Below, piece by piece: positions 1-52,942 of a stretch of DNA of 52,942 nt (positions within the stretch are counted from its first letter, which is position 1; the number at the start of each line of letters is the position of its first letter). The position numbers and the translations under genes were made by a program. The stretch is from Flavobacterium sp. UBA5153. GTDB taxonomy: Bacteria; Bacteroidota; Bacteroidia; Flavobacteriales; Flavobacteriaceae. The notes beneath the pieces are model-generated. The model saw nothing but the letters and a program-made list of their open reading frames with translations. It had not been told where the DNA came from and did not search any database. The stretch lies in the NCBI GenBank assembly GCA_002413745.1, contig DHXP01000017.1, positions 13,023 to 65,964 of the forward strand, given 5' to 3'.

Positions 1-40
1 TGAAATAACTAGCGGTATTAAAATATGACAATCTGTTAAT

Positions 41-72
41 AAAAAAAGGAACTCGATGGAGTTCCTTTTTTA
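41..72. terminator. Bidirectional terminator downstream of lysS
   Basis: A 7-bp stem (GGAACTC/GAGTTCC, 48-54 and 59-65) with a GATG loop lies between an A7 run and a T7 run, so it can terminate in either direction. On the - strand it ends lysS, whose stop codon lies 23 nt away. On the + strand it could end a gene lying before position 1. Confidence 0.8.
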
Positions 73-94
73 TATTATTCTAAAATTGGAAAAA

Positions 95-1804
95 CTATCC
101 TGCCAATTCCACCATCTTAATATCCCCAACCAAACTTACTTTTACCAAACCATGTTTCGCCAAGCCTTTCATGGCAGCATCCCATTTTTTGCCGCTCAAA
201 TCCGATTTGATTTTCAAAACACCCAAATCCATTTTATTGTCATTGGTTTTCAATAAATCAATGATTAATTTTTCTTCGTCTAATAATTCAATTTGAACTT
301 GAGTTTTTTCTGGTCGCATTTGCGGGAATAACAATACTTCCTGAATAGAGGCATTATTGGTCAGAAACATAATCAAGCGGTCCATTCCTATTCCTAAACC
401 AGAAGTTGGTGGCATTCCGTATTCCAACGCTCTCAAGAAATCTTCGTCAATAAATTGTGTCGCCTCATCGTCGCCTCTTTCGGCTAGTTTTAATTGGACT
501 TCAAAACGCTCGCGTTGGTCAATCGGGTCATTCAATTCCGAATAGGCATTGGCCACCTCTTTACCGCAAACCATCAACTCAAAACGCTCGGTCAATTCCG
601 GATTATCGCGGTGTTGTTTGCATAAAGGAGACATTTCTTTTGGGTAATCAGTTATAAATGTGGGCTGAATATAATTTCCTTCACATTTGGCTCCAAAAAT
701 CTCGTCAATCAATTTTCCTTTACCCATCGATGCATCAACGTCAATACCCATTGATTTTGCTGCTTCGAATAATTCGGTTTCATTTTTTCCGGCAATATCA
801 AAACCAGTAAAATGTTTGATAGAATCAGTCATAGTAACACGAGCATAAGGCGCTTTGAAATTCACTTTGTGTTCGCCAAAAGTAGCTTCTGAAGTCCCGT
901 TTACTGCCAAAGCACAATGTTCTAGCAAGTTTTCGGTAAATTTCATCATCCAGTTGTAGTCTTTGTAGGCTACATATATTTCCATGGCGGTAAATTCAGG
1001 ATTGTGTGTCCGGTCCATTCCTTCATTGCGGAAGTTTTTCGAAAACTCATAAACACCGTCAAAACCACCAACAATTAATCTTTTTAGATACAATTCATTG
1101 GCAATTCGCATATATAAGGGAATGTCAAGCGAATTGTGATGCGTGATAAATGGTCTCGCCGCAGCACCACCGGGAATCGGTTGTAAAACGGGTGTTTCCA
1201 CCTCAAGATATCCTTTGTCATTGAAGAAACTACGCATTGCATTGAACAATTTTGTTCTCTTGATAAACGTTTCCTTCACGTGGTCATTTACCGTTAAATC
1301 CACATAACGGCGACGGTATCTTTGTTCCGGATCAGCAAAAGCATCATGCGTTTTTCCGTCGGCATCCGTTTTTACCACGGGAAGTGGTTTCAAGGCTTTC
1401 GCCAAAACTGTCAATCCATAGACATGAACCGAAATTTCGCCCACTTGGGTTTTGAAAACCGTACCGCGAACCCCAATGAAATCGCCAATATCCAGCAGTT
1501 TTTTGAAAACCACATTGTACATTGTTTTCTCCTCGTCAGTAGAAATGTCATCTCTCGAAACATAGATTTGTATGCGTCCTTCGGCATCTTTCAACTCGGC
1601 AAAAGAGGCTTTCCCCATAATTCTTTTTCCCATCAAACGACCGGCCAGAATCACTTCTTTGCCGTCAAACTTCTCGAAATCGGCAAGGATTTCCTTGGAA
1701 TATGCGGTGGTAATAAATTCGGCGGCGGGATAAGGTTCGATGCCCAAATTGCGTAATTGGGTGAGTGCTTCTCTGCGAAGGATTTCTTGTTCGGATAATG
1801 CCAT
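95..1804 (-). CDS. lysS: Lysine--tRNA ligase (class II)
   Basis: Charges tRNA-Lys with lysine in the cytoplasm. The 569-residue product has an N-terminal OB-fold anticodon-binding region (about residues 50-140, including GRLMGKRIMGKASFAEL) followed by a class II catalytic core. Motif 2 is FRNEGMDRTHNPEFT (about 258-272) and motif 3 is GLGIGMDRL (about 469-477). After motif 3 there is a C-terminal tail of roughly 70 residues (about 500-569), longer than in E. coli LysS; such tails are, from memory, usual in Bacteroidota. The ATG at 1804 is the natural start because the protein begins in MALSEQEILRREAL, a typical LysS N terminus. It is transcribed alone, divergently from lipB, from a promoter at 1826-1860. 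Confidence 0.97.
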   Translation of the reverse strand: MALSEQEILRREALTQLRNLGIEPYPAAEFITTAYSKEILADFEKFDGKEVILAGRLMGKRIMGKASFAELKDAEGRIQIYVSRDDISTDEEKTMYNVVFKKLLDIGDFIGVRGTVFKTQVGEISVHVYGLTVLAKALKPLPVVKTDADGKTHDAFADPEQRYRRRYVDLTVNDHVKETFIKRTKLFNAMRSFFNDKGYLEVETPVLQPIPGGAAARPFITHHNSLDIPLYMRIANELYLKRLIVGGFDGVYEFSKNFRNEGMDRTHNPEFTAMEIYVAYKDYNWMMKFTENLLEHCALAVNGTSEATFGEHKVNFKAPYARVTMTDSIKHFTGFDIAGKNETELFEAAKSMGIDVDASMGKGKLIDEIFGAKCEGNYIQPTFITDYPKEMSPLCKQHRDNPELTERFELMVCGKEVANAYSELNDPIDQRERFEVQLKLAERGDDEATQFIDEDFLRALEYGMPPTSGLGIGMDRLIMFLTNNASIQEVLLFPQMRPEKTQVQIELLDEEKLIIDLLKTNDNKMDLGVLKIKSDLSGKKWDAAMKGLAKHGLVKVSLVGDIKMVELAG

Positions 1805-1825
1805 TGGATTCTGATTTTAAGAGTG

Positions 1826-1860
1826 CAAAGATAACAAAAGATAACAAAAGATAACAAAAG
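1826..1860 (-). promoter_or_regulatory. lysS promoter inside a 10-bp tandem repeat
   Basis: On the - strand a TATCTTTG box (1833-1826) matches the Bacteroidota -7 consensus TAnnTTTG, 22 nt before the lysS ATG. Upstream are three exact copies of a 10-bp unit (+ strand ATAACAAAAG, 1831-1860). Each copy supplies a TTTTG, and the outermost TTTG lies 21 nt from the -7 box, close to -33 spacing. Each unit also carries a near -7 sequence of its own. Confidence 0.55.
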
Positions 1861-1949
1861 ATTGCAGATTGCAGATTTCAGAATTTTTAGGAGCAGAAAT
1901 AGTGGTTGTTTCAATTGGCATTCGTCCCGCTATTCGCTCTATCTTTTTT

Positions 1950-1984
1950 CAAAGCTTCCAGACTTTGAAAGGCTGGAAGCTTTG
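1950..1984. repeat. Intergenic palindrome between lysS and lipB
   Basis: A perfect 12-bp stem (CAAAGCTTCCAG at 1950-1961, partner at 1973-1984) with an 11-nt loop. It lies between divergent genes and has its T run on the upstream side only, so it does not look like a terminator. It resembles the hairpin at 51277-51313, which suggests a dispersed extragenic palindrome. Confidence 0.6.
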
Positions 1985-2036
1985 AAAATTCAAAAATTCA
2001 ACATTCGTTAATTAACATTCATCATTCAAAACTTTG

Positions 2037-2044
2037 TAACTTTG
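2037..2044 (+). promoter_or_regulatory. lipB -7 promoter box
   Basis: TAACTTTG matches the Bacteroidota -7 consensus and lies 17 nt before the lipB ATG. No convincing -33 TTTG is visible. Confidence 0.45.
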
Positions 2045-2061
2045 CCATTCAAAGAAAAAAA

Positions 2062-2772
2062 ATGAACAAAAAAATCCAACTTCAAGATTTAGGACTCCAA
2101 GACTACAAAGCAACTTGGGAATATCAGGAAGAATTATTCAAAGGGGTTGTCGATTTAAAAATCAGGAATAGGAGGGAAGAACTCAGTCTGGAAACTCCTA
2201 ATTATTTTCTTTTCGTAGAACATCCACACGTTTATACTTTGGGTAAAAGCGGCGATTTAGAAAACCTTCTTTTATCCGAAAAACAGCTCGAAGCCAAAGG
2301 AGCGACTTTCTACAAAATTAATCGTGGCGGCGATATTACGTATCATGGGCCTGGACAAATTGTGGGTTATCCTATTTTAGACTTGGAAAATTTCTTCACT
2401 GACATTCATAAATATTTGCGATTTCTGGAGGAAGCCATCATTCTCACTTTAGCAGAATATGGACTGGATTGTGGTAGAAGTGCAGGCGAAACAGGTGTTT
2501 GGTTGGGTGCAGGAACTCCATTTGCGAGAAAAATTTGTGCACTTGGCGTTCGTGCTTCGCGCTGGGTTACGATGCACGGTTTTGCTTTGAATGTAAATGT
2601 GGATTTGGGTTATTTCGACAATATCATTCCCTGTGGCATTCGCGGCAAAGCGGTAACTTCCTTAAATGTCGAACTTGGAGTCGAAAAAGTGGACGAAGAA
2701 GAAGTAAAGGCGAAAATCCTGAAACATTTTTCAATTCTTTTCGAAGCGAAATTTCAAACTTCAAATTCCTAA
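2062..2772 (+). CDS. lipB: Octanoyltransferase LipB
   Basis: Moves the octanoyl group from octanoyl-ACP to lipoyl domains of 2-oxoacid dehydrogenases and GcvH, the first step of endogenous lipoate synthesis; cytoplasmic. The 236-residue protein carries the family signatures RGGDITYHGPGQIVGYP (about residues 91-107), the lysine-bearing stretch ARKICALGVRASRW with K157, and PCGI with the acyl-carrying cysteine C191, followed by GKAVTSL. Length and motif order are normal. It stands alone and runs into a repeat and the accessory block that starts at about 2806. Confidence 0.96.
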   Translation: MNKKIQLQDLGLQDYKATWEYQEELFKGVVDLKIRNRREELSLETPNYFLFVEHPHVYTLGKSGDLENLLLSEKQLEAKGATFYKINRGGDITYHGPGQIVGYPILDLENFFTDIHKYLRFLEEAIILTLAEYGLDCGRSAGETGVWLGAGTPFARKICALGVRASRWVTMHGFALNVNVDLGYFDNIIPCGIRGKAVTSLNVELGVEKVDEEEVKAKILKHFSILFEAKFQTSNS

Positions 2773-2780
2773 TTTTATTT

Positions 2781-2804
2781 GTCACCCTGAGCGCAGTCGA
2801 AGGG
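2781..2804 (+). repeat. Dispersed repeat A, copy 1
   Basis: A 24-nt sequence beginning GTCACCCTGAGCGCAGTCGA. Related copies occur at 14366-14388 and 22616-22639, always just downstream of a gene. It abuts the decayed rnhB end that starts at 2806. Confidence 0.75.
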
Positions 2805-2805
2805 C

Positions 2806-2858
2806 AATTCCAACTGTTCCGGCAATAATCGAAACGAAATTCGATAGTATTTTGCGAT
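2806..2858 (-). pseudogene. Decayed duplicate of the rnhB 3' end
   Basis: By eye, 44 of 53 positions match the last coding part of the intact rnhB at 6748-6800, in the same orientation. Read on the - strand it gives [17 protein letters not shown], against [17 protein letters not shown] in the intact gene. The similarity stops exactly at repeat A on one side and fades into the attC-like palindrome on the other. No upstream part of rnhB is present, so it cannot be functional. Confidence 0.75.
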
Positions 2859-2872
2859 TCCGAGCAATCGAG

Positions 2873-2996
2873 TTATAATGTCCCGGCGCTTTGAGATGGT
2901 GGGGATTTCGGAACAGAATATTTTCTGTTTAACGAAAACGTGATGCGGAACGATAATTCCACTAAAAACCCTGCTTGCAAAAATATGCTGTTATGT
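2873..2996 (-). repeat. Weak attC-like palindrome (site 0)
   Basis: Lies where the other attC-like sites lie relative to their genes, directly 3' of the - strand genes. One end reads GTTATGT (2990-2996), the other ATTATAAC on the - strand, a degraded GTTRRRY-type box. A 7-bp hairpin (AACAGAA/TTCTGTT, 2912-2929) sits in the middle. Pairing of the arms is poor, so this is the least certain site. Confidence 0.3.
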
Positions 2997-3632
2997 GGTG
3001 TTTTGTTTTTCATCAAGTTCACTGTCTGTTATTATACCAGTAAATTCAAGGTCTTTAAGTCCCGCATACCAAGTTCGTCTGTTTTTTCCATCTCTAATAT
3101 TAAACAGTTTTAAGTATCCTTTAGTCCGATCTAACTGATTATTTATACTAATTCCATTTGTAAAGTTTTCGGTAAAAAATGGTTCTTGATATTTGTCGCA
3201 CCCAATGTCTTTGTATTCTCTCATTCCCTTTTTCTCCTGAGAATTGAACTCCTGAAACCAAATGTAAAAAATCCGATTGTAAATTTTCCCATAACCTGGG
3301 AAATAACTACAATCTTTCCCTCTACCAAAAAGATCTGCATACCTATCAGTTTTATATCTGACTAATTCTGTTTGATCATTTGGCAATGGTTCTATCCTTT
3401 CACTTTCAAAACAAACCCCTCTTGTATTGCCACTTCCATACCATTTAGGATATTTCTTTACCCATTTGGCATACTCAAGGCTATCTTCCTCTGTCTGATT
3501 AGAAACGGTCTCCATGTTAAATTGAATAGTCCTTTGCTCAGTAAAAGCTGCTGATTTTTGCTTTGGTTTTTGTTTGTTGATAAATACGACAAAAAATACA
3601 ATAAGAATTATGGTGATGATAAATGTTGTCAT
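2991..3632 (-). CDS. Unrecognised single-pass membrane protein (213 aa)
   Basis: I do not recognise this protein. It starts with a hydrophobic segment (residues 3-18, FIITIILIVFFVVFI) followed by lysines, so it is probably anchored in the inner membrane; the rest looks like one soluble domain rich in Tyr, Lys, Asp and Glu. Its start overlaps the stop of the upstream 181-aa gene by four bases (ATGA), which indicates translational coupling and a shared role. Its stop codon lies inside the end box of the weak attC-like palindrome, so gene and palindrome look like parts of one unit. The codons are AT-rich. Confidence 0.7.
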   Translation of the reverse strand: MTTFIITIILIVFFVVFINKQKPKQKSAAFTEQRTIQFNMETVSNQTEEDSLEYAKWVKKYPKWYGSGNTRGVCFESERIEPLPNDQTELVRYKTDRYADLFGRGKDCSYFPGYGKIYNRIFYIWFQEFNSQEKKGMREYKDIGCDKYQEPFFTENFTNGISINNQLDRTKGYLKLFNIRDGKNRRTWYAGLKDLEFTGIITDSELDEKQNTT

Positions 3633-4174
3633 TTGTTCTCGAATTGTTTTTTATGAAGCAATTTTTTAGTTCCCTTTAAAATCGCATCTTGGCTCAATAG
3701 GATATTATTATCACCTTCTATTGTGTTTGACTTTAAGTAGTCAGCATCCATACCTAATTTGGTAATAAGTCCCTCCAACTCCTTTTCTTCTTTAATGTCA
3801 TCGTTTAGCATTATTTGAGCCTGATTTATGAGTAGGAGCATTTTCGTTTTATTTAATTTTTTGTTGTAGTCAGGGTCGGTGGTTGTGATTAGTTCTGATA
3901 TAATTTGTCTAAAATTTGAAATCCATTCGTATCTGTTTTTAAAATCAAAGTCCGAATGAATTTGAAGCCTAATTTTTTCTAAGTCTGCTTTAATTGTTTT
4001 GCGAATTAGTAAATATTGAGAAGCAACTGTAATTATTGCAACCAGCAGCATTCCAAGAACAGTAACATAGGTCGAATTTAGGTCACTACTGTCCTGAACA
4101 GGTAGTTTGTCAACCGTGTCACTCAATAAGTTAATTACTTTGTCCTCTAATATAATTTTTAAGGTGTCTCTCAT
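3629..4174 (-). CDS. Unrecognised membrane protein with cytosolic helical domain (181 aa)
   Basis: Function unknown. It has a short polar N-terminal part, one transmembrane segment (about residues 36-57), then a mostly charged, probably helical region of 120 residues. It is the first gene of a two-gene operon: its stop overlaps the ATG of the 213-aa membrane protein by four bases. The pair fills the space between two attC-like palindromes (4198-4330 upstream, 2873-2996 downstream). Two coupled small membrane proteins in such a setting would fit a toxin/immunity or defence pair, but nothing in the sequence shows that. Confidence 0.65.
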   Translation of the reverse strand: MRDTLKIILEDKVINLLSDTVDKLPVQDSSDLNSTYVTVLGMLLVAIITVASQYLLIRKTIKADLEKIRLQIHSDFDFKNRYEWISNFRQIISELITTTDPDYNKKLNKTKMLLLINQAQIMLNDDIKEEKELEGLITKLGMDADYLKSNTIEGDNNILLSQDAILKGTKKLLHKKQFENK

Positions 4175-4197
4175 ATTGTAATGGTCGTCTTAAAATG

Positions 4198-4330
4198 CCA
4201 CTAACGTTTCGCAACTACAAGAAGTGGCAAATTTCGTAACTGGATATTTTCGGTTACTGCAAAATTCCCTGCGAAACGTGAACGTAATTTTACCACAGAA
4301 TTTGCCATTTCTTGTAACTGCTGTTGGTGG
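4198..4330 (-). repeat. attC-like imperfect palindrome (site 1)
   Basis: A 133-nt element with the two-box arm design of integron attC sites. The outer boxes CCACTAAC (4198-4205) and GTTGGTGG (4323-4330) pair over 8 bp with one wobble. After unpaired spacers, the inner arms (about 4214-4233 and 4299-4316) pair over about 18 bp with one G-T wobble and one offset. The centre holds a small GTAAC/GTTAC hairpin. It lies 3' of the - strand genes at 4557-5516. Confidence 0.55.
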
Positions 4331-4411
4331 TTCGGCTTTTTATTTATTTCAATTTTTTCGGTTTCGCATTTTCACCGCTATTAAGTAAAGTGCAAGTTTA
4401 AATTATTTATT

Positions 4412-4621
4412 ATGAAAGATTACACAAAGGAAATTAGAGTAAAAATTACAATTAATTCAAAAGGAAAAAAAAGTTTTAAAATCACTCGTTATCTAGATGG
4501 TGTTTTACACGAATCTTACAGATACGAAAAACAAAAAATAGCTTTAATGTGGATTGTTAGTCTCTTTCTGCGTTATCAACCACAACGTAACCCTCTTCGT
4601 CTAGATAAACTAGCTCATTAA
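4412..4621 (+). CDS. Small unrecognised protein (69 aa)
   Basis: The first 50 codons look like a real small basic protein (lysine-rich, alternating beta pattern, MKDYTKEIRVKITINSKGKK). The last 20 residues overlap, tail to tail, the end of the - strand gene at 4557-4763 and have a different composition. It is preceded by an AT-rich leader after the attC-like site 1. The start context TTATTATG is the same as at the + strand gene at 6146. It may be a real cassette gene with an altered 3' end, or a chance frame. Confidence 0.4.
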   Translation: MKDYTKEIRVKITINSKGKKSFKITRYLDGVLHESYRYEKQKIALMWIVSLFLRYQPQRNPLRLDKLAH

Positions 4622-4763
4622 ATTGAATGTGAATCAGGTCGTTTCCGTATAATTTAGCTTGAAAGAATTTTAATCCTCCAAATGATATTCTAAAATCATC
4701 GGGATATTGTTCTAATTCTTCTAGTAACCTTTTTTTAGTAATTGTTGGTTCTGATCTGTTCAT
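4557..4763 (-). CDS. Small unrecognised soluble protein (68 aa)
   Basis: Function unknown. I choose the ATG at 4763 (MNRSEPTITKKRLLEELEQ), which lies 7 nt after the stop of the upstream 98-aa gene; the longer frame starting at 4796 would overlap that gene. It begins with a basic helix followed by YPDDFRISFGG and a beta-rich acidic end, a pattern seen in small phage and mobile-element proteins. It is the third gene of a - strand group (143, 98 and 68 aa) that ends just before attC-like site 1. Confidence 0.55.
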   Translation of the reverse strand: MNRSEPTITKKRLLEELEQYPDDFRISFGGLKFFQAKLYGNDLIHIQFNELVYLDEEGYVVVDNAERD

Positions 4764-4770
4764 ATTGTTT

Positions 4771-5067
4771 TTATAAAGGGTTTTTAAATTGTTCAATTAT
4801 GTCTGAAATTATTCTGTTTGAAACTAATGATAATTGCAAACCGATAATAATCAAAAATCCTCCTAATAGAGTAAAGTTTGTTTTATCTGCAATAAATTTT
4901 GGCAATTCCATTAATGTTTCGACATTAATATTTTCAGGATTATTTTCAATATTTGTTTCCATTAGTTGGGATTTAATTAAAAATACAATTCCAGCTATTA
5001 ATATTACATTTCCAATTAATCGGATATAACCAGCTTCATTATTGTTGGCTTTTATTTCATCATTCAT
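4771..5067 (-). CDS. Small two-pass membrane protein (98 aa), paralogue of 5772-6116
   Basis: Function unknown. It has two transmembrane segments (about residues 15-32 and 65-83) joined by an acidic loop, with a short soluble tail. It clearly matches the 114-aa protein at 5772-6116, sharing IADKTNFTLLGG, GLQLSLVSN and EQFKNP, so the two are recent relatives in neighbouring cassettes. It is the middle gene of a three-gene - strand group, 17 nt after the 143-aa gene and 7 nt before the 68-aa gene. Confidence 0.65.
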   Translation of the reverse strand: MNDEIKANNNEAGYIRLIGNVILIAGIVFLIKSQLMETNIENNPENINVETLMELPKFIADKTNFTLLGGFLIIIGLQLSLVSNRIISDIIEQFKNPL

Positions 5068-5084
5068 CTTTTAAATTTTAATTA

Positions 5085-5516
5085 TTATGGCAAATTTTTT
5101 TCTTTTTCGGAAGTCTTTTTGGCTTTCAGTAGTTCGTTTTCCACTTTCAATATTCTCACTTGGTTCTCAAGGTTGGTGTTTGATAGGGATAATACTTTGT
5201 TTTTCAATTCGTATATATCACGATCGTGATTTTTGGGTGCAATTATGGGAATATATTCTCTCAAGATTGGTGTAATAGATATGAAAGCAAAAACTAAAGC
5301 TAAATATGTTAGCCACATTATGCTATTGGCTTGTTTGTCAGCAGTAATCCCTTGTTGTACGATAATGTCTTTTAATTCTTCTATTGTCTTATTAGTTTTA
5401 TGTACAGGGTTTTCAGATATAATTGTTTCTAATGGAGGAGTTACTTTTGGTAAGTTTTTAAACATAGGACTTTCTGAAAATTTTTTAGCAAAATCGAGGG
5501 TATTTTTTAAACTCAT
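5085..5516 (-). CDS. Unrecognised membrane protein with C-terminal coiled coil (143 aa)
   Basis: Function unknown. A polar N-terminal region (1-65) is followed by one transmembrane segment (about 66-86, IMWLTYLALVFAFISITPIL) and a C-terminal part with heptad-like Leu/Val spacing (about 100-135, rich in Lys/Glu), so a coiled coil is likely. It is the first gene of a - strand group of three small proteins. attC-like site 2 begins 36 nt upstream of its ATG. Confidence 0.65.
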   Translation of the reverse strand: MSLKNTLDFAKKFSESPMFKNLPKVTPPLETIISENPVHKTNKTIEELKDIIVQQGITADKQANSIMWLTYLALVFAFISITPILREYIPIIAPKNHDRDIYELKNKVLSLSNTNLENQVRILKVENELLKAKKTSEKEKNLP

Positions 5517-5552
5517 ATTTTTCTTATTTAGGTTTCAGTTCTGCAAGCTGAC

Positions 5553-5684
5553 CACCAACGTTCTCGCGCTACACGCAGGCTGGGGCAAGGAAGCCTAAAC
5601 TTTCGAGTAATAACTAACCTTAAAAACACAAAACTATGTTTAAATTAAGCCAAAATCCCAGCTTGCTTGTAGCGTGTGTTGGGC
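5553..5684 (-). repeat. attC-like imperfect palindrome (site 2)
   Basis: A 132-nt element nearly the same length as site 1. On the - strand it starts with GCCCAAC (5684-5678), an exact RYYYAAC box. It ends with GTTGGTG (5559-5553), a near GTTRRRY box. The inner arms at 5567-5584 and 5657-5674 match at 16 of 18 positions and are set off from the outer boxes by unequal unpaired spacers (7 and 3 nt), as in attC sites. Confidence 0.6.
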
Positions 5685-5743
5685 AACGTATTTTCTGTTT
5701 TCTATTCGGTTGTAGAATAGAAAACAGAAAATGCACCCGTTGC
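5683..5743. repeat. Long perfect hairpin next to attC-like site 2
   Basis: A perfect 18-bp stem (5690-5707 and 5715-5732) with a 7-nt loop, flanked by a further 6-bp pair GCAACG/CGTTGC (5683-5688, 5738-5743). It lies between the 114-aa gene and site 2. It has no T run, so it is not an obvious terminator. Confidence 0.6.
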
Positions 5744-5771
5744 TTTTTGGAGTTTGGAGTTCCAAAAATGT

Positions 5772-6116
5772 CTAATCCTCCAAATCCTCCCAATATACCA
5801 AACCCTCCTTAATGTTTTCTGTCGATCTTGGATTTTTAAATTGTTCTTTGATTTCTGTAATTACTTGGTTTGACACTAAAGATAATTGTAACCCGACAAT
5901 AGTCAATAATCCTCCTAATAGAGTAAAGTTGGTTTTGTCTGCAATTTTTTTAGGTATTTCCAGTAGTGTTTTAGCATCAATGTTTTCATAATCATCAATT
6001 GACACTTCCATAACTTGTGAAATTATCAGTAATATGATTCCAGCTATTAATACTAATCTGCCAACTAAACGTACAGAATCAGCCGAACTATCAGTTATTT
6101 TTATTTCATTACTCAT
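5772..6116 (-). CDS. Small two-pass membrane protein (114 aa), paralogue of 4771-5067
   Basis: Function unknown. It has two transmembrane segments (about residues 16-34 and 64-82), the acidic loop IDDYENIDAKTLLEIPKK between them, and a C-terminal extension of about 18 residues that the 98-aa relative lacks. Only 29 AT-rich bases separate its ATG from the divergent + strand gene at 6146. Its 3' side faces the long hairpin and attC-like site 2. Having the same family in two adjacent cassettes suggests cassette duplication or repeated capture. Confidence 0.65.
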   Translation of the reverse strand: MSNEIKITDSSADSVRLVGRLVLIAGIILLIISQVMEVSIDDYENIDAKTLLEIPKKIADKTNFTLLGGLLTIVGLQLSLVSNQVITEIKEQFKNPRSTENIKEGLVYWEDLED

Positions 6117-6145
6117 TATTTATAAACTTTAAAAATTAAATTATT

Positions 6146-6346
6146 ATGTTAGATATTACAGACAAAATCAAAGAGGAAACTATTTCAATTGTTACACTTT
6201 ATGAAAATTTTGATTTACAAGATGAACTTGTAAATTTTTTAGAACAAAAAGGTTATATTGTAACTTTAGATAGTTCAGAAATTGATGCTCCAGAAAATCA
6301 ACCACCAAGATTACTTATTTTGGTTAGGAAACAAAATGAAGCATAG
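6146..6346 (+). CDS. Small acidic unrecognised protein (66 aa)
   Basis: Function unknown. A short acidic, soluble protein (MLDITDKIKEETISIVTLYE...) with a helical N-terminal half and a beta strand near the end (RLLILV). It is divergent from the 114-aa membrane protein and its last codons overlap the end of the 67-aa - strand gene by 23 nt. The start context TTATTATG is the same as at 4412. Confidence 0.5.
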   Translation: MLDITDKIKEETISIVTLYENFDLQDELVNFLEQKGYIVTLDSSEIDAPENQPPRLLILVRKQNEA

Positions 6347-6527
6347 ATTCTAAAGACGTTTTTTTACCTGTCATTCTAAACATTTCGTAATGTGCTAAAA
6401 TTGGAGTGTCAAAAGCAATAGGCAAATCTAATTCGGTTTTCTTTTTAAGTAATTCACTTCTTAATTCTAACTTTTCAGTTTTATCATTAGAATCGTAATA
6501 CTTTTTAATTAAATCTTTTAATTCCAT
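6324..6527 (-). CDS. Small unrecognised helical protein (67 aa)
   Basis: Function unknown. Charged and probably helical (MELKDLIKKYYDSNDKTEKL...), with no membrane segment. It is the most upstream - strand gene of the accessory block, starting 23 nt after the attC-like end at 6550. It overlaps tail to tail with the 66-aa gene on the other strand. Confidence 0.5.
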   Translation of the reverse strand: MELKDLIKKYYDSNDKTEKLELRSELLKKKTELDLPIAFDTPILAHYEMFRMTGKKTSLESMLHFVS

Positions 6528-6549
6528 TTCGCTTTATGTTTAAGGTTAT

Positions 6550-6595
6550 TATTAACGTTCTTTTGGCACTTCGGTTTCTCAATATGTTGCCCAAC
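6550..6595 (-). repeat. Partial attC-like end at the border of the accessory block
   Basis: On the - strand this stretch has GTTGGGC (6595-6589), an exact GTTRRRY box, and GAACGTTAATA (6560-6550). The latter is like the GAAACGTTAGTG and GAACGTTGGTG ends of sites 1 and 2. No paired left arm is visible, so it is a truncated site or another kind of boundary. Confidence 0.35.
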
Positions 6596-6737
6596 TTGTA
6601 TATAGGTCTGACAAAATCATACAAAGCCACCCAAATTTAGCTAGATAGGTAAGATAAACATCATACTTTATTTGTTTCTCAAATATATAAATAATTCTTT
6701 ACAAATTATCAAAAGGACTTTTATTAAAAAAAACAAT

Positions 6738-7397
6738 CTAAATATCTAATTTCAACTGTTCCGGCAACAATCTAAACGTCATTCGATGGTATTTCGTAAC
6801 ACCATATTTCCTTATGGCTTCCCGATGCTCTTTCGTGGGATAACCTTTGTTTTGCTTCCAATTGTACATTGGAAATTCCTCGTGAATCAGGTTCATATAA
6901 TCATCCCGATACGTTTTTGCCAGCACAGAAGCCGCTGCAATGCTCATATATTTCGAATCTCCTTTTACAATACTTTGATTGGGAATAGATTTCAATAATT
7001 CGATTTCAGCTTTAGAAAATTGTTTTCCAAAAGTGTTTTTTAAACCCAATTTTGCGTTCAACAACCTGTTGCCGTCCACAATAATAAATTCGGGTGTTAG
7101 ATTTAATTTCAAAATACATTCCTGCATTCCTTTCATTGAAGCATTCAGGATATTGATTTCATCAATTTCATTCGGATGTAAATGTGTTACAGCAAACGAA
7201 ATGGCTTGTTGTTCGATAATTGGCCTGAGTTTTTCCCTCGTTTTTTCGGATAATTGCTTACTGTCATTCAAGATTTCATTTTTAAAATCAGGAGGAAGAA
7301 TTACGGCCGCTGCGGTAACTGGACCGGCAAGACAACCGCGACCAGCTTCGTCGGTGCCGGTTTCTAAATATTGTGTTAAAAAATAATTACTTAACAT
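6738..7397 (-). CDS. rnhB: Ribonuclease HII
   Basis: Cuts the RNA strand of RNA-DNA hybrids and removes single ribonucleotides from DNA. The 219-residue protein is full length: [13 protein letters not shown] (about residues 14-26, with acidic residues D16 and E17), [34 protein letters not shown], and the C-terminal [14 protein letters not shown] and [17 protein letters not shown]. The ATG at 7397 fits the family. Its 3' end is the copy matched by the remnant at 2806-2858 on the far side of the accessory block. Confidence 0.95.
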
Positions 7398-7594
7398 TAG
7401 ATTAATTTTAGCAAAAATATAATTTTTTACACTATTTTTTAAATAATGTTGAATAAATAAGACTGTATTGTGTTGGTATTATGTTCATATCTATTTTTTA
7501 TTGTGAATAAAAAAATAATATTATCATAGATTTATGTTGTTTATTTAAGAAATTATTAAGATTTTTGCAAAATAACTAATTCAAATAAATTAAT

Positions 7595-10500
7595 ATGAGA
7601 TCAAAATTCAAATGGATTTTTACGCTATTTTTAGCGTTATCAATGCAGTTTTCTTTTGCACAAGAGAAAATAATTACGGGTGTAGTTTCAGACAATTCAG
7701 GTCCCATTCCGGGAGTAAATGTTATTGTTAAAGGAACAAAAAAATCAATACAAACTGATTTAGACGGGAAGTATTCTATTAAAGCAAGTGTGGGAGAAAT
7801 TTTAGTATTTTCTTTTGTAGGTATGCAGGAGATAACGGTTAAGGTTGGTACTTCTGATTCTTTAAACGTTAAGATGGCTTCAGATGCAGAAATGATGAAT
7901 GAAGTTGTTGTAATGGGGTATGTTACCAAAACTAAAAGTAACATGACAGGTAGTTCTAAACAACTTTCCGGAAGCGTTTTAAGTAGTGTTCCAACTGTTT
8001 CTGTTGATCAGGCTTTACAAGGTAAGGTAGCTGGTTTACAGGTTTCTAGTTCTTCAGGAACTCCGGGTTCGGTTCAGGATATTCGTATTAGAGGTGTAGG
8101 TTCAATTTCAGCAAATAATCAACCTTTGTATGTTATTGATGGCGTTCCTGTTGTAAGTGGAGATTTCTCAGGAGCTAATGATAATAGAACGAACCCAAAT
8201 GCGAGTACATCTTCTTCGATTTCTTCTTTGGCGGCAATAAATAGTAATGATATTGAAAGTATTACAGTTTTGAAAGATGCTTCTGCAACAGCTGCTTATG
8301 GTGCAAGAGGTTCTAATGGTGTAATTGTAATTACGACCAAAAAAGGTAAAACAGGAAAGGCGGTTTACAATTTTAGTAATTCTGTTGGTTTTCAAAACAA
8401 TGCTGTTGATGGAAGAAATGCTTTGACTGGAGATCAAAGAAAAGAGCTTTATTTAGATGCAATTTTTAATAGCTATGGAACGGCCAATGGTTTTGATAGA
8501 GCTGGTGCGCAAACTTGGTTGTTTAATACACCATTAGGACAAACTACAGATGGTAGGAATGGATCATTGGCAGATTGGGACGGAGTAAGTCATAATTGGG
8601 GAGAATTGTTAAAAAACAAAGATGCCTTAGTGCAAAATACTAATTTATCAGTTTCTTCAGGTGATGAGAAAGGTACGTTTAATGCATCTTTAGGTTATAA
8701 TAAGACAGAGGCAACCGTTAAGGGGGGGGAATTTAATCGTTTGACAGCTAACTTAGGTTTGACAAGAAAATTGAGCGAATCGCTTAAGTTTAGTTCTTCG
8801 AATTCCTTTTCTGAGGCAAAGCAAAATGGTATTTTAGAAGGATCGGGTACTTTTAGTAACCCTAATTTATCTAAATATTTCATGAATCCATGGATTAATC
8901 CTTATAATGCTGATGGTTCTTATAATATTGGTAGTGCTGCTGGTACTGGGCCAAAACCTTCAGATATTAATTATTGGACATCATTGCATAACACATTTTA
9001 TACTTTAGAGCATAATATTAAAAAGAATGATTTGGTTAGGCTTATGTCTAACAATACTTTGGATTGGAAAATTTCTAATCATTTCAAATACAAATCTGTA
9101 TTTGCTGTAGATTACATAATGAACACCTATCTTAATTATAATAATAGAATTCATGGAGATGGAAAAGCTCTTAATGGCTCTGTTTATCAAAATGTTAGAA
9201 AGAATGTAAATCTAGTTTCACAAAATTCGATTAACTATAATTTGAAATTAGACAAGCATAGTTTTGATGCCACTGCTTTATTCGAACATCAAAAAAATAA
9301 AAATGATTATCTTGGTGGTTATGGTGAAGGTATTGCTGCGGACGGTTTGAATTATTTAGATGTTGTTTCAAAAAATAAAACTGTTGAAGGAAATTATGTT
9401 GATTGGACAAATATTTCTTATTTAGGATTGTTCAACTATGGTTACGACAGTAGATATATATTAGATGCTACATACAGAAGAGAAGGATCATCTAAATTTG
9501 CAGAAAATTTCCGTTTTGGTGATTTTTGGTCGGTAGGTGCTGCTTGGAATATTTATAAAGAAGCATTTATGGAGGGATCAGTTTTTAATAATTTGAAACT
9601 GAGAGCATCTTATGGTACTTCTGGAAATAGTGGTATAAACGAGAATCAATATCAACGATTATTAGGATTTTCCGCTTCTTATGATTCGCAGCCAGTTCTT
9701 TATCCATCAGGTGTTGGGAATGGAACTTTAACTTGGGAGAAAAATAAAACTGCCGATGTAGGGTTTGAATTTGGTGTATTCAATAATAGATTTTCTGGAA
9801 GTGCATCCTACTATAATAGAAACACTTACGATTTATTGCAAAGTGTTCCAGTTTCATTGACTCAAGGAGTTACCTCTCAGTTAATGAATGTTGGTTCTGT
9901 TCTGAACAAAGGAATTGAAGTAGATATTAATTTTGAAATTATTAGAAGTAAAGATTTCCATTGGTCAATTTCTGCAAATTATGCACATAATGATAATAAA
10001 GTTGAAAAGCTTGCAAAGGATTTAGCAGGGAAGGATATTGAAATTGTTTCAGGTACAAGAATTACCAAAGTTGGTGAATCAATTAATACTTGGAATATGC
10101 GTAAATGGGCTGGAGTAGATCCGGCAAATGGTTTGCCATTATGGTTTGTTAATGGTCAAGATGGAGCAACAACATCTATCTATAATGATGCTAAAGTTGC
10201 TATGCAAGGAAAATCGGCTCCTGTTTTTTCTGGTGGTTTCGGAACTCATGCTGATTACAAAGGTGTTTACTTTGATGTTTCATTTTATTATGCAGGAGGG
10301 CATAAAGTTTTTGAGGATTGGGCTTCTTATACTCAAAGTACAGGGAATTATACTTTCGCAACTTTTAATGGTACGGAAAACCTAATGGACAGATGGCAAA
10401 AACCTGGTGATATTGTTTCAACTCCAAAAATGGAAATTGGAAGTGGAAGAAGTGCTGCATCTACATCAACACGGTTTTTGTATGGTGGGGATTATTTAAG

Positions 10501-10717
10501 AATGAAAGATTTAGTATTGGGTTATCAATTTAACCAAGGGATTCTTAAAGCCATGGGACTTGCAGGATTAGACATGTCAGTAAGAGGAACTAATTTGTTG
10601 ACTTTTGTAAAAGACAGCAATTTGAAGTACGATCCAGAAGTACGAGCTGATGGTTTAACTCGTTTAGTTAGCCCTCCTGTAAAATCAGTAGTATTTGCAA
10701 TTAATCTAAAATTATAA
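7595..10717 (+). CDS. SusC/RagA-family TonB-dependent outer-membrane transporter
   Basis: Imports a ligand, usually a glycan or peptide, across the outer membrane using TonB energy. The 1040-residue protein has a signal peptide (1-22, ending FSFA), a carboxypeptidase-regulatory-like domain (about 25-100, GVVSDNSGPIPGVNVIVKGT), a plug domain (about 110-250, including LQGKVAGLQV, IRIRGVGS and PLYVIDGVP) and a long beta-barrel ending in a typical hydrophobic strand (VFAINLKL). Only four bases separate it from the susD-like gene, so both are co-transcribed. No hydrolase, peptidase or sensor gene lies next to the pair, so the substrate cannot be told. The preceding 200 nt are AT-rich and hold no gene. 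Confidence 0.93.
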   Translation: MRSKFKWIFTLFLALSMQFSFAQEKIITGVVSDNSGPIPGVNVIVKGTKKSIQTDLDGKYSIKASVGEILVFSFVGMQEITVKVGTSDSLNVKMASDAEMMNEVVVMGYVTKTKSNMTGSSKQLSGSVLSSVPTVSVDQALQGKVAGLQVSSSSGTPGSVQDIRIRGVGSISANNQPLYVIDGVPVVSGDFSGANDNRTNPNASTSSSISSLAAINSNDIESITVLKDASATAAYGARGSNGVIVITTKKGKTGKAVYNFSNSVGFQNNAVDGRNALTGDQRKELYLDAIFNSYGTANGFDRAGAQTWLFNTPLGQTTDGRNGSLADWDGVSHNWGELLKNKDALVQNTNLSVSSGDEKGTFNASLGYNKTEATVKGGEFNRLTANLGLTRKLSESLKFSSSNSFSEAKQNGILEGSGTFSNPNLSKYFMNPWINPYNADGSYNIGSAAGTGPKPSDINYWTSLHNTFYTLEHNIKKNDLVRLMSNNTLDWKISNHFKYKSVFAVDYIMNTYLNYNNRIHGDGKALNGSVYQNVRKNVNLVSQNSINYNLKLDKHSFDATALFEHQKNKNDYLGGYGEGIAADGLNYLDVVSKNKTVEGNYVDWTNISYLGLFNYGYDSRYILDATYRREGSSKFAENFRFGDFWSVGAAWNIYKEAFMEGSVFNNLKLRASYGTSGNSGINENQYQRLLGFSASYDSQPVLYPSGVGNGTLTWEKNKTADVGFEFGVFNNRFSGSASYYNRNTYDLLQSVPVSLTQGVTSQLMNVGSVLNKGIEVDINFEIIRSKDFHWSISANYAHNDNKVEKLAKDLAGKDIEIVSGTRITKVGESINTWNMRKWAGVDPANGLPLWFVNGQDGATTSIYNDAKVAMQGKSAPVFSGGFGTHADYKGVYFDVSFYYAGGHKVFEDWASYTQSTGNYTFATFNGTENLMDRWQKPGDIVSTPKMEIGSGRSAASTSTRFLYGGDYLRMKDLVLGYQFNQGILKAMGLAGLDMSVRGTNLLTFVKDSNLKYDPEVRADGLTRLVSPPVKSVVFAINLKL

Positions 10718-10721
10718 GAAA

Positions 10722-12095
10722 ATGAAAAAAATAATATATACTGTTTTGGTTTTTTCTGGAATTTTTTTAAATTCTTGTACAGAAAAAGATCTTGAACCTA
10801 CTTTGACCGTTAATAAAGACGTTAATGTAATATCTAATGTAGGGGATTTGAAAGGTTTACTCAGTGGGGCTTATGATAGAATGACTTCTGCCACATACTA
10901 CGGAAGAAATGTAATAGTTTTTGGCGATGTTCGTTCTGATAATGCATATGCAAATGGAACTTCAGGTAGGTTTTTAACTTCTGGGGCTATGGATATGACT
11001 AATTCTAATGTTGACGCCGATGATGCTTTTCTACAGATGTATAGTGTTATTGCTAATTGTAATATTATTATAAATGCTAACATATCTGGAGATCAAGTAG
11101 CTATTGATCATGTCAAAGGTCAGGCAATGGCTTTACGTGCATTAGTTCATTATGATTTGGTACGTATTTTTGGACAACAGCATGTTGGAACGGGAGGGTT
11201 GAGTGCCTTAGGTGTAGCTTATGTTAAACAATTTTTGGCGCCAACAGAAATGAAGCCAAAAAGAAATACTGTAGGAGAAGTTAAATCTTTTATTTATGAT
11301 GATTTAGATAAAGCTTTAACAATGATGACTCCTTCTTTAAATGGAGATAAAAAAACTATTAGAACTTTTACGGTTAATGCTATTAAAGCTAGAGTTGCGC
11401 TTTATTTTGGGGATTGGGCTATTGCCAAAACGGCATCTCAAGCCGTAATCACCGGAAGTGGAGCCAGAGTACTTACTGCAGCTGAATACCCTGCAGCATT
11501 TAAAGCAAACCTGCAAGCAAATTCAATATTTGAATTAGTTTTTGCTTCTGATGATAACCGCGGGAATGACAGTTTGTATAATATTTTTAACAATACTGCT
11601 TATGGAGATGTTGTTGCTTTGCAAGATTTAAAAGATCAATTCTCTTCAACTGATGTTAGAGGAGGTATGATTACAATACAAGAAAAATCTCGTTTGAGAA
11701 ATACTGGTAAGTTTACAAAAGCAGACATCAACGTTGTGTTGTTTAGATTTGAAGAAATGTTGTTGATAAATGCAGAAGCTTCTTTTAGACTTAATGCAGC
11801 TGATCCTTCAGCTTTGACAAATTTAAATCTTGTAGCGACAAACCGTGGAGCAGTGGCTTATGCTGCGGTGTCGATTGATAATATTCTTTTAGAGCGTAGG
11901 AAGGAACTATGCTTTGAAGGTTTTAGATTTGATGATATTGCAAGAACTAAAAAGGATATGCCTATTGTAGATGCCGTTAGGCAGACTTATGATGATTTAG
12001 GACCGCTTATTTATGGAAGTTATAGATATGCATTTCCAATTCCATTAAGAGAAATGAATGCTAATTCAAATTCTGATCAAAATAAAGGATACTAA
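10722..12095 (+). CDS. SusD/RagB-family surface lipoprotein
   Basis: Lid and ligand-binding partner of the SusC-type transporter, held in the outer membrane by lipid. The 457-residue protein has a lipoprotein signal (MKKIIYTVLVFSGIFLNSC, with the acylated Cys19), SusD-type helical repeats (GQAMALRALVHYDLVRIFGQ, about 127-147, is the usual TPR-like stretch) and the conserved C-terminal LLERRKELCFEGFRFDDIAR. It follows its partner after four bases and is ended by a strong terminator at 12121. Confidence 0.92.
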   Translation: MKKIIYTVLVFSGIFLNSCTEKDLEPTLTVNKDVNVISNVGDLKGLLSGAYDRMTSATYYGRNVIVFGDVRSDNAYANGTSGRFLTSGAMDMTNSNVDADDAFLQMYSVIANCNIIINANISGDQVAIDHVKGQAMALRALVHYDLVRIFGQQHVGTGGLSALGVAYVKQFLAPTEMKPKRNTVGEVKSFIYDDLDKALTMMTPSLNGDKKTIRTFTVNAIKARVALYFGDWAIAKTASQAVITGSGARVLTAAEYPAAFKANLQANSIFELVFASDDNRGNDSLYNIFNNTAYGDVVALQDLKDQFSSTDVRGGMITIQEKSRLRNTGKFTKADINVVLFRFEEMLLINAEASFRLNAADPSALTNLNLVATNRGAVAYAAVSIDNILLERRKELCFEGFRFDDIARTKKDMPIVDAVRQTYDDLGPLIYGSYRYAFPIPLREMNANSNSDQNKGY

Positions 12096-12120
12096 TCAAT
12101 AATTAGTTTTTATATTAACA

Positions 12121-12154
12121 AAAAACCCGATTGCAGATGCAATCGGGTTTTTTT
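12121..12154 (+). terminator. Terminator of the susC/susD operon
   Basis: The stem CCCGATTGCA (12126-12135) pairs perfectly with 12138-12147 and is followed by a T7 run. An A run precedes it. It lies 25 nt after the susD-like stop codon. Confidence 0.9.
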
Positions 12155-12250
12155 ATTTCTCTTAATTTACTTTTTTTATTTATATGTTTTTTCATTTACC
12201 TTTGCTTGAATAAAATTCTTGAATAATTACCTAATTATATACCGTTCCAA

Positions 12251-14191
12251 ATGAGGATTCTCTTTTTCTTATATCTTTTAGTATTACCAACATTCCTGTT
12301 TTCTCAAGAAAAAAAGACTAATGAATTAGACTATAATAGCAAATACAACCGCTCGGATTCAATAAAAAAACCAAAAAAAGTAGCTACCATAGATTTATAT
12401 CGAGTGATTACACTGGAGCGCGACACCACTTATATTGACACTTCCTTAACGATAAAAAAAGCATATAGTTTCAATTATTTGAGAAAAGACACTTTTGGGC
12501 TTTTGGCTTTTCCTAATGAAGGGCAAACCTATAATACTTTACAATATAGTTTAACGGATTTTTCTCCCTTTCCCGAATTTGGTTTCAAGGCAAAGCATTT
12601 TAATTTTTTGGAAGCAAATCAAATACGATATTGTTCCGTTGCGACTCCGGTTACAGAATTATATTTCAAAACCGTGATGCAGCAAGGACAATCTGTTGAC
12701 TCATTTATAACCTTAAACACTTCTCCGAGATTCAATTTTTCTATTGCTTATAGAGGATTGCGATCTGCCGGAAAGTATATCAATCAATTGTCAAGCACCG
12801 GAAATTTCAGGTTCACCACAAGTTACAACACAAAAGACGAGCGCTATTATGCCAATGCGCATTTTACTTCCCAAGACATTTCAAATGGCGAAAATGGTGG
12901 AATCACGACTATTGATAATTTTGAGAGTGAAGATCCTGCTTATAAAAACAGGGCTAGATTCGAAGTTTATTTTAATGATGCAAAATCATTCCTGAAAGGG
13001 AAACGAGTGTTTTTGGACCATTTTTTTAGAATCAATGCGGTTAAGGGAGACAACAATTTGTATGTTGCCCATCAATTTAATTATGAAAATAAATTTTTCG
13101 AATACAATCAAGCAACAGTTCCGTCAAATGTTGGTGCTACAACGGTCTATAGATTTGGTGATTCTTACAAAACCAGTGGGATAAATGACCAAACTCATTA
13201 CAATAAAATGTACAATAAGGCAGCACTTATTTATGAAAATACGAGCTTGGGGAAATTTCAGTTTTTTATCGATGATTTTAGAACCAGTTATTACTACCAC
13301 CAAATATTAATTTTAGACAGCCAGACCATTCCTGCGGCATTAAACCTAAGAATAAACAGTGTGGGAGGTCAATATGACTATCAAAAAAACAAATGGAACG
13401 GCAAATTTTTATATTCAAGATCCATTACAAATCAATCCTTGTCGAATCTGGACGCCAAGATGCGATATGATTTGAATGAAGAAACTCAATTGTCATTTGA
13501 ATACCAAAACATAAACAAATTGCCTAATAATAATTATGATTTGTACCAAAGCAGCTACGTAAATTACAACTGGTACAATGAATTCAAGAACGAAAAAATA
13601 AACTCGATTAATGCCAATGTAACTACGCCTTGGTTTGATGCGTCGCTACAATTTCTAACCTTAAATGACCATTTGTATTTTGATAATGTGGCTACCGATG
13701 CAACAACCCAAATAGTAAGACCAAACCAATACAATGGCACCATAAATTATTTGTCGGTTAAAGTGGGCAAAGAATTAAAATTCGGAAAATTTGCATTGGA
13801 CAACACCCTTTTATATCAAAAAGCGGATCAGCAGGATTATATTCTAAACGTACCCGAAATTGTCACAAGAAACACGCTTTACTATTCTAATACGATGTTC
13901 CATAAAGCCTTGTTTTTGCAAACAGGAGTGACCTTGAACTATTTTACAAAATATTATGCGAATGACTATAATCCGGTAATTGGCGAGTTTTTCGTTCAAA
14001 ACAAGAAAGAAATCGGTAATTTTCCAAACCTCGATTTTTTCTTTAATGCCCGGATTCAAAGGACTAGAATTTATTTAATAGCCGAACATTTTAATTCGGC
14101 TTATACAGGAAATAATTTCTATTCGGCACCCAATACTCCGTACCGCGATTTTATGATTCGATTTGGTTTGGTTTGGAATTTCTTCGAATAA
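12251..14191 (+). CDS. Putative outer-membrane porin (Porin_10-like)
   Basis: Probably a beta-barrel channel of the outer membrane. The 646-residue protein begins with a signal peptide (MRILFFLYLLVLPTFLFSQ), then a Ser/Lys-rich linker. The remainder is made of alternating aromatic and polar strands typical of a barrel and ends in RFGLVWNFFE, with a terminal aromatic residue. The opening block ITLERDTTYIDTSLTIKKAY and the later LLAFPNEGQTYNTLQYS match my memory of the Bacteroidota putative porin family. It starts 155 nt after the susD-like gene, beyond a terminator, so it is its own unit. Confidence 0.8.
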   Translation: MRILFFLYLLVLPTFLFSQEKKTNELDYNSKYNRSDSIKKPKKVATIDLYRVITLERDTTYIDTSLTIKKAYSFNYLRKDTFGLLAFPNEGQTYNTLQYSLTDFSPFPEFGFKAKHFNFLEANQIRYCSVATPVTELYFKTVMQQGQSVDSFITLNTSPRFNFSIAYRGLRSAGKYINQLSSTGNFRFTTSYNTKDERYYANAHFTSQDISNGENGGITTIDNFESEDPAYKNRARFEVYFNDAKSFLKGKRVFLDHFFRINAVKGDNNLYVAHQFNYENKFFEYNQATVPSNVGATTVYRFGDSYKTSGINDQTHYNKMYNKAALIYENTSLGKFQFFIDDFRTSYYYHQILILDSQTIPAALNLRINSVGGQYDYQKNKWNGKFLYSRSITNQSLSNLDAKMRYDLNEETQLSFEYQNINKLPNNNYDLYQSSYVNYNWYNEFKNEKINSINANVTTPWFDASLQFLTLNDHLYFDNVATDATTQIVRPNQYNGTINYLSVKVGKELKFGKFALDNTLLYQKADQQDYILNVPEIVTRNTLYYSNTMFHKALFLQTGVTLNYFTKYYANDYNPVIGEFFVQNKKEIGNFPNLDFFFNARIQRTRIYLIAEHFNSAYTGNNFYSAPNTPYRDFMIRFGLVWNFFE

Positions 14192-14211
14192 ATTTTAAAT
14201 TCTTTTTTAAA

Positions 14212-14355
14212 ATGAAATATTCAGAAAATATATTAGGCACAATCGAGGAAGTTTCCAGATTGTTTACCAAAGAAAACGAAGTGGTTTTGGTAGATTTAGA
14301 AAACGGAAGCCACCATATTATTACCAAATCGGATATTATTGGTTCGATAAAATAG
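14212..14355 (+). CDS. Small conserved-looking protein (47 aa)
   Basis: Function unknown. I take the ATG at 14212 (MKYSENILGTIEEVSRLFTK); the longer frame from 14173 runs back into the porin gene. It is soluble, acidic at its start and beta-rich at its end (VVLVDLENGSHHIITKSDIIG). It lies 20 nt after the porin stop and may be co-transcribed. A repeat and a terminator follow. Confidence 0.55.
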   Translation: MKYSENILGTIEEVSRLFTKENEVVLVDLENGSHHIITKSDIIGSIK

Positions 14356-14365
14356 TTTTAGATTT

Positions 14366-14388
14366 GTCTTCCCGAGCGCAGTCGAGGG
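14366..14388 (+). repeat. Dispersed repeat A, copy 2
   Basis: A 23-nt variant, GTCTTCCCGAGCGCAGTCGAGGG. It sits directly after the 47-aa gene, as copies 1 and 3 sit after lipB and the DUF2851 gene. Confidence 0.65.
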
Positions 14389-14400
14389 ATTTTAAAATAC

Positions 14401-14434
14401 ACCTGCAAGGTTTTTTGAACCTTGCAGGTTTTTT
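14401..14434 (+). terminator. Terminator after the porin/47-aa unit
   Basis: A perfect 12-bp stem (ACCTGCAAGGTT at 14401-14412 with 14418-14429), a 5-nt loop and a T6 run. It separates the porin unit from the convergent XRE regulator gene. Confidence 0.85.
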
Positions 14435-14494
14435 GCTTTATAGTGTTGCGGGTTGACGGAAAACTTTTTAATAGCCATAAATTATATTGATATT

Positions 14495-14734
14495 TTATTG
14501 AGTTTTAAAAAGATCTTTAACCTCTATTTTAAGTGCTTCAACTATTTTTAGCATTGTGCTTACTTTCATTTCTTGTTTTCCTTTAATATATTTTCTTAGA
14601 TTTTCAACATCCATATCAGCATCGTGAGCAACTTCTCTAGTTTTCAATCCTTTTTCTTTGATAATTTCCTCAATACGCTTCCCTAAAAGGAGAATTTCTT
14701 GACTCATTTCCGATTTCCGAACTCTTTTTTCCAT
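14495..14734 (-). CDS. XRE-family helix-turn-helix regulator
   Basis: A small DNA-binding repressor-type protein of 79 residues. The HTH region spans about residues 15-70: EEIIKEKGLKTREVAHDADM forms the first helices and DVENLRKYIKGKQEMKVSTM the recognition part, followed by LLKIVEALKIEVKDLF, the usual XRE ending. It is divergent from the type III modification gene, whose ATG lies 101 nt away, so it probably controls the restriction-modification genes as C-proteins do in other systems, and itself. A 13-nt palindrome just before its ATG is a candidate operator. An internal ATG at 14707 is an alternative start. Confidence 0.8.
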   Translation of the reverse strand: MEKRVRKSEMSQEILLLGKRIEEIIKEKGLKTREVAHDADMDVENLRKYIKGKQEMKVSTMLKIVEALKIEVKDLFKTQ

Positions 14735-14739
14735 AATTG

Positions 14740-14752
14740 GAAAGTTACTTTC
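14740..14752. promoter_or_regulatory. Candidate operator of the XRE regulator
   Basis: GAAAGTTACTTTC is a perfect palindrome around a central T, 5 nt upstream of the XRE start codon and between the divergent regulator and mod genes. Its place suits self-repression. There is no second copy nearby to support it. Confidence 0.35.
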
Positions 14753-14786
14753 GTCTGATTAAATAAATAGGATTGTATGAATCGGG

Positions 14787-14815
14787 TTGTATTCAACTGT
14801 TTTTTTATATATTTG
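14787..14815 (+). promoter_or_regulatory. Promoter of the type III mod gene
   Basis: TTG (14787-14789), an 18-nt spacer and TATATTTG (14808-14815) fit the Bacteroidota -33/-7 promoter. The mod ATG is 20 nt downstream. Confidence 0.6.
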
Positions 14816-14835
14816 GAAAAATATAAATGATTTAA

Positions 14836-16896
14836 ATGAAACTATACGCAATTCTCGAATCGGTTTTAAAATCGGAATCCAACAATACTTCCACCACAAA
14901 ACTAATAGACAATCAAGGGGATTTGATGCTCAATAAAATCCACGATTTAGTCGATAAAACCGATGAAAATTTAATTGGTTTGTTATTAGAAAATCAAGAA
15001 TTACGAGAAAAATTCTTCTTTAAAATTAAAGATGTTTATGTTTTTAAAACCAATGATTTCAAGTTTTTCCTGGATGAAAATAAAATTGATAATTCCTACA
15101 CTCAATACGAAAACAGAATTGGATTAACTGCTAGTGGAAAATTTCTAAAAGACAGTTCCGATGTTGTTTTAGATTTTCCATACAAAGATTGCATTCTTGA
15201 AGGAGGACAAAGCACCGAAGAAGGCACTGATACTTATTTTGAATACGACCCAAAAGAAGGTCATTATCTTGCAAAACAAGCCAAGCGAAAAGAAATATTT
15301 TTTAATACCGTTCTTGCCAAAGACGAAATTGACCGATTGCTTGAACCTAAAGCGTTTTCTAACATAAAAAAATACAGCCCCCTAACCCCCGAAGGGGAAA
15401 CAATACAGAAATTTGAAAGAGATGAAAAGGATACGATAAAAGACAATCTTATCATTAAAGGAAACAACCTTTTAGCCTTGCATACTTTGAAAAGCGAGTT
15501 TGCCGGCAAAGTAAAACTCATTTATATTGATCCGCCATATAATACTGGGAATGATAGTTTTGCATACAATGATAATTTTAATCATTCTACTTGGTTGACT
15601 TTTATGTATAATAGGTTGCAAATTGCAAAAACATTTTTAAAAAATGATGGTGTGATTTTTATAAGTTTAGATGATAACGAGTACACATATTTACGTTCTT
15701 TATTAGACGATGTTTTTGGAAAGGAACGATTTGAAAATATTTTTCATATTAAGGTACGACACGAGAATAGGATTTTGAGGCAAGATGCAAGATACCAAAA
15801 AGTTATGGAGCAAACACTCTGTTATTCAATGCCGGAATTTACCCCAAACAGAATTTTTTTAGAAAAAAATAAAGATTTTGATTATAATTTTGATTTGATA
15901 ATCAAACCAAGTGTTAAGCCATATAAAGTAGAAATAATAAATGGTTTTGAAGTTGAAATTTATAAAAAAGAGGATTATGAGTTAGTTAAAAAAGCTAATG
16001 GAAGCTATAAGGAATATAATATTAGAGGGTCATTGATTACGCAGAAAGGTTCTGCTTCAGAATTTTACGAATTGTTTTTACGTGAGAAAAAAGAAGGCGA
16101 TGGTAAAGGAGCGTTATATAAAGTTTTAAAAATGGGAGAAAAAGGCGACGGTTTAGGTTATCGCTATATTAGACAGCCTTTTGACAATGGCTCGAATGGG
16201 TTTTATTATCAAGGAAAGCCCACTAAAGCGGGTAATGATAAAGGTAATCCTTATCCCAATTATTATGATTTTGAAAAGGATTTTAATAATTGTGCCAATG
16301 AAGGAGGGATTATTTTTAAAAACGGAAAAAAACCAGAAAATTTTTTAAAAAAGATATTTGAAATTGCTAATATTTCTGAAAAAGATATTTTTTTAGATTT
16401 TCATTTAGGTTCAGGTTCAAGTTGTGCAATTGCTCATAAATTAGGAATTCAATATATTGGGATTGAACAAATGGATAATCAAGTAAATTTATCTAAAACA
16501 AGATTACAAAACGTTATAAATAACGACCAAACGGGAATCTCAAAATCAGTAAACTGGCAAGGAGGCGGTTCATTCGTCTATTTAGAACTAGCCAAAAATA
16601 ATCAAAATGCTATTGAACACATTCAGTCTTGTGAAAGTTATGAGGCTTTAGTTGATTATTTTGACGTAATGCGCGACAAGTATTTCTTGCATTATAATGT
16701 CAAAGTAAATGAGTTTAGGGAAATAATTTGCAAAGAAGAAAACTTCAAAAAATTGACTTTAGACCAACAAAAAATAATGTTTGCCAAAATGCTTGATTTA
16801 AACCAGTTGTATGTCAATGTTTCGGACATGGAAGACAGTCGTTATGCTTTGAGTACAACTGATATTGCCGTAACAAAAGATTTTTATCAACTGTAA
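14836..16896 (+). CDS. mod: Type III restriction-modification methyltransferase subunit Mod
   Basis: Recognises the target and methylates adenine on one strand; needed both for protection and for restriction. The 686-residue protein has the beta-class order of motifs: catalytic DPPYNTG (residues 232-238) first, a variable target-recognition region (about 290-480), then the AdoMet-binding motif DFHLGSGSS (521-529) and GIQYIGIEQ. NLIIKGNNLLALHTLK just before DPPY is typical of Mod. Residues 181-188 (SPLTPEGE) are encoded by what looks like a dispersed repeat. It starts 101 nt from the divergent XRE regulator and precedes res by 48 nt. Both motifs are intact, so it should be active. Confidence 0.95.
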   Translation: MKLYAILESVLKSESNNTSTTKLIDNQGDLMLNKIHDLVDKTDENLIGLLLENQELREKFFFKIKDVYVFKTNDFKFFLDENKIDNSYTQYENRIGLTASGKFLKDSSDVVLDFPYKDCILEGGQSTEEGTDTYFEYDPKEGHYLAKQAKRKEIFFNTVLAKDEIDRLLEPKAFSNIKKYSPLTPEGETIQKFERDEKDTIKDNLIIKGNNLLALHTLKSEFAGKVKLIYIDPPYNTGNDSFAYNDNFNHSTWLTFMYNRLQIAKTFLKNDGVIFISLDDNEYTYLRSLLDDVFGKERFENIFHIKVRHENRILRQDARYQKVMEQTLCYSMPEFTPNRIFLEKNKDFDYNFDLIIKPSVKPYKVEIINGFEVEIYKKEDYELVKKANGSYKEYNIRGSLITQKGSASEFYELFLREKKEGDGKGALYKVLKMGEKGDGLGYRYIRQPFDNGSNGFYYQGKPTKAGNDKGNPYPNYYDFEKDFNNCANEGGIIFKNGKKPENFLKKIFEIANISEKDIFLDFHLGSGSSCAIAHKLGIQYIGIEQMDNQVNLSKTRLQNVINNDQTGISKSVNWQGGGSFVYLELAKNNQNAIEHIQSCESYEALVDYFDVMRDKYFLHYNVKVNEFREIICKEENFKKLTLDQQKIMFAKMLDLNQLYVNVSDMEDSRYALSTTDIAVTKDFYQL
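15376..15400 (+). repeat. Repeat-like C/G-rich segment inside mod
   Basis: A C-rich stretch starting AGCCCCCTAACCCCCGAAGG stands out in AT-rich DNA and resembles a repeat that I recall as common between genes in Bacteroidota. It is in frame and encodes SPLTPEGE (residues 181-188) just before the methyltransferase core. Confidence 0.45.
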
Positions 16897-16898
16897 TA

Positions 16899-16925
16899 TT
16901 TGTCAAAGTTCAAAACTTTGACAAA
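16899..16925. repeat. Perfect hairpin between mod and res
   Basis: A 12-bp perfect stem (TTTGTCAAAGTT at 16899-16910 with 16914-16925) and a 3-nt loop fill most of the 48-nt gap, 19 nt before the res ATG. There is no T run, so it is not a clear terminator. It could affect the Mod to Res ratio. Confidence 0.6.
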
Positions 16926-16944
16926 GATAAAACCCTAACAAACA

Positions 16945-19725
16945 ATGAGTTTATTTCCAGAAAAATATCTTTATCAAGAAATAGCAGAAAAGCAAAGAGA
17001 ATATCGTTTGCCTTATTCTAACATTCCGAATTATATCACAGATAATTTAAAATTTACACTTTTCAAGTGGCAGGAAAGCGCCTTGCTTAACTTTTTAGAT
17101 TATGCGGTTATAAAAGAATATGAAGAAGATAAAAATCCAACTCATTTGCTTTTTAATATGGCGACTGGAACAGGAAAAACCTTGTTGATGGCAGCCGTGA
17201 TTTTATATTATTACAAACAAGGAAAAAACAAGTTCATCTTTTTTGTAAATCAAAACAACATAGTTGGCAAAACAGAAGATAACTTAACCAATCCGTTACA
17301 CAATAAATATTTATTTCAGCCCAATATTGTTATTGATGATACGATTGTAAATATAAAAAAAGTAGATACATTTTCTAATTATGATGATGCTATTCAAATT
17401 GTTTTTACGACTATTCACGCACTTCATAATTCGGTTTATAAAGTAAAAGAAGATAGTCTTTTCTTGGAGCAATTGCAAAAAGACGATATCATTATGCTTG
17501 GCGACGAAGCACATCATTTGAACGCAACGACCAAAAAGAAAAAAGGGCAACAGTTAGAAATTGAGACGGTTTTTGAATTGTCCGAAAAAGCAAGTCAAGA
17601 CCAAGTAGAAAAAAGTTGGGAACACACGGTTATTCAGTTGATTTTAAATAAAGGAAAAAAGGAACAAAATTTCCCTAACAAAAATGCGCTTATCGAATTT
17701 ACGGCAACGATTCCAGATAATATAGATGTAAAAGAAAAATATGTTCCCAAAACAATAGCAAAATTTGATTTAAAAGATTTTCTAAAAGCAGGGTACACCA
17801 AAGAGATTAATCTGGTTTCGAGTTCTTTTAGCAAACGAAAAAGAGTTTTGCAAGCCTTGTTATTCAATTGGTACAGAAATGAAATTGCGTTAAAATATAA
17901 CATTCCAAATTTCAAACCAGTTATACTTTTCAGAAGTAAATACATCGACAAAGACCAAGAAAATAATTCGCAAGAAGATTTTGAGTTTTTCATTAATTTA
18001 ATCAAAGATTTAACAACCGAAGATTTTATTTTTTTGAATGAATTTGATGAAGAAGCCCTTTTTAATATTACGGAATTGTATAAAAAAGGACAAAGCCGAA
18101 TTATTGATATTAAACGGTATATGCTCGAAAATAAGTTGACGGCTAATCATATTATTAAATACTTGCAAGGCGCATTTGTAGAACGAAATTGTATTATTAC
18201 CAATTCTAAAAAAGGTACAAAAACAATAGAAAAAACCGAAGCCGAAACCGAAAGATTATTAAACAGTCTTGAGGATAAAAACAATCATATTCGAGCCATT
18301 TTTACCGTACAAAGGCTTACAGAAGGTTGGGATGTTTTAAATCTTTATGATATTGTGCGAATGTACGAAGGACGTGATGAAGGTAAAAGTGAATCTGGAA
18401 GTAGAAAAGCAGGGAAAGCTACTACATCTGAAGTGCAATTAATAGGTAGGGGTGTTCGATATTACCCATTTGAATTTGAAGAAAAAGAAAAGAACAAACG
18501 CAAATTTGATAATTTATTAAACCACGATTTAAGGGTTTTAGAAGAGTTCTTTTTTCATAGCGATAACAACGAGAAATATTTAAACGAATTAAAAAACGAA
18601 TTAAAACGCCAAGAATTACTTCCGGAACAGGATAAAATTCTGAAAAAATATGAACTAAAAAAATCGTTTATTGAAGATAATAAAGACTTTTACAATAAAA
18701 TGCAACTCTATTGTAACAGCCGTCCACCTAATCCAAATAATCGAAAATCTACATTAGATGAAATAAAATCTACTTTTGATTTTGAATATAAATTAGATAC
18801 TTTTAGAATTAATGAAACAACTGTAAATCTTGAAGAAAAAGAGGATACAACTCGGTTTAAACAAGGTTCATCCGATAGTAAAACATTGAAATTAGAACTA
18901 AAAAATTTCGAAAGACACATCGTTTGGAAAGCCATAAATAGCATAGCAAAAAAAAGTAATTCAATATTACGATTCAATAAACTTCGAGAGGAATTAAGTA
19001 TAAATTCTATTGATGAAATTTTAGAAGATAAACTTTTAGGAGAATTTCCGATAAGATTAATTGTTCCAAAAACGGTTGTCGGTTTAGATGATGTTACGAA
19101 TATTGACCAATTAAATGCCTTAATCCGATTTTTTGAAAAAGTTACTTTTGAAATTCAAGCCATTTCAAATCCTTATGTTGGTTCAGAGTTTGAATTAAAA
19201 CCATTCAAAGAAATGGATGTTTGGTATAAAGAAAAATCAATTGTAGAAGAATTAAATAATATTGATTTAGAAAATGAGTTAAAAGATAAGGATTGGTATA
19301 TTTATAATGGTTTTAGTGGAACAAGCGAAGAAAGAAATCTGATTTCATTTTTGAAAGATACGATGGGTAATTTCGAAAATAAATATGAAAAAGTATTCTT
19401 GTTAAGAAACGAAGAAGTTTATAAAATTTATGATTTTGAAAAAGGAAGAGGATTTCAACCTGATTTTTTATTATTTCTAAAATCGCCTAAGAAAGGATTA
19501 TATTATCAAGTATTTATAGAGCCAAAAGGCGGAGATAGAATTTCAAACGATGATAGCAAATGGAAAGAAGAATTTTTAAAACAAATTTCTCATAAATATG
19601 GAACAAACAAAATCCTAAAAGCCGAAAACAAGGATTATGTTTTATTTGGATTACCATTGTACAATAATCAAAACGATTTAGATTTTAAGAAAGCGGTTAA
19701 TGAAAATTTAGATGTGTCGATTTAA
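16945..19725 (+). CDS. res: Type III restriction endonuclease subunit Res
   Basis: ATP-dependent helicase/nuclease that cuts unmodified DNA together with Mod. The 926-residue protein has superfamily 2 helicase motifs: Walker A ATGTGKT (73-79), DEAH (187-190), a TAT motif (about 253), and VQRLTEGWDVLNLYD with GRGVRYYPF near 455-515. The nuclease domain at the C terminus shows the PD-(D/E)XK pattern PDFLLF...IEPKGG (about 839-861). Length and order fit the family. It follows mod in the same direction after a 48-nt gap with a hairpin, so one operon is likely. Confidence 0.95.
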   Translation: MSLFPEKYLYQEIAEKQREYRLPYSNIPNYITDNLKFTLFKWQESALLNFLDYAVIKEYEEDKNPTHLLFNMATGTGKTLLMAAVILYYYKQGKNKFIFFVNQNNIVGKTEDNLTNPLHNKYLFQPNIVIDDTIVNIKKVDTFSNYDDAIQIVFTTIHALHNSVYKVKEDSLFLEQLQKDDIIMLGDEAHHLNATTKKKKGQQLEIETVFELSEKASQDQVEKSWEHTVIQLILNKGKKEQNFPNKNALIEFTATIPDNIDVKEKYVPKTIAKFDLKDFLKAGYTKEINLVSSSFSKRKRVLQALLFNWYRNEIALKYNIPNFKPVILFRSKYIDKDQENNSQEDFEFFINLIKDLTTEDFIFLNEFDEEALFNITELYKKGQSRIIDIKRYMLENKLTANHIIKYLQGAFVERNCIITNSKKGTKTIEKTEAETERLLNSLEDKNNHIRAIFTVQRLTEGWDVLNLYDIVRMYEGRDEGKSESGSRKAGKATTSEVQLIGRGVRYYPFEFEEKEKNKRKFDNLLNHDLRVLEEFFFHSDNNEKYLNELKNELKRQELLPEQDKILKKYELKKSFIEDNKDFYNKMQLYCNSRPPNPNNRKSTLDEIKSTFDFEYKLDTFRINETTVNLEEKEDTTRFKQGSSDSKTLKLELKNFERHIVWKAINSIAKKSNSILRFNKLREELSINSIDEILEDKLLGEFPIRLIVPKTVVGLDDVTNIDQLNALIRFFEKVTFEIQAISNPYVGSEFELKPFKEMDVWYKEKSIVEELNNIDLENELKDKDWYIYNGFSGTSEERNLISFLKDTMGNFENKYEKVFLLRNEEVYKIYDFEKGRGFQPDFLLFLKSPKKGLYYQVFIEPKGGDRISNDDSKWKEEFLKQISHKYGTNKILKAENKDYVLFGLPLYNNQNDLDFKKAVNENLDVSI

Positions 19726-19743
19726 AGTTTGACTTCTATTAAA

Positions 19744-19773
19744 CTTGTATAATTGATATTAGTTTTATATTTG
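19744..19773 (+). promoter_or_regulatory. Promoter of the Fic gene
   Basis: CTTG (19744-19747), an 18-nt spacer and TATATTTG (19766-19773) fit the Bacteroidota promoter pattern. The Fic ATG lies 19 nt downstream, so Fic can be expressed apart from mod-res. Confidence 0.55.
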
Positions 19774-19792
19774 TTGAGTAACTAAACAATCA

Positions 19793-20563
19793 ATGAAAAT
19801 AATTCCAGAAATACTTTTAGAAGACTATAAAAAAAACTTCCCTCAAGGATTAACTGAAAAGTTTGAGGCACTTCACGATGCCGAAATTTCTACTGAATCG
19901 TTTAGTTTTTACACTTCGGTTGCATCAGTGTTTTCAAGCAAGATTGAAGGAGAGGAAATAGAATTGGATTCCTATATTAAACATAAAAAATTTGGAATAG
20001 AATTTCTTCCGGATTATACCAAGAAAATTGATGATTTGTATAATGCCTATACTTTTGCAAAGATAAATCCGTTGAATAAAAACACCATTTCAGAAGCGCA
20101 CAAACTTATTGGTAAACATCTTGTTTCAAAGCAAATGCAAGGCAAACATCGTGTCCAAAATATGTTTATTACCAACGATGAAGGACGAATTGAATATGTT
20201 GCAGCTTTGCCACATCAAGTAGATGATGAAATGACCAAGTTTTATGACGATATTGAATCTCTATTGAAACAAGATTTAACTTTCGAAGAAATTTTCTATT
20301 TCGCCAGTATGATACATTTGGTTTTTGTAAAAATACATCCTTGGAATGACGGCAATGGACGTTCAGGAAGATTGTTAGAAAAATGGTTCTTGTCGGAAAA
20401 ACTTGGCGCAAAAGCTTGGTTTATGCAAAGCGAAAAACAATATTATCAAAACCATCAATTGTATTATGATAATCTTAGAAGGCTAGGTTTTGAGTACGAA
20501 TCCTTGGATTATTCTAAAGCAATGCCTTTTCTTGAAATGTTGCCAAAGTCATTATTTTTGTAA
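19793..20563 (+). CDS. Fic-domain protein (probable AMP-transferase)
   Basis: Fic proteins usually transfer AMP from ATP to target proteins. The 256-residue protein has the active-site motif HPWNDGNGRSGR (residues 182-193, catalytic H182), with Trp in place of the common Phe. It also has an N-terminal inhibitory-helix motif of the (S/T)xxxE(G/N) type, SSKIEG (48-53), whose Glu normally blocks ATP binding. So it looks self-inhibited rather than dependent on a separate antitoxin. It lies 67 nt after res and has its own promoter. Its target is unknown, though Fic genes often accompany restriction-modification loci. Confidence 0.9.
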   Translation: MKIIPEILLEDYKKNFPQGLTEKFEALHDAEISTESFSFYTSVASVFSSKIEGEEIELDSYIKHKKFGIEFLPDYTKKIDDLYNAYTFAKINPLNKNTISEAHKLIGKHLVSKQMQGKHRVQNMFITNDEGRIEYVAALPHQVDDEMTKFYDDIESLLKQDLTFEEIFYFASMIHLVFVKIHPWNDGNGRSGRLLEKWFLSEKLGAKAWFMQSEKQYYQNHQLYYDNLRRLGFEYESLDYSKAMPFLEMLPKSLFL

Positions 20564-20598
20564 TTTCAATGACAATATCAATTTCAAAAATTGTAAAT

Positions 20599-20640
20599 CT
20601 GAAATCAAAAATCTGAAATCAAAAATCAGCAATCAAAAAT
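20599..20640 (+). repeat. Short tandem repeat upstream of the exonuclease gene
   Basis: Two exact 14-bp units (CTGAAATCAAAAAT) and a third with two changes lie in a row, ending 10 nt before the exonuclease ATG. They fill half of the gap after the Fic gene. Confidence 0.7.
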
Positions 20641-20650
20641 CGTATATCAA

Positions 20651-21133
20651 ATGACCTTCACTGCCATAGATTTTGAAACCGCCACCGCATTCCATCCGTG
20701 TTCAGTGGGAATTGTTACCGTCGAAAACGGCGTGATTGTTGACGAATATGTGACGCTAATCAAGCCGCCAAGAAATGAATATTCCCATTTTACAATAGCA
20801 GTTCACGGCATTTATCCGCGGGATACTGTAAACGCAAAAACCTTTGCACAGGTATATCCTGAAATCCAAAAACGTCTCCAAAACCGAGTGATTGTCGCTC
20901 ATAATGAAAGTTTTGACAGAAATGTTCTTGCTAAATCGATGGCGCTTTATCATTTGGATTATGCCGATTTGAATATTGCTTCTCGTTGGGAATGCACCGT
21001 TAAAATTTACAAGTCCAAAGGAATTGTGCCAACCAAATTAAGCGATTGTTGCCGAAAAATGAAGATAGATTTGAATCATCACGAAGCGTTGTCGGATGCT
21101 CGGGCTTGCGCCAAATTGTATTTGATGCGATAG
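20651..21133 (+). CDS. DEDDh-type 3'-5' exonuclease
   Basis: A 160-residue exonuclease domain of the DNA polymerase III epsilon/DnaQ fold. Exo I is FTAIDFETAT (D and E at about residues 7 and 9), Exo II is VIVAHNESFDRNVL (about 79-92), and Exo III is HHEALSDARACAKL (about 143-156) with the histidine five residues before the aspartate, the DEDDh form. It has no extra domain, so it is a stand-alone exonuclease whose substrate (DNA or small RNA) cannot be told. It starts 10 nt after a short tandem repeat. Confidence 0.88.
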   Translation: MTFTAIDFETATAFHPCSVGIVTVENGVIVDEYVTLIKPPRNEYSHFTIAVHGIYPRDTVNAKTFAQVYPEIQKRLQNRVIVAHNESFDRNVLAKSMALYHLDYADLNIASRWECTVKIYKSKGIVPTKLSDCCRKMKIDLNHHEALSDARACAKLYLMR

Positions 21134-21140
21134 AAAAATT

Positions 21141-21223
21141 AGCCACGAATTTCACGAATATTCCACGAATTATTAATTTATCATTTTAAAAAAAATTAGT
21201 GAGAATTTGTGTAATTCGTGGCG
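21141..21223. repeat. Intergenic inverted repeat with GCCACGAATT ends
   Basis: GCCACGAATT (21142-21151) pairs with AATTCGTGGC (21213-21222). The interior contains further copies of CACGAAT and AT-rich complementary stretches. I recall such elements as widespread between genes in Bacteroidota. It fills most of the 175-nt gap and holds no gene. Confidence 0.65.
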
Positions 21224-21308
21224 AAAAGAATAATACCATAGAAAATTTTGTGGCAGAATCTATTTTTTTACTACTTTAGGCTTTATTCTATTATCTAAAA
21301 GTCTGAAA

Positions 21309-22580
21309 ATGAAAGAAGAGTTTCTCCATTATCTCTGGAAATTCAAGAAGTTCGACACCTTGAATTTGAAAACTTCCAATGGAGAGGAAATCATCATCGT
21401 CAATGTTGGGCAATATCTGGAACTCGCCGGGCCTGATTTTTTCAATTCCCAGATTGTTATTGGAGACCAAAAATGGGCTGGAAACGTGGAGATTCATCTT
21501 AAATCTTCGGATTGGTATGTGCATCATCACGAGAGAGATACCGCTTATGAAAACGTGATTCTTCACGTAGTTTGGGAACACGACACCGAAATATTCAGAA
21601 GTAACAATACAGAAATCCCAGTTTTGGAACTTAAAAATTATGTTGACGCTGCAACAATTACGAATTACCAGTCATTGATGGCGCCAAAATCCTGGATTTT
21701 TTGTGAAAGACAACTAAAAGAAATTGATGAATTTACCTTGCGAAATTGGCAGGAACGATTGTTTTTTGAGCGTTTGGAAAGAAAATCAAAACCCATTTAC
21801 GAGTTGCTGGAACAAAGCAACAATGATTGGGAAGCGGCGTTGTTTTGCCTCTTGGCCAAGAATTTTGGTTTGAATACCAATGGAGAAATCTTTTTAAAAA
21901 TCGCCCAATCGATTCCTTTTTCCATCATAAGAAAAGAAAGTTTCGAGGTCGAAAACTTGGAAGCCTTGCTATTGGGAAGTGCGGGATTATTGGATTCGGA
22001 AAAGGAAGATAATTATTTCAAGGATTTGAAATTCAGGTATTTTTATTTGCTGCACAAATACCAAATAGAGAAAAAAATAGTGGATCCTGTCCAGTTTTTC
22101 AAGCATCGCCCCGATAATTTCCCGACAATTCGACTCTCGCAATTGGCCAATTTGTACCACGTACAGCAAAACTTGTTTTCGAAAATCAGCACTTCAAATT
22201 CAGTTAAGAGTATTTATGAAACTTTCGAAGTTTCGGCATCCAATTATTGGCAAAACCATTATCAGTTTGACAAGGAAAGTCCCAAGAAAAAGAAAAAACT
22301 ATCCAAATCATTTGTCGATTTGGTTATCATAAATACCCTGATTCCGCTTCAATTTGCGTATGCAAAAAGTCAGGGCAAGGAAATTTCCGAAGACTTGATT
22401 CAGCTGCTGAATGAAGTCGCTCCAGAGCAAAATGCGATTATGGATAAATTTGGTTCTTTTGGAATAAAGTCCAAAAATGCTTTTGAATCCCAATCCCTAT
22501 TGCAACTCAAAAACGAATATTGCAACAAAAGCCGTTGCTTGGAATGTGGAATTGGAATGGAATTATTGAAGAAGAATTAG
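21309..22580 (+). CDS. DUF2851 family protein
   Basis: A 423-residue conserved protein of unknown function, recognised by its N-terminal part (MKEEFLHYLWKFKKFD, NVGQYLELAGPDFFNSQIVI, WAGNVEIHLKSSDWYVHHH, and ENVILHVVWEHD), where histidines and acidic residues recall a nuclease-like fold, although activity has not been shown as far as I know. The C terminus has a short cysteine pattern (CNKSRCLECGIG) that could bind a metal. It stands alone between two repeat-bearing gaps. Confidence 0.85.
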   Translation: MKEEFLHYLWKFKKFDTLNLKTSNGEEIIIVNVGQYLELAGPDFFNSQIVIGDQKWAGNVEIHLKSSDWYVHHHERDTAYENVILHVVWEHDTEIFRSNNTEIPVLELKNYVDAATITNYQSLMAPKSWIFCERQLKEIDEFTLRNWQERLFFERLERKSKPIYELLEQSNNDWEAALFCLLAKNFGLNTNGEIFLKIAQSIPFSIIRKESFEVENLEALLLGSAGLLDSEKEDNYFKDLKFRYFYLLHKYQIEKKIVDPVQFFKHRPDNFPTIRLSQLANLYHVQQNLFSKISTSNSVKSIYETFEVSASNYWQNHYQFDKESPKKKKKLSKSFVDLVIINTLIPLQFAYAKSQGKEISEDLIQLLNEVAPEQNAIMDKFGSFGIKSKNAFESQSLLQLKNEYCNKSRCLECGIGMELLKKN

Positions 22581-22615
22581 AAAATTTTGTAATTTTGCCT
22601 ATAAGTCATAATATT

Positions 22616-22639
22616 GTCACCCTGAGTACATTCGAAGGG
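22616..22639 (+). repeat. Dispersed repeat A, copy 3
   Basis: A 24-nt variant beginning GTCACCCTGAGTACATTCGA, placed between the DUF2851 stop and the PspC-like gene. Confidence 0.65.
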
Positions 22640-22660
22640 TATAACTCGTAATCTAAAAAA

Positions 22661-22888
22661 ATGTCGGCAGTTCTAAAACTTAAATACTTTTTCGAAAAAC
22701 ATGGCTTTCATGTTTCCTCTCGCCTTGCCGACAAGCTGGGAATGCGGGTAACCAGCGTGCGCTTGTTTTTTATTTACATCACGTTTGTAACCGCCGGTTT
22801 GTGGTTTGGTGTGTATTTAACGCTGGCTTTCTGGATTCGGCTGAAAGATTTGGTTCGGGCCAAACGCAGTTCAGTTTTTGATTTGTAG
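22661..22888 (+). CDS. PspC-domain small membrane protein
   Basis: A 75-residue inner-membrane protein. The N-terminal half (FFEKHGFHVSSRLADKLGMR, then VTSVRLFFIYITFV) follows the PspC domain pattern, in which a short amphipathic region leads into hydrophobic segments (about residues 32-60, ITFVTAGLWFGVYLTLAFWI). PspC domains are linked to envelope-stress responses, but a lone copy of this size in Flavobacterium has no assigned role. It ends at a bidirectional terminator shared with the convergent permease gene. Confidence 0.75.
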   Translation: MSAVLKLKYFFEKHGFHVSSRLADKLGMRVTSVRLFFIYITFVTAGLWFGVYLTLAFWIRLKDLVRAKRSSVFDL

Positions 22889-22903
22889 CGAATTATTATT
22901 AAT

Positions 22904-22947
22904 AAAAAAGGGATTATAAAGTTTTAAAACTCTATAATCCCTTTTTT
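22904..22947. terminator. Bidirectional terminator between PspC-like and permease genes
   Basis: The stem AAAAAGGGATTATA pairs with TATAATCCCTTTTT, with a smaller inner GTTTT/AAAAC pair, and A and T runs at the two ends. It serves both convergent genes. Confidence 0.9.
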
Positions 22948-22961
22948 AATGCGATAGAAAA

Positions 22962-24452
22962 TTATTTGTCCGGATTATTCAAGACGCTATTTTTTCGGCC
23001 ATAAGCAAAATAAATTATAATACCAATTGCCATCCAAGCAAATAATCGCAGCCAGTTTGGCCATCCTAAACCGTACATCATTGCTAAACAAACCACAACA
23101 CCCAATATTGGGACGAAAGGAACCCAAGGAGTCCTGAATTCTCTTTTCATATCGGGTTCTCTTTTTCTTAAAATGATTACCGAAATGCAAACTAAAACAA
23201 AGGCAAATAATGTTCCTATACTTGTCATATCACCCACGATATCGCCAGGAATGAACGCAGCAAATGCACCTACAATTACTAATATTGCTAGGTTTGCTTT
23301 GTAGGGAGTTTGAAATTTTGAATGTAATTTGCTGTATCTTTTTGGCAACAAGCCGTCTTTACTCATAGAGTAAAAAACCCTTGATTGTCCAAGTAACATC
23401 ACCAAAATTACGGAGGTAAATCCAAATAAAATGGCGACAGTCACTAGTTGACCCAGCCAGGAATAACCAATCATATATTTGTTGATGGCAAATGAAACCG
23501 AGGCTTCTTTTCCGCCAGTTCTAAAATCTTCAACCGTGGCAACGCCTGTCAAAACGTGGGCAAAAAGAATATATAAAACCGTACATATTGCCAGTGATCC
23601 TAAAATTCCTATTGGCATGTTTCTCTTTGGATTTTTCGTTTCTTGGGCAGCGGTACTCACGGCATCAAATCCAATAAAGGCAAAAAACACGGTGCCTGCA
23701 GCTCCTAGAATTCCCATTATACCACCATAACTGTGATCAATTCCGTGCTCATCAGTAAATACAGAAGCGGCAGGAATATAAGGAGTGTGGTTAACAGGAT
23801 TGATGAAATGCCAACCAATTACAATAATTAGAATTACGATGGTGACTTTTACGATTACAATAATTCCATTCACAAACGCAGATTCTTGAATTCCTTTTAT
23901 CAAAAGCAAAGTTATCATACCAACTATAAACAAAGCGGGTAAATTGATTATTCCGTGCGTTACTTCGTTAGTTACAGGATCGACTATTTTTTGGAAGGGT
24001 GAATGCGAAAATTCAAATGGAATTGGGCTAATATGAAGCACGTTAATCAAAAAATTATTCAAATATTCACTCCAAGCAATTCCGACAGTTGCAGCTCCTA
24101 CGGCATATTCAAGAATTAAATCCCAGCCAATAATCCAGGCTAAAAACTCACCCATTGTAGCATATGTATACGTATAAGCACTTCCTGAAATAGGAATGGA
24201 TGAAGAAAGTTCGGCATAACATAATCCTGCCAAAGCACAGCCAACAGCAGCAACAACAAAGGCGATAGTTACTGATGGACCGGCATTTTGGGAAGCTGCC
24301 ATTGCAGTTCTTACAAACAAACCAGCACCAATGATAGCGCCAATACCCAATGCCATTAATGACCAAGCGGTTAGTGTTCTTTTTAATCCTTTTTCAGAAT
24401 CAGCGGCTTCTGCTAAAAGCTGGGCTAATGGTTTTCTTTTCCAAATAGACAT
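22962..24452 (-). CDS. APC-family amino acid permease
   Basis: An inner-membrane amino acid transporter of the APC superfamily, most like the cationic amino acid transporter group. The 496-residue protein has about 12-14 hydrophobic segments. TM1 carries the family signature GIGAIIGAGLFVRTA (about residues 36-50), and AELSSSIPISGSAYTYTYATMGEF (shown in part, about 81-104) is the well-conserved loop and TM3 start. FFAFIGFDAVSTAAQET (about 251-267) and the QSRVFYSMSKDGLLPK block are also typical. It is transcribed alone from a TATATTTG promoter and ends at a shared terminator. The substrate cannot be assigned. Confidence 0.92.
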   Translation of the reverse strand: MSIWKRKPLAQLLAEAADSEKGLKRTLTAWSLMALGIGAIIGAGLFVRTAMAASQNAGPSVTIAFVVAAVGCALAGLCYAELSSSIPISGSAYTYTYATMGEFLAWIIGWDLILEYAVGAATVGIAWSEYLNNFLINVLHISPIPFEFSHSPFQKIVDPVTNEVTHGIINLPALFIVGMITLLLIKGIQESAFVNGIIVIVKVTIVILIIVIGWHFINPVNHTPYIPAASVFTDEHGIDHSYGGIMGILGAAGTVFFAFIGFDAVSTAAQETKNPKRNMPIGILGSLAICTVLYILFAHVLTGVATVEDFRTGGKEASVSFAINKYMIGYSWLGQLVTVAILFGFTSVILVMLLGQSRVFYSMSKDGLLPKRYSKLHSKFQTPYKANLAILVIVGAFAAFIPGDIVGDMTSIGTLFAFVLVCISVIILRKREPDMKREFRTPWVPFVPILGVVVCLAMMYGLGWPNWLRLFAWMAIGIIIYFAYGRKNSVLNNPDK

Positions 24453-24479
24453 ATTTTATGGTTTATTGTTATTAGTTTT

Positions 24480-24487
24480 CAAATATA
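24480..24487 (-). promoter_or_regulatory. Permease -7 promoter box
   Basis: On the - strand TATATTTG lies 27 nt before the permease ATG, with a GTTG 17 nt further upstream that could be the -33 element. Confidence 0.5.
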
Positions 24488-24648
24488 TTGTTTTTTTAAT
24501 GTTGCAACGATATAGAAATCCGTATTTTTTTTAAATTATCTTATTTTGTTTTTTGACATTTCTTTAGAGGAAAGAACTATTTCATAAATTATTTATTATT
24601 TTTAGGGTTTAAAACTCAATTTGTATAGAGTTAATTTAATCTAAAGGA

Positions 24649-25533
24649 ATGAATTTCAAAACAATAAAATCCTATTTTAAGTTTTCGCGAGGTCAACGCT
24701 CGGGTATTTTTTCATTGTTTGCCATCATCATCATTTTGCAATTAATTTATTTTTTTGCTGATTTCAGTTCGTTTTCTACTACTTCTCCCGAAAAAGAAAA
24801 ATGGCTTTCCCTACAATCGCAAATTGATTCGGTGAAACAGGAAAAACGAGATTATGTTCCAAAGATTTATCCCTTTAATCCCAATTTTATCACAGATTTC
24901 AAGGGATATAAACTCGGAATGTCAGTTCTCGAAATTGACCGACTGCTTGCTTTTAGGAAAGAAAATAAATATGTGAATTCGCCAAAAGAATTTCAAGCCG
25001 TGACAAAAGTTTCTGATTCCTTGTTGGAGGCCATCTCGCCTTATTTCAAATTCCCGGATTGGGTAAACAACAAAAAGGAATTCAAAGACTATAAAAAGTA
25101 CCCCAATACGGCTTTCGCCAAAAAAGAGAAAATTGTCATCATCGACATCAATCAAGCGACTCAGGAAGATTTAATCAAGATTTATGGAATAGGCGAGGCA
25201 ATTTCGCTTCGGATTTTAAAATTCAAAGAAAGTTTGGGTGGCTTTGTTTCGATGGAACAAGTGAAAGACGTTTGGGGACTTTCGCCTGAAGTTATTGATA
25301 ATTTAAACTCCCATTTCAAGGTTTTCACACTTCCCAACTTCAAAAAAATTGACATCAACAATGCCTCCATAAAAGAGCTTTCCCAATTCCCTTATTTCAA
25401 ATATCCGCTCGCAAAAAACATAGTTACCTTTAGAAGTATGAATGGCGACTTCAAAACCAAAGAAGATTTGTCTAAAATTAAAGATTTCCCGGTCGATAAA
25501 ATCGCCATAATTGCGCTATATTTGGCGTTCTAA
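24649..25533 (+). CDS. Membrane-anchored helix-hairpin-helix protein
   Basis: A 294-residue protein with one N-terminal transmembrane segment (about residues 22-37, FSLFAIIIILQLIYFF) and two C-terminal helix-hairpin-helix units of the ComEA type. One is IDINQATQEDLIKIYGIGEA (about 165-184), followed by KFKESLGGFVSMEQVKDVWG. The second is IDINNASIKELSQFPYF (about 228-244), followed by RSMNGDFKTKEDLSKI. This suggests a DNA-binding protein at the membrane, possibly for DNA uptake, but no competence genes are near. Its stop lies 13 nt before the acyl-CoA dehydrogenase ATG, so co-transcription is possible. Confidence 0.8.
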   Translation: MNFKTIKSYFKFSRGQRSGIFSLFAIIIILQLIYFFADFSSFSTTSPEKEKWLSLQSQIDSVKQEKRDYVPKIYPFNPNFITDFKGYKLGMSVLEIDRLLAFRKENKYVNSPKEFQAVTKVSDSLLEAISPYFKFPDWVNNKKEFKDYKKYPNTAFAKKEKIVIIDINQATQEDLIKIYGIGEAISLRILKFKESLGGFVSMEQVKDVWGLSPEVIDNLNSHFKVFTLPNFKKIDINNASIKELSQFPYFKYPLAKNIVTFRSMNGDFKTKEDLSKIKDFPVDKIAIIALYLAF

Positions 25534-25546
25534 AAAGAGCACAAAA

Positions 25547-26689
25547 ATGAACTTTGATTACAGCGAAACACAAGTAATGATTGCACAATCTATTCGGGAT
25601 TTTGCAGAAAAAAATATTAGACCTTATATAATGGAGTGGGATGAGGCCCAAACTTTTCCGATTCCGTTGTTCAAAAAACTGGGCGAAATGGGTTTTATGG
25701 GGGTTTTGGTGCCTGAAGAACTCGGCGGTTCCGGATTGGGTTATCACGAATATATTACCATTATAGAAGAAATATCCAAAGTCGATCCGTCGATAGGATT
25801 ATCGGTTGCGGCGCATAATTCATTATGTGTCAATCATATTTTGACTTTTGGAAACGAAGAACAAAAGAAAAAATGGATTCCAAAATTAGCCACGGGCGAA
25901 CATATTGGTGCTTGGGGATTGACCGAGCACAACACCGGTTCTGATGCTGGCGGTATGAATACAACTGCAGTTAAAGACGGTGATCATTGGGTTGTAAATG
26001 GAGCCAAAAACTTCATCACGCACGGTAAATCAGGCGATATCGCCGTGGTTATTGTGCGTACCGGAAAAAAAGGAGATTCCAAGGGAATGACCGCCTTTGT
26101 TTTCGAAAAAGGAATGCCGGGATTCACCTCGGGGAAAAAAGAAAATAAATTAGGAATGCGTGCCAGCGAAACGGCCGAATTGATATTTGACAATTGCCGA
26201 ATTCCCGATGCCAATAGATTGGGAGAAGTGGGAGACGGATTCGTTCAATCAATGAAAATATTAGACGGCGGAAGAATTTCCATTGGGGCGCTGTCACTCG
26301 GAATTGCAAAAGGAGCTTATGAAGCTTCATTGAAATATTCGAAAGAAAGACATCAATTCGGTAAACCAATATGTGAATTTCAAGGAATTTCGTTCAAACT
26401 AGCCGATATGGCTACCGAAATCGAAGCCTCGGAATTGCTGTTGCACAAAGCGGCTTTCCTGAAAAATAACAACCGAAATATGACAACTCTCGGTGCAATG
26501 AGCAAAATGTATGCTTCTGAAGTTTGCGTGAAAGTGGCCAACGAAGCGGTACAAATTCACGGTGGTTATGGTTATACGAAGGATTATCCCGTGGAGAAAT
26601 TCTATAGAGATTCGAAACTGTGTACCATTGGAGAAGGAACTACTGAAATTCAGAAATTAGTTATTTCGAGAAATATTTTGAAAGGGTAG
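25547..26689 (+). CDS. Acyl-CoA dehydrogenase
   Basis: FAD enzyme that oxidises acyl-CoA to enoyl-CoA in fatty-acid or branched-chain amino-acid breakdown. I start at the ATG at 25547 ([19 protein letters not shown]), giving 380 residues, the usual size. The longer frame from 25511 overlaps the upstream gene. Signatures are [16 protein letters not shown] (about 124-139), [13 protein letters not shown] (about 267-279) and the C-terminal [20 protein letters not shown] followed by IGEGTTEIQ, which carries the position of the catalytic Glu. Chain-length preference cannot be read. Confidence 0.93.
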
Positions 26690-26714
26690 TCATTGCGAGG
26701 AACGAAGCAATCTG
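26689..26714 (+). repeat. Dispersed repeat B, copy 1
   Basis: Begins GTCATTGCGAGGAACGAAGC and continues AATCTG. It overlaps the last base of the acyl-CoA dehydrogenase stop codon. A second copy with an insertion lies at 27166-27205. Confidence 0.7.
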
Positions 26715-26852
26715 TTTATGTTAATAGGATAAGAGCCAAGAAACAAGAAATTGTAACTTGGCTTTTTCGATTACATCTATCCTCTTTTTTCTTTGTTCTA
26801 TATTTCTTTTTAAATAATTCGCAATTTATAACTCATAATTCAAAAGTTTGAT

Positions 26853-26860
26853 TACTTTTG
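26853..26860 (+). promoter_or_regulatory. rpsU -7 promoter box
   Basis: TACTTTTG matches TAnnTTTG and lies 29 nt before the rpsU ATG, leaving a short leader that contains the Shine-Dalgarno sequence. Confidence 0.5.
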
Positions 26861-26869
26861 CACACTTAA

Positions 26870-26879
26870 AGAAAGGGGG
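26870..26879 (+). promoter_or_regulatory. Extended Shine-Dalgarno of rpsU
   Basis: AGAAAGGGGG can pair over all ten positions with the 16S rRNA 3' tail if one G-U pair is allowed (the perfect form is AGAAAGGAGG). It ends 10 nt before the ATG at 26890. The other genes of the window start without such a sequence, so this one is a regulatory signal and fixes the rpsU start. Confidence 0.8.
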
Positions 26880-26889
26880 TGTCTATATT

Positions 26890-27087
26890 ATGTTAATTAT
26901 ACCAATTAAAGACGGAGAAAATATCGATAGAGCATTAAAGCGCTATAAAAGAAAATTTGATAAAACAGGAACTGTTCGTCAACTAAGAGCACGTACTGCT
27001 TTTATTAAACCTTCAGTTACCAATAGAATCAAAATTCAAAAAGCAGCTTATATCCAGAATATGAGAGACAACATAGAGAATAGTTAA
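26890..27087 (+). CDS. rpsU: Small ribosomal subunit protein bS21
   Basis: A protein of the 30S platform next to the 16S 3' end. The 65-residue product MLIIPIKDGENIDRALKRYK... is basic, with the usual KRYKRKFDKTGTVRQLRAR block. The start at 26890 follows a strong Shine-Dalgarno; a longer frame from 26848 would cover that signal and is wrong. Work in Flavobacterium johnsoniae showed that bS21 helps hide the anti-Shine-Dalgarno and that ribosomes without bS21 favour rpsU mRNA, a feedback loop; the sequence here fits it. A terminator follows at 27111. Confidence 0.95.
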   Translation: MLIIPIKDGENIDRALKRYKRKFDKTGTVRQLRARTAFIKPSVTNRIKIQKAAYIQNMRDNIENS

Positions 27088-27110
27088 TTATTTTTCTATT
27101 AAAATAAAGT

Positions 27111-27158
27111 ACCGTTAGTCATTAAAGTTTAATACCTTTGATACTAACGGTTTTTTTT
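27111..27158 (+). terminator. Terminator after rpsU
   Basis: ACCGTTAGT (27111-27119) pairs with ACTAACGGT (27143-27151) and is followed by a T8 run. The 23-nt loop contains TACCTTTG (27133-27140), a -7-like box that may start xerC transcription. Confidence 0.8.
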
Positions 27159-27165
27159 ATGACTT

Positions 27166-27205
27166 GTCATTGAGAGTTCCGATAGCTATCGGAACGAAGC
27201 AATCT
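27166..27205 (+). repeat. Dispersed repeat B, copy 2, with inner palindrome
   Basis: Same ends as copy 1 (GTCATTG.GAG and GGAACGAAGCAATCT), but with the 18-nt palindrome TTCCGATAGCTATCGGAA (27177-27194) in the middle. It lies just before the xerC start. Confidence 0.7.
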
Positions 27206-27211
27206 TTTTAT

Positions 27212-28108
27212 ATGACTAACAACTTACAATCATTTAAAGATTATCTGCAATTGGAGAAAAAGTATTCTCCACATACCGTAAATGCGTATTTGAATGACAT
27301 AGGATTCTTTGAGTCGTTCAACAAAAATCAATTCAATCAAGAAAATGTCGAGCAAGTGAACTACAGTCAAATCAGGACTTGGATTGTTTCACTTGTCGAT
27401 GACAATTTGTCTAATGGGACCGTTAACAGAAAGATTGCTTCGCTGAAGGCGTTTTATAAATTCCTGTTGAAGACAAAACAAATAGAAGTTAGTCCGCTTT
27501 TGAAACACAAAGCATTAAAAACTCCTAAAACACTTCAAATTCCGTTTTCCGAAAAAGAAGTTGCTGAGGTTTTGAATCAAATACAAAATCCGGAAGGTTT
27601 CGAAGCGATAAGAGACAAACTCATAATCGACTTATTTTACACCACCGGAATTCGCAGAACCGAATTAATTCATCTCAAAACCAGCAATGTTAATCCGTCC
27701 AATAATACAATAAAGGTTCTTGGTAAAAGAAATAAGGAACGGATTCTTCCTGTGTTGCCAATTATTGCTAAGCAACTAATTTTGTATTTGAACGAAAGAA
27801 CACATTTAGAGAAAGTTACGGATGGAGAGTATTTTTTTCTCACAAAAAAAGGGTTAAAATTAAATGATTCCTTTGTGTATCGATTAATAAATACGTACTT
27901 TAGTACTGTTTCCGAGAAAGTAAAGAAAAGTCCGCACATATTAAGACATACATTTGCGACTCACTTATTGAACAACGGAGCCGATTTAAATTCAGTGAAA
28001 GAATTATTGGGACATTCAAGTTTGGCGTCAACACAAATTTATACGCATAGTAGTTTATCGGAACTAAAAAAAGTTTATGAAGAGGCACATCCAAGAAATC
28101 AAAAATAA
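27212..28108 (+). CDS. xerC: Tyrosine recombinase XerC
   Basis: Resolves chromosome dimers at dif together with XerD. I start at 27212 ([19 protein letters not shown]), 298 residues, the usual size. A longer frame from 27164 would translate repeat B. The N-terminal SAM-like DNA-binding domain covers about residues 1-90. The catalytic set is Arg148 in TTGIRRTEL, Lys in [10 protein letters not shown] (about 173), [26 protein letters not shown] with His and the nucleophile Tyr. Its place between rpsU and hpf and its size argue for a housekeeping enzyme, not an element integrase. Confidence 0.92.
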
Positions 28109-28141
28109 TTCGAATATGTTTAACCAATAAAAATTTCGATT

Positions 28142-28444
28142 ATGAAGGTAAATGTTCATGCGGTTAACTTTACAGTTGACTCAAAGCTAGTAGGTTTTAT
28201 TCAGGAAAGAATGGACAAAGTAGAAAAGTATTACGACAAGGTAGTAGTATCAGACGTTTTTCTGAAAGTTGAAAAGACAAGCGATAAAGAAAACAAAAGC
28301 GTAGAAATAAAAATTATAATTCCTGGGGATGATTTTATTGTGAAAAAACAATGTAAAACTTTTGAAGAAGCCGTTGAACAATCGGCTGAATCGCTAGAGC
28401 GTTTGTTGATTAAAAGGAAAGAAAAAATCAAATCAAATATTTAA
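28142..28444 (+). CDS. hpf: Ribosome hibernation factor (HPF/RaiA, short form)
   Basis: Binds the 30S decoding region and stores ribosomes in an inactive form during slow growth. The 100-residue protein is the single-domain form: beta-alpha-beta-beta-beta-alpha with VNVHAVNFTVDSKLVGFIQERM at the start (shown in part), KVEKYYDKVV, VEIKIIIPG and the C-terminal helix FEEAVEQSAESLERLL. It lacks the long C-terminal dimerisation domain. It follows xerC by 33 nt. Confidence 0.9.
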   Translation: MKVNVHAVNFTVDSKLVGFIQERMDKVEKYYDKVVVSDVFLKVEKTSDKENKSVEIKIIIPGDDFIVKKQCKTFEEAVEQSAESLERLLIKRKEKIKSNI

Positions 28445-28466
28445 TATAAATTTTCATTAAAAATAG

Positions 28467-28497
28467 TTTGATTAAAAAACAAAAAGATATACATTTG
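28467..28497 (+). promoter_or_regulatory. Promoter of the tRNA-tuf transcription unit
   Basis: TTTG (28467-28470), exactly 19 nt, then TACATTTG (28490-28497): the clearest match to the Bacteroidota promoter in the window. A hairpin with a T run follows immediately. Confidence 0.75.
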
Positions 28498-28498
28498 C

Positions 28499-28527
28499 AG
28501 TCCGTTAGAAATAGCGGACTTTTTTTA
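28499..28527 (+). terminator. Terminator-like hairpin at the start of the tRNA-tuf transcript
   Basis: AGTCCGTTA pairs with TAGCGGACT over nine bases around a GAAA tetraloop, followed by a T7 run. It lies 2 nt after the -7 box, so it may end hpf transcription, or act as a leader attenuator for the tRNA operon. Confidence 0.7.
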
Positions 28528-28535
28528 TTGATATT

Positions 28536-28609
28536 GCCAGTGTAGCTCAGTTGGCTAGAGCAGCTGATTTGTAATCAGCAGGTCGTGGGTTCGAGTCCCT
28601 CCACCGGCT
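28536..28609 (+). tRNA. tRNA-Thr (anticodon TGT)
   Basis: Complete cloverleaf of 74 nt without an encoded CCA. The anticodon loop is TTTGTAA within GCTGA/TCAGC, giving TGT. The acceptor stem GCCAGTG / CACCGGC has one A-C mismatch at the fourth pair (position 28539); the expected base there is G. Confidence 0.92.
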
Positions 28610-28643
28610 CAGTTCTTTTAGAAGATTGATAATTAATGGTTTC

Positions 28644-28724
28644 GGGGAGATACTCAAGCGGCCAACGAGGGCAGACTGTAAATCTGCTGTGTGAACTTCG
28701 CAGGTTCGAATCCTGCTCTCCCCA
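28644..28724 (+). tRNA. tRNA-Tyr (anticodon GTA)
   Basis: Type II tRNA of 81 nt with a long variable arm. The acceptor GGGGAGA pairs with TCTCCCC, and the anticodon loop CTGTAAA within GCAGA/TCTGC gives GTA. Discriminator A, no encoded CCA. Confidence 0.95.
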
Positions 28725-28801
28725 CAAAATGAAGTTTAAAAGTTTCAAGTTTCGGGTTCTATGCAAATTTGAAACATTAAAACTGAAACAAAAATTTCTC
28801 T

Positions 28802-28873
28802 GCCGACTTAGCTCAGGGGTAGAGTGCTTCCTTGGTAAGGAAGAGGTCACGGGTTCAATTCCCGTAGTTGGCT
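28802..28873 (+). tRNA. tRNA-Thr (anticodon GGT)
   Basis: A 72-nt cloverleaf. GCCGACT pairs with AGTTGGC (one G-U type pair), and the loop TTGGTAA within CTTCC/GGAAG gives GGT. It lies 54 nt before tuf. The tRNA-Gly expected between it and tRNA-Tyr in many bacteria is absent. Confidence 0.94.
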
Positions 28874-28927
28874 CAACAAAGTATAAATTTGAACACTAAT
28901 AAATAACTAAGATTAAAATTAAGTAAA

Positions 28928-30115
28928 ATGGCAAAGGAAACTTTTAACCGTAACAAACCCCACTTAAACATAGGAACAATTGGGCATGTGGATCACGGAA
29001 AAACTACATTAACTGCAGCAATAACAAAAGTATTGTCTGATGCAGGTTACTGTCAAGCAAAATCGTTTGATCAAATCGATAATGCTCCAGAAGAAAAAGA
29101 AAGAGGTATTACAATTAATACATCTCACGTTGAGTATGAAACTGCTAATCGTCATTACGCTCACGTTGACTGTCCAGGTCACGCGGATTACGTAAAAAAC
29201 ATGGTTACAGGTGCTGCTCAGATGGATGGTGCTATTCTTGTTGTAGCCGCTACTGATGGACCAATGCCACAAACGCGTGAGCACATCCTATTAGGTCGCC
29301 AAGTTGGTATTCCTAGAATGGTTGTATTCATGAACAAAGTGGATATGGTTGACGATGAAGAGTTATTGGAACTTGTTGAAATGGAAATTAGAGATTTATT
29401 GTCTTTCTACGAATATGATGGAGACAATGGCCCTGTAATTCAAGGTTCAGCTTTAGGTGGATTGAACGGAGATCCAATTTGGGTACCGAAAATCATTGAA
29501 TTAATGGCTGCTGTTGATGCTTGGATTGAAGAGCCGGTAAGAGACGTTGCAAAACCTTTCTTAATGCCAGTTGAAGATGTATTCTCAATTACTGGTCGTG
29601 GAACTGTAGCTACAGGTCGTATCGAAACAGGTATTGCTAATACAGGAGATGCAGTTGAAATCATTGGTATGGGAGCTGAAAAATTAACTTCTACAATTAC
29701 AGGAGTTGAGATGTTCCGTAAAATCCTTGATAGAGGAGAAGCTGGAGATAACGTAGGTATCCTTTTGAGAGGTATTCAAAAAGAAGACATCAAAAGAGGT
29801 ATGGTTATTTGTAAACCAGGTTCAGTAAAACCACACGCTACATTTAAAGCTGAGGTTTATATCTTGAAAAAAGAAGAAGGTGGTCGTCACACACCATTCC
29901 ATAATAATTACCGTCCACAGTTCTACGTACGTACAACTGACGTAACAGGTATCATTACTTTGCCAGAAGGTGTAGAGATGGTTATGCCTGGGGATAACTT
30001 AACAATTGATGTTGTGTTGCTTAGTGCAATTGCATTGAGCGTAGGTTTGCGTTTTGCTATCCGTGAAGGTGGTAGAACAGTAGGTGCTGGTCAGGTGACT
30101 GAGATAGTAGCTTAA
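28928..30115 (+). CDS. tuf: Elongation factor Tu
   Basis: GTPase that carries aminoacyl-tRNA to the ribosome. The 395-residue protein has all G motifs: GHVDHGKT (about residues 19-26), the switch region with [22 protein letters not shown] (about 81-88), NKVDMVDD (about 136-143) and the GSAL loop. Domains 2 and 3 are complete, ending [14 protein letters not shown]. It follows three tRNA genes and is separated from tRNA-Trp and secE by a terminator-like hairpin, which would allow more tuf than downstream transcript. Confidence 0.98.
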
Positions 30116-30133
30116 TCCTATAAAATAATTTAT

Positions 30134-30167
30134 AAAGCCAGTGTCGTTTTTAGCGACACTGGCTTTT
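30134..30167 (+). terminator. Terminator or attenuator after tuf
   Basis: GCCAGTGTCG (30137-30146) pairs perfectly with 30154-30163; A and T runs flank it. It stands only 5 nt before tRNA-Trp, so some readthrough or a further promoter must supply secE-nusG. Confidence 0.8.
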
Positions 30168-30172
30168 AACGA

Positions 30173-30243
30173 ACGGGCGTAGTTCAAGGGTAGAATAGCG
30201 GTCTCCAAAACCGTTGATGGGGGTTCGAATCCCTCCGCCCGTG
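30173..30243 (+). tRNA. tRNA-Trp (anticodon CCA)
   Basis: A 71-nt cloverleaf. ACGGGCG pairs with CGCCCGT, the anticodon loop CTCCAAA gives CCA, and the discriminator is G as usual for tRNA-Trp. Its place between tuf and secE is conserved in Bacteroidota. Confidence 0.95.
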
Positions 30244-30259
30244 CAAAAAATAAATCATA

Positions 30260-30457
30260 ATGACAAAAGTTGTTAATTACATATCAGAGGCATTTGAAGA
30301 ATTAAAATCAAATGTAACTTGGCCAGCTTGGGCTGAAGTGCAACATCTAACGATTGTTGTTGCTGTTTTTTCAGTAGTACTTGCCTTGGCAACTTGGGGA
30401 GTAGATGAAGTTTTCGCAAAATCATTGGCTGGTTTTTTTAACTGGATAAAAGCATAA
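30260..30457 (+). CDS. secE: Preprotein translocase subunit SecE
   Basis: Essential membrane part of the SecYEG channel. The 65-residue, single-span form has the conserved cytosolic helix YISEAFEELKSNVTWPAWAE with the typical TWP turn, then one transmembrane segment (about residues 30-50) and a short tail. Location between tRNA-Trp and nusG is the standard one. Confidence 0.95.
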   Translation: MTKVVNYISEAFEELKSNVTWPAWAEVQHLTIVVAVFSVVLALATWGVDEVFAKSLAGFFNWIKA

Positions 30458-30467
30458 TTTTTTTGTT

Positions 30468-31019
30468 ATGGCAGATAATAATATAAAAAAGTGGTACGTC
30501 GTTCGAGCAGTAAGCGGGCAAGAAAATAAAGTGAAAGCTTACATCGAAACCGAAATCGCTAGATTAGGGATGGGTGATTATGTTTCGCAAGTTCTGGTTC
30601 CTACCGAAAAAGTGGTTACTGTAAAAGACGGAAAAAAGATAACTAAGGATAAAGTCTATTTTCCGGGTTATGTGATGATTGAAGCCAATCTAATAGGGGA
30701 AATTCCTCATATTATTAAGTCTATAACAAGTGTAATTGGTTTTTTAGGTGAAACTAAAGGAGGAGAACCGGTACCATTACGGCTTTCTGAAGTAAACAGA
30801 ATGTTGGGTAAAGTAGATGAATTGGCTGTAAATACCGATACACGTTCTATTCCGTTTAATTTAGGAGAAACTATCAAGGTTATTGATGGACCTTTCAATG
30901 GCTTCAACGGAACCGTTGAAAAAATAAATGAAGAAAAGCGTAAACTAGAAGTAATGGTGAAAATTTTCGGAAGAAAAACACCGTTGGAATTAGGGTTTAT
31001 GCAAGTTGAAAAAGTATAA
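30468..31019 (+). CDS. nusG: Transcription termination/antitermination factor NusG
   Basis: Binds RNA polymerase and couples it to Rho or the ribosome. The 183-residue protein has the NGN domain (about residues 5-115: KKWYVVRAVSGQENKVKAYI, VYFPGYVMIEA) and a C-terminal KOW domain (about 130-183: GETIKVIDGPFNGFNGTVEK). It starts 10 nt after secE and is probably translated from the same mRNA. Confidence 0.97.
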   Translation: MADNNIKKWYVVRAVSGQENKVKAYIETEIARLGMGDYVSQVLVPTEKVVTVKDGKKITKDKVYFPGYVMIEANLIGEIPHIIKSITSVIGFLGETKGGEPVPLRLSEVNRMLGKVDELAVNTDTRSIPFNLGETIKVIDGPFNGFNGTVEKINEEKRKLEVMVKIFGRKTPLELGFMQVEKV

Positions 31020-31086
31020 TTTTTGTTACATATATAATAAACCACATCTATCGCTTCCAATGGTAATGTGTTAAATTTTTTAAAAA

Positions 31087-31524
31087 ATGGCTAAAGAGAT
31101 TAGTAAAGTAGTTAAACTACAAGTTAAGGGAGGTGCTGCGAACCCGTCGCCACCGGTTGGACCTGCTTTAGGTGCTGCTGGTGTTAATATCATGGAATTC
31201 TGTAAGCAGTTTAATGCTAGAACCCAAGATAAACCAGGTAAAATTTGCCCAGTGCAAATTACAGTGTATAAAGACAAATCTTTCGATTTTGTTGTAAAAA
31301 CACCACCTGCTGCTGTTCAGTTAATGGACGCGGCAAAGCTTAAATCTGGTTCGGGAGAACCAAATCGTAAGAAAGTAGCTAGCGTTACTTGGGATGTTAT
31401 TAAAGCAATTGCGGAAGACAAGATGGTTGATTTAAATGCATTCACAATCGAGTCTGCTATGAGCATGATCGCAGGAACGGCTAGATCTATGGGTATAACT
31501 GTATCAGGAGACGCTCCTTTTTAA
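31087..31524 (+). CDS. rplK: Large ribosomal subunit protein uL11
   Basis: Forms the GTPase-associated stalk base with 23S rRNA. The 145-residue protein shows the proline-rich hinge [20 protein letters not shown] (about residues 19-38) and the C-terminal RNA-binding part ending in the [14 protein letters not shown] block. It begins the rplKAJL group 67 nt after nusG. Confidence 0.97.
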
Positions 31525-31537
31525 TTAAGAGAAAGAC

Positions 31538-32227
31538 ATGGCAAAATTGACAAAAAAGCAAAAAGAGGCTGCTTCAAAAATTGAAAAGAACAAACTATAC
31601 TCTTTAAAAGATGCTGCGGCATTGATAAAAGTAGTTGCTTCTGCAAAATTTGACGAGTCGGTTGATATCGCAGTACGTTTGGGTGTAGATCCAAGAAAAG
31701 CGAATCAAATGGTTAGAGGTGTGGTAACATTACCTCATGGAACTGGTAAAGACGTAAAAGTATTGGCATTGGTTACCCCAGACAAAGAAGCGGAAGCTTT
31801 GGCAGCTGGTGCAGACTATGTAGGTCTTGACGAGTATTTACAGAAAATCAAAGATGGTTGGACAGATGTTGATGTAATTATCACTATGCCAAGTGTTATG
31901 GGGAAATTAGGTCCATTAGGTCGTATTTTAGGACCTAGAGGTTTAATGCCAAACCCTAAAACAGGTACGGTAACTATGGATGTTGCAAAAGCTGTTCAGG
32001 AAGTGAAAGCGGGTAAAATCGACTTTAAAGTTGATAAAACTGGTATCATACATGCAGGAATTGGAAGAATTTCTTTCGATGCCGATAAAATTGTAGATAA
32101 CGCTCACGAAATTATTCAAACATTAATCAAACTTAAACCAACTGCGGCTAAAGGAACATACATCAAAAGTATTTACCTTACAAGCACTATGAGTCCTGCA
32201 ATTGCATTGGATCCTAAAGCAGTATAA
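31538..32227 (+). CDS. rplA: Large ribosomal subunit protein uL1
   Basis: Mobile L1 stalk protein; in many bacteria also the repressor of its own operon. The 229-residue protein has the two-domain pattern with [20 protein letters not shown] (about 38-57), [17 protein letters not shown] (about 128-144) and the end [13 protein letters not shown]. It starts 13 nt after rplK. Confidence 0.97.
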
Positions 32228-32249
32228 TTGGTAGTTAAAAATTTTTAGT

Positions 32250-32747
32250 ATGACTAGAGAAGAAAAATCAATCGCGATTGAAGATTTAACTGCACAGTTA
32301 GCTGATACAAACATTGTTTATGTATCTGATATTTCTGGATTAAACGCAGAAACAACTTCAAACTTGAGAAGAGCTTGCTTTAAAGCAGGTATAAAATTAG
32401 AGGTAGTTAAAAATACGTTGCTTGTAAAAGCAATGGAAGCTTCGGCTAATGATTATGGGGATTTACCTTCTGTATTGACAGGTAATAGTGCTATTTTTAT
32501 TGCAGATGTTGCTAACGCACCTGGAAAAATAATCAAAGATTTCCGTAAAAAGAATGCTAAGCCAATTTTGAAAGGGGCTTACATCAATGCTGAAATTTAT
32601 ATTGGAGATGATCAACTAGATGCCTTGGCAACTATTAAATCGAAAGAAGAACTTATTGGCGAACTTATTGGATTGCTTCAATCACCAGCCCAAAGAGTTA
32701 TTTCTGCTCTTCAAAACCAATTCGCTAATATCGAAGAGGTTGCTTAA
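32250..32747 (+). CDS. rplJ: Large ribosomal subunit protein uL10
   Basis: Anchors the L7/L12 dimers to the ribosome. The 165-residue protein has the family N terminus (TREEKSIAIEDLTAQLADTN, about 2-21), LRRACFKAGIKLEVVKNTL and a helical C-terminal tail (SPAQRVISALQNQFANI) that binds L7/L12. It follows rplA by only 22 nt, so there is no room for a long separate L10 leader. Confidence 0.96.
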   Translation: MTREEKSIAIEDLTAQLADTNIVYVSDISGLNAETTSNLRRACFKAGIKLEVVKNTLLVKAMEASANDYGDLPSVLTGNSAIFIADVANAPGKIIKDFRKKNAKPILKGAYINAEIYIGDDQLDALATIKSKEELIGELIGLLQSPAQRVISALQNQFANIEEVA

Positions 32748-32837
32748 TTAAACTAGTTTTTAGTTTGAATTAAGCGCATTAAAACGCGCACAATAAATAA
32801 ATTATATTTTACAAATCATTTTAAAACGATAGAAAAA

Positions 32838-33206
32838 ATGGCAGATTTGAAACAATTCGCAGAACAATTAGTTAACCTAACAGTAAAAGAAGTTAACGAA
32901 TTAGCAACAATATTAAAAGACGAGTATGGTATCGAACCAGCTGCTGCAGCCGTTGTGGTTTCAGGTGGTGCAGATGCTGTAGCTGAAGAAGTTCAAACTG
33001 AATTCACTGTAATTTTGAAAGCAGCCGGTGCTTCTAAATTAGCAGTTGTGAAATTAGTGAAAGAACTTACAGGTTTAGGTCTTAAAGAAGCTAAAGATGT
33101 AGTGGATAGCGCACCAAGCGCTGTTAAAGAAGGTGTTTCTAAAGAAGAAGCTGAAGGGCTTAAAAAATCTTTAGAAGAAGCCGGAGCTGAGGTTGAGCTT
33201 AAATAG
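32838..33206 (+). CDS. rplL: Large ribosomal subunit protein bL12 (L7/L12)
   Basis: Flexible stalk protein that recruits translation GTPases. The 122-residue protein has the N-terminal dimer domain (about 1-30), an Ala/Val-rich hinge (about 36-52) and the compact C-terminal domain [20 protein letters not shown] with [20 protein letters not shown]. The 90-nt gap after rplJ contains two small hairpins (AAACTA/TAGTTT and GCGC/GCGC) that may tune transcription. Confidence 0.97.
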
Positions 33207-33228
33207 TTTAACTCGGTTTTGAGAACTA

Positions 33229-33270
33229 GGTTTAGGTCTTGGGTACGCATCCAAAGACCTAAACCATTTT
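33229..33270 (+). terminator. Terminator or attenuator between rplL and rpoB
   Basis: GGTTTAGGTCTT (33229-33240) pairs perfectly with 33254-33265, and ATTTTT follows. A partial terminator at this point would give more L7/L12 than RNA polymerase subunits, as the rplL-rpoB attenuator does in E. coli. Confidence 0.75.
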
Positions 33271-33327
33271 TCGTATAATAAATTTATACGTTTATTTCAT
33301 TTTTTTTAATCAAAATTTTGTCCATAG

Positions 33328-36300
33328 ATGATAACAAATCAGACTGAAAGATTGAATTTTGCCTCTACAAAAAACATTCCTGACTATCCAGATTTTCTAG
33401 ATGTTCAGGTTAAATCGTTTAAAGATTTTTTCCAATTGGAAACTAAATCTGACGAAAGAGGCGACGAAGGTTTATATAACACCTTCATGGAAAATTTTCC
33501 AATTACAGATACAAGAAATAATTTTGTATTGGAGTTCCTTGATTACTTTGTAGATCCACCACGTTACACAATTCAAGAATGTATTGAGAGAGGCCTTACC
33601 TATAGTGTGCCTTTAAAAGCAAGGTTAAAACTATATTGTACAGATCCAGAGCACGAAGATTTTGAAACTATTGTTCAAGACGTATATCTTGGAACAATTC
33701 CTTATATGACTCCTAGTGGTACTTTTGTAATCAATGGCGCCGAACGTGTTGTTGTTTCTCAATTGCACCGTTCTCCAGGGGTTTTCTTTGGACAATCATT
33801 CCATGCAAATGGAACAAAATTATATTCTGCCCGAGTAATTCCTTTTAAAGGTTCTTGGATAGAATTTTCAACCGATATCAATAGCGTAATGTACGCTTAT
33901 ATCGATAGAAAGAAAAAATTACCTGTAACTACATTATTTCGTGCAATAGGTTTCGAAAGAGACAAGGATATCCTAGAGATTTTCGACCTTGCCGAAGAAA
34001 TTAAAGTATCTAAAACAGGACTTAAAAAATATATTGGTAGAAAATTGGCGGCTCGTGTGTTGAACACTTGGCATGAAGATTTTGTGGATGAAGATACCGG
34101 CGAAGTTGTTTCTATCGAACGTAACGAAATTATCCTTGACAGAGATACCATTATCGATAAAGATAATGTGGAAGAAATCATCGATTCTAACGTTAAATCT
34201 ATTTTGTTGCACAAAGAAGATAATAATCAAGTTGATTATTCCATCATCCACAACACGCTACAAAAAGATCCAACCAATTCTGAAAAAGAAGCCGTTGAGC
34301 ATATCTACAGACAATTGCGTAATGCAGAACCGCCTGATGAAGAAACTGCTCGTGGTATCATAGATAAATTGTTTTTCTCTGACCAACGTTACAACTTAGG
34401 TGAAGTAGGTCGTTATAGAATAAACAAAAAACTGGGTCTTGATACTCCAATGGAAAAGCAAGTGCTTACCAAAGAAGACATCATTACCATAGTGAAATAT
34501 TTGATCGAATTAATCAATGCGAAAGCGGATATTGATGATATCGATCACTTGTCAAACCGTCGTGTTAGAACAGTTGGAGAACAATTGTCTCAACAATTTG
34601 GTGTAGGTTTGGCTCGTATGGCCAGAACCATTCGTGAGAGAATGAACGTTAGAGATAACGAGGTGTTTACACCTATTGATTTGATTAATGCCAAAACATT
34701 ATCATCAGTAATCAACTCTTTCTTTGGTACAAACCAGTTGTCCCAGTTTATGGATCAAACGAATCCATTAGCCGAGATTACACACAAAAGAAGATTATCT
34801 GCGCTAGGACCAGGTGGACTTTCAAGAGAAAGAGCCGGTTTTGAAGTACGTGACGTTCACTATACGCATTACGGACGTTTATGTCCAATTGAAACTCCTG
34901 AGGGACCAAACATTGGTTTGATTTCATCTCTTGGTGTTTATGCCAAAGTAAACGGAATGGGTTTCATCGAAACGCCTTACCGTAAAGTAACCAAAGGAGT
35001 TGTAGATTTAGTTTCTACTCCTGTTTACTTGAGCGCAGAGGAAGAAGAAGGAATGATGATTTCTCAGGCCAATATTGAGATGGATGCTACAGGAAAAATT
35101 CTTGCCGACAACGTAATTGCACGTCAAGAAGGTGATTTCCCGGTAATTGATCCATCAAAAGTAGATTATGCCGATGTTGCTCCTAACCAAATTGCTTCAA
35201 TTTCAGCTTCATTAATTCCTTTCTTGGAACATGATGATGCGAATAGAGCATTGATGGGATCTAACATGATGCGTCAAGCCGTACCATTAATTCGTCCGGA
35301 AGCACCAATTGTTGGAACTGGATTAGAACGTCAAGTAGCCTCAGATTCTAGAGTTTTGATTAATGCAGAAGGCGATGGAGTTATAGAATATGTAGATGCA
35401 AACATTATCACTATTAAATATGACCGTTCTGAGGAAGAAAGAATGGTTAGTTTTGAACCTGATGAAAAAACGTATAATCTAATTAAATTCAGAAAAACCA
35501 ATCAAGGAACAAGTATCAACCTGAAACCTATCGTAAGAAAAGGAGATAGAGTGGTTCTTGGTCAAGTATTGTCTGAAGGATATGCCACCCAAAATGGAGA
35601 ATTGGCTTTAGGTAGAAACCTAAAAGTTGCGTTCATGCCTTGGAAAGGATACAACTTTGAGGATGCGATTGTAATTTCTGAAAAAGTGGTTCGTGACGAT
35701 ATTTTTACCTCTATTCACGTTGATGATTATTCATTGGAAGTGAGAGATACTAAATTAGGTAACGAAGAATTGACGAACGATATTCCAAACGTTTCTGAAG
35801 AAGCCACTAAAGATTTAGATGAAAATGGAATGATTAGAATTGGTGCCGAAGTAAAACCTGGCGATATTCTTATTGGAAAAATTACACCAAAAGGAGAATC
35901 AGATCCTACTCCGGAAGAGAAATTGCTTCGTGCAATCTTCGGGGACAAAGCAGGTGACGTGAAAGACGCTTCATTAAAAGCATCTCCATCATTACACGGT
36001 GTAGTTTTAGATAAAAAACTGTTTGCAAGAGCAGTAAAAGATAAACGCAAACGTACCCAAGACAAAGATGCTTTGGGAGCTTTAGAAATTGAATTTGAAA
36101 CTAAATTTGTTGAATTGAAAGACAAACTGGTAGAGAAACTTTTCTTAATCGTTAATGGTAAAACATCTCAAGGTGTAATGAATGATTTGGGTGAAGAAGT
36201 TTTACCAAAAGGTAAAAAATACACTCAAAAAATGCTTTATGCTGTTGAAGATTTTGCTCACTTAAGCAAAGGACAATGGGTTGCCGATGATACAACGAAT

Positions 36301-37140
36301 ACTATGGTAAATGATTTAATTCATAACTATAAAATTAAGTTGAACGATTTACAAGGAGCATTGCGTCGAGAGAAATTCACCATTACTGTTGGAGATGAAT
36401 TGCCAGCAGGAATTTTGAAATTGGCCAAAGTATATGTTGCCAAAAAACGTAAACTGAAAGTTGGGGATAAAATGGCAGGACGTCACGGTAACAAAGGTAT
36501 TGTTGCTCGTATTGTTCGTCATGAAGATATGCCTTTCTTAGAAGACGGAACACCTGTTGATATTGTGTTGAACCCACTTGGTGTACCTTCACGTATGAAC
36601 ATTGGTCAAATTTATGAAACTGTTTTAGGTTGGGCTGGACAAAATTTGGGTAGAAAATTTGCTACTCCAATTTTTGATGGTGCTACCTTGGATCAAATCA
36701 ACGAATTGACTGATGAAGCTGGAATTCCACGTTTTGGACACACGTATCTTTATGATGGAGGAACTGGAGAACGTTTCCACCAAGCGGCAACAGTTGGAGT
36801 AATCTATATGTTGAAATTGGGTCACATGGTTGACGATAAAATGCACGCACGTTCAATAGGACCATACTCGCTAATTACACAACAACCATTGGGTGGTAAA
36901 GCCCAGTTTGGAGGTCAGCGTTTTGGAGAGATGGAAGTTTGGGCACTTGAAGCTTATGGAGCATCAAGCACGCTTAGAGAAATATTGACCGTAAAATCTG
37001 ACGATGTAATTGGTAGAGCCAAAACTTACGAAGCAATCGTTAAGGGTGAATCTATGCCAGAACCAGGATTACCGGAATCATTCAATGTATTAATGCATGA
37101 ATTGAAAGGTCTTGGACTTGACATTCGTTTAGAAGAATAA
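33328..37140 (+). CDS. rpoB: RNA polymerase beta subunit
   Basis: Catalytic core subunit of RNA polymerase. The 1270-residue protein is full length. The rifampicin-pocket region (about residues 465-505) reads [20 protein letters not shown] then [20 protein letters not shown], with the common drug-sensitive residues. The C-terminal part contains the catalytic-loop block [17 protein letters not shown] and the anchor [19 protein letters not shown]. It starts 122 nt after rplL beyond an attenuator-like hairpin. A palindromic repeat follows in the unusually long gap before rpoC. Confidence 0.98.
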
Positions 37141-37156
37141 ATAATATTTGGCTCAG

Positions 37157-37185
37157 GTAGAGACGTTGCATTGCAACGTCTCTAC
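37157..37185. repeat. GTAGAGACG palindromic element, copy between rpoB and rpoC
   Basis: A perfect 29-nt palindrome: two 14-nt arms around a central T, with ends GTAGAGACG and CGTCTCTAC shared with the elements at 49861-49890 and 49999-50028 but a different centre (TTGCATTGCAA). It lies 17 nt after the rpoB stop, in a 279-nt gap that also holds a small hairpin at 37270-37292 and no gene. Confidence 0.85.
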
Positions 37186-37419
37186 TTTGGCATTTATAAG
37201 AGTTTTTAGGATTTAGACCCGTAACCCGTTCCGATTTTTTATATAAACTCAATAGGTTTAATAAATAGCACTTCAAAATTTTTGTTTGAAGTTTAGAGAA
37301 GTAATCCGAGGTAGTAGCTTAATGATATCATCTTTTTTTGAGCGATTCGCTTACTAGTTAAAAGTAAATCATAAATCTAAAATCAATTTTTAATTGCAAA
37401 TAAATCAATAGTAAAAACT

Positions 37420-40400
37420 ATGATGAATAATAGAAACAACAATAAAGATAAGAATCCTGTAAAAAGATTCAACAAAATTTCGATAGGACTAGCTTCCCCT
37501 GAATCTATCTTGAAAGAATCAAGAGGTGAAGTGTTGAAGCCAGAAACTATCAATTATAGAACTCACAAACCAGAACGTGATGGTCTTTTCTGCGAAAGAA
37601 TTTTCGGGCCAGTAAAAGATTTCGAATGTGCTTGTGGTAAATACAAAAGGATTCGCTACAAAGGAATTATTTGTGACCGTTGTGGTGTGGAAGTTACCGA
37701 GAAAAAAGTACGTAGAGACAGAGTAGGACACATCAATCTTGTAGTTCCGGTTGCTCATATCTGGTATTTCCGTTCGCTTCCAAATAAAATTGGTTACATA
37801 TTGGGTCTTCCATCCAAGAAATTGGACATGATTATCTACTACGAAAGATACGTGGTTATCCAAGCCGGTATTGCCAAAACTCCAGAAGGAGAATCAGTAC
37901 AAAGATTGGACTTTTTGACAGAAGAAGAATATCTAAACGTTTTAGAATCCCTTCCTGCCGACAATCAATATCTTGACGATTTTGATCCAAATAAATTTGT
38001 TGCCAAAATGGGAGCAGAATGTATTATGGATTTATTGGCTCGTATCAATCTAGATGAATTGTCTTATGATTTGAGACACAAAGCAAATAACGAAACGTCT
38101 AAACAACGTAAAACAGAAGCGTTAAAAAGATTAATAGTAGTTGAATCTTTCCGTGAGTCTAACCTGAACCGCGAAAATCGCCCTGAATGGATGATTATGA
38201 AAGTTGTTCCTGTTATTCCACCAGAATTGCGTCCGCTTGTGCCTCTTGATGGTGGTCGTTTTGCAACTTCAGATTTAAATGATTTATACCGTCGTGTAAT
38301 CATTCGTAACAACCGTTTGAAAAGATTAATGGAGATTAAAGCTCCGGAAGTAATCCTTCGTAACGAAAAACGTATGTTGCAAGAATCGGTAGATTCACTT
38401 TTCGATAATACACGTAAGGCTTCTGCTGTAAAAACAGAATCAAACAGACCTTTGAAATCACTTTCGGATTCCCTTAAAGGAAAACAAGGTCGTTTCCGTC
38501 AAAACTTATTGGGTAAACGTGTGGATTATTCTGCTCGTTCGGTAATTGTTGTTGGACCTGAATTGAAATTGTCTGAATGTGGTATCCCAAAAGATATGGC
38601 AGCCGAATTATACAAACCTTTCGTTATCCGTAAATTGATAGAAAGAGGAATTGTAAAAACGGTAAAATCAGCCAAGAAAATAATAGATAAAAAAGAGCCT
38701 GTAGTTTGGGATATCCTTGAAAATGTTATCAAAGGGCACCCAATATTACTGAATCGTGCTCCTACTTTGCACAGACTTGGTATTCAAGCATTCCAACCAA
38801 AATTAATTGAAGGAAAAGCAATCCAATTGCACCCTTTAGTTTGTACTGCATTTAATGCGGATTTTGATGGGGATCAAATGGCAGTTCACTTGCCGTTAGG
38901 ACCAGAAGCTATTTTGGAAGCTCAATTGTTAATGTTGGGTTCTCACAATATTTTGAATCCTGCAAATGGTGCACCAATTACTGTACCTTCCCAGGATATG
39001 GTTTTGGGTCTATATTATATGACCAAAGAACGTTTGTCTACTCCAGAACACAAGATTTTAGGCGAAGGCTTGATATTATATTCTGCTGAAGAAACAAATA
39101 TTGCCATAAATGAAGGTCGTTTAGAATTGAATGCTAGAGTTAAAATTCGTGCCAAAGATTTTAACGAGGCTGGTGAATTAGTTTACAAAATTATCCAAAC
39201 AACTGCTGGTCGTGTATTGTTTAACGAAGTAGTTCCAGAAGCTGCGGGTTATATCAATGATGTATTGACCAAGAAAAACCTTAGAGACATTATCGGACAT
39301 GTTTTAAACGTGACCAATGTGCCAACAACGGCCGCCTTCTTGGATGACATGAAAAATATGGGGTACAAATTTGCCTTCAAAGGTGGATTATCATTCTCAT
39401 TGGGAGATATTAGAATCCCAGATGAAAAACCAAAATTAATTGCAGATGCCAGAGAACAAGTTGAAGGTATCTCTGCAAATTATAATATGGGTCTTATCAC
39501 CAATAACGAACGTTACAACCAAGTTATTGACGTGTGGACTTCAACAAATGCACAGCTTACAGAGACAGCAATGAAAAACATTAGAGAAGACCAACAAGGT
39601 TTTAACTCTGTGTATATGATGCTTGATTCTGGAGCAAGGGGTTCCAAAGAACAAATTCGTCAGTTAACCGGTATGCGTGGTTTGATGGCTAAGCCAAAAA
39701 AATCTACTGCTGGTGGTGGTGAAATTATTGAAAACCCGATTCTTTCCAACTTTAAGGAAGGTCTTTCGATTCTTGAGTACTTTATCTCTACTCACGGTGC
39801 GCGTAAAGGTCTTGCGGATACGGCTTTGAAAACGGCCGATGCGGGTTACTTGACAAGAAGATTGCATGATGTTTCTCAAGATGTAATTGTAAACACGGTT
39901 GACTGTGGTACTTTAAGAGGTGTTGAAGTTTCTGCATTGAAAAAGAATGAGGAAATCGTGGAAAGTTTAGGCGAAAGAATCTTGGGGCGCGTGGCATTGC
40001 AAGATGTTATCAATCCTTTGACAAATGAGCTTATCATTGCAGCGGGAGAACAAATTACCGAACCATTTATGAAATTAATCGAGGCTTCTCCAATTGAGAA
40101 ATTGGAAGTTCGTTCTCCATTGACTTGTGAAGCATTGAAAGGTATTTGTGCTAAATGTTACGGTAGAAACTTGGCAACAGGAAAAATGACCCAAAAAGGA
40201 GAAGCGGTTGGTGTAATTGCAGCGCAATCCATTGGAGAACCTGGAACACAGTTAACACTGCGTACCTTCCACGTTGGTGGGGTTGCGGGTGGTATTTCTG
40301 AAGAATCCAGTATCGTTACAAGATTTAACGGTAAAATTGAAATCGAAGATTTAAAAACGGTTAAAGGCGAAGACAACGAAGGAAATGCAGTGGATATTGT

Positions 40401-41730
40401 AGTTTCTCGTTCTTCTGAATTGAAATTAGTTGACGAAAAAACAGGAATCTTACTGAGTACAAACAACATTCCTTACGGTTCAAGCATCTTTGTTAAAGAT
40501 GGTGCATCAGTGACCAAAGGAACTACAATTTGTAAATGGGATCCTTATAATGGAGTTATTGTTTCGGAATTCACGGGTAAAATTGCTTACGAAGATTTAG
40601 AGCAAGGACAATCTTTCATGGTTGAAATTGATGAGCAAACCGGATTCCAAGAAAAAGTAATTTCTGAAGCTAGAGCCAAGAAATTAATCCCTACTTTATT
40701 GGTTTACGGTAAAGAAGGTGAATTGATTCGTTCGTATAACTTGCCAGTGGGTGCCCACTTGATGGTTGAAAATGGCGAAAAAATTAAAGCAGGTAAAGTA
40801 TTGGTTAAAATTCCACGTCGTTCTTCTAAATCAGGAGATATCACGGGAGGTTTACCAAGAATTACCGAGTTGCTTGAAGCTCGTAACCCTTCAAATCCAG
40901 CAGTCGTTTCTGAAATCGACGGAGTTGTTTCTTTTGGAAAAATCAAAAGAGGAAACCGTGAGATCGTTATCGAATCTAAATTTGGTGAGGTTAAGAAATA
41001 CTTGGTGAAATTGTCTAGCCAAATTTTGGTTCAAGAAAATGACTTTGTAAGAGCGGGTGTACCATTGTCTGATGGCGCCATCACTCCGGAAGATATTTTG
41101 AGAATTCAAGGTCCAGCTGCTGTTCAACAGTATTTGGTAAATGAAATTCAAGAAGTATACCGTTTGCAAGGGGTAAAAATAAACGATAAACACTTTGAAG
41201 TAGTAATACGTCAAATGATGCGTAAAGTAAGAGTACAAGATCCTGGAGACACTTTATTCCTAGAAGAACAATTAATTCATACTAAAGATTTTATCGTTGA
41301 AAACGATAAATTATACGGAATGAAAGTAGTTGAAGATGCCGGGGATTCCAGCAACTTAAAACCAGGACAAATTATTTCTCCTCGTGAATTGCGTGATGAA
41401 AACTCGTTATTGAAACGTTCCGACAAAAATCTGATTGTGGCTCGTGATGTTATCACGGCAACTGCAACTCCAGTTTTACAAGGTATCACGAGAGCATCGC
41501 TTCAAACGAAATCATTCATCTCGGCTGCATCGTTCCAAGAAACCACTAAAGTATTGAACGAAGCTGCTGTAGCAGGTAAAATCGATTACCTAGAAGGATT
41601 GAAAGAAAATGTAATCGTTGGTCATAGAATTCCTGCCGGAACCGGTATGAGAGAATATGACAATACCATTGTAGGTTCGAATGAAGATTATAATGAAATG
41701 ATGGCAAACAAAGAGGAATATATTTATTAA
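37420..41730 (+). CDS. rpoC: RNA polymerase beta' subunit
   Basis: Holds the catalytic Mg site of RNA polymerase. The 1436-residue protein has the N-terminal zinc motif (about residues 69-90: [20 protein letters not shown]), the active-site NADFDGDQM (about 479-487), the bridge/trigger region ([20 protein letters not shown] and [16 protein letters not shown]) and a second cysteine cluster around [19 protein letters not shown] at the start leaves a one-codon ambiguity. The gap from rpoB is 279 nt, but no terminator was seen, so one operon is likely. Confidence 0.98.
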
Positions 41731-41733
41731 GAT

Positions 41734-42045
41734 ATGAGTAATTCTAAACAACAACAAGAGCAAATCAACATTGAGTTGGATGAAAAAACTGCAGAAGGAA
41801 TTTATTCCAATTTGGCAATAATAAATCATTCTTCCTCTGAATTTGTATTGGATTTTGTAAGTATCATGCCTGGTATTCCTAAAGCCAAAGTGAAATCAAG
41901 AATTGTCTTGACTCCGCAACACGCCAAAAGATTGTTGAAAGCAATTGGAGAAAATATTCACCGTTTTGAAGTCGCCCACGGCGAAATTAAAGACGTAGAA
42001 CAACCTTCAATACCGCTTAATTTTGGTCCGCCGGGACAAGCATAA
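41734..42045 (+). CDS. DUF3467 family protein
   Basis: A 103-residue protein of unknown function. Family marks are LDEKTAEGIYSNLAIINHSS followed by EFVLDFVSIMPGIPKAKVKS and TPQHAKRLLKAIGENI. Only three bases separate it from rpoC, and a strong terminator follows, so it is the last gene of the RNA polymerase operon. This placement, which I recall as common in Bacteroidota, suggests a link to transcription, but none is established. Confidence 0.9.
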   Translation: MSNSKQQQEQINIELDEKTAEGIYSNLAIINHSSSEFVLDFVSIMPGIPKAKVKSRIVLTPQHAKRLLKAIGENIHRFEVAHGEIKDVEQPSIPLNFGPPGQA

Positions 42046-42051
42046 TTGTAT

Positions 42052-42085
42052 AAAAGGCTCCAGAAATGGAGCCTTTTCTTTTTTT
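42052..42085 (+). terminator. Terminator of the rpoBC-DUF3467 operon
   Basis: AAAAGGCTCCA pairs with TGGAGCCTTTT around a GAAA tetraloop, followed by a T-rich tail. It begins 7 nt after the DUF3467 stop. Confidence 0.92.
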
Positions 42086-42207
42086 GCATTATAATGGATT
42101 TAGGATAATACCCTGTTTTATTGGACTTGTAGTGCTAGTTTTTTTTGTGTTTTAACGAGTATTGAGGAGCTTCATCGAAAATATTTTTTAGTAGAAAATG
42201 AATCGTC

Positions 42208-42215
42208 TAATTTTG
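42208..42215 (+). promoter_or_regulatory. -7 promoter box of the small exported protein
   Basis: TAATTTTG matches TAnnTTTG and lies 46 nt before the ATG at 42262. Confidence 0.4.
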
Positions 42216-42261
42216 ACCCCAGATAAGAGACCTACCTCATATCACAACAAAAAAAACGAAT

Positions 42262-42630
42262 ATGAATAATTTTTCCAAAATATACGGTAGCAAAAAAAAC
42301 AGTATCATTTTTATGATGTTTGTTTTTGTTTTATTATCAAATGTTTCTGTTTTTGGTCAAACTTCAATTGAAAACAATGTTTTTTTGAATAATACGATCA
42401 TAAACGATACAGCCGAAATTAGTGTTGGTAGACAAGAGGCCACAACAACTTTTTCAAATATGAATTTCGTGCTTTGGTTTATGGGGTCAAAACAAGATCC
42501 AAACGTAAAAATTTCACCTACAGGCGAAAACACAAGGAGACAATTCATAACTTCTGGATTAGCTCCTAACCGTTTGTTGATTAAGGCTTTCTTGAAAAAA
42601 GCGGTTAACTTTGAAATTGGAGTAGCTTAA
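42262..42630 (+). CDS. Small exported protein of unknown function (122 aa)
   Basis: I cannot assign a family. The N terminus is a signal peptide (hydrophobic stretch about residues 15-31, IIFMMFVFVLLSNVSVFG, cleavage likely after VFG), so the mature part of about 90 residues is outside the cytoplasm. It contains NFVLWFMGSKQDPN and the C-terminal LAPNRLLIKAFLKKAVNFE. It has its own promoter-like box and a terminator at 42666, so it is a one-gene unit between the RNA polymerase operon and prfC. Confidence 0.7.
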   Translation: MNNFSKIYGSKKNSIIFMMFVFVLLSNVSVFGQTSIENNVFLNNTIINDTAEISVGRQEATTTFSNMNFVLWFMGSKQDPNVKISPTGENTRRQFITSGLAPNRLLIKAFLKKAVNFEIGVA

Positions 42631-42665
42631 GTTATCACTAAAATTAATTTCCTGTACCTTTATAC

Positions 42666-42698
42666 AAAAAGCTCCCGCCAAGACGGGAGCTTTTTTTT
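42666..42698. terminator. Bidirectional terminator between the 122-aa gene and prfC
   Basis: GCTCCCG pairs with CGGGAGC around a 6-nt loop with an A5 run on one side and a T8 run on the other. It ends both convergent genes. Confidence 0.9.
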
Positions 42699-42717
42699 GG
42701 TTTGAGAACTACTGAAA

Positions 42718-44307
42718 TTATTCAAATTCCGATGTGAAAAACAACTTCACATTTGGAAATTTATTTTGCGTCATTTGGATCGTAAAATCGGAATCAGCAA
42801 GGAAAACCAATTGGTTGTATTTATCGTGGGCCAAGAATTTTTGTTTTATTCTTCGAAACTCCCTGAATTCCTCGCTTTTCGGATCATTGGGTTTTACCCA
42901 ACAAGCCTTGTGAACGGGGAAATTTTCATAGGTACATTTGGCTCCATATTCGTGTTCCAATCGGTATTGAATTACCTCATATTGAAGTGCTCCCACAGTT
43001 CCTATGATTTTTCGGTTATTCATTTCGAGTGTGAACAACTGCGCTACACCTTCATCCATCAACTGGTCAATTCCCTTGTCGAGCTGTTTGGCTTTCATAG
43101 GATCGGCGTTGTTGATGTATCTAAAATGTTCCGGTGAGAAACTTGGGATTCCTTTGAAGCTCATAATCTCGCCTTCGGTCAAAGTATCTCCAATTTTGAA
43201 ATTCCCCGTGTCGTGCAATCCCACAATATCGCCAGGATAGGAAATATCAACGATTTCTTTCTTCTCAGCAAAAAAAGCATTCGGACTTGAGAATTTTAAA
43301 TATTTTTTTTGGCGAACGTGATAATACGGTTTATTTCTCTCGAAAGTCCCCGAGACAATTTTTATAAAGGCTAATCGGTCTCGGTGTTTCGGATCCATAT
43401 TGGCGTGGATTTTAAAAACAAAACCCGACATTTTTTCTTCTTTTGGGTCAACTAATCGGGTTTCCGATTCTTTTGGTCTTGGAGATGGGGCAATTTCGAT
43501 GAAGCAGTCCAAGAGTTCGCGAACGCCAAAATTATTCAATGCCGAACCAAAAAACACGGGTTGTAATTTTCCGTCCAAATAATCCTGACGGTCAAATTTT
43601 GGATACACTTCGTCAATCAGTTCCAATTCTTCGCGCAGTTTATAAGCTGGTTTTTCACCAATAATTTTTTCTAATTCAGGATTTAGCACATCCTGAAAAG
43701 CGATGGTTTCTTCAATATTCTTGCGGCTATCGCCACTAAACAAATTGATATTTTCTTCCCATAAATTGTAGATTCCCTTGAAATCATAACCCATCCCAAT
43801 GGGGAAACTTAGCGGCGTAACCGATAAGCCCAGTTTTTGTTCCACCTCATCCATCAAGTCAAAAGCATCTTTTCCTTCGCGATCCAGTTTATTGATAAAA
43901 ACGATGATGGGAATTTTCCGCATTCTGCACACGGCAACCAGTTTCTCCGTTTGTTCCTCGACCCCTTTGGCAACATCAATAACAACAATGACACTGTCAA
44001 CTGCGGTCAGGGTTCTAAAGGTATCCTCGGCAAAATCCTTGTGTCCCGGAGTATCCAGAATATTTATTTTCTTGTTCTTGTAATTGAATGCCAAAACAGA
44101 AGTCGAAACCGAAATTCCTCTCTGGCGTTCAATTTCCATAAAGTCACTGGTTGCCCCTTTCTTAATTTTGTTGTTCTTTACCGCACCCGCTTCCTGAATG
44201 GCACCTCCAAAAAGGAGAAGTTTTTCTGTAAGCGTTGTTTTTCCGGCATCGGGATGCGAGATAATCCCAAAAGTTCTTCTTCGCTGTATTTCTTCTAAAA
44301 AGCCCAT
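42718..44307 (-). CDS. prfC: Peptide chain release factor 3
   Basis: GTPase that removes RF1/RF2 from the ribosome after termination. I start at the ATG at 44307 (MGFLEEIQRRRTFGIISHPD), giving 529 residues. The longer frame to 44328 begins with TTG and overlaps the promoter box. G motifs: SHPDAGKTTLTEKLL (about residues 16-30), RQRGISVSTSV, DTPGHKDFAEDT (about 85-96) and NKLDRE (about 139-144). The C-terminal domain with FPVHKACWVKP is present. It is single, facing a shared terminator. Confidence 0.95.
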   Translation of the reverse strand: MGFLEEIQRRRTFGIISHPDAGKTTLTEKLLLFGGAIQEAGAVKNNKIKKGATSDFMEIERQRGISVSTSVLAFNYKNKKINILDTPGHKDFAEDTFRTLTAVDSVIVVIDVAKGVEEQTEKLVAVCRMRKIPIIVFINKLDREGKDAFDLMDEVEQKLGLSVTPLSFPIGMGYDFKGIYNLWEENINLFSGDSRKNIEETIAFQDVLNPELEKIIGEKPAYKLREELELIDEVYPKFDRQDYLDGKLQPVFFGSALNNFGVRELLDCFIEIAPSPRPKESETRLVDPKEEKMSGFVFKIHANMDPKHRDRLAFIKIVSGTFERNKPYYHVRQKKYLKFSSPNAFFAEKKEIVDISYPGDIVGLHDTGNFKIGDTLTEGEIMSFKGIPSFSPEHFRYINNADPMKAKQLDKGIDQLMDEGVAQLFTLEMNNRKIIGTVGALQYEVIQYRLEHEYGAKCTYENFPVHKACWVKPNDPKSEEFREFRRIKQKFLAHDKYNQLVFLADSDFTIQMTQNKFPNVKLFFTSEFE

Positions 44308-44324
44308 ATTTATATAAATAGTTT

Positions 44325-44332
44325 GCAAAAGT
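44325..44332 (-). promoter_or_regulatory. prfC -7 promoter box
   Basis: On the - strand TACTTTTG matches TAnnTTTG and ends 17 nt before the ATG at 44307. Its place argues against the longer TTG-started frame. Confidence 0.5.
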
Positions 44333-44398
44333 ACTATTTATAAATGCCAATTAAAAAAATAGTATAATCTAAATAAACTTCGGCTTCTAATTGAAAGT

Positions 44399-45736
44399 TT
44401 ACATCCCAAAAGGATAGGTTTCGGGAATCTGGTTTCCGTCCGGCACAATGTGTATGGGGTGCAATGCGGTTGTCTCATCAATAAAAATAAAGGCGTCATA
44501 TCTCTTTGGTAAAATGGTAGGAACATAATTTCCAAATCTTTCATGCTCTGGGTTATAGACGACACCAATCGCACGATGCCCAATATGGGAGGAAATGCAT
44601 TTTTCTTCTTTTAGTTTATTCAATAGTAATAATCTATTCTGTCCGTTGCTGGCTAGATGAAAGGCGTGTTCCCAGCTTCCTTCAACTGCATCTGGAATTC
44701 GTATTTTTCGCATTTCATCGCCCCAACTCCTTGCTGCAATGACGCTTCCCTTGTAAGAGCCAAATCCTACAGCCACAACTCCTTCTTTCGAATATTGTTC
44801 TCTCAACAACTGTCCCACATTGACCATTCCTTCTGATGCCATGTCTGTGGCACGTGCATCGCCAATGTGCGTATTGTGTTCCCAAACGATTGTCTTTGCT
44901 TCATTGCCATGGTATTTCATAAGCCGTTCTAAAGTGGAAACCATGTGCTCATCACGGATATTCCATGATGCCGAACCTCTTTTTATCATGGCACGATAAT
45001 ATTTTTCCGCATTTCTTGCCACGAAAGCATTCTGTTCCGTGCTCATGACATTCTCGTGATCTGTATTGTAACTTTCGACCTTGCTTCTTATTTCGGTTAA
45101 CAAATGAAGCACATCTTTTTCGCACAATTCCGGAACTAGTGTGGAGGCTCTTGCATACGATTGCCCTTCATCTTTGCCATAAGGTTCAAAGCATTCCATT
45201 ACTTTTTTGGCAGACTTAAGCGCTTCTGGATCATTTTTCTCCAAATATTGAATTATGGAATTCATGGATTCCCTGAAACTGTACACGTCCAAGCCATAAA
45301 AACCTATTTTTTTATTGGAAGGCAAACTTTCGTTAAAAACTTTGAGCCAATCTATAAATGCGGCTATTTCCCAATTTGCCCACATCCATGTTGGCCAACG
45401 GTTGAATTCATTCAGGACGCCATAAATATCTTTTCCTGAATTCAGGTATCCTTTTGCAAAACGATTAATGCGGTAACAGTCAGGCCAATCGCCTTCTACT
45501 CCCACAAAGGAAAAACCTTTTTCTTGAATTAGTCTTTTTGTTATTTTTGCTCTCCACGTATAGTATTCATGTGTTCCGTGCGAAGCTTCTCCGAGCAGGA
45601 CATACTTAGCATCGCCAATATAATCCATTAGCGGGTCCAAATCTTCTGAATTTTCCAAAGGGGAAGAGGAACGATTTAATAATTCTATGATTTTATCAGA
45701 ATTGATAGGATTGTTTAAATTTTTTGATGTTTCCAT
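44399..45736 (-). CDS. Erythromycin esterase family protein
   Basis: Member of the EreA/EreB-like hydrolase family. The 445-residue protein has the conserved LLGEASHGTHEYYTWRAKI (E50 and H53), VGVEGDWPDCYRINRF (about 77-92), the WEHNTHIGD block and a C-terminal HRAIGVVYNPEHERFGNYV. Many chromosomal members of this family have no proven macrolide activity, so resistance should not be assumed. The gene stands alone, 62 nt upstream of a divergent-free stretch and prfC on the same strand; the 398-nt gap on its other side separates it from eno. Confidence 0.9.
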   Translation of the reverse strand: METSKNLNNPINSDKIIELLNRSSSPLENSEDLDPLMDYIGDAKYVLLGEASHGTHEYYTWRAKITKRLIQEKGFSFVGVEGDWPDCYRINRFAKGYLNSGKDIYGVLNEFNRWPTWMWANWEIAAFIDWLKVFNESLPSNKKIGFYGLDVYSFRESMNSIIQYLEKNDPEALKSAKKVMECFEPYGKDEGQSYARASTLVPELCEKDVLHLLTEIRSKVESYNTDHENVMSTEQNAFVARNAEKYYRAMIKRGSASWNIRDEHMVSTLERLMKYHGNEAKTIVWEHNTHIGDARATDMASEGMVNVGQLLREQYSKEGVVAVGFGSYKGSVIAARSWGDEMRKIRIPDAVEGSWEHAFHLASNGQNRLLLLNKLKEEKCISSHIGHRAIGVVYNPEHERFGNYVPTILPKRYDAFIFIDETTALHPIHIVPDGNQIPETYPFGM

Positions 45737-47427
<1,691 letters not shown>

Positions 47428-47451
47428 TTATCTAGTATAATTCTATATTAG

Positions 47452-47480
47452 GCCATTCGCTCTTGCGGATGGCTTTTTTT
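47452..47480 (+). terminator. Terminator of eno
   Basis: GCCATTCGC pairs with GCGGATGGC (one wobble) around a TCTT loop, followed by T7. It lies 24 nt after the eno stop. Confidence 0.9.
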
Positions 47481-47535
47481 ATGATATTTTATCAATTTTG
47501 TAACAAATCTCACTTTTAATTAGCATAAATTTTCT

Positions 47536-47543
47536 TATTTTTG
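47536..47543 (+). promoter_or_regulatory. gltA -7 promoter box
   Basis: TATTTTTG lies 26 nt before the gltA ATG and after the eno terminator, so gltA has its own start. Confidence 0.45.
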
Positions 47544-47569
47544 AGAAATTAAATAATTTAACATCTACT

Positions 47570-48853
47570 ATGTCAAAAATAGCAACATTAGAATTTGATG
47601 GTAAAAAATACGAGTTTCCAGTAATTGTTGGAAGCGAAAATGAAGTGGCCATCGATATTAACAAATTACGTGATTTGTCAGGAGCAATCACATTAGATCC
47701 AGGATATAAAAATTCCGGTTCTTGCACAAGTACAATCACTTTCTTGGACGGTGAGGAAGGAATTTTAAGGTACAGGGGTTATTCGATTGAAGACTTGGCG
47801 GATAAAGCCAGTTTTCTTGAAGTGTCATTCCTGCTGATTTTCGGAGAATTACCTTCTGCGCAAAAATTGGAGCAATTTGAAAATGATATTAGAAGACATT
47901 CTTTGGTCAATGAAGAAATGAAGAGTATCATTGACGGTTTTCCGAAAACGGCCCATCCGATGGGGGTTTTGGCTGCTTTGACAAGTGCATTAACGGCCTT
48001 CAATCCAAAGTCTGTAAATGTTGAAAACGAAAAAGAAATGTATGAGGCGGTTTGTAAAACCATATCTAAATTTCTTGTCATCGCCACTTGGACCTACAGG
48101 AAAAGTATGGGTTATCCTTTGAATTATTACGATAATACCCAAAGTTACGTTGAAAACTTCATGCGTTTAATGTTCGAATTGCCTACAGGACCTTACAAAG
48201 CAAATCCAATAATAGTTGATGCCTTAGATAAATTGTTTATCCTTCATGCGGATCACGAACAAAACTGCTCAACATCGACCGTAAGAATGGTAGGTTCTTC
48301 TCACGCTGGATTATTTGCCTCCATTTCTGCGGGAGTTTCCGCACTTTGGGGACCATTGCATGGTGGAGCGAATCAGGCAGTTCTCGAAATGCTCGAAGAA
48401 ATTCATGCAAATGGTGGGGATGCCGAAAAATACATTGCTAAGGCCAAAGACAAAAACGATCCTTTCAGATTGATGGGTTTTGGACACAGAGTTTATAAAA
48501 ATTTTGATCCAAGAGCGAAAATTATTAAAAAAGCGGCGGATGAAGTTTTAAGAACCCTTGGAGTTGAAGATCCTATTCTGGATATCGCAAAAAAACTGGA
48601 AGCAGCGGCACTTGTCGATGAGTATTTTGTGTCAAGAAAATTATATCCAAATGTCGATTTCTATTCAGGAATTATTTATAGGGCATTGGGAATCCCTACC
48701 GATATGTTTACCGTGATGTTTGCAATAGGCAGATTGCCTGGATGGATTGCCCAATGGAAGGAAATGCGCGAAAACAAAGAGCCTATCGGTCGTCCGCGAC
48801 AAATATATACAGGGCATCCTTTGCGAGATTTCAAGACTTCTGACAAACGATAA
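47570..48853 (+). CDS. gltA: Citrate synthase
   Basis: Condenses acetyl-CoA and oxaloacetate at the start of the TCA cycle. The 427-residue protein is the large type found in Gram-negative bacteria, with an N-terminal extra domain (about residues 1-60). Catalytic histidines are in GSSHAGLFAS with LWGPLHGGANQAVLEML (about 245-279) and GFGHRVYKNFDPRAK (about 303-317). The catalytic Asp is in PNVDFYSGIIYRALG. It ends at a terminator immediately before the DDAH-like gene. Confidence 0.97.
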   Translation: MSKIATLEFDGKKYEFPVIVGSENEVAIDINKLRDLSGAITLDPGYKNSGSCTSTITFLDGEEGILRYRGYSIEDLADKASFLEVSFLLIFGELPSAQKLEQFENDIRRHSLVNEEMKSIIDGFPKTAHPMGVLAALTSALTAFNPKSVNVENEKEMYEAVCKTISKFLVIATWTYRKSMGYPLNYYDNTQSYVENFMRLMFELPTGPYKANPIIVDALDKLFILHADHEQNCSTSTVRMVGSSHAGLFASISAGVSALWGPLHGGANQAVLEMLEEIHANGGDAEKYIAKAKDKNDPFRLMGFGHRVYKNFDPRAKIIKKAADEVLRTLGVEDPILDIAKKLEAAALVDEYFVSRKLYPNVDFYSGIIYRALGIPTDMFTVMFAIGRLPGWIAQWKEMRENKEPIGRPRQIYTGHPLRDFKTSDKR

Positions 48854-48863
48854 AATTCGATTC

Positions 48864-48892
48864 AAAAAGCTTCACATTCCGTGGGGCTTTTT
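48864..48892 (+). terminator. Terminator of gltA
   Basis: AAAAAGCTTCAC pairs with GTGGGGCTTTTT (two G-T wobbles) around a 5-nt loop and runs into TT. The next gene's promoter box starts at 48894. Confidence 0.75.
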
Positions 48893-48893
48893 T

Positions 48894-48901
48894 TATCTTT
48901 G
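48894..48901 (+). promoter_or_regulatory. Promoter box of the DDAH-like gene
   Basis: TATCTTTG directly follows the gltA terminator and lies 22 nt before the ATG at 48924, which supports that start. Confidence 0.5.
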
Positions 48902-48923
48902 GCAAAAGCCTAACAAACAAAAT

Positions 48924-49838
48924 ATGCTTGAATTAAAGATCAAGAACGAAACCTCGAGATTGCGAGCCGTTGTTCTGGGAACCGCAATCGATAACGGACC
49001 TACACCCAATATTGATGAAGCGTATGACCCAAAATCATTGGAGCATATTTTGGCAGGAACGTATCCTTTAGAGTCAGAAATGGTGTCAGAAATGGAAGCG
49101 TTCAACCAAGTTTTATCAAAATATGGCGTTACCGTTTATCGTCCAAAATTGATTGAAAATTACAACCAGATATTTGTGAGGGACATTGGTTTCGTGATTG
49201 AGGGTGTTTTCATCAAATCCAATATTTTACCGGATAGAGAACGAGAACTGGACGCTATTCAATACATAATGGATCAAATCAATGCTGCAAAAGTCGTTCG
49301 TCCTCCCGATGAAGTGCATATCGAAGGGGGCGACGTGATGCTGTGGAATGATTATATTTTTGTTGGAACCTATAAAGGAAGTGATTACGCCGATCATATT
49401 ACCGCAAGAACAAACAAGGAAGGCGTTCAGTACATCAAGGATTTATTCCCCAACAAGATTGTCAAGGAATTTGATTTGGTAAAATCAAAAATCGAGGCGC
49501 GTGATAATGCCTTGCACCTCGATTGTTGTTTTCAGACTATTGGCGAAAATAAAGGTATCATATATAAAAGAGGTTTCCGTGAAGAAGCCGATTATAGGTT
49601 TCTTCTTAATCTTTTTGGCGAGGAAAACTTGTTTCATATAACCAGAAAGGAAATGTATAATATGAATTCCAATGTTTTTTCTATAGATACCAATGTTGTG
49701 GTTTCCGAAAGGAATTTTACCAGACTCAATGATTGGTTACGAACGAATGGTTTTGTGGTCGAAGAAATTCCGTATGCAGAGATTGCCAAACAAGAAGGAT
49801 TATTACGATGTTCCACTTTGCCATTGATAAGAGATTAA
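48924..49838 (+). CDS. Arginine deiminase/DDAH-like guanidine-modifying hydrolase
   Basis: Member of the guanidine-modifying superfamily (amidinotransferases, arginine deiminases, dimethylarginine hydrolases). The ATG at 48924 (MLELKIKNETSRLRAVVLGT) gives 304 residues; a longer frame from 48747 overlaps gltA. Family marks: FVRDIGFVIEG, VHIEGGDVMLWND (about residues 132-144), the catalytic-His block LHLDCCFQTIG (about 194-204) and the C-terminal nucleophile Cys in LLRCSTLPLIRD (C296). It is followed by a related CtlX-like gene, so both probably act on arginine-type compounds. The exact substrate is not visible. Confidence 0.85.
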   Translation: MLELKIKNETSRLRAVVLGTAIDNGPTPNIDEAYDPKSLEHILAGTYPLESEMVSEMEAFNQVLSKYGVTVYRPKLIENYNQIFVRDIGFVIEGVFIKSNILPDRERELDAIQYIMDQINAAKVVRPPDEVHIEGGDVMLWNDYIFVGTYKGSDYADHITARTNKEGVQYIKDLFPNKIVKEFDLVKSKIEARDNALHLDCCFQTIGENKGIIYKRGFREEADYRFLLNLFGEENLFHITRKEMYNMNSNVFSIDTNVVVSERNFTRLNDWLRTNGFVVEEIPYAEIAKQEGLLRCSTLPLIRD

Positions 49839-49860
49839 CCATAGTGTAGAGATGCACCAC

Positions 49861-49890
49861 TGTAGAGACGCACTGCAGTGCGTCTCTACA
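49861..49890. repeat. GTAGAGACG palindromic element, intergenic copy
   Basis: A perfect 30-bp palindrome (arms TGTAGAGACGCACTG and its complement) in the 71-nt gap before ctlX. Just left of it, 49844-49860 holds a decayed half (GTGTAGAGATGCACCAC). The core 28 bases are identical to the copy inside ctlX at 50000-50027. Confidence 0.92.
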
Positions 49891-49909
49891 AAAAACAAAA
49901 TAAAAAAAA

Positions 49910-50872
49910 ATGAAACAAACGACAAATTCCATCCTAATAATTCGCCCGGTTGCGTTCAGGATGAACGAACAAACGGCCGTAAACAATTATTACCAAAAAG
50001 TAGAGACGCACTGCAGTGCGTCTCTACTGGACAATTTATTGCCCGCAACGGCGAACGCCAAAGCACAGGAAGAATTCGATGCTTTTGTAAAAAAACTGCG
50101 AGCCGTAGGAGTCAATGTGATTGTGGTCGACGATACTTTAAATCCTGACACTCCAGACAGCATTTTTCCGAATAACTGGATTTCATTTCACGAAAATGGC
50201 GATGTGGTTTTGTATCCCATGTTTGCCGAAAATCGTCGTCCCGAACGTCGCGAAGATATTTTGGATATACTTGAAGATAACGGTTTTGTTATCAATGAAA
50301 TTATGGATTATACTTCTGCCGAGGAGGATGGATTCTATCTCGAAGGTACAGGAAGTTTGGTTTTGGACAGGGAAAATGGCAAAGCCTATTGTGCGCTTTC
50401 GCCTCGTGCCGACGAAGAATTATTTATAGAATTCTGTGAGGATTTCGAATTTTCACCCATACTTTTCGAAGCTTTCCAAACCGTAAACGGAGAGCGAAAA
50501 TTGATTTATCATACGAACGTGATGATGTGCCTTGGCGATACTTTTGCCGTAATTTGTGCCGACTGTATCGATGATAAAAAAGAACGAAAAATGGTGCTTG
50601 ACAGTTTGAGAGGCGACGAAAAAGAAATCATTTTGATCACCGAAGCCCAAGTCAGTAATTTTGCGGGGAATATGCTCGAAGTAAAGGGGGGAAATGACAG
50701 GAGATATTTGGTTATGAGCACTTCGGCGCATCAAAGTTTAACCAAAAAGCAAATTGCCCAACTCGAAGAACACGTTACTATTTTGAGTTCAAGCCTTGAT
50801 ACTATCGAAGCTTGTGGCGGGGGAAGTGCCAGATGTATGATGGCGGAAATTTTCTTGCCAAGAGAAGAATAA
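49910..50872 (+). CDS. ctlX: CtlX-like citrulline/arginine hydrolase with an inserted palindromic element
   Basis: Guanidine-modifying superfamily enzyme of the CtlX (citrulline utilisation) type, 320 residues. Core marks: PDSIFPNNWISFHENGDVVL (about residues 83-102), EGTGSLVLDREN, the catalytic His in IYHTNVMMCLGD (about 202-213) and the nucleophile Cys in GGGSARCMMAEIF near the end. Codons 31-39 (VETHCSASL) are made by a palindromic repeat lying in frame between NNYYQK and LDNLL; without it the sequence reads on as in relatives I recall. The reading frame stays open to a normal end, so the enzyme is probably made with about 8 extra residues in its N-terminal part. Confidence 0.9.
   Translation: MKQTTNSILIIRPVAFRMNEQTAVNNYYQKVETHCSASLLDNLLPATANAKAQEEFDAFVKKLRAVGVNVIVVDDTLNPDTPDSIFPNNWISFHENGDVVLYPMFAENRRPERREDILDILEDNGFVINEIMDYTSAEEDGFYLEGTGSLVLDRENGKAYCALSPRADEELFIEFCEDFEFSPILFEAFQTVNGERKLIYHTNVMMCLGDTFAVICADCIDDKKERKMVLDSLRGDEKEIILITEAQVSNFAGNMLEVKGGNDRRYLVMSTSAHQSLTKKQIAQLEEHVTILSSSLDTIEACGGGSARCMMAEIFLPREE
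49999..50028. repeat. GTAGAGACG palindromic element inside ctlX
   Basis: A perfect 30-bp palindrome (AGTAGAGACGCACTG and its complement) within codons 30-40 of ctlX. The 28-base core is the same as at 49862-49889, only 138 bases upstream. It adds a multiple of three bases and no stop in the ctlX frame. Confidence 0.92.
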
Positions 50873-50902
50873 CAACCCATTCATTTTTTGTATTTTTGTC
50901 AA

Positions 50903-51268
50903 ATGAAAAATAAAAAAACCTTGGTTCTTGGTGCTAGCACGAAACCAGACAGATACGCTTATAAAGCCATTACAATGCTTGTCGAAAAAGGACATTCCGT
51001 TCTCGCCATTGGTCAAAATGCGGGTGAAGTGGCAGGAATAAAAATCCAAACCAAAGCCATCCCTTTAAAAAATATAGATACCATTACATTATATTTAAAC
51101 CCAACTCGCCAGCGTGATTATTACAATTACATAGTTGAATCAAAGCCAAAACGCGTGATTTTTAATCCCGGAACCGAAAATCCGGAGTTCTACCAATTGT
51201 TGGAATTGAATAACATAAAAGTGGAAGTGGCGTGTACTTTGGTATTATTGACCACAAACCAGTATTAG
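50903..51268 (+). CDS. CoA-binding domain protein
   Basis: A 121-residue Rossmann-fold protein of the CoA_binding_2 type. The start at 50903 (MKNKKTLVLGASTKPDRYAY) follows a longer frame from 50888 that would overlap a promoter-like TATTTTTG. Marks are the glycine loop VLGASTKPDRYAYKA (about residues 7-21), the second strand HSVLAIGQNAGEV and NPGTENPEFYQLL. Such proteins may bind CoA or nucleotides; no clear role is known. It begins 30 nt after ctlX. Confidence 0.85.
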   Translation: MKNKKTLVLGASTKPDRYAYKAITMLVEKGHSVLAIGQNAGEVAGIKIQTKAIPLKNIDTITLYLNPTRQRDYYNYIVESKPKRVIFNPGTENPEFYQLLELNNIKVEVACTLVLLTTNQY

Positions 51269-51276
51269 ATTTTTTT

Positions 51277-51313
51277 GTAAAGCTTCCTGCCTTTTAAATG
51301 CAGGAAACTTTAC
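51277..51313. repeat. Hairpin between the CoA-binding gene and the symporter gene
   Basis: GTAAAGCTTCCTGC (51277-51290) pairs with 51300-51313 with one mismatch. It lies between convergent genes but has no T run in the right place on either strand. It resembles the palindrome at 1950-1984. Confidence 0.6.
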
Positions 51314-51319
51314 AAATTT

Positions 51320-52822
51320 CTAAAATCGAGTTTCTCCAACCGCAGGTTTGCTTATTGACAATAATCCAATAAAAGTAATCAAGCCGTTTACGACAATCAA
51401 CTCATTGTCAAAAACATAATCTCCAAAAAGCACCGAGGAATTGTAGCTGATTAAAAAGCAAATTGCTGGTGAAAGCACGCAAATTATGGGCACAAACTTG
51501 TCGTGTACCGTTTTGGATTTCATAAATAGCCCAAAAGCATACAAACCCAAAAGCGGACCGTAAGTATAGGAAGCAATCTTGAAAATCATGCTCACCACCG
51601 ACGAATCGTTGATGGCATTAAAAATCACAATTACCAAGAACATCAAAAACGAAAAACTGATGTGGACAAAATGCCGTGTTCTCACGACGTTGGGTTTGTT
51701 TTGATTTTCGGTCTTATCCATCCCCAGAAAGTCCACGCAAAATGAGGTAGTCAAGGCTGTCAAAGCCGAATCGGTCGTGGCAAATGTGGCGGCCGTCAAT
51801 CCCAACAGGAATACAATCGACGGAATCAAGCTCAAATGATGAAAGGCTATTTCGGGGAAAAGTAAGTCGGTTCTGGGTTTTCCCGTGATTAAATCAGTTG
51901 GAACTTCGATGCCATTTTTATTGGCATAAATGTAAAGCAAAGCGCCTACACTAAGAAAGAAGATGTTGATAAGCACGAATATTCCGGTAAACGTAAACAT
52001 ATTTTTTTGGGCTTCACCAATGGTTGCGCAACTCAAGTTTTTCTGCATTAAATCTTGGTCGAGGCCTACCATGGCAATGGTTACGAAAATACCGCCCAGA
52101 ATTTGTTTGAAAAAATAATTTCCTCTCCTATAATCATCAAAGAAAAAAACTTTGGAATAATTGCTGTTTTTCACCTGTTCGAAAGCTTCAAAAACGGAGA
52201 GGTTCAAGCTACGGCAAACAAAAAAAATGGTCAGGAAAACAGAAGAAACCAGGAAAAAAGTTTGCAAAGTGTCCGTGATAATAATGGTTTTCAATCCACC
52301 ACGATACGTATAGGAAAATATCAAAGCCAGTGAAATCAATACCGTTGCGGCAAAGGGAATTTGGTAGAAATCAAAAACATAGCGTTGCAAAACAATCACG
52401 ACGAGGTACAATCTAAAGGAGGAACCAATGGTTCGGCTAATTAAAAAAATCGTTGCCGCCGTTTTGTAACTTACGATCCCAAGCCGTTTTTCGATATAGC
52501 CGTAAATCGAAGTCAGGTTCATTCGGTAGTACAACGGAAGCAAGACTTTGGCAATAATGATAAAGCCAATGGCATTTCCCAAGATGAACTGAAAATATTT
52601 GAATTGATTATCCGGCAAGCCCACTTCGCCAGGAACCGAAATAAAGGTCACTCCCGAAAGCGCAGTACCCACCATCCCGAAAGCAACAAGATACCACTTC
52701 GAGTTTTTATTGGCCTTGAAAAAAGCATCATTGTCGCTGTTTTTCTTGCTGACGCGGTGCGAGATATAAAATAAAATCCCGAAATAAACAATGATAAGCG
52801 ACAAAATGGTAAATGGTGTCAT
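51320..52822 (-). CDS. Sodium:solute symporter (SSS family)
   Basis: Inner-membrane sodium-coupled transporter. I start at the ATG at 52822 (MTPFTILSLIIVYFGILFYI), giving 500 residues; the longer frame begins with TTG. About 13 hydrophobic segments are visible. Family marks are the N-terminal GMVGTALSGVTFISVPGEVG (about 49-68), the YRGGLKTIIITDTLQ block (about 172-186) and the LGLTAATFATTDSALTALTT stretch (about 338-357) that lines the sodium site. Substrate unknown. It is divergent from recR, with 97 nt between the starts. Confidence 0.92.
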   Translation of the reverse strand: MTPFTILSLIIVYFGILFYISHRVSKKNSDNDAFFKANKNSKWYLVAFGMVGTALSGVTFISVPGEVGLPDNQFKYFQFILGNAIGFIIIAKVLLPLYYRMNLTSIYGYIEKRLGIVSYKTAATIFLISRTIGSSFRLYLVVIVLQRYVFDFYQIPFAATVLISLALIFSYTYRGGLKTIIITDTLQTFFLVSSVFLTIFFVCRSLNLSVFEAFEQVKNSNYSKVFFFDDYRRGNYFFKQILGGIFVTIAMVGLDQDLMQKNLSCATIGEAQKNMFTFTGIFVLINIFFLSVGALLYIYANKNGIEVPTDLITGKPRTDLLFPEIAFHHLSLIPSIVFLLGLTAATFATTDSALTALTTSFCVDFLGMDKTENQNKPNVVRTRHFVHISFSFLMFLVIVIFNAINDSSVVSMIFKIASYTYGPLLGLYAFGLFMKSKTVHDKFVPIICVLSPAICFLISYNSSVLFGDYVFDNELIVVNGLITFIGLLSISKPAVGETRF

Positions 52823-52906
52823 AATTCGATTTTTATTGGAAGCCAAAATACAAATTTTTGTTCAATCGATTAAACAAATAACCGAATAACCAAATAAACA
52901 AATTAC

Positions 52907-52914
52907 TACATTTG
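52907..52914 (+). promoter_or_regulatory. recR -7 promoter box
   Basis: TACATTTG lies 5 nt before the recR ATG at 52920, so the transcript would have almost no leader. Confidence 0.4.
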
Positions 52915-52919
52915 CATTT

Positions 52920-52942
52920 ATGGAATTTTCATCAAAACTTTT
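52920..52942 (+). CDS. recR: Recombination protein RecR, start only
   Basis: The window ends after seven full codons, MEFSSKL. These match the start of Flavobacterium RecR as I recall it, and recR next to this symporter is, from memory, a usual arrangement. RecR works with RecF and RecO to load RecA. With seven residues the call is tentative. Confidence 0.5.

Follow-up and report, generated by a model that had tools for sequence, protein, structure and literature searches.

In classical integrons a cassette comprises one gene or a small group of them and ends in a palindromic site with AAC/GTT ends that is cut at GTT; the arrays are long, with all cassettes on one strand, and attI stands beside the integrase. 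According to the literature, it was the acquisition of the I2 stretch, reported from no other protein, that enabled integron integrases to recombine folded single strands. The Treponema integrons (PMC3607928) are described as having intI, and their integrase is transcribed in the direction of the cassettes. A CALIN (PMC9668308) is defined as two or more sites, spaced by less than 4 kb, with no adjoining integrase.

The window, i.e. the whole analysed stretch of 52,942 nucleotides from Flavobacterium sp. UBA5153, contains three gene cassettes on the minus strand between positions 2877 and 6595, each of which is closed by a folded AAC...GTT site of about 120 nt. The features are, in the direction of the array:

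6593-6654, minus: attI, which joins the first cassette at the GTT 6595-6593; attI HMM 43.8 bits, E 2.1e-12
5557-6595, minus: cassette 1, 67-aa and 114-aa genes plus site; start complementary to its own end over 15 nt, site matches
6324-6527, minus: 67-aa gene of cassette 1 (ORF)
5772-6116, minus: 114-aa gene of cassette 1 (ORF), paralogue of the 98-aa gene, DNA identity 80%
5557-5680, minus: cassette site 1, AAC...GTT; covariance model R1 121.8 bits, E 7.7e-23, in the R1 training set
4203-5559, minus: cassette 2, 143-, 98- and 79-aa genes plus site; 6/7 positions of the start pair with the site of this cassette
5085-5516, minus: 143-aa gene of cassette 2 (ORF)
4771-5067, minus: 98-aa gene of cassette 2 (ORF)
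4557-4796, minus: 79-aa gene of cassette 2 (ORF), TTG start
4203-4325, minus: cassette site 2, AAC...GTT; R1 89.1 bits, E 5.4e-16, in the R1 training set
2877-4205, minus: cassette 3, 181-aa and 213-aa genes plus site; only 2/7 positions of the start pair with the site of this cassette (ungapped), the most decayed of the three
3629-4174, minus: 181-aa gene of cassette 3 (ORF)
2991-3632, minus: 213-aa gene of cassette 3 (ORF)
2877-2992, minus: cassette site 3, AAC...ATT, decayed; R1 66.6 bits, E 2.9e-11, in the R1 training set; profile 8e-14
2806-2872, minus: displaced second copy of the rnhB 3' end, bounding the array on its far side; 47 nt (2806-2852) with 87% identity to 6748-6794, extended by visual inspection to about 2872

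Read on the minus strand, the refined limits of the sites are 5680-5557, 4325-4203 and 2992-2877, and the final GTT of the last one has decayed to ATT. R1 was built from 59 sites with those of the window among them, the attI HMM from 19 attI sites, none of them from the window. The window ORFs include no integrase between the array and rnhB. With three sites in 2877-5680 and no adjoining integrase, the locus agrees with the definition of a CALIN, but its sites are those of a different integrase lineage, and it has an attI.

The first-pass annotation had recognised the anatomy correctly, the function largely so, and its interpretation is partly supported. The two strong palindromes it reported (4198-4330 and 5553-5684) are present, and their plus strands fold better than all of 200 dinucleotide shuffles (DNA folding; z -4.5 and -3.2), while the minus strands are equalled by three of 200 shuffles each. 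For the weak palindrome (2873-2996), 44 and 43 of 200 shuffles fold equally well, so that its folding is no better than that of shuffled sequence. This palindrome was doubted at first for this reason and then accepted as a family member because of its matches to the profile (8e-14) and the covariance model (3e-11). The partial end that had been described at 6550-6595 consists for the most part of the beginning of cassette 1 (GTT 6595-6593), joined to attI; an additional ACGTT-like stretch lies near 6558. Neither attI nor the additional copy of the rnhB 3' end (2806-2852) had been noticed. A Pfam scan of nine small window proteins gave nothing above the cut-off and a PADLOC scan of seven gave no match at E<=0.01; neither database assigns a function to the cassette genes. 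The only Rfam families above their gathering scores in the window are four tRNAs, none of them at the cassette sites.

Across the cassette-site family the AAC/GTT ends and the fold are conserved. Covariation amounts to 0.616 in comparison to 0.185 after shuffling, and in 15/15 inner pairs changes are found on both sides. The inner arms thus vary in sequence yet keep their pairing, which speaks for recognition of the fold. The folds prefer one strand only weakly: of 190 sites, 86 fold better as bottom strand and 60 as top strand. Two of the site counts, that of the pairing test included, take complete sites only, and another one takes sites up to 160 nt.

A cassette that moves as a circle cut at GTT is expected to have a start that pairs with its own terminal site. 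On average 5.76 of 7 positions do so (n=135, cassettes of 100 to 4000 nt), in comparison to 2.79 with the adjacent site and 2.73 +/- 0.11 in shuffles. A second, partly overlapping set gives 5.22/7 (n=145, cassettes of 150 to 3000 nt), 3.13 and 2.64, respectively. Six or seven of the seven positions pair in 108 cassettes of the first set and in 103 of the second. In cassette 1 of the window the start (6581-6595) is complementary to the own end (5678-5692) over 15 nt (93%). Furthermore, an exact duplicate of a cassette, 1230 nt long, is bounded by GTT. By these sequence comparisons the cassettes are discrete units with GTT borders, and the duplicates together with empty sites document past movement. 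For such reasons a REP- or MITE-like palindromic repeat, dispersed and simply situated between genes, as the many copies per genome and some solitary ones might suggest, has practically no probability: it was already refuted by the own-cassette complementarity, and neither the one-strand arrays behind integrase and attI nor the duplicates bounded by GTT agree with it.

An integrase and further sites, which the first-pass annotation had proposed to look for, do exist. An intact copy of the integrase that is missing from the window locus is encoded elsewhere in the same genome (G000:C64), and the site family is matched in 134 of 150 Flavobacterium genomes. In intact relatives the integrase is followed after about 105 nt by attI and then by cassettes alternating with sites, all on one strand; elsewhere the attI motif likewise comes after a tyrosine integrase that heads cassette arrays on the same strand. 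A downstream site is present at 28 of 32 integrase loci (counted for integrases with their ends complete), with 131 sites on the integrase strand and none on the opposite one; for the named loci the numbers are 187 and one. An attI follows the integrase in 21 of 28 loci and in 63 of the 80 named loci.

The family integrases resemble the classical ones in their position but differ in their build. Against the IntI model (TIGR02249) three members reach 198-203 bits, below the cut-off of 265. The I2 stretch of about 40 residues, which is specific for IntI, is absent in 25/25 member integrases, as the aligned region comprises 59-60 residues in these and 101 in 15 IntI. A member integrase matches 2a3v in two pieces, and its model has no helix at the I2 position. 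Unlike classical integrases they carry an extra N-terminal domain and are read toward the cassettes; the latter is described for the Treponema integrons, too. Scores for XerD (182-189 bits, cut-off 329.6) and XerC (180-184, cut-off 335.15) are low in the three members, and the member integrases fall outside the XerC and XerD clades in a tree that did not include XerA. They do not form one clean group there (two changes), the tree being midpoint-rooted and subject to long-branch warnings. The nearest solved structures are archaeal XerA (5hxy, 4a8e), likewise without I2; the family integrases differ from these by the N-terminal extension and by standing at cassette arrays.

Taken together, the locus is very probably a remnant integron, consisting of attI and three minus-strand cassettes, from whose place the integrase has been lost. 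The units and where they end, the conservation of the fold, attI and the partner integrase are shown by comparison between loci. The first-pass reading as a mobile cassette array without integrase is borne out by the GTT unit borders, the covariation, the one-strand arrays behind integrases and the empty sites in relatives. It is, however, no free-standing cluster: because the array begins at a genuine attI and an intact integrase is found elsewhere in the genome, we regard it as an integron that lost its integrase. The family tyrosine integrase would bring the folded AAC...GTT site of a cassette together with either attI or a second site and would cut at the conserved ACGTT, by which a cassette may be excised as a circle or a circle inserted at attI. 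The substrate of this reaction is presumably the folded single strand, and the window cassettes may still be movable by the intact integrase of the genome. Several observations count against this explanation: the weak strand preference of the folds and the absence of the I2 stretch, which lets IntI use folded strands; the 2/7 pairing and the ATT core of cassette 3; and the lack of a recognised attI in 17 of the 80 named loci and of a site behind the integrase in 13 of 59 named loci with at least 800 nt there.

How the block arrived is a separate matter. It is possible, if doubtful, that an island used the rnhB 3' end as its point of entry and brought a replacement for it, which would be compatible with the cassette reading. 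The second rnhB 3' end (47 nt, 87%) adjoins cassette site 3 on the far side of the array, and in 19 relatives with lipB beside rnhB the gap of 11-1232 nt has no site; as to the relatives in general, none of 29 rnhB loci contains one. On the other hand an island integrase is absent from the block, and at six further attI units of this genome that lack an integrase, the flanks match over at most 11 nt in five cases and over 13 nt in one (L128). Flanking duplication as a general rule at such units was therefore dropped; a duplication of that length occurs in the window only.

Less probable is a movement of the cassettes as double-stranded DNA by an ordinary two-strand exchange of the Xer type, with the palindromes serving, e.g., as transcription stops. 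The nearness of the integrase to XerA among solved structures, the absence of I2 and the weak strand preference would fit such an exchange. However, the paired changes in all 15 inner pairs point to recognition of the fold rather than to double-strand exchange. Far less probable still is a CALIN of classical integrons, with true attC sites acquired from elsewhere and used by an IntI with I2 helix. Cassette logic, AAC/GTT ends and attI are alike in both cases, and other classes of the phylum do have classical IntI (105/395 genomes), but IntI above the curated cut-off was found in none of the 150 Flavobacterium genomes, R1 finds no site at 30 classical intI loci within the roughly 3.6 kb searched per locus, and a different integrase stands at these arrays. 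Because this cognate integrase is of a lineage without the IntI-specific stretch, the corresponding part of the first-pass interpretation falls.

The remnant integron is thus one member of a larger family. Both the integrase and the sites are widely distributed in the class Bacteroidia, with site-model matches in 235 of 395 genomes (E<=1e-5). This widespread integron lineage, with an integrase without I2, is apparently undescribed; we found no description of it in the literature covered, most subscription journals and bioRxiv preprints lying beyond that coverage. Two members score 219.9 and 219.6 against the cut-off of 220 of NCBIfam NF040815 ('site-specific tyrosine recombinase/integron integrase'), and PMC8138268 describes the insertion as incompletely conserved within its integron-like subgroup. 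Therefore, such integrases may already bear an integron label in annotation. We consider it rather probable that a second, class-wide integron lineage of Bacteroidia moves cassettes via folded sites without I2, the N-terminal domain or another feature replacing it, and that it represents either an early side branch of the IntI stem or a separate, independent origin of integrons. Such a common system, sharing the cassette logic but not I2, would make the origin of integrons directly testable. As the cut-off of the IntI model missed the system in 150/150 Flavobacterium genomes, IntI-based searches are expected to miss it. The site matches in Bacteroidia open a large and mostly unread pool of cassette genes. 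One other locus (L214) carries inside cassettes homologues of the 114-aa protein (69%) and of the 98-aa protein (67%) of the window.

The palindromes reported in the first-pass annotation are present in the window and located between lipB and rnhB:

2062-2772, plus strand, lipB, bordering the palindrome region on one side
2877-2992, minus strand, site 3 (ending in ATT), closing cassette 3 (2877-4205)
4203-4325, minus strand, site 2, closing cassette 2 (4203-5559)
5557-5680, minus strand, site 1, closing cassette 1 (5557-6595)
6738-7397, minus strand, rnhB, bordering it on the other side

The plus-strand folds of the two strong palindromes beat 200 of 200 shuffles; the weak palindrome folded no better than its 200 shuffles. 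All three sites were recovered on the minus strand by a profile seeded with 5557-5680 and iterated over the fetched loci. An 18-nt inverted repeat (I4, 5690-5732), perfect and with a loop of 7 nt, stands directly ahead of site 1 and is perhaps a transcription stop of cassette 1. Within the same cassette (6540-6595) there is an extra ACGTT-like stretch near 6558, possibly what is left of a site that was deleted.

The sites belong to a widespread family. With one palindrome as blastn query, 91 of 150 Flavobacterium genomes were matched at E≤0.01, often in several close copies, and the loci retrieved contain arrays with all sites on one strand, such as 20 sites in 15.0 kb at L036. AAC starts 183 and GTT ends 171 of 190 distinct complete sites. 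Among 59 sites with a mutual likeness under 80%, pairing holds for 88.5% of cells across 18 base pairs, and the covariation score is 0.616 versus 0.185 +/- 0.012 for shuffled and at most 0.099 for slid alignments. The covariance model R1 built from this set, whose E-values are rough, matched at least 134 of the 150 genomes at E≤0.001. At the same threshold it found at least 21 places in the window's own genome, where the first-pass annotation had suggested looking for more sites.

Cassettes that move as circles opened at GTT should begin, just behind the upstream GTT, with bases complementary to those that precede the AAC of their own site. In 135 cassettes this pairing averages 5.76 of 7 (6 or 7 in 108), versus 2.79 when the site is set against the start of the cassette physically next to it and 2.73 +/- 0.11 over 1000 shuffles. 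A second, partly overlapping set of 145 cassettes gave 5.22, 3.13 and 2.64 +/- 0.10, respectively. In one array (G045) a 1230-nt cassette is present in two copies of 100% identity, one interior to the array and the other following the integrase, with both ends exactly at GTT. Seven more pairs of at least 99% identity have edges no more than 20 nt from GTT wherever an edge site was detected; at two edges none was. In the window, cassette 2 pairs with its own site in 6 of 7 positions, cassette 3 reaches only 2 of 7 without gaps, and the start of cassette 1 is complementary to its end over 15 nt (inverted pair I21).

The 98-aa protein of cassette 2 and the 114-aa protein of cassette 1 are paralogues (DNA repeat D1). 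A search of 340 loci (3.07 Mb) with all seven window cassette proteins found a homologue at E≤1e-4 for these two and none for the other five. Their sole homologous place, L214:17765-18058 of F. reichenbachii, sits between two array sites behind an intact integrase.

A tyrosine integrase of about 347 aa is found at the head of the arrays and reads toward the cassettes. Its profile A2 matches 84 of the 150 Flavobacterium genomes at E≤1e-60; according to the match lists, R1 sites occur in 81 of these 84 and in 53 of the 66 A2-negative genomes. A DNA profile detected a downstream site in 28 of the 32 loci whose integrase is nearly complete, and all 131 sites in these loci are on the integrase strand. 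As for the other four, L141 and L157 end less than 200 nt past the integrase, and L126 and L150 have a covariance-model site. R204, K229, H294, R297, H320 and Y329, which we take to be the catalytic set, are invariant across 25 aligned members. Residues 1-57 (L212:10001-10171) form a predicted strand-rich N-terminal domain, for which no Pfam match was obtained in four members scanned and which could be an attI- or hairpin-binding part.

A candidate attI was defined as a GTT followed by seven bases of which 6 or 7 are complementary to the first site. Of the 28 loci with a downstream site, 21 have one 80-156 nt (mostly 103-107) past the last integrase codon. An HMM built from 19 such places detected the motif in 63 of 80 named loci, where it lies 98-115 nt behind the integrase. 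It also matched the window at 6654-6593 (E=2.1e-12), immediately ahead of cassette 1. Three short attI repeats covary between species, in the window (6593-6657) and the other sites of the attI alignment A4 (12 sequences; 0.712 and 0.848 versus 0.205 and 0.239 shuffled), so that two alternative hairpins are possible. No integrase frame was found between the window attI and rnhB. Elsewhere in this genome, where the first-pass annotation had suggested looking for one, there is an integrase, intact and with attI on contig C64, and a second copy on C3 whose match is spread over two frames. Six more integrase-less attI, each followed by a site (L128, L130, L132, L133, L134, L137), were found there, and it looks as if such units are dispersed over the genome.

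Comparison of sequences shows the borders, a fold under selection, attI, a partner enzyme and past movement. The integrase would act on a folded strand. A less likely alternative is a double-strand reaction, for which two features leave room: the strand preference of the folds is weak (of 190 sites, 86 fold better on the bottom strand and 60 on the top), and the integrase is missing I2, a stretch of about 40 residues specific to the classical integrase IntI. Long integrase variants at L139, L141 and L140 (575 and 584 aa measured, up to 614 aa among the frames listed) likewise lack I2; two of these three loci head arrays.

The rnhB-lipB position was compared in relatives, as had been proposed for this locus. 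rnhB was found in 34 of 40 genomes at E≤1e-30; none of 29 relatives' rnhB loci has a site, and in 19 of them lipB adjoins rnhB at a distance of 11-1232 nt. At the far array border beside lipB (2806-2872) the window has a second rnhB 3' end, of which 47 nt are 87% identical to 6748-6794.

Beyond the genus, 198 of 395 Bacteroidia genomes, from 114 of 196 genera, have an integrase-profile match at E≤1e-60. R1, trained on Flavobacterium loci, matches 235 of the 395 genomes (129 of the 196 genera, E≤1e-5), a count that has no genome-wide negative control beyond the phylum. Of twenty non-Flavobacterium integrase loci, 16 contained R1 matches (E≤0.1), 38 altogether, each of them on the integrase strand and 37 downstream of the integrase. 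A genome-contig scan gave 150 relatives; the 80 loci kept, which are the named loci, are mostly from Flavobacterium but also from Lutibacter, Kaistella, Paludibacter, Chitinophagaceae and Cyclobacteriaceae. A few Bifidobacterium and Ignavibacteria titles are metagenome bins and may be wrongly assigned. Among the matches listed, the only classical IntI above the cut-off in this class is G303:C40:3592-4530. According to the literature, Bacteroidetes formerly had only In0, and a complete integron is now described in Salinibacter (PMC9024848; see also PMC8618304, PMC9668308, PMC8138268, PMC7790495, PMC3607928, PMC4792948).

One locus (L040) carries five near-copies of a two-gene element that runs antiparallel to the cassettes and encodes a 387-aa protein and a tyrosine recombinase of about 287 aa:

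407-2421, element copy
3433-5444, element copy
6497-8508, element copy
10362-12373, element copy
13991-16002, element copy

Four of the copies each begin some 150 nt beyond a site; ahead of the copy at 3433 none was detected. Our guess is that the element is an IS91-like insertion sequence targeting the sites.
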